DNA from: a virus
Length of the DNA: 20,357 nt
IMG/VR virus record: IMGVR_UViG_3300047481_001958
Span: 1-20,357 of that record
Reading direction: 5' to 3' (one strand)
Under the pieces are notes generated by a model. It saw only the letters and a list, made by a program, of their open reading frames with translations. It was not told where the DNA came from and searched no databases. The translations under genes were made by a program, and so were the position numbers. Below are positions 1-20,357 of this stretch, one piece after another; positions within the stretch are counted from its first letter, which is position 1, and each line of letters starts with the position of its first letter.

Positions 1-202
1 GTGTATCCACGCCATAGATACGCACGGCCAATTCGGGCTTGAGTGGCTGGGGCAAAAACGGTGCTGCTATCACGATGGTATCACCGTCACTGACACGGAT
101 GATCTGTGCGTCATAGGTGGCAGAGTTTTTGGGAATTTTTTGTGCCTGGGCAGAGGTCGTCGTGATCGCAGCCGCTATTATAAATGCAAAAATTGTTTTC
201 AA
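1..202 (-). CDS. Secreted thermonuclease (staphylococcal nuclease family), C-terminus cut by window edge
   Basis: Predicted exported SNase-fold nuclease that would hydrolyse DNA or RNA with calcium. The first 67 residues are visible. Residues 1-20 form a signal peptide: MKT, a hydrophobic stretch (IFAFIIAAAI), then SAQAQ with a likely AQA|Q cleavage site. Next comes the SNase signature RVSDGDTIVI, with D39 and D41 matching the calcium ligands D19 and D21 of the staphylococcal enzyme. RIYGVDT follows, with R61 matching catalytic R35 and D66-T67 matching D40-T41. The start is TTG at 202-200: it follows AAAGGAG by 7 nt and overlaps the upstream gene's TGA as TTGA, so translation is probably coupled. 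Last visible gene of the late virion operon. The rest of the active site, including the E43 equivalent, lies outside the window. The family call is strong; the biological role is inferred. Confidence 0.82.
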   Translation of the reverse strand, partial: MKTIFAFIIAAAITTTSAQAQKIPKNSATYDAQIIRVSDGDTIVIAAPFLPQPLKPELAVRIYGVDT

Positions 203-807
203 CTTATAGCTCCTTTAACTACAGCAAATCTAATCACGATGGCATCGCTGCGATTGTTGTTGGTCATGTTGTGAACTGATATCACGGCGTTGCCTGAATT
301 GCATTTGCCGTTGAAATTATAGACGCCTATGTTGGCATCACTGACCTGATTCAACAAGATTAGGTCAGTGTTGGCAATCTGAGAATTGTTGAGAGTGAAG
401 CTCACAGTAGTATCGCCACCCAGTTGAGCCGCGCTCATGGTAATCTCACCTGCCACAGTATTCAAAGTCACAGGCGTGGTCTTGTCCGTGAGCTGCGTGA
501 CTGTACCACCAGCGCCTGAGCGATATCCAATTCCAGCCGAAGCAGAATTAGAAGTTATGGCGCCGGTGCTGAGCACATTGCCGGCCGTGACATTGCCCGA
601 TGTACTTGTGAATTGATTGACAGTGATCGTGTTGGCCGTGATATTGGCACCAGTGGCCAGATCCACAGGTATGCCACCCACTGTGGCACCATCACTTGCA
701 TAGAGACTGTTGGTATCTGGATTGTACCAGAGTCGACCCAGCTGGCCTACGTAAGTATTGCCATTGAGATTGTTGTCTCGGCTGGTGAACAGATTCTGGA
801 TGGCCAT
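199..807 (-). CDS. Fibre-like virion protein
   Basis: A 202-residue protein rich in Asn, Thr, Ser, Gly and Ala and poor in charge, as in beta-structured phage fibres. The N-terminal part (about residues 23-50) carries GRLWYNPDTNSLYASDG, a short module I associate with marine phage structural and fibre proteins. Residues 51-90 are an Asn/Thr-rich repetitive shaft (ITANTITVNQF, NVTAGNVLSTGAIT). The C-terminal part begins GIGYRSGAGGTVTQLT and ends FAVVKGAIS, resembling a fibre-tip or decoration domain seen in many tailed phages. The start overlaps the upstream stop as TGATG, and the stop overlaps the thermonuclease start. Probably an adhesin or accessory fibre at the end of the virion operon. 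The structural class is reasonably clear, but the position on the particle is not. Confidence 0.6.
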   Translation of the reverse strand: MAIQNLFTSRDNNLNGNTYVGQLGRLWYNPDTNSLYASDGATVGGIPVDLATGANITANTITVNQFTSTSGNVTAGNVLSTGAITSNSASAGIGYRSGAGGTVTQLTDKTTPVTLNTVAGEITMSAAQLGGDTTVSFTLNNSQIANTDLILLNQVSDANIGVYNFNGKCNSGNAVISVHNMTNNNRSDAIVIRFAVVKGAIS

Positions 808-1175
808 CAGTCGTCCAAAGGCTCGTCGTTGCTGAGTTCCATCACAGCCGCAGTGGGTATGCCAGCCCGACTGCGCAACACAGCGAGGTCATCCACTGCT
901 TGATTTTCGTGCGCTTGATCGGCCCTGGGACCATCCTCGTCGAACACATTGTCCACGTCTACGGCACGTTTCAGCAGCTCCATCTTGAGCTGCAAGGGCG
1001 GGATCATCACTTCATCATCGGCGCCGAGATCTTGGTTGTCCACATTGTCAATGGGCATGCCACCTGCAGAAGGACGCAACTGGGCTGGGTTTCTAATCTG
1101 GGGATCAGGCTGGCCAGGATCTTCGGCCTGCTCAATGGCCGTGGCCAAGTGTCTAAGTACGTCACTGATTTTCAT
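807..1175 (-). CDS. Conserved acidic phage protein, unknown function
   Basis: A 122-residue acidic protein. Residues 1-20 (MKISDVLRHLATAIEQAED) form a likely amphipathic helix. A proline- and asparagine-rich linker follows. The middle block, VMIPPLQLKMELLKRAVDVD, is the part I associate with a recurrent unnamed family in aquatic T4-like phages. The end has AVLRSRAGIPTAAVMELSND and finishes EPLDD. No enzymatic motif, membrane segment or signal peptide is visible. The start ATG overlaps the previous gene's TGA (ATGA), with AAGGA 8 nt upstream, and its own TGA overlaps the next ATG. This coupling inside the virion operon suggests a structural or assembly role, but that is inference from context. 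Confidence 0.7.
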   Translation of the reverse strand: MKISDVLRHLATAIEQAEDPGQPDPQIRNPAQLRPSAGGMPIDNVDNQDLGADDEVMIPPLQLKMELLKRAVDVDNVFDEDGPRADQAHENQAVDDLAVLRSRAGIPTAAVMELSNDEPLDD

Positions 1176-1543
1176 TTGGCATATCCTTGAAAACTTTTGA
1201 TAGGGCTGGCTGTGTTGCCACCTGGAGGTTCTTGGCTGCGCATATCACCACGATTGAGATCTTGATATCGGCTGCCCATGGCCTTGTAGGCCTGTTTCAA
1301 CATGGCATCTTCTTCGGCTGTGTAAGGATGGCTGGTATTTGAGTTGTGTGTCCAGCTGGCGCTGGGTACATCGATGGGATTCACACCATCGGCTGCAGCC
1401 ACTGCCATCATCACACGATTGAGTTCATAGAATCTATCCCGGCCATCGGCGTCCCGGAACTTGTGAAGACCTCGAGTGCCCCAACGCTGTCGTTTGGTTA
1501 TGGGAGCTGGTCCGTTTTCAACTATGAATTCTTGGGCTCGCAC
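1172..1543 (-). CDS. Conserved phage protein with capsid-targeting-like leader
   Basis: A 123-residue protein of unknown function. It begins MRAQEFIVE|NGP, closely resembling the T4 internal-protein leader MKTYQEFIAE|A, which targets proteins to the prohead core and is cut after Glu by protease gp21. Here I7-V8-E9 fits the (L/I)-x-E cleavage rule. The body contains RWGTRGLHKFRDADGRDRFY, then YELNRVMMAVAAADG, SHPYTAEEDAMLKQAYKAMG and RSQEPPGGNT, a pattern I associate with an unnamed family of aquatic phage proteins. The start is GTG at 1543-1541, preceded by GGAGG with 8 nt spacing, one base after the upstream TAG. The stop overlaps the next ATG. Placement in the capsid interior is inference from the leader. 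Confidence 0.72.
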   Translation of the reverse strand: MRAQEFIVENGPAPITKRQRWGTRGLHKFRDADGRDRFYELNRVMMAVAAADGVNPIDVPSASWTHNSNTSHPYTAEEDAMLKQAYKAMGSRYQDLNRGDMRSQEPPGGNTASPIKSFQGYAK

Positions 1544-1544
1544 G

Positions 1545-1832
1545 CTACGAGCCTCCGCCGATCACTCCTGCTGTAGCCGAGCTAGCCGTGCCCAGTTCCA
1601 AGGCTGTCCAGTTTGACCCAGTGATGGTCACATGGTTACCAGCACCGGCATAGAGATCTTGCGAACTGTTGGCTGGCACAGAAATGGCCGCGGAGTAGAG
1701 ATTGCCCACAGCATTGGCTGTGCCCAGAGCCACAGCATAGACCTGGTAGGTCACAGCAGTGTTACCGGTACTGACTCGCAGCTTGTCGGTGTAGACTGTG
1801 GCATTGGCCAGGCTGGTGTAGACATTGGCCAT
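1545..1832 (-). CDS. Small Ala/Thr-rich probable virion protein
   Basis: A 95-residue, low-charge protein rich in Ala, Thr, Asn, Val and Gly. It begins MANVYTSLANATVYTDKL, contains the central strand-like run TAVTYQVYAVALG, and ends SSATAGVIGGGS. The composition suggests a small all-beta virion component such as a decoration or tail accessory protein; no named family is recognised. I chose ATG at 1832 because GGGAG lies 7 nt upstream. A GTG one codon earlier (1835) is possible but only 4 nt from that site. The ATG overlaps the TGA of the 55-residue gene before it (TGATG), and the downstream GTG gene starts one base after its TAG, so it is tightly embedded in the operon. Confidence 0.7.
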   Translation of the reverse strand: MANVYTSLANATVYTDKLRVSTGNTAVTYQVYAVALGTANAVGNLYSAAISVPANSSQDLYAGAGNHVTITGSNWTALELGTASSATAGVIGGGS

Positions 1833-1999
1833 CACTGATCTCCCTTGGGCTGCCCGGTATAGGGCTGATAGAGTCGGCGTGTTTGATCCAGCACGCCAGG
1901 AATGTCCACAGGCTGCTGGCGATAGTTGCCCGAGGCCGGCGAGTGCGGGTTGGGCTGTACTGGTGTGGTCAGTGCGGGGTCAACGGGTTTGTAGCTCAT
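1832..1999 (-). CDS. Small proline-rich protein (55 aa), unknown function
   Basis: A short gene filling what would otherwise be a gap. The start ATG (1999-1997) has a near-perfect AAGGAG SD 5 nt upstream, and the TGA overlaps the next ATG (TGATG), so initiation and coupling signals are both present. The 55-residue product begins MSYKPVDPALTTPVQPNP. It has SPASGNYRQQPVDIPGVLDQ in the middle and ends RRLYQPYTGQPKGDQ. It is rich in Pro, Gln and Tyr, with no hydrophobic segment, and looks extended or disordered; it may be a peptide that binds a partner in the capsid or tail. I recognise no named family. The coding call rests on the SD site, the spacing and the unbroken operon layout. Confidence 0.75.
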   Translation of the reverse strand: MSYKPVDPALTTPVQPNPHSPASGNYRQQPVDIPGVLDQTRRLYQPYTGQPKGDQ

Positions 2000-2008
2000 G
2001 ATTTCTCC

Positions 2009-2554
2009 TTACCACATCCGGCAAGACCAGTAACGGGCCTTGGTTCTCGGACCTGGGGTGGCACAACGATGTCGGGCACGGAAGTTCTTCCTGCGTCCGG
2101 GTATGTTTTTCTTGATGCGCATGTTGGGATCGCCAAAGTTCACTTTCTTGATGTTGCCAGTGCTGGGGTCCTTGACATAAACCTTGAACTTTTTGACATC
2201 TCCGCGCATGGGCTTGCCCAAGGGCACCTTGCGTCCCTGGTACTCTGCTTCGTCCATGGGTTGGAAAGTCACCTCGCTGTCACTGCCCGACAGCTCATTG
2301 AGACTGGCCATGGCTGCATCAGCTTCGGTTTCGGCCTGGTCCATGTCAGTGGTATAGCCTTCTACCAAGCCATAGTCGGACAAGATCTCCATCATCACAG
2401 CATCGGCTTCGAGTATGACTCGACCGTTCTGACTTTCCAACACTGCAGTTTCTACCAAGCATTCTTGGCGGATGTCAAAGACCACACTGTCGCCCACCAT
2501 GGGATTGGTCATGGCATATTCAGACTCGGCTAGATATTCGCGCAGGCTTTTCAT
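2009..2554 (-). CDS. Predicted head-targeted, multiply processed protein with conserved basic C-terminal domain
   Basis: A 181-residue protein of two parts. It begins MKSLREYLAE|SE, a close match to the T4 capsid-targeting leader MKTYQEFIAE|A, with the Glu at residue 10 in both. Residues 11-90 are acidic and hold further (L/I)-x-E sites at L33-V-E35, I47-L-E49, L63-V-E65 and L85-N-E87. From about residue 110 the protein becomes basic and compact: FKVYVKDPSTGNIKKVNFGD, then MRIKKNIPGRRKNFRARHRC and a Cys/Trp-rich end (RYWSCRMW). The C-terminal domain looks like a conserved small domain I have seen in aquatic phages and large viruses, but I do not assert its family number. The start has AAGGA 5-6 nt upstream, 8 nt after the preceding stop. 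Processing and DNA binding are inferred. Confidence 0.72.
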   Translation of the reverse strand: MKSLREYLAESEYAMTNPMVGDSVVFDIRQECLVETAVLESQNGRVILEADAVMMEILSDYGLVEGYTTDMDQAETEADAAMASLNELSGSDSEVTFQPMDEAEYQGRKVPLGKPMRGDVKKFKVYVKDPSTGNIKKVNFGDPNMRIKKNIPGRRKNFRARHRCATPGPRTKARYWSCRMW

Positions 2555-2562
2555 GGCGATCC

Positions 2563-4692
2563 TTATCGATTGAGCCCAGCTATCTCACGCAGGCGGGAAA
2601 TTTCATCTTCGCTCACAGAACTGATGGCAGTCACAGGCACAGTGCTCTGACCGTTACCGGCTATGTCACGCTTGGGCTTGTTGAGTCCTCCGGCCAAGCT
2701 ATAGTCTTTGGTGTCACCAAGATCAGCTGTGACTGGGTCGGGACTGTTGGCCAGATCTTCTTCCATCTGGCATGAGCCTTTGTGCATACCACCACAGCTG
2801 GGGCAAGATTGCTGAGACATGCTGTTCATGCCTGCGAGATTCAACATGCTGGCCAGCTTGTCGGCGTCATCATCGGTGGCTGTGACAGTGAGATTTTTGC
2901 CGTGCTCGGAGCTTACTGTGAGATTCACTGTCATGCTTTCAGAGATCATGCTTTCAAGTTCACGATTCCAGCTGTCATAGATACCCTTGCCGAACTGCAT
3001 GCTGCCTTTGCTTTTCTTCTCTCCTTCAGCAGAGGCAGTGGCCACTGAACCGGCTGTGGTGGTTTCTTTCACTGGCTTCTCTTTTTCATGATCTTGTTTT
3101 TCTTTCGCAACACGCTCACGATGTTTGGCGAAAGTTTTTTCTTGTTGAACTTTGCTGTCAGGGGAGGTTTTGCGAGCATCAGCTTCACCAGTGTCAACTT
3201 CCTTTACTTTCTCGGGCAGTCCTTTTTCTCGGGTCTTGGCAAACTTTTTCAGCTCACCTGCGGGCATCTTGGCCATCTCTTTGCTTGCGCCACGCAGTTC
3301 GCTTTTTGGAATCTCACCTTTCTGAGCAGCTCGAGCGATGCCAGCGGCAGCGCGTTGTGCCTTGCTCACAGCTTTTTCAGCTACCACTTCATCTCCAGGT
3401 CGATTGGCCTTGAGATAATCTCGAGCGGTGTCCACATACTCTTTGGCCAAAGTGATCTTCTTCTGTACCCATTCAGGCAAGTTTTCGTTGTCGCTGAGGA
3501 TGCTCTGCAGTTCTTCAGCAGCATCTTCTATGGTGCGAAGAAAGCTCTTGGCCATTTCACCTTCTTCGTCGTACTCGTCGCGATCATAGTCTTCTGCTAC
3601 ACCCTTGTCCTTCCCACGTATGCTCAACTTGTCTGCGGGGCTGGGTCCAAAGGCCTGGCCTACATTTTTCTTGGCAGGTAGCTGTGTTTTTTTGGCTTTG
3701 TCTAGTGCTCGTTGCTCAAGGTCGTTGAGTTTTTTGTGATCTTTGGCCAGCTGGGCGCGTTGTGCCTTGCGCTCGCCCCGACCTTCAGGATCGCCAATCT
3801 GCGAAGCTTCTGCCACATTTGCTTCGTTAAAAGATTCAAATCTTTCTACGATGCGATCCATTGCAAGTTCTATAATTTTGTCCATGTCGTCATCGTAGTG
3901 CAGACCATTGTCTCTGGCCACATCCATCATCATATTTTGAAGATATCTCTGAGTGGCTCTGCCCATTCGCCCGTCCACAGCATCCTGCAGTTTGTCAAAG
4001 TCTTGAGTGCTGGCGATTTCCTGCATGTCTATGTCAATCTCACTCATCACGCCTTCCGCTACATTTTGTTCGCGCATGAGCTTGCTCTTGCCTGTGGGAC
4101 CACGCGCACCAATGGCACGACCTGTGCCTTTGGGACGACCGCGACCACGTTTTTCTCCCGGTTCAGTGGCAGCTTTTTTCTTGGCGCCAGGCTTGCGATT
4201 TCCAAACTGATCAAAGTCATCGTCGTCGCCATCGTCGCCTTGATACTCTGAACCGTAGCTGCCGCGGTGTACTGTTCGTCCTGTCACCGGATCATATTCA
4301 GTGCGGCCTTCTTTGACCGGATACATTTTGCCATCTACTTTGAATTCTTTGGCGCCTGTGGCCCGTGCCTTGGCCAACTCGCCGCTGAACTCATTGCCTT
4401 CTTCCATTTCAGCTTCGTCCATTTTGTCATGCTTGGAACGGATCTTGGCCATGGTCTCTTTGCTGGCCCCATCGCGACCGGCTTTTTGCAGAGCTTTCAT
4501 ACCTTCTGCCCCATATTTCTTTTTTCCCAGATAGGCCTGCAGAGCTGATTCGTCCATGTCTTTGGCTTGTTTTGCGGCCTGGGCTATAGGCTCAGTGCGA
4601 TTGCCGTCCCGGTCAAGATCAGGAAAGTCAGGTCGGCGGCCTTCATTGATCAAGCTGTTGAGTCGTTGGTTGATTTCGTAGAAAAAAGACAT
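2563..4692 (-). CDS. Large charged modular protein with AT-hook and CxxC motif; predicted internal head protein
   Basis: A 709-residue, mostly hydrophilic and probably disordered or helical protein. The N-terminus has I15-N16-E17|G18, a possible prohead-protease site after a hydrophobic leader (MSFFYEINQRLNSLINEG). Residues 154-162 are very acidic, and 181-192 form an AT-hook (KRGRGRPKGTGR), a minor-groove DNA-binding motif. VAE tripeptides recur at E213, E295, E367 and E439. Long Lys/Glu/Ala helices span about 300-560. Residues 586-622 form a small beta-alpha module (LTVSSEHGKNLTVTATDDDA). Residues 630-641 carry C-x2-C-x3-H-x3-C, possibly zinc-binding. It ends ISRLREIAGLNR. AGAGGATAATAACC precedes the ATG, 5 nt after the upstream stop. 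No enzymatic domain is visible. A DNA-associated core or ejected protein is inferred; a scaffold-like or tail-length role is an alternative. Confidence 0.68.
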   Translation of the reverse strand: MSFFYEINQRLNSLINEGRRPDFPDLDRDGNRTEPIAQAAKQAKDMDESALQAYLGKKKYGAEGMKALQKAGRDGASKETMAKIRSKHDKMDEAEMEEGNEFSGELAKARATGAKEFKVDGKMYPVKEGRTEYDPVTGRTVHRGSYGSEYQGDDGDDDDFDQFGNRKPGAKKKAATEPGEKRGRGRPKGTGRAIGARGPTGKSKLMREQNVAEGVMSEIDIDMQEIASTQDFDKLQDAVDGRMGRATQRYLQNMMMDVARDNGLHYDDDMDKIIELAMDRIVERFESFNEANVAEASQIGDPEGRGERKAQRAQLAKDHKKLNDLEQRALDKAKKTQLPAKKNVGQAFGPSPADKLSIRGKDKGVAEDYDRDEYDEEGEMAKSFLRTIEDAAEELQSILSDNENLPEWVQKKITLAKEYVDTARDYLKANRPGDEVVAEKAVSKAQRAAAGIARAAQKGEIPKSELRGASKEMAKMPAGELKKFAKTREKGLPEKVKEVDTGEADARKTSPDSKVQQEKTFAKHRERVAKEKQDHEKEKPVKETTTAGSVATASAEGEKKSKGSMQFGKGIYDSWNRELESMISESMTVNLTVSSEHGKNLTVTATDDDADKLASMLNLAGMNSMSQQSCPSCGGMHKGSCQMEEDLANSPDPVTADLGDTKDYSLAGGLNKPKRDIAGNGQSTVPVTAISSVSEDEISRLREIAGLNR

Positions 4693-4697
4693 GGTTA

Positions 4698-5306
4698 TTA
4701 TCCTCTGGCAGTGGCGCCTGTGGCAGGCTTGGGCGGACGCTTGATCGTGGTCATGGGGCTCTTGGTGCCCTGTGGCAGATCATTGGTTGTACGGGCTGGG
4801 GGTGTACGCCCGCCGGCCACAGTGAAATCTGTGCGGTAAGCGTTTTGCAGTACCACATGATCATGCGGGGCTGCGCTGTAATCCTTCTTGAGCGCCCGTT
4901 GTTCGGCATCAGGCGCTGGTAAATCGGTGTCGGTGAGCAGGTCTTTGTTGAGATCTTCGATCTTCTTGCTTTCCTGGTCCAGGCTATCTTCATAGCCGAT
5001 GGTGTTCATCACAATGCGATTGGGATCCAGGCCCAAGAGCTGGCCGATCTGTTTGATCTGCGGCTCAATGGCCGGGTAGCGGAACTCCACATCGATGATG
5101 TGCATGGCCTGATTGGGGAAGGCTGGAAAGTCAGGTATTTCTTTTCTCACAGGAGTGGTCTTGGCCGTAGACATTTTAACGATGTCAAACTGTGCCAGTT
5201 TTTCCTTGAGATCACCAAAGAAACCCGGAGCCACATCACCCACCACTTTGATGCGATAGTTGTAGGTTCTTTCGCTTTCGGCCAGGTATTTTGCGAATGT
5301 TTTCAT
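4698..5306 (-). CDS. Conserved virion protein with T4-like capsid-targeting leader
   Basis: A 202-residue protein beginning MKTFAKYLAE|SER, the best match in the window to the T4 internal-protein leader MKTYQEFIAE|A: same length, M-K-T start, aromatic or hydrophobic residues at 4, 7 and 8, and cleavage-type L-A-E at 8-10. The next segment, TYNYRIKVVGDVAPGFFGDL, and the block around residues 60-90 with HIIDVEFRYPA look like an alpha/beta domain. Residues 118-150 are charged. The C-terminal 45 residues are a Pro/Lys/Thr tail ending PKPATGATARG. I associate this architecture with unnamed structural proteins of cyanophages and other aquatic T4-like phages. A late-type box (5325-5331) and an AGGA SD precede the ATG, so it may head its own late transcript. 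Confidence 0.72.
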   Translation of the reverse strand: MKTFAKYLAESERTYNYRIKVVGDVAPGFFGDLKEKLAQFDIVKMSTAKTTPVRKEIPDFPAFPNQAMHIIDVEFRYPAIEPQIKQIGQLLGLDPNRIVMNTIGYEDSLDQESKKIEDLNKDLLTDTDLPAPDAEQRALKKDYSAAPHDHVVLQNAYRTDFTVAGGRTPPARTTNDLPQGTKSPMTTIKRPPKPATGATARG

Positions 5307-5324
5307 GATTAGTATCCTATGTGG

Positions 5325-5331
5325 TATTTAG
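5325..5331 (-). promoter_or_regulatory. Late-type promoter box CTAAATA for the 4698-5306 gene
   Basis: The minus strand reads CTAAATA, in the 30-nt gap between the gp16-like gene and the 202-residue gene. The T4 late consensus is TATAAATA. The box ends 18 nt before the ATG, leaving room for a short leader with AGGA. The position supports a promoter; activity is inferred. Confidence 0.5.
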
Positions 5332-5336
5332 CTGGA

Positions 5337-5825
5337 TCAAGGATTTTGATCTTTGCCGCGCAGCAGGCGTTCCAAAAGATCGTTGCGATTCAGCACTGTA
5401 CCTTGTGCTGTGGGTATCTGTGCATCTTCGGGCTGTGTCTGATCCAGCCGCATTTTTTTCATCTGTAGATCGATCATCTTGAGCTTTTTGTTCATCTTGG
5501 CAGTCTTGGCCGTGATAGCATGGCCCAGCATGTTACTGGCCACAGAAAATATCTCACTGGCAAATCGCGAGTCCACTTGCATGCCTAGATCCATGAGATC
5601 TCGATAGCTGTTCTGTGCCAGATCTGCCAGCTCGTCCATTTCCGTGTCCGAGGCTTCCAGGCCACGCACTGCAGGCAGGGCTTGATCGATCTTGTCAATG
5701 GTGGCATCGAGATCGGCAAGATGTTGCTGGGCAGTGACTTCGGCTGTGGTGGATATGTCTGTGACACAGTGAACAGTGTCATCGGATTCTGGCAAGTCAA
5801 ACAGTTGTTCTAGTTTCCGCGTCAT
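5337..5825 (-). CDS. 16: Terminase small subunit, T4 gp16-like
   Basis: A 162-residue protein, close to the 164 residues of T4 gp16. It would regulate and load the large terminase gp17 at the portal during DNA packaging. It starts acidic (MTRKLEQLFDLPESDD), as T4 gp16 does with its Leu/Asp-rich N-terminus. The core is helical, with a predicted hairpin around residues 85-130 containing DSRFASEIFSVASNMLGHAI and MNKKLKMIDLQMKKMRLDQ, matching the T4 pattern of a long coiled coil in the middle. The C-terminus (TVLNRNDLLERLLRG) is a short helix after a linker. The identification rests on length, helical pattern and remembered alignment, so it is moderate. The ATG lies only 5 nt after a CTAAATA box and has no visible SD, suggesting a leaderless message. 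Confidence 0.66.
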   Translation of the reverse strand: MTRKLEQLFDLPESDDTVHCVTDISTTAEVTAQQHLADLDATIDKIDQALPAVRGLEASDTEMDELADLAQNSYRDLMDLGMQVDSRFASEIFSVASNMLGHAITAKTAKMNKKLKMIDLQMKKMRLDQTQPEDAQIPTAQGTVLNRNDLLERLLRGKDQNP

Positions 5826-5830
5826 GCGGA

Positions 5831-5837
5831 TATTTAG
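5831..5837 (-). promoter_or_regulatory. Late-type promoter box CTAAATA immediately before the gp16-like gene
   Basis: The minus strand reads CTAAATA followed by TCCGC and the ATG. If the start point lies about six bases after the box, as in T4 late promoters, transcription would begin at the start codon. No SD is seen. The box lies between the gp4 TAG (5842-5840) and the gp16-like start. Confidence 0.5.
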
Positions 5838-5839
5838 TG

Positions 5840-6271
5840 CTATTTTGAGCCGTTGTGAAACATATCGTTTTCGGTGATCACACGGAAGGTGAGTCCGTTA
5901 CGGCGGCACCACTTTTGAGCAGCATCCCACTTGGCATAGTTCACTGCTACCACGGCACGATCACGACTGCTCATGCGAGATTCTATCACGCTTTGTTTCT
6001 TGGGTTTGATTTCTATGAGTTCGGCGCGCACAGTGTTGTCGCGGGTGCGATAAGTGACCAAGAAGTCTGGAACATACTGGCTTTTCTTGCCGGTCACGGG
6101 ATTCATGTAAGGTATGGCGATGCTTTCGCTGGCCCATTGCAGCACATTGTCGTTGGTATCGCAGAAGCGCATGAAACTCAGTTCCCATCCACTGCGATAT
6201 CTAGGTTGGCCGCGACCCACATACTTGGCAGGGTTGAGTACCTCGTAGCTGCCCTGCGCCCAACGAGTCAT
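5840..6271 (-). CDS. 4: Head completion protein, T4 gp4-like (PD-(D/E)XK nuclease-like fold)
   Basis: A 143-residue homologue of T4 gene 4 (also called 50/65), needed to finish DNA-filled heads so that tails can join. The start MTRWAQGSYEVLNPAKYVGR and the following PRYRSGWELSFMRFCDTN closely follow the T4 arrangement (GRYEVKNPEKY..., RSSWELKFMRWCDTN). WASESIAIPYMNPVTGK and YVPDFLVTYR come next. The PDF, then E87 and K89 in LIEIKPKKQ, has the spacing of PD-(D/E)XK nuclease cores, with PD near residues 68-69 and E-x-K about 20 residues later. The end contains WDAAQKWCRRNGLTFRVITE, also typical of such folds. The ATG overlaps the preceding stop (ATGA). Family call strong; any nuclease activity is inferred from the motif. 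Confidence 0.85.
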   Translation of the reverse strand: MTRWAQGSYEVLNPAKYVGRGQPRYRSGWELSFMRFCDTNDNVLQWASESIAIPYMNPVTGKKSQYVPDFLVTYRTRDNTVRAELIEIKPKKQSVIESRMSSRDRAVVAVNYAKWDAAQKWCRRNGLTFRVITENDMFHNGSK

Positions 6272-6627
6272 TGTATCACTGCACGAGCAGCATAGAAGTT
6301 TGAGGCCACCGGCACATTCACACCCAGCAAGGTGGCCTTGCTGCGAACCAGATTGAGATAGTAGGCCAGGTTCACTGTGAGCTCGATGCCTGACTGTCCT
6401 TGGAATCCTTGCAACAAAGTCATGGCTGGAATGCCGGTTTCTTGTGCCACTCTAAACAGGCTCACTGCAAAGTTGCCGGCTGCACGATCAGTGGTCATCA
6501 CTGAGCGGAAATAGCTGTAGACCACATCATACTCAGCGGCCGGGATGTTTTGTTCATAGGTGTAGAATCTGTCGAACACTCGCACCGTGAGGTCTTGATT
6601 GAGGTTGGTTTGATTAACTGTGGGCAT
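6268..6627 (-). CDS. Small conserved virion-operon protein, unknown function
   Basis: A 119-residue protein of unknown function. It begins MPTVNQTNLNQDLTVRVFDR, continues FYTYEQNIPAAEYDVVYSYF, and has a central helical part (AAGNFAVSLFRVAQETG) and a hydrophobic C-terminal part (ELTVNLAYYLNLVRSKATLL). No signal peptide or membrane helix is evident. The start ATG shares one base with the upstream TAA (TAATG) and the stop overlaps the gp4 ATG (ATGA), so it is translationally coupled on both sides. Its position between tube-type proteins and gp4 suggests a role in head or tail completion, but I do not recognise a named family. Confidence 0.68.
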   Translation of the reverse strand: MPTVNQTNLNQDLTVRVFDRFYTYEQNIPAAEYDVVYSYFRSVMTTDRAAGNFAVSLFRVAQETGIPAMTLLQGFQGQSGIELTVNLAYYLNLVRSKATLLGVNVPVASNFYAARAVIQ

Positions 6628-6899
6628 TAGATTCCGGGTCCTATGCGATTGGTATTTTGGATACGTTGCAATTCCGCAGGATCACTGGTGCCCGGCACTG
6701 GAAAGATCTGGCCGTTGCCGGTGTTGATGGCCTGGCGTACCGCACCGGCCATGCTCTGTCGTACTTGGTTGATGCCCAGGGCCACGCTCTGGCTCAACAC
6801 CTGGGACGGAGCTTGTTGCCTAGTGGCCACGAACACTGTGGGGGCCTGTGTGGCTCCCACTTGTCCCAGGAAGTTTTTGGCTTGTAGATCTTGTCTCAT
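6627..6899 (-). CDS. Small Gln/Ala-rich protein, unknown function
   Basis: A 90-residue protein, MRQDLQAKNFLGQVG at the start and IQNTNRIGPGI at the end, rich in Gln, Ala, Val and Asn. Residues 25-60 (TRQQAPSQVLSQSVALGINQ and onward) are likely helical; there is no catalytic motif and no membrane segment. The start overlaps the stop of the tube-like gene (ATGA) and the stop overlaps the next start (TAATG). The gene is therefore part of a translationally linked set with the second tube-like protein, the 119-residue protein and gp4. A minor virion or assembly component is the most likely role, from context only. Confidence 0.62.
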   Translation of the reverse strand: MRQDLQAKNFLGQVGATQAPTVFVATRQQAPSQVLSQSVALGINQVRQSMAGAVRQAINTGNGQIFPVPGTSDPAELQRIQNTNRIGPGI

Positions 6900-7711
6900 T
6901 CGTCGGCCAATGATTGGTTGATGTCAAATAGATTGCCTGCTCGCAGATCATAACGGAACAAGCTACCAAAGCCCGGAACTTCGATGTTGGGCGCTCCTTG
7001 ATAGTACTTCACTGTTTCGTAGGCTATGGTCATGCTGTGTTGCATGATACCGTTGCCTTGGCTGTAGTCATAGGTGTCATGGTTCCAATTAGTGATCAAA
7101 GGATTGATCAACACATATTCGCTGTAGTTCTTACCGCCATCGAAACCATAGATCCTGATGTCTTTGAAAAACGGCGGTTTACCGGTGCTGCCGGAGGTGT
7201 TGCCATCCGAGATGCTTTCGCCGATGTAACCCCAATCATTGACCAATCGATTTTGCGCATAGATGTCGCGGGCATTGTAGCCAAATCCTGTGGTACGGTT
7301 GGCCGATGGTCCCAAACTACCATTGGTGTTGTTTGGCGTGCCATACTGCTGGGTTGGATCTTTGTAGTAGTAGCTGTAGTAATTGTACCACAGATTGCGT
7401 GCGAGATCACCGCCGTCGTCGTGGAAAGTGATGTTCACAGGATCATAGTTGATACGGGTCTGCACCACACGCTTGCGATTGTATTGATTGAGAGTTTCTG
7501 TGGTGATGGTGTACTTGGGCAGTTCAGCAGTCTTGACGATATAGCTGAGTTCGCCCACCGATGTGGCATTCAACACACTGCGGAGACCGGGGATCTCCTG
7601 CACATTGATGTTGAACACCACATGGTAAAGGAACTTGAACTTGGGTTTAAGTTCATAACCAAAACTACGGAAGACTTTGCTGGCGTGGGTGTAATCACGC
7701 AGGCTTCCCAT
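6896..7711 (-). CDS. Tail-tube-like protein, possibly tube initiator or second tube paralogue
   Basis: A 271-residue protein beginning MGSLRDYTHASKVFRSFGYE. Features recall gp19/gp54-type tube folds: an N-terminal beta region (KPKFKFLYHVVFNINVQEIP), a KTAELPKYTITTETLNQYNR segment matching the usual 'pure beta, aim for the tube lumen' stretch, then RVVQTRINYDPVNITFHDDG, and near the end GIMQHSMTIAYETVKYYQGA. The middle (about residues 118-165) is a Gly/Asn/Thr-rich insertion. It follows the gp19-like gene by 13 nt. It may be a second tube protein or a gp54-like initiator, the protein that nucleates tube polymerisation on the baseplate. I cannot decide which without structure comparison. It ends DINQSLADE and overlaps the next gene as ATGA. 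Confidence 0.6.
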   Translation of the reverse strand: MGSLRDYTHASKVFRSFGYELKPKFKFLYHVVFNINVQEIPGLRSVLNATSVGELSYIVKTAELPKYTITTETLNQYNRKRVVQTRINYDPVNITFHDDGGDLARNLWYNYYSYYYKDPTQQYGTPNNTNGSLGPSANRTTGFGYNARDIYAQNRLVNDWGYIGESISDGNTSGSTGKPPFFKDIRIYGFDGGKNYSEYVLINPLITNWNHDTYDYSQGNGIMQHSMTIAYETVKYYQGAPNIEVPGFGSLFRYDLRAGNLFDINQSLADE

Positions 7712-7724
7712 TTACCAGCCCCGA

Positions 7725-8336
7725 TTAAGCTGTTGCGCCAACCGACGTGGTAGTTCCGCCATCAAAGGCATCGCTGATGTCGATCTGTGCAGCATTGTCA
7801 AACGCTATGGTCATGTTGATGGTTACAGGAGCCGATTCACCGTAGTTCATACCACCATAGTCCGCGCCTTTGAGATAGCAACCATACAATTCCCAAGTTT
7901 CAATGGCATTGGGCACATCCACCCCATTGCCACCGTCAAGGATTTCAAAGCGTGTGAGGAACTTGTAGTCAGCACCGGCACGAGCCGAACTCATCTCAAG
8001 GAAATCCATCTGCTTCTGGATCTGCTCGGCCACCAGTTTGGCCACTGAGTTGCTGGCATCATCGCGGATTTCGCAGGTGGTGTCAGCCCAGGTATATTTG
8101 CCGGCCAGTTTCAAGGTGCTGTTATAGATGGGCAACAGGATCTCTTCGAAGCTGAGATTGGGTCGGGCAAAACTGATCACTTGCTTGGTCAGCTCGGTAG
8201 TGGGTGTTGATGTGCCAAAGTTTTCAAACACCACTCGGAAGCGGTATCTCAGCTTGGGCATCAACAGACCTTGGGCGCTAGCGCTTTGATCGCTGGCCAA
8301 GGGCACTGTCATTTTATTCAACGATGAAACGGCCAT
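7725..8336 (-). CDS. 19: Tail tube protein, T4 gp19-like
   Basis: A 203-residue probable major tail tube subunit, longer than T4 gp19 (163 residues). It would stack as hexamers to form the channel through which DNA leaves the head. After a Ser/Ala-rich start it has KLRYRFRVVFENFG, then QVISFARPNLSFEEILLPIY, the region where gp19 proteins carry the strand and loop pattern of the tube inner wall. YTWADTTCEIRDDASN and MDFLEMSSARAGADYKFLTR come next, and YGESAPVTINMTIAFDNAAQ lies at the end, like the C-terminal strand of gp19. It directly follows the sheath gene, the T4 order. The ATG has AGGAG about 9 nt upstream and a GTAAATA box 21 nt upstream, so it may be transcribed independently. Confidence 0.75.
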   Translation of the reverse strand: MAVSSLNKMTVPLASDQSASAQGLLMPKLRYRFRVVFENFGTSTPTTELTKQVISFARPNLSFEEILLPIYNSTLKLAGKYTWADTTCEIRDDASNSVAKLVAEQIQKQMDFLEMSSARAGADYKFLTRFEILDGGNGVDVPNAIETWELYGCYLKGADYGGMNYGESAPVTINMTIAFDNAAQIDISDAFDGGTTTSVGATA

Positions 8337-8357
8337 TTTTGATATCTCCTATGTTGT

Positions 8358-8364
8358 TATTTAC
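8358..8364 (-). promoter_or_regulatory. Late-type promoter box GTAAATA for the tail tube gene
   Basis: The minus strand reads GTAAATA in the 44-nt gap between the sheath stop and the tube ATG. The box ends 21 nt before the ATG, with AGGAG in between. This fits a separate late promoter for the most abundant tail subunit; activity is inferred from the match to the T4 late consensus. Confidence 0.5.
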
Positions 8365-8380
8365 CTCTATCCAAACCCAG

Positions 8381-11300
8381 TTAAGCCGCCGTTGCCGATA
8401 GCTCGCCGGTATTCTTGATACGCAGCGGGATATAGATAAACTCCACAGCTTTCACAGGCTCGATAGCGATATCAACCCAAAGCTCGTTTCTGTCGATGCG
8501 TGCGGGTGTGTTGTTGCTTTCATCGCAGACCACCAAGTAGTCATACAGGGCTCGCTTGGCCACCAGATCAATCATGAGGCTGTTGATCACATTGCTGATT
8601 TCGTTACGAGTGATCTGATCATTGGGTTCAAACAAGAACAGCTTGCCGATCTCTTCCAGTCTACCACGCAGGAAAGCCACCAAGCGTGCCACATTGATGC
8701 GATCCAGGGCCGAAGTGATGGCAGTCACGGTCTTGTTGCCAAAGTTGGTGATGCCCACGCCCGGGATGAAGGTGATGGGGTTGATGTCCAGTTCATAGAG
8801 CACATCACGCAGACCCTGTCCCACATTGACCTGGATGAACTCACCAGTGGTGGCATCCACATAACCGATCGCTGTGGCATTGTCAACCACACCGCGCTGG
8901 GTACCAGCGGGTGCCAACCATGGATAGCTTACTGCATCACTGCGGATGATGGTGCGCAGCATCATGTGGCTGGGCGGCTGTACCACGATGTTGCCGGAAA
9001 GATCCGTGGTCTGGCAGCTGGGATAGAACACGCCCAGATACTGGCTGCTGGTGCTGAGTCCGTCTTCGGTGTCCAGTCCAAGGCCATTGTTGTTGGTGGC
9101 CCAGGTGGTCACATCATTGCCAGTGGCTGCCAAACGCAAGGGTGTGTCACCCACAACAAACAAGGTGTTGTTGCGCTCGTTGCCCAGGGCCACCATATTG
9201 GGGATCAGCTCGGGATAGCCCGGAGTGGCCAGCAGGCTGAAGGCCAGCTGTTCTTCGCGTGCCTGTGTACTGGTATCAATGCCGGCTTTCATGGCTTCCA
9301 CAATGAGCTGGCGCTGGGCTTGACGACCGGCCCACATGGCACCGTTGTCGCGGTTGCCCGATGCTGTGAGCCAGGTGTTTTTCTCAGTGGGCAAGGTTTC
9401 ATCGGGGAAATCTGTGGCATTGAAATAGTTTTGCTGGAAGCTCTTGACGTTGTAGCCACTACGCCGTGTGTTGAACAGCAGCATACCTTCGGGATAAAGA
9501 CTGGGATCCGGTGCATCTAGGTCCAGATAGTTGCTGGTCAGCAAACTAACGATGGTAGGAATGGGATCGCTGACAGGGTCTGTGGTGCCGTTAGGAGCCC
9601 AACGTGCATCGGCAAACAGGATACCGTTTTCTGTGACCTGGTCAGTGGTATCAATTTCCACCCACTGGCTCACACTGTCCACAGACTCCCAACGATACAG
9701 CCGGGGATAATTTTCAAGATCACTGGTGTCTACCCAGAGATCGCCAAACTCCAAGGGAGATTCGGCAGTATCGGTCTGCGTGGTAGGTGCTGTGGCGGAT
9801 ATGATAGGCCCAGTGGCGTTACAAAGCGTGAGATTAAAACCACGCACATCATTGCTCACGTTCTGATATCCCAGCCAAGATCCGTTGTTTTGGATCATGA
9901 TGTCCACTTCGCTCACAGTGCTGTAATACCAGAGTCTGCCGTCGGCGGGATCTTGATCGGGCTCAACATCTGATTGATCATACCCAAAAACTGGGCTGCC
10001 TTGCCAGTTACTGAGCAGGATTGCCGTGGAACTGGATGTGGCTGGGCGCACAAGATCTGTGCCTGTGGTAAATCCTGCCAGGCTCAAGGGAGTGCCGGAT
10101 AGGTTGTCCAGCTGTATGATACCTCCCAAGCTGTGAGTAAACACAATAGCACCTGCGCTGTTGACACTGGCACTGACAAAAGGCACATTGGCTGCTGATA
10201 CCGCTGCAATGAAATCAGCCACAGTGGTGCCGTTGATGGTGGCTGTGCCGGTATTGGTTGTGGTGGTTCCAGCCTGACTTCCGCGTATGGTGAAACTGCT
10301 GCCGTTAACAAACGGTCCTGGAGTATTGGTATTGCCTGTGATGATGGTGGCACCCAAGGAATAGCGCTCGAAGATGATGTGATTGAACACTGTAAGTTCT
10401 AGGTTGTTGGAGTTTTCAACATAGACCTGATCCCACATCAATATGGTAGTGCCCACAGGAATGCTGCGGCCTCCGCCTGAAGGATCCAGCGCCAAGATCG
10501 CAGTCCTGTCGTTGGCGTATGCCAGGCAGGACTGCGACACAAAAGTGTCGAGCGCAGCACTGTACTTGGTCATAGTCACGTTCAGACCACCGGCCACTGG
10601 GCTCATGTTCTGCCACACAGATCCTGTGGGCTTTGGAAAATCAGCAGTGGTACGCCAGTTTGGACGACCTTGACTGTAGTCTGGCAGATATTCAGGAGCC
10701 AGATATTCACCGGCTGTGATGCCTAGAGCTGTGAGCAGTGCTGCGCCTGATGTGGGTCCTGCATCAATGGCAACCACACCGCCATTGGCCGATGAGCCAT
10801 CATTGGTGGCAAGAGAGTTGGCATAGATTGTCAGTTTGCCACTCACAGCGGCAGCAGTAACGCCAGGGATGGCCGCAGCCGTGATCACAGCAGCAAAGCC
10901 AGTTACGGTATTGGTTGCTCCCACCGTGACCAAGGTATCATTGATGTAAAGATCCGCCCCAATGGTCAACGAAGTTGGCGTACCGGTGCCTGTGATGGTG
11001 GGCCAGCATTCTTTCCAGTCATCGGTACCAATTTGTACCCAGTTATTGTAGTTGGCACTGTCTGTTCTTGCACATTTGTACCAGCCTTGGATGACTTTTT
11101 GTGCTCCTGTGGTCACAGGATCAACAATGACCACAGCATAATCACCGATGCTGCCAACAGTATCTAGGGGTGTAAAGTCTGAATTATCATAATCCACTAG
11201 ATCAGCGGTATCAGTGATCACTATAGGTGTTTCAGCAGTAAATGTCCCTGTGGTCTGGTTCCACTCGTTGATACCCCAAACCGAAGTGGCAGTGTTTACC

Positions 11301-11707
11301 CAGTAGGTGCCATCATCGGGATTGCCTGTGGGACGTGTCAGCGTTGCTGTAAGCTCGGTAAGATCAATGTCGACTCGCTGCACATAGGCACGATTGGTAA
11401 TGCCCAGAGCCGAGTATGCAGCCAGTAGCCCATATTCGTTGAGCTCGTAGCCGTTGATGGGTGTGCCAGCAGTGGTCTGATAAAAGAAAGGAACACCAAA
11501 CGTGGCAGTGAGCTCGCGCTGGCTGGTGATGAGATAGGTCTGGTTGGCATTGGCGGCCAAGGTACCTGCTGCCACGGCTGTTCCACTGCCGTTGATCTTG
11601 TTTTGTGCGGTGGCGATCAAGAAGTAGGGCACAGAGTTAACTGCGCTGGGGATGTATTGACTTTCATCAATGACTGTGACTTCAACGCCGGGTGAGAATA
11701 GAGCCAT
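8381..11707 (-). CDS. 18: Tail sheath protein, T4 gp18-like, greatly enlarged
   Basis: A 1108-residue contractile sheath subunit, against 659 in T4. The N-terminus MALFSPGVEVTVIDESQYIP is typical of sheath proteins. The C-terminal polymerisation domain is well conserved: FIPGVGITNFGNKTVTA, LEEIGKLFLFEPNDQITRNE (about residue 1029), LVVCDESNNTPARIDRNELW (about 1069) and FIYIPLRI. The middle is expanded. It holds two modules like the flagellin-hook IN repeat, near residues 245-325 (LYINDTLVTVG, ALLTALGITAG) and 475-545 (TATINGTTVADF). It also has several W/Y-rich segments with GxLWV-type strands (DGTYWVNTATSVWG, DGRLWYYSTVSE, FGDLWVDTSDLENYP). These are probably surface-exposed domains. The ATG has AAAGGAA 8 nt upstream and a late box at 11735-11742. 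Confidence 0.92.
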   Translation of the reverse strand: MALFSPGVEVTVIDESQYIPSAVNSVPYFLIATAQNKINGSGTAVAAGTLAANANQTYLITSQRELTATFGVPFFYQTTAGTPINGYELNEYGLLAAYSALGITNRAYVQRVDIDLTELTATLTRPTGNPDDGTYWVNTATSVWGINEWNQTTGTFTAETPIVITDTADLVDYDNSDFTPLDTVGSIGDYAVVIVDPVTTGAQKVIQGWYKCARTDSANYNNWVQIGTDDWKECWPTITGTGTPTSLTIGADLYINDTLVTVGATNTVTGFAAVITAAAIPGVTAAAVSGKLTIYANSLATNDGSSANGGVVAIDAGPTSGAALLTALGITAGEYLAPEYLPDYSQGRPNWRTTADFPKPTGSVWQNMSPVAGGLNVTMTKYSAALDTFVSQSCLAYANDRTAILALDPSGGGRSIPVGTTILMWDQVYVENSNNLELTVFNHIIFERYSLGATIITGNTNTPGPFVNGSSFTIRGSQAGTTTTNTGTATINGTTVADFIAAVSAANVPFVSASVNSAGAIVFTHSLGGIIQLDNLSGTPLSLAGFTTGTDLVRPATSSSTAILLSNWQGSPVFGYDQSDVEPDQDPADGRLWYYSTVSEVDIMIQNNGSWLGYQNVSNDVRGFNLTLCNATGPIISATAPTTQTDTAESPLEFGDLWVDTSDLENYPRLYRWESVDSVSQWVEIDTTDQVTENGILFADARWAPNGTTDPVSDPIPTIVSLLTSNYLDLDAPDPSLYPEGMLLFNTRRSGYNVKSFQQNYFNATDFPDETLPTEKNTWLTASGNRDNGAMWAGRQAQRQLIVEAMKAGIDTSTQAREEQLAFSLLATPGYPELIPNMVALGNERNNTLFVVGDTPLRLAATGNDVTTWATNNNGLGLDTEDGLSTSSQYLGVFYPSCQTTDLSGNIVVQPPSHMMLRTIIRSDAVSYPWLAPAGTQRGVVDNATAIGYVDATTGEFIQVNVGQGLRDVLYELDINPITFIPGVGITNFGNKTVTAITSALDRINVARLVAFLRGRLEEIGKLFLFEPNDQITRNEISNVINSLMIDLVAKRALYDYLVVCDESNNTPARIDRNELWVDIAIEPVKAVEFIYIPLRIKNTGELSATAA

Positions 11708-11724
11708 GTCTAAGGTTCCTTTAC

Positions 11725-11751
11725 TGGTTGATAATATTTATGGATCAACCA
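11725..11751. repeat. Perfect 8-bp inverted repeat with a late promoter box in its loop
   Basis: TGGTTGAT (11725-11732) and ATCAACCA (11744-11751) are perfect inverted copies separated by 11 nt. The loop carries the minus-strand box CATAAATA (11742-11735) that would drive the sheath gene. The arrangement could be an operator or a cruciform that exposes the promoter; it may also be chance. No T-tract follows it on either strand, so it is not a terminator. Confidence 0.55.
11735..11742 (-). promoter_or_regulatory. Late-type promoter box CATAAATA for the tail sheath gene
   Basis: The minus strand reads CATAAATA, seven of eight bases of the T4 late consensus TATAAATA. It ends 27 nt before the sheath ATG, and the predicted leader contains AAAGGAA as SD. 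It is one of the two closest matches to the T4 consensus in the window, as expected for a major tail gene. Confidence 0.62.
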
Positions 11752-11774
11752 AAAAAAGGCACCGTTACCGGGCC
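11751..11774 (-). terminator. Intrinsic terminator for leftward transcription
   Basis: Read on the minus strand, GGCCCG pairs with CGG-T-GCC (six pairs, one bulged T) around a GTAA tetraloop of the stable GNRA type. Seven T residues follow immediately (11757-11751). It would stop transcripts from the operon ending at 12099 just before the sheath late promoter. An overlapping stem-loop at 11771-11790 (GGGCC/GGCCC with TTT/AAA) could compete with it. On the plus strand no T-tract follows, so it works in one direction only. Confidence 0.68.
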
Positions 11775-11792
11775 CTTTGCCAAAGGCCCAGG

Positions 11793-11799
11793 GTAAATA
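11793..11799 (+). promoter_or_regulatory. Late-type promoter box GTAAATA immediately before the HNH-like gene
   Basis: The plus strand reads GTAAATA, then CAGC and ATG at 11804. The 4-nt spacing would place the transcription start inside or at the start codon. It is divergent from the sheath late promoter about 50 nt away. Confidence 0.48.
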
Positions 11800-11803
11800 C
11801 AGC

Positions 11804-12148
11804 ATGAGACCCATCTGCGAAGCCTGTAATCAACGTGCCTGCGCGGTCAACTATCATCGCGACGGCGTTGTACACTACAGAAAACGCTGTGAATCATGCA
11901 GCCGCCGAGGTCGTGGACTCAAACCACGACAACCAAGATGGCAACAAGCTGGATTCCGTAAAAAGTTGCAGTGTGATCGTTGCGGATTCCGTGCTCGTTT
12001 GCAGAGCCAGATCTTGGTGTATCATGTGGACGGTGATCTCAACAATGCAGCGGTGAAAAATCTGCGGTGTGTGTGCCGGAACTGCGTGGAGGAAATCGCT
12101 AGGAGCGATCTACCGTGGCGACCTGGAGACCTTGCACCAGATCATTGA
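11804..12148 (+). CDS. Zinc-binding HNH-like protein (degenerate HNH?)
   Basis: A 114-residue basic protein with four CxxC pairs: C5/C8, C29/C32, C57/C60 and C91/C94, suggesting two zinc sites. The C-terminal half has the layout of an HNH or treble-clef domain: CDRCG, then VYHVDGDLNN (H74, D76, N80-81), NL at 86-87 and CVCRNC. The His that usually follows the last CxxC of HNH nucleases is Val here, so nuclease activity is doubtful. I associate similar proteins with many aquatic T4-like phages; the function is unknown, perhaps DNA or RNA binding. I prefer ATG at 11804 because the GTAAATA box precedes it. A TTG at 11777 in the same frame would add nine residues across the terminator hairpin. 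Its last 50 nt overlap the opposite-strand gp1. Confidence 0.72.
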   Translation: MRPICEACNQRACAVNYHRDGVVHYRKRCESCSRRGRGLKPRQPRWQQAGFRKKLQCDRCGFRARLQSQILVYHVDGDLNNAAVKNLRCVCRNCVEEIARSDLPWRPGDLAPDH

Positions 12149-12761
12149 CTTGTGCATAGAGATGATCCAAGCTGGCATTGTTATCGAGCACACGGTCAAA
12201 TGCTGTACCTACCCAGGCGGTTTCCGAAGCGTGTATGTGCGCTTTTTCCAGCTCCATCTGGCTCAGAGCCCAACGCATGTTGTGTTCAGGGCCTCGATTG
12301 AAGCATTCGGCCGCTGAGTACCATTCAGGTTCGTCGCCACGTACCACACGCACTACACTGCCGCCGCTGTTCCTGATGGCTCGTATTTCATTGGGGAAAC
12401 GGCAATCTGAAATCACTACATCGTCTTGGCTGTTGCGCAGCTTGTTCTCTAGGCTGGCTATCCAGATATCGTCATGGAATCCCCGCCTAAACACTTCGGT
12501 GCCCCAGTTTTGCAGCACCCATCTTGGGGTGAGCTCGGGCATGTCCAGGCGCTGACTCCACCAGGCATCCACTTGCTCACGCCATTCGCGGGCCTGACGT
12601 GTGCGTCCTTCCAGCATGGTACGATCCCAGCCAAACACCGCACTAACAGCATCTTTGAGAGTGTTTGCAAAACTTTCTCGTCGGAATCCATGCACATTTA
12701 CCAGATAGTCAGCGATGGTGTCTTTGCCACTCCCAATAAATCCACAGATTCCTATGATCAT
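12099..12761 (-). CDS. 1: Deoxynucleoside monophosphate kinase, T4 gp1-like
   Basis: A 220-residue P-loop kinase that would phosphorylate dNMPs, including modified ones, to dNDPs for phage DNA synthesis. The N-terminus MIIGICGFIGSGKDTIADYL has the Walker A motif G7-x4-G12-K13-D14-T15 of the dNMP kinase family. Then come FANTLKDAVSAVFGWDRTML, PRWVLQNWGTEVFRRGFHDD and VVISDCRFPNEIRAIRNSGG, the latter typical of the gp1 family, and VVRVVRGDE. T4 gp1 has 241 residues. I start at ATG 12761: it places the P-loop at residue 7 and overlaps the upstream TGA as ATGA. A longer in-frame reading to 12869 would overlap the methyltransferase by over 100 nt. The TAG at 12101-12099 lies inside the convergent HNH-like gene. 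Confidence 0.88.
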   Translation of the reverse strand: MIIGICGFIGSGKDTIADYLVNVHGFRRESFANTLKDAVSAVFGWDRTMLEGRTRQAREWREQVDAWWSQRLDMPELTPRWVLQNWGTEVFRRGFHDDIWIASLENKLRNSQDDVVISDCRFPNEIRAIRNSGGSVVRVVRGDEPEWYSAAECFNRGPEHNMRWALSQMELEKAHIHASETAWVGTAFDRVLDNNASLDHLYAQVNDLVQGLQVATVDRS

Positions 12762-13414
12762 GTTTGCAAGTCCTTGGTGAAAATGTCGTTGATGTAGTTT
12801 GGGCCCACGCCCACGCAGTGGAAAGGTTCCAATGATGTCGGTGAAACAAAGTTGGGGTTGATCCACCAATCTTCAAAACTGAACACAGTGCCAGGATATC
12901 GATCCAATGTGTGTTGTGGTATCATGCTGGTCAACAAAGCCACATCGGGCACCACACATCGGTAACCAGCATGCTCCAATATCTGGCGGGATCGCATACG
13001 AGCATGTAGATTATCTGAGGTACCAGTATAGGCATCGTGTTCAAAAGTAATCACGGAAAAACAATGCACAGGGACCAGCTTTTCCAGTATGGCCAATGCT
13101 TGTTGAGCCAGGTCAACATCGATTTGCAGATAATCGCAGTGAGGCAGTAGATTGGTGTAGTCAAAATCCAAAGCATCGGCTACCGTGAGCAGAGTACGCC
13201 TGGTGTCTTTCCACAAAAGCGAATAATCTTCGATGTCTATGCTGATTCCATGCCAGCCAAAGTGCTGTTCAAGATGATGAGTATTGTTACCGTTGATTGG
13301 ATGTCCGGCACCAATTTCCAACCATGTTCCGTTGGTTTTTCCATCGAGCACCGTCCAAACAAACTGATCTTGCTTGACCTGTGATCGGCTACCCATAGGC
13401 CAAGCAGGCTTCAT
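12758..13414 (-). CDS. FkbM-type SAM-dependent methyltransferase
   Basis: A 218-residue protein with the class I methyltransferase pattern in the FkbM style. SQVKQDQFVWTVLDGKTNGT leads into motif I, E33-I-G-A-G-H-P-I, then NGNNTHHLEQHFGWHGISID with acidic motif II residues D60 and E62. HCDYLQIDVDLA (about 92-103) matches the FkbM IDVEG-like strand, and FEHDAYTG follows near 124. FkbM enzymes often O-methylate sugars or polyketides. Here, next to two glycosyltransferase-like proteins, glycan methylation is plausible, but the substrate is not shown. The ATG has AAGGAG 5 nt upstream and overlaps the exonuclease stop (ATGA). The C-terminal third (PGTVFSFEDWWINPNFVSP) is less typical. Confidence 0.75.
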   Translation of the reverse strand: MKPAWPMGSRSQVKQDQFVWTVLDGKTNGTWLEIGAGHPINGNNTHHLEQHFGWHGISIDIEDYSLLWKDTRRTLLTVADALDFDYTNLLPHCDYLQIDVDLAQQALAILEKLVPVHCFSVITFEHDAYTGTSDNLHARMRSRQILEHAGYRCVVPDVALLTSMIPQHTLDRYPGTVFSFEDWWINPNFVSPTSLEPFHCVGVGPNYINDIFTKDLQT

Positions 13415-13935
13415 ACCATCTCCTTGATCCGCAGCGACTCCAGGGTATCATGCAAGAGATCGATCTGCCTACGGCAGTCTTCCAATGCATGATGGCTAGC
13501 TGGATATTTGTCTAGGCTGGGACACAAACTATATACCGTCCTGGCGTCTCGCACGGTGTAATATTTCCAAGGCAAGGCCATGCCTAGACTCTTGTAGGCA
13601 TGCTCAAGGATGTTCATGTCAAAGGTAGGACCATTGGCCCATACACGCTTGCTGTGCCAGATCAAGCGGCCCAGCTCTTCCAAGGCCTGTGCCAATGGTA
13701 TGCGATCTTGTTCGTTGAACGCTTCTTCTCTGGCCGCTGCAGGCTGTGTTGCCCACCAATCAATGGTGTCTTGCTCGATGCGGCGTCCAGGTTGGCTGTC
13801 TATGTCGATGCGAGCATAGTAGTGCCGATCGAAATAGCCGCGTTGGAATGGATCAAAGGTCTGGGCAGCTATGGTCAAGATACAGGCCTCAGGACCTGTG
13901 CCCACGGTTTCAATGTCAATCATGATATCAGCCAT
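13411..13935 (-). CDS. dexA: DEDDh 3'-5' exonuclease, DexA-like
   Basis: A 174-residue exonuclease of the DnaQ-like fold. ExoI is MIDIETVGTG with D7 and E9; ExoII is ANGPTFDMNIL with D106; ExoIII is HHALEDC with H148 and D153, the HxAxxD order of the DEDDh type. The block RIEQDTIDWWATQPAAAREE (residues 52-71) matches TIEWWKNQSPEAR in T4 DexA, so the assignment goes beyond the general fold; T4 DexA is longer (227 residues). DexA degrades single-stranded DNA; RNA is also possible, as in the related Rv2179c-type enzymes. The gene lies 9 nt after the glycosyltransferase-like gene and its stop overlaps the methyltransferase start, placing it in a metabolic group with gp1. Confidence 0.8.
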   Translation of the reverse strand: MADIMIDIETVGTGPEACILTIAAQTFDPFQRGYFDRHYYARIDIDSQPGRRIEQDTIDWWATQPAAAREEAFNEQDRIPLAQALEELGRLIWHSKRVWANGPTFDMNILEHAYKSLGMALPWKYYTVRDARTVYSLCPSLDKYPASHHALEDCRRQIDLLHDTLESLRIKEMV

Positions 13936-13944
13936 GCACTGAGT

Positions 13945-15096
13945 TTACTTGATTGGCGTGAACTTGTCTACGATATCAATGATAAAACGGTCAATGCGGT
14001 CTACTCGTTGTCCTAATTCTTGCCTTAGTTCGGTCAATCGATGATAGTTGTGCTCTATGGTAGGGCGCATATCTAGGAGCATGCCCTGGATATCTTGGAT
14101 GGGCGATTCACACAATTTTTGGATCTGGGCTGATATTTGTAGTGCTCGTTGGGTGGGGTTATTGCCCCAATCATAACTTTCGTCAAACCAACGGTCAAAA
14201 GTACGGAATCCCAAACCACGCAGTTCACGCAGCGAGTTGGGCGACCCCAACAAGAAAAACGGACGTTGATGGTAAATGGTCTTAAAAGTTTTTTCAGTGA
14301 ACACAGGGTTGCCTGGCGTTTCCAGATAAGTTTCCACGATCACATTCACAAAACTCGTAGCAAACAATCGCGAATCTGTGATCCATCCACCGGACTCGCA
14401 GAAATCATCAGTGATGGCCAACTCGGGAGTGCTTTGATATGGCAACATGGATTCTACCCGGTCGGCCATGTCGTGTATCCAGGCATAGTGTTTGTGATCA
14501 AACTGTTGGATTACTTGCCTATAGAATTGCACTGCTGAATATCTTTGCTGGTTAGTATCAATCTGCTCGCAGTGGAAACTCGCATGTCCTTGGCCTAACA
14601 GATTGTGGCGTACAAGATCATGGAAAAGTGCAAATCTAGTGCTGTGAACACGTTTGATCAAGCACATGTAATGCTTGGTAACTTGTCCTACGTTCCAAGC
14701 ATCGTAGTCGACCAGGGGCTGTTCATTGTTGTAGAAGTCCCAGTAGGTTCCGTAGAATTCAGGCAGTTCGATGTAGGTGAGATTTTTGTGTTGCCATTGA
14801 AATCCCACAGGATGACGTTGTGGCAACACCACATAGATCCTGCGTTGGCCACTCATGAGTGCCAGCTGTAGGCGCTGTGCCAGATCGGCTGCATAAGGCC
14901 CAGCCACAAATCCGTCAAAGTTTACATAGTCGCCAAAGATTTCTGTGCCGCGATCTGGGGCCATGCAAGAGATCACCACATCCGGAGTGGACGGCAGCCC
15001 GTGCTGCAGGAAGCATTCCAACGAAATCACCGACACTCGGCCATGCCGGCGAGCATGCGCTTCCAGCAGCTGATGTCCCACCAGTTGGAATGGCAT
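13945..15096 (-). CDS. Glycosyltransferase-like protein B
   Basis: A 383-residue cytoplasmic-type protein without signal peptide or membrane helix. The N-terminal half has an alpha/beta pattern (RVSVISLECFL, TPDVVISCMAPD, RRIYVVLPQRHPVGFQW). The C-terminal half has the telling block at 247-310: TSFVNVIVETYLETPGN, VFTEKTFKTIYHQRPFFLLG and LRELRGLGFRTFDRWFDESY. That E-x-T-F-K plus 'PF.LLG..LR.LGF.TF' pattern resembles the nucleotide-sugar half of exostosin- or fucosyltransferase-like glycosyltransferases. Residue 265-301 matches protein A at 15878-16954, so the two are paralogues. It starts 5 nt after the gp13 stop. The substrate is unknown; the family call is from motif resemblance and needs a profile search. 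Confidence 0.55.
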   Translation of the reverse strand: MPFQLVGHQLLEAHARRHGRVSVISLECFLQHGLPSTPDVVISCMAPDRGTEIFGDYVNFDGFVAGPYAADLAQRLQLALMSGQRRIYVVLPQRHPVGFQWQHKNLTYIELPEFYGTYWDFYNNEQPLVDYDAWNVGQVTKHYMCLIKRVHSTRFALFHDLVRHNLLGQGHASFHCEQIDTNQQRYSAVQFYRQVIQQFDHKHYAWIHDMADRVESMLPYQSTPELAITDDFCESGGWITDSRLFATSFVNVIVETYLETPGNPVFTEKTFKTIYHQRPFFLLGSPNSLRELRGLGFRTFDRWFDESYDWGNNPTQRALQISAQIQKLCESPIQDIQGMLLDMRPTIEHNYHRLTELRQELGQRVDRIDRFIIDIVDKFTPIK

Positions 15097-15101
15097 GGAC
15101 T

Positions 15102-15869
15102 CTAGCCTATCACCCAGGTCAAGGGCTGGCTGGCATCCACGTAGTTTTTGAGTTGTTCTATGAGACTGTCTTGTTGTGCCTGTGCTTCGGCTTTCATGGC
15201 CGCACCATTCAGTGTACCACCACCCTGTGGGCCAGCAATGGTGCCAAACTTTTCTCGTGCCTCGCCAATGATCATCTTGCAGGCTGCTACCATGTAATCA
15301 CGGATCCACTGGCTGATTTGGAAATCGCTGAGCAGGTTGATTTCAGGTTTGAGATTGTAGGTCCACAGCAGCACATTTTCACCAGTGCCTTTGGGGTCAC
15401 GGATAAGCTGCAGTTTTTTGGTCACAGGATTCCAGGTGTAGTTCATGTAGCCGCCAAACATCCTGGCTGCCAGTTCCACATATTGTGTGTAAAAATCATA
15501 GGTGGCCATGCCACCGGCCACGTTGAAGTTCATGAGATACACATTGAGGCTGGCCTGCGCAAATGGGTCAAAGTTGCTGGCAAATGGTCCAGTGCTGTCG
15601 CCGAATGTTCTGCGGAAGATCTGGCGCACAGTGACCACTTCCTGTGGCAGTTGGTAAATGCTGACATCGCGTACCAGTTCCAAGAAACTGTAGCTTTCTT
15701 CGTAGGCATTTTGTGCCCGTTGACGATAGGTGCCCAGGGTTTTCTGATAGGCTGCTTCATAGTGCGAAGGGTCCAATTCAACATCAACGATGTCGCCGCC
15801 CAGTTGTAGGCGCACATATTCGATGAGGTTGTTTTTTAGCGTACCAAGGCTGTCTTGTTGTTGCTCCAT
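15102..15869 (-). CDS. 13: Neck protein, T4 gp13-like head completion protein
   Basis: A 255-residue connector protein that would bind beneath the portal and receive the tail. The alignment to T4 gp13 (309 residues) is convincing in order: GGDIVDVELDPSHYEAAYQK against the T4 [21 protein letters not shown] region; ISQWIRDYMVAACKMIIGEA against the T4 WVKDYATALAKELNGQI region; and GGGTLNGAAMKAEAQAQQDS with the final LTWVIG against the T4 GGVTIDGQRLIEEA region and FGILVG. The start is ATG at 15869, after a CTAAATA box 5 nt upstream and with no SD. The longer reading to 15995 is rejected because it overlaps protein A. Unlike T4, where 13, 14 and 15 are adjacent, its partners 14 and 15 are on the other strand. 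Confidence 0.83.
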   Translation of the reverse strand: MEQQQDSLGTLKNNLIEYVRLQLGGDIVDVELDPSHYEAAYQKTLGTYRQRAQNAYEESYSFLELVRDVSIYQLPQEVVTVRQIFRRTFGDSTGPFASNFDPFAQASLNVYLMNFNVAGGMATYDFYTQYVELAARMFGGYMNYTWNPVTKKLQLIRDPKGTGENVLLWTYNLKPEINLLSDFQISQWIRDYMVAACKMIIGEAREKFGTIAGPQGGGTLNGAAMKAEAQAQQDSLIEQLKNYVDASQPLTWVIG

Positions 15870-15874
15870 GAGTG

Positions 15875-15881
15875 TATTTAG
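15875..15881 (-). promoter_or_regulatory. Late-type promoter box CTAAATA immediately before gp13
   Basis: The minus strand reads CTAAATA, then CACTC and the ATG. Its TAA is also the stop codon of the upstream protein A (15880-15878). It sits inside a longer minus-strand operon and would give gp13 late expression of its own. The 5-nt spacing equals that at the gp16-like gene. Confidence 0.55.
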
Positions 15882-16954
15882 CCGGCTGGGTACAATGACC
15901 GCACCACTCCCGGTAACCAGTCTGCGAACTCTTGGGGCCAACGTTTTTTCAGCATCAGCAACACCTGTTGATTGTGATCGGCAGCTCGAACACAACGAGC
16001 TTGTAAACCAGCAAAATCCTGTGCCTGCAAACGAGCCACTGTGGCATCAATCAACTCCGGCATTTTTACCCCGCGCGTGGCTGACCCTAACTCATCGTAC
16101 TCTCGATGATTGACCACGTCATCCATGACGTCAAACCCCAGACTCCGTAGATACTGTATGCCCAGCCTCGGTCCCAGCATGATCCAAGGCACTGGTGTAC
16201 ACAATGCACGAAAAATCTTTTCGCTGAAGGCTACATTGAAATCGCCGAGATAGGTTTCTACAATCACATTGAGCCAGCTGGTCACATGGCTTTGTTCCAT
16301 GTTCATGTCATGATTGCGTGTGGGTATCATGAGAGAAAGATCACGTACCAATTCAGGATCAAGATCTTTCTGCCTGGCCAGCAGCTCACGGAATGTCTGT
16401 TGTTTGCGTGCCAGACTCTGATCTGCATCGTAGGTCCAGCAATTGAAATTCACCCAGGCTCGATCCATGAGTGCATCAAAGCTGCCCGAACCTTTGACCA
16501 GCCTGGCCAGCAAGGCACTGCGGTGGATGTCCATGCGATTGGCTGCAAAGTTGAAATCTCTCTGCGGACGCCAGTCTTGATCTTCGGGCACATACGAATA
16601 CAACCCCAAAAAGGACAAAGGAAGCCGCTGATACACAAAATCGGGCTGCACCAAAAGGTGGTTGTCGGTGATCACAATGTCGCGGTCCGCGAACCACTGT
16701 GCAGGTGGTCGGCTTCGCCTGGCTCCGCAGAACAGTATATCATCTACCAGACAAATCACAGCCCGCTGGCCATCACGATGCCAGACCTTGACATTGAGTC
16801 CGTCGGGATCATCATCGGGTCCTGGTTCAAAGCCTAGATTCCAAAATAGGTCACGGAACAACAGACTGATTTTGTCTTCTTGCAGCACACAACGACTTTT
16901 GCGGAAAATCTCGCTGGCTGTTCGTCCCGGGGATGGATCGCTGTAATCCAGCAT
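15878..16954 (-). CDS. Glycosyltransferase-like protein A
   Basis: A 358-residue soluble protein, paralogous to protein B. The shared C-terminal block lies at about 226-289: SWLNVIVETYLGDFNVAFSE, KIFRALCTPVPWIMLG, YLRSLGFDVMDDVVNHREYD. The N-terminal half has VKVWHRDGQRAVICLVDDIL and WFADRDIVITDNHLLVQPDF, alpha/beta-like. The middle has RDFNFAANRMDIHRSALLAR and AWVNFNCWTY, a pattern recurring in glycosyltransferase-like proteins of aquatic phages. A role in sugar transfer to LPS, capsule or a phage component is inferred. I start at ATG 16954, which overlaps the previous TGA (TGATG); a GTG at 16957 would add one Met. Its TAA lies within the late box of gp13. Confidence 0.55.
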   Translation of the reverse strand: MLDYSDPSPGRTASEIFRKSRCVLQEDKISLLFRDLFWNLGFEPGPDDDPDGLNVKVWHRDGQRAVICLVDDILFCGARRSRPPAQWFADRDIVITDNHLLVQPDFVYQRLPLSFLGLYSYVPEDQDWRPQRDFNFAANRMDIHRSALLARLVKGSGSFDALMDRAWVNFNCWTYDADQSLARKQQTFRELLARQKDLDPELVRDLSLMIPTRNHDMNMEQSHVTSWLNVIVETYLGDFNVAFSEKIFRALCTPVPWIMLGPRLGIQYLRSLGFDVMDDVVNHREYDELGSATRGVKMPELIDATVARLQAQDFAGLQARCVRAADHNQQVLLMLKKRWPQEFADWLPGVVRSLYPAG

Positions 16955-18114
16955 CACCAGGCCTTCAAGATGACTAGGTTTTCGGTGCCGCGGCCATTGA
17001 AAGCAGTTTCGGTGGTGTTGAGATCCTTGAACAGCTTGCGAGCCGCAGGCTTGCCAGCCGCTGCCAAGGCTTTGAGTGTGTCTGCAGGCTTGCGCAGTGT
17101 TTTCTGCTGAGTGTCTGCGGTACCAAACCCAATGATAGCATTGTTTTTCACTGTAAACACTCCCACATGACTGTCGGCCACCACATGGATGAGTTTGCGT
17201 TTCTTGACATCATAGAGCCAGGCTTCGCTCTTGTCTACCAGACTGGCCGCCGGTAACCCTTTGAGTTTGAGCTCGTCGAATTCAGTGATGCATTTGAATT
17301 TGGCCGCTCGGCGTTCGGGACTCACAGGCTTGGCCTTGCGTGGCTTGCGTTCCACTTTCTTGATCTGTACATAGGCACCGCAGTCGTTGATCACTGCTTC
17401 ACAGAAACGCACAAGGTTCTTCAACTGCAGTTTGGTGAAGTTGCTGTAGCTCTCGGCCAGTTGTCCGTCGCGTCCGGCCAGCACTGACTCAAGTTCTTGC
17501 TGGCGTTGGCGCCAGGGCTCGGCGATGTCTGTGACCATCTGAGGTGACACGTTCATGCCGCGGATGAGAGCTATGGGCTTGATATCTGCGGTCATCTTGG
17601 CGCCGGCCCGGATGAGATCGTCGTACATGCCTTCCAGCTCGCCGGCACACTCCATGGCTCGTTCTCTCAGTCGGTCTTGGATGGTCACCCGCGGGGCTGC
17701 AGTGTCTGTTTCTTCGCTCACAGCAGTGCGAGGCTCAGGCTCGGCAGCGTTGACCAATTCAGCGATGGTGTCAGTCACATAGGTGCGTTCACGATCGTTG
17801 AACTCAAATCCACGGAGATTGATCCGGCACAGCCAACCCAGGGTATTGGCCACACGGCTTTCTGGCACCCGGGCAAAAGATTTGGTCAGAGCTGCGTGTT
17901 GGTCCTGGCGCGACAGCCAGTCAATCACACACTGTTTGGCTTGCCGCTTGTCATAGTGGTAGTTGTACCAGGTAAATGCACCGATCAACTTGATATTGCG
18001 CTCAGATGCATCCATGATCTGGCCTGGGGACCATTCGGGTTCATGCCCGGTGTACTTGAGATCTGGTGTTTTGGGATTTAATGCTTTGATGGATTTCAAT
18101 GCAGTAGCGTTCAT
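16954..18114 (-). CDS. Conserved phage protein with basic linker, unknown function
   Basis: A 386-residue protein I do not recognise as a named family; parts resemble uncharacterised aquatic-phage proteins. Three regions are visible. Residues 20-125 are helical (NIKLIGAFTWYNYHYDKRQA, TLGWLCRINLRGFEFNDRER). Residues 140-250 are helical with IALIRGMNVSPQMVTDIAEP and WRQRQQELESVLAGRDGQLA. A strongly basic stretch at 252-274 (KKVERKPRKAKPVSPERRAA) is followed by a C-terminal beta-rich domain (KSEAWLYDVKKRKLIHVVAD, HVGVFTVKNNAIIGFG). The basic linker suggests nucleic-acid binding, by inference only. It starts as ATGA with the upstream 90-residue gene and ends as TGATG with protein A, so it lies early in the sigma70-driven operon. 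Confidence 0.72.
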   Translation of the reverse strand: MNATALKSIKALNPKTPDLKYTGHEPEWSPGQIMDASERNIKLIGAFTWYNYHYDKRQAKQCVIDWLSRQDQHAALTKSFARVPESRVANTLGWLCRINLRGFEFNDRERTYVTDTIAELVNAAEPEPRTAVSEETDTAAPRVTIQDRLRERAMECAGELEGMYDDLIRAGAKMTADIKPIALIRGMNVSPQMVTDIAEPWRQRQQELESVLAGRDGQLAESYSNFTKLQLKNLVRFCEAVINDCGAYVQIKKVERKPRKAKPVSPERRAAKFKCITEFDELKLKGLPAASLVDKSEAWLYDVKKRKLIHVVADSHVGVFTVKNNAIIGFGTADTQQKTLRKPADTLKALAAAGKPAARKLFKDLNTTETAFNGRGTENLVILKAW

Positions 18115-18383
18115 CGCCTCTCCTTGTGCATTAGTTTAGCAAGCATGAGATGTGCTTCAAAATTCCTGATCACTTCTGTGGCCTCGCTCAGCAAGTGATC
18201 AAATTTGGGACTGCCCCGGCCATGCCGGCGGCAGTTTACCCATTCTGCGTTGGCTTGTTGCAAGAGCCGTGCGGCTGCGCGGTTCATACGCCATAGATCA
18301 TGTGTGCCCACTGTGGCACCCAGATACACGCAGCGTGCCCGATCCAAACGGCGATCTAGCTGGTGCCAATCTTCCAAGTCCAT
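18111..18383 (-). CDS. Small phage protein, first gene of the sigma70-driven operon
   Basis: A 90-residue basic, helical protein: MDLEDWHQLDRRLDRARCVY at the start, then LWRMNRAAARLLQQANAEWV, NCRRHGRGSPKFDHLLSEAT and a C-terminal helix ending LAKLMHKERR. The 'EWVNCRRHGR..KF' centre is the part I associate with small proteins in aquatic T4-like phages. No catalytic motif is visible. The ATG stands 5 nt after a TACAAT -10 element and there is no SD, so the message is probably leaderless. The stop overlaps the next start (ATGA). The sigma70-type promoter marks it as expressed before or independently of the late genes; small early phage proteins often bind host factors, but nothing here shows that. 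Confidence 0.7.
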   Translation of the reverse strand: MDLEDWHQLDRRLDRARCVYLGATVGTHDLWRMNRAAARLLQQANAEWVNCRRHGRGSPKFDHLLSEATEVIRNFEAHLMLAKLMHKERR

Positions 18384-18388
18384 AGTCT

Positions 18389-18417
18389 ATTGTAGCAAAA
18401 CAATGATTTTGAGTCAA
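18389..18417 (-). promoter_or_regulatory. Strong sigma70-type promoter with extended -10
   Basis: On the minus strand: -35 TTGACT (18417-18412), a 17-nt spacer, -10 TACAAT (18394-18389), with TGC directly before the -10 (extended -10). Five of six bases match consensus in each hexamer, and the spacing is ideal. The -10 ends 5 nt before the ATG at 18383, so the start point is at or very near the start codon. It would be recognised by host RNA polymerase and drive the leftward operon. Confidence 0.8.
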
Positions 18418-18424
18418 CCTTGCC

Positions 18425-18432
18425 CATAAATA
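18425..18432 (+). promoter_or_regulatory. Late-type promoter box CATAAATA for gp14-gp15
   Basis: The plus strand reads CATAAATA, seven of eight bases of the T4 late consensus, then CTCCACT and the ATG at 18440. No SD is visible. It is divergent from the sigma70-type promoter, its box only 8 nt from that promoter's -35. Confidence 0.6.
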
Positions 18433-18439
18433 CTCCACT

Positions 18440-19756
18440 ATGCCGCGCTTGAGCCTTTATCGTCCTAACCGAACCCGAGACTACCAGTTCATCGACCGCA
18501 CCATCCGCGAGATGTACACTGTGGGCGGGGTAGATATCTATGTCCACAAATATCTGGGTCCCGAAACCGGTGGTGAGGATTCGGCGTTTTCCGGCAACTT
18601 TGATGTCACGCAACCGGTATATGAAACACAGAGTCCACTCAACATCCAGGATCTCTTGTTGCTGGAAAATCGTGACAGAGTCTATGATCCCGATGTCTAT
18701 GTGATGCGTGGTGTTTACAACACCCAAGACATAGATTTTGATCTCAGCCAGTTTGGCCTGTTTCTCAACAATGATACGCTGTTCATTACTTTCCACTACA
18801 ACAACATGATTGATGTGTTCCAGCGCAAGCTCATGAGTGGCGATGTGCTGGAAGTGCCCAATCTCAAAGATTATTTTCCTTTAAATGCTGCCATTCCCGA
18901 GGCCTTGCCCAAATACTATGTGATACAAGATGCGGCCTTTGCGTCAGAGGGATTCAGCCAGACCTGGTTGCCGCACCTGTGGCGTGTGAAAGCCACTCCT
19001 CTCACCAACGCCCAGGAATACAAAGAAATCCTAGATCGTCCCATGGTGGCCGAAAACATCTGGGACTGGGACAACTTCTATCCTGCGGGCACCATAGTCA
19101 ACTATGGCGATGTCTACTATCGTGCCCTACAGAATGTGCCAGCTGGGATAGAAATCACTGACACTGCCTATTGGCAAGAGTATACACCGGCCACACAAAG
19201 CGATCTCATGACCACTCGCAGCAAGGATCAAGAGATCAACGATGCCATCTTGGCGCAGGCCGATATCGAAGTACCGCTCAGTGGCTACGACACTGTGAAA
19301 TTCTTTATCACTCCTACCAATCCTGATGGCACTCCGGCCAATCCTGTGGGACTCAGTGCCGATGAAACTGGACCCACTGTAGACGGTACCGAGGGCGGGG
19401 CACAAGTCACTCCCAGGGCCGATGGCTATACCATGGGCTATCTCACCGGCGACGGTATACCGCCCAATGGCTTGCCTGTGACCCCAGGGGTGAATTTTCC
19501 GCCCAACCCGGTGGTGGGTGCCTACTGTCTGCGATTGGATTACTCGCCCAATCGCTTGTTCCGCTACAACGGCAGCCGCTGGGTAAGGATCGAAGATCGA
19601 GTCAGGACCGACCTCAACAACGGTCCCGATAACAAGACACTGCGATCAGGTTTTGTCAACAACACAGCCACGGTACATACCACAGATCGCGGCGCCATAC
19701 CCAGCCGGCAGAGTCTCAGCGAAATACTCAAACCCAGAGCCGACAACGGAGGCTAA
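18440..19756 (+). CDS. 14: Neck protein, T4 gp14-like, with inserted carbohydrate-binding-like module
   Basis: A 438-residue protein, well above the 256 of T4 gp14. The N-terminal 190 residues match the gp14 pattern: TIREMYTVGGVDIYVHKYLG followed by GEDSAFSGNF (T4 has ...ESIQMRGVECYYVPRE... then GEDL), then FLNNDTLFITFHYNNMIDVF and a strand ending WRVKATPL. Residues 208-247 form a module, WDWDNFYPAGTIVNYGDVYY then RALQNVPAGIEITDTAYWQ, resembling the aromatic pattern of CBM5/12 chitin-binding-type domains. Residues 358-438 hold AYCLRLDYSPNRLFRYNGSR and a tail QSLSEILKPRADN, seen in structural proteins of related phages. It would join gp13 and gp15 at the neck. The start follows a CATAAATA box by 7 nt without SD. 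Confidence 0.7.
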   Translation: MPRLSLYRPNRTRDYQFIDRTIREMYTVGGVDIYVHKYLGPETGGEDSAFSGNFDVTQPVYETQSPLNIQDLLLLENRDRVYDPDVYVMRGVYNTQDIDFDLSQFGLFLNNDTLFITFHYNNMIDVFQRKLMSGDVLEVPNLKDYFPLNAAIPEALPKYYVIQDAAFASEGFSQTWLPHLWRVKATPLTNAQEYKEILDRPMVAENIWDWDNFYPAGTIVNYGDVYYRALQNVPAGIEITDTAYWQEYTPATQSDLMTTRSKDQEINDAILAQADIEVPLSGYDTVKFFITPTNPDGTPANPVGLSADETGPTVDGTEGGAQVTPRADGYTMGYLTGDGIPPNGLPVTPGVNFPPNPVVGAYCLRLDYSPNRLFRYNGSRWVRIEDRVRTDLNNGPDNKTLRSGFVNNTATVHTTDRGAIPSRQSLSEILKPRADNGG

Positions 19757-19758
19757 TC

Positions 19759-20357
19759 TTGCAGCAATTTTTTTATGACGATCAAATACGCAGGTTCCTA
19801 CTGCAGTTCACACGCATCTTTTCAGGATTCCAGGTAGAATATGGCCGAGACGCTGCCAATCCCGATGCCTATGCTTTGCTGCGAGTGCCGGTGCGATACG
19901 GCGATGCTACTCGACAGGCCCAGACCATCATACAGGAAAACTCGGCCAACAATCTTCCGGCCACGCCGCTGATGACCTTTTATGTGAGTGCCCTGGACTA
20001 TGATCGGCCCAGGATGCAGGAACCCTATCATGTGAGCCGCATTGCGGTAAAACAACGCACCTACGATCCCAGCACGGAAACCTACGAAACCACACAGGGC
20101 AATGCCTTTACCATTGAACGTTTGATGCCGGTGCCTTATCGCCTCACCATCAACCTTGACATATGGACCTCCAACACCAATCAAAAACTGCAGTTGCTGG
20201 AACAGATATTGACCCTGTTCAATCCCAGTCTAGAAGTGCAGAGCACTGACAACTACATAGACTGGACCAGCCTCAGCATCGTGGAATTGGAACGAGTGAA
20301 CTGGTCGAGTCGTACCATTCCCATTGGCACAGAAAATCCCATCGACATAGCCACGCT
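19759..20357 (+). CDS. 15: Tail sheath terminator, T4 gp15-like, C-terminus cut by window edge
   Basis: The first 199 residues of a gp15-type protein, which caps the sheath and stabilises the tail-neck junction. It opens QQFFYDDQIRRFLLQFTRIF, matching the T4 gp15 start (FGYFYNSSFRRYATLMGDLF). Then LLRVPVRYGDATRQAQTI parallels the T4 FIRVPITYAS stretch, and MPVPYRLTINLDIWTSNTNQ with QILTLFNPSLEV parallels PSPIKMIYELSIFTRYEDDM and QILPYFQPHF. The start is TTG at 19759: GGAGG lies 6 nt upstream inside the end of gp14 and the gap to the gp14 stop is 2 nt, so coupling with gp14 is likely. Adjacent to gp14 as in T4. The right edge cuts the C-terminus. Confidence 0.82.
   Translation, partial: MQQFFYDDQIRRFLLQFTRIFSGFQVEYGRDAANPDAYALLRVPVRYGDATRQAQTIIQENSANNLPATPLMTFYVSALDYDRPRMQEPYHVSRIAVKQRTYDPSTETYETTQGNAFTIERLMPVPYRLTINLDIWTSNTNQKLQLLEQILTLFNPSLEVQSTDNYIDWTSLSIVELERVNWSSRTIPIGTENPIDIAT

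Follow-up and report, generated by a model that had tools for sequence, protein, structure and literature searches.

Four proteins encoded on the minus strand of a 20,357-nucleotide stretch of viral DNA (the window) begin with short leaders that resemble the capsid-targeting sequence (CTS) of phage T4. From sequence we infer, with a probability of about 0.84, that these leaders are T4-type capsid-targeting propeptides, carried by proteins of the core and by packaged cargo, and with them packaging, cleavage and ejection. A sequence-only reading of the same DNA had proposed such a head-targeted, processed protein set in a T4-superfamily phage, and the proposal is backed by several independent observations: the leaders match T4 positions and are conserved, one leader recurs on bodies of many unrelated kinds, related phages have a matching site in their major capsid protein, a gp21-type protease is found wherever gp23 is complete, and a leader-bearing protein of cyanophage S-SM1 is present in virions.

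All four open reading frames are present with their leaders, as had been claimed, and the phenomenon extends further than had been noted (below, a slash marks the putative cut). The 202-aa protein (4698-5306, minus strand) starts MKTFAKYLAE/SERTYNYRIKVV, with SE as the residues after the cut; its leader codons 1-10 lie at 5277-5306 and match the T4 CTS positions. The 709-aa protein (2563-4692, minus) has an early LINE/G site and a DUF3008 segment (PF11450, E=2e-14), and its leader covers codons 1-17 (4642-4692; MSFFYEINQRLNSLINE, then G). The 181-aa protein (2009-2554, minus; phrog_7595, E=2.8e-11) starts MKSLREYLAE/SE, with leader codons 1-10 at 2525-2554, and ends in a Cys-containing HVA1-type domain (ARYWSCRMW). 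Finally, the 123-aa protein (1172-1543, minus) has a GTG start, the leader MRAQEFIVE/NG (codons 1-9 at 1517-1543) and the C-terminus SPIKSFQGY. In Pfam and PHROG searches none of the four mature bodies showed homology to T4 IPI, IPII, IPIII or Alt.

The genes around them are those of a T4-superfamily myovirus, with gp4-, gp18- and gp19-type genes all in the window and all on the minus strand: a gp4-type head completion/closure protein with a TnsA-like fold at 5840-6271 (phrog_218, E=1.5e-42; PF08722, E=2.5e-22), two T4-type tail tube proteins at 6896-7711 and 7725-8336 (phrog_4542/13438), and a gp18-type tail sheath protein at 8381-11707 (phrog_10581, E=1.4e-212). A conserved operon of the genes for the 202-, 709- and 181-aa proteins adjoins the gp4 and tail genes. 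A DNA-level search of the whole window against the phage collection matched nothing. The 162-aa neighbour (5337-5825, minus; phrog_16202) serves as an internal negative control: its N-terminus is conserved (MT[RK]KLExLF) without a conserved LxE, so an LxE leader is not general to gene starts here.

The CTS positions have been mapped in T4 (PMC9026906), and from them we built a motif with a hydrophobic residue at 4, an aromatic at 7, L/I/V at 8 and E at 10. MKTFAKYLAE carries all four (F, Y, L and E). As had been noted, the 202- and 181-aa leaders place Glu at residue 10 as in T4; both also fit the hydrophobic/aromatic positions 4 and 7 in register, and MRAQEFIVE fits when counted back from the Glu. 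Three of the 26 window genes carry the motif, against 0.03 expected when residues 2-16 are shuffled, while none of 127 internal Met codons does. In relatives the observed and expected numbers are 5 and 0.37 (G001), 6 and 0.27 (G002), and 6 and 0.29 (G004). A scan of HTVC008M for the leader motif gave no matches.

In the 202-aa family E10 is invariant in 27 of 27 homologues. AlphaFold2 (mean pLDDT 68.6) predicts a ferredoxin-like domain at about residues 14-102 followed by a disordered tail, and makes the leader a helix of its own (residues 4-10), modelled at low confidence, ahead of the folded domain. Matches of this fold to the PDB are weak and non-specific, mostly to ribosomal S6 and ACT/PII-type folds, and the viral matches are uncharacterised phage proteins. 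The leader that had been called looser, that of the 709-aa protein, is conserved as well: an LxE falls among residues 1-34 in all 33 distinct homologues, compared with 24% of control windows. Additional [LIV]xE[AGS] sites are also over-represented in this family (5.2 vs 1.8 per protein). Relatives of the 181-aa protein keep the leader, and the one in isolate C48C1 starts MKKFKQYIDE/G. The LxE is lost in the 202-aa homologues of PA5oct (MKSFRDYYDAS) and Phosso (MKNFYEYLSSV). The PA5oct homologue is syntenic and annotated as "structural protein, ESI-MS/MS"; it is thus found in virions yet lacks the LxE, indicating that processing is not universal. In T4, targeting is possible without processing (PMC9026906).

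The window is a 20-kb fragment that lacks the protease and capsid genes, and the gp21-like protease required by the sequence-only reading is found in relatives: Peptidase_S77 (gp21-type) occurs in all ten large leader-bearing relatives in which gp23, the major capsid gene, is complete. Three large leader-bearing records (G002, G014, G015) have no S77 match; two of these have no gp23, and in one gp23 is cut by the contig end. T4 gp23 is cleaved at FLTE/A. In the leader-bearing phages the major capsid protein has RKYLKE/NAS or QLLAE/SSAG preceding the conserved GVQPM region.

The leader of the 123-aa protein is a copy of a reused module, MRAxEF[ILV]xE, which is found on 170 distinct true-start proteins of uncultured phages in up to 31 mutually unrelated clusters. 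The 123-aa protein belongs to the largest of these families, where M1, R2, A3, E5, F6 and E9 are invariant, an invariance that is built in because this pattern was the criterion by which the other members were chosen. In all of IMG/VR the pattern has at least 120 matches and its scrambled version 30. Among the matches listed, an in-frame stop lies no more than 60 nt upstream in 87 of 122, compared with 2 of 22 for the scrambled pattern (p=4e-8). In 21 genomes the reversed pattern matched once and the real pattern 33 times. Could short leaders simply happen to contain LxE? The motif is short, and about 24% of random windows of 34 residues contain [LI]xE. However, the shuffled, scrambled, reversed and internal-Met controls all oppose a chance origin of these 9-10-residue leaders, which we consider refuted and give next to no weight.

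A different explanation is that the N-terminus has another role, in translation start context, as a folding cap, or in docking to a chaperone or during tail assembly, and that its likeness to the CTS is convergence. The amphipathic start that the PA5oct and Phosso homologues keep without the LxE would fit this, as would the A-rich base composition just upstream of the MRAxEF leaders. However, the leader codons differ synonymously between copies, which indicates that the peptide itself is selected, and no shared upstream DNA motif was found for the MRAxEF leaders. Further, what is invariant is the Glu and the hydrophobic residues and not the start context, and the cleavage site of the major capsid protein carries the same signal. 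We regard another role as improbable.

Under the capsid-targeting reading, the N-terminal 9-17 residues would bind the growing prohead core through the hydrophobic/aromatic residues that correspond to positions 4 and 7 of T4. Next, the S77 gp21-type prohead protease would recognise [LI]xE, as on the major capsid protein, and cut behind its Glu, and the mature bodies would stay in the head. The 202-, 709- and 181-aa proteins of the conserved operon would likely belong to the core or be associated with the genome, and the MRAxEF proteins would be a variable class of cargo, some of it probably ejected with the DNA.

The recognised domains of MRAxEF bodies are ART-PolyVal (E=5e-14), GNAT, DUF6267 and LysM; one body is thus an ADP-ribosyltransferase. 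As for the anti-defence role suggested as possible from sequence, the effector-type bodies that could be recognised in relatives are limited to this ADP-ribosyltransferase and the GNAT acetyltransferases. ART-PolyVal was considered as a common cargo and rejected, as it occurs in 1 of 49 records. Cyanophage DUF6267 proteins have no leader in the annotated starts examined, while the one of C48C1 does, so there is no fixed link between the leader and this body. Searches for isolate relatives of the 123-aa protein and of the ADP-ribosyltransferase of G004 found none, and the structure model of the 123-aa protein was too poor for use (pLDDT 61.8). The bodies that a mobile tag would carry are named as ADP-ribosyltransferase, acetyltransferases, nucleotidyltransferase-like, ParB-like and small basic Cys-rich proteins, besides numerous uncharacterised bodies.

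The leaders could be real core-binding and cleavage signals on proteins that are scaffold, core or DNA-condensing head components, and not ejected effectors. The position of the conserved operon, adjoining gp4 and tail genes and not in an accessory locus, agrees with this, as do the multiple [LIV]xE[AGS] sites of the 709-aa family, which recall a core protein that is degraded; in T4, such core proteins are gp22, gp67 and gp68 (PMC9026906). However, it leaves the enzyme bodies (ADP-ribosyltransferase, acetyltransferases, DUF6267) and the 31 unrelated families unexplained, and we hold it to be rather unlikely, if clearly less so than another role of the N-terminus. We incline slightly towards a broader proposal for the MRAxEF class: that MRAxEF[ILV]xE may be a mobile head-loading tag used clade-wide by an uncultured group of the T4 superfamily whose members are often jumbo phages, a tag that is swapped among dozens of unrelated proteins and delivers a changing effector arsenal into the host with the DNA.

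Published virion proteomes support head packaging indirectly, through the PA5oct 202-aa homologue and one protein of S-SM1. The S-SM1 cytidylyltransferase T4-GC190 was detected in purified virions (PMC3037559). It begins MKKFSAFLNE/A, and is the only clear leader case in S-SM1; CTS-like starts are also seen in S-WAM1 (MRFRQFIIE/A) and P-TIM40 (MRFLDFIKE/A). The strict leader motif has no matches in the MS-annotated proteome of PA5oct, and LxE-type N-termini are weakly enriched among its MS-detected proteins (6/92 vs 8/383, p=0.036), indicating that PA5oct does not use the consensus.

The CTS concept is known from T4, and the CTS has already been proposed as a general loading route for varied proteins in T4-like phages (review, PMC9026906); the MRAxEF[ILV]xE consensus and the range of its cargo appear to be new. 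Like the CTS of T4 IPI, IPII, IPIII and Alt, which is cut by gp21, the leaders here include 10-residue propeptides with hydrophobic/aromatic residues at 4 and 7, L/I at 8 and E at 10, on unrelated mature bodies with an ADP-ribosyltransferase among the cargo (Alt in T4), and relatives have S77 and the matching gp23 site. They differ in that the group has a 9-residue consensus of its own on up to 31 families, and in that the genes of several leader proteins lie together in an operon adjacent to gp4 and tail genes. Virion proteins of Kyanoviridae such as S-SM1 T4-GC190 share the CTS-like start, although the leader is not interpreted in the section of PMC3037559 consulted. The ejection proteins of phiKZ and SPN3US are likewise numerous, head-internal and cut after Glu in N-terminal propeptides by the prohead protease; however, their motif is AxE or SxE and their propeptides mostly exceed 100 residues (PMC5694885). 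Polyvalent proteins and head-packaged ADP-ribosyltransferases, as described by the Aravind group, share the ART-PolyVal domain and the logic of injected effectors (PMC5512222, PMC9503650), whereas the protein here is short and single-domain with its own CTS-like leader, and packaging would be signalled by that leader and not by a portal or MuF fusion.

Most proteins that phages inject lack a known domain, which makes them difficult to find. The leader lets the sequence indicate which proteins such viruses probably pack with their DNA. If it is a head-loading tag, the search for injected proteins becomes a sequence rule, a mechanism derived from the single phage T4 comes to cover a broad branch of the T4 superfamily, and the S-SM1 virion proteome is suggested to hold one case already. 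Hundreds of uncultured-phage proteins of unknown function would then be candidate injected effectors that can be sorted by body family.

The window is an IMG/VR fragment of a T4-superfamily myovirus, 20,357 bases long, with tail sheath, two tail tubes and the gp4 head-completion protein; a DNA-level search of the phage collection with it found no close relative. Downstream of gp4 lies a single minus-strand run of four genes for which the sequence-only reading claimed leaders like the T4 capsid-targeting sequence (CTS), and all four are present as read. With a slash for the proposed cut after Glu by a gp21-type protease, they are MKTFAKYLAE/SE (202-aa protein, 4698-5306), MSFFYEINQRLNSLINE/G (709 aa, 2563-4692), MKSLREYLAE/SE (181 aa, 2009-2554) and MRAQEFIVE/NG (123 aa, GTG start, 1172-1543). 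Elsewhere on the minus strand, two related-looking proteins among the structural genes (13945-15096 and 15878-16957) have the motifs NVIVETYL...F[ST]EK in common, and a methyltransferase-like gene (12758-13414; FkbM-type by eye, without a match in a PHROG search) adjoins a dNMP kinase and an exonuclease.

In T4 IPIII, residues 4 and 7 serve targeting and residues 8 and 10 processing (PMC9026906). A motif built on the T4-mapped residues, M x1-2 [hydrophobic] xx [aromatic][LIV] x E, had 3 matches among the 26 window genes (0.03 expected after shuffling of the N-termini) and none at 127 internal Met positions. The sequence-only reading had suggested searching the full genome for more such proteins; in relatives, matches exceed expectation (observed vs expected: G001, 5 vs 0.37; G002, 6 vs 0.27; G004, 6 vs 0.29; G005, 3 vs 0.19; G006, 2 vs 0.19). 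A second, differently written motif gives the same picture.

Homologues keep the leaders. Across 27 aligned 202-aa sequences, with identity down to 37%, E10 is invariant, position 8 is L/I and position 7 aromatic or His; in the predicted model the leader is a helix separate from a ferredoxin-like domain (residues 14-102), and structure searches with this model indicated no function. All 33 distinct 709-aa homologues have LxE within 34 residues, vs 24% of control windows from the same proteins; since these homologues are not independent of one another, the figure states conservation and carries no p-value. The distance of LxE from the start varies (QLNE, LLNE, DLTE and NLSE are seen), and the family has 5.2 [LIV]xE[AGS] sites per protein vs 1.8 expected. 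Most syntenic 181-aa copies keep MK[SNT][LF]xxY[LI]xE, and a few relatives deviate (e.g. MPGLKHYIDLVE in L138). The start of the neighbouring gene, 5337-5825, is conserved and contains no LxE. In several relatives (L090, L098, L115, L117) a gene of ~215 aa, HNH homing endonuclease-like by eye, is inserted between the 202- and 709-aa homologues. The C-terminal HVA1-type Cys-containing domain of the 181-aa protein occurs in 27 phage records, including small Pelagibacter and Roseobacter phages (32-54 kb).

The leader of the 123-aa protein is a module. MRAxEF[ILVM]xE has at least 120 matches in IMG/VR, while a scrambled pattern of equal information has 30 across the whole database. The former mark gene starts: an in-frame stop lies within 60 nt upstream in 87 of the 122 real matches listed vs 2 of 22 scrambled ones. 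Across 21 whole records there were 33 matches to the pattern and one to its reverse. Among the matches listed, the leader codons vary synonymously and no common upstream motif was seen, so it is the peptide that selection acts on. The 170 distinct true-start leader proteins gathered from the matches listed at all loci fall into 31 clusters without detectable similarity beyond the leader; distant homologues can escape single-linkage clustering at E<0.01, which puts 31 on the high side as a count of unrelated bodies, and some of the singletons may match by chance. The unrelated 202-aa (KSPMTTIKRPPKPATG) and 123-aa (SPVKxFKGYPR) families end similarly at the C-terminus, with SPxx[FI][KRQ], as do 71 of these 170 proteins, mostly of one large family; this end is possibly a second signal.

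Most leader-protein bodies had no match in a Pfam search. The domains found are ART-PolyVal (E=5e-14), a GNAT acetyltransferase (E=1e-6), DUF6267 (E=1e-32) and LysM, the last behind a variant leader, MKTNEFLTE, in G004; HAD-, ParB-, nucleotidyltransferase- and peptidoglycan-binding-like bodies are candidates by eye, without search confirmation. ART-PolyVal occurs in one of 49 records and bears the leader there, a likeness to T4 Alt, an ADP-ribosyltransferase with a leader (PMC9026906). A second cluster of leader proteins (G002:172857-182055; G004:203054-232448) is likely a cargo locus. Its leaders include the looser MRFKQIVE, MRFSEIISE and MNFKELLE; a gene that is Dps/ferritin-like by eye lies alongside in both records, and a hydrolase-like gene in G002. 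Very short basic proteins (L234, 10069, minus strand; L264, 2699, plus; L346, 4923, plus; G002:178738-178944) consist of a leader, then G[SI]xAxVxxP and a Lys/Arg-rich end; TTAGSVATA within the window's 709-aa protein resembles this stretch.

The check for a gp21-type protease was run on large leader-bearing relatives. Peptidase_S77 is present in all ten records with full gp23 (G001, G003-G007, G010-G013) and was not found in G002 and G015, which are without gp23, nor in G014, where gp23 is cut off. The major capsid protein has RKYLKE/NAS (G001, G005, G006) or QLLAE/SSAG (G004) immediately ahead of its conserved body, at the position of FLTE/A in T4. These sites and the leaders therefore have [YFL][LI]xE/[SNA] in common.

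Evidence from virions comes from relatives. PA5oct has a syntenic counterpart of the 202-aa protein, with 28.8% identity over residues 1-102 (E=2e-4). This homologue carries the annotation 'structural protein, ESI-MS/MS' and starts MKSFRDYYDAS, without LxE; the Phosso homologue starts MKNFYEYLSSV. This fits targeting without processing, as seen in T4 mutants (PMC9026906); it is equally a warning that cleavage of the leader need not occur in every phage. Over the whole PA5oct proteome, MS-detected proteins show a weak enrichment of LxE-type starts (p=0.036, for one motif out of several tried). Among the annotated genes of cyanophage S-SM1, only that for the cytidylyltransferase T4-GC190 (MKKFSAFLNE/A) has the motif convincingly, and PMC3037559 places this protein among 41 detected in purified virions. 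With 41 of ~230 proteins detected, one such coincidence would have a probability of about one in six, so the detection is support, short of proof. Related cyanophage copies start MRFRQFIIE/A and MRFLDFIKE/A, and isolate C48C1 has the leader on three proteins, one a relative of the 181-aa protein.

The best reading is that the leaders are T4-type capsid-targeting propeptides, probably removed by the S77 protease, on proteins of two kinds: a core set that is conserved and cargo that varies. Quite possibly the conserved proteins have a structural role and are not ejected. The results speak neither for nor against the anti-defence role that the sequence-only reading had put forward as a possibility. 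The sequence-only reading knew of no description of such a multi-protein set for this group, and we likewise found none, nor one of the MRAxEF consensus, in the open-access PMC literature. The CTS concept and its possible generality are already published (PMC9026906); what appears to be new is the MRAxEF consensus, MRAxEF[ILV]xE, and such a set in this phage group.
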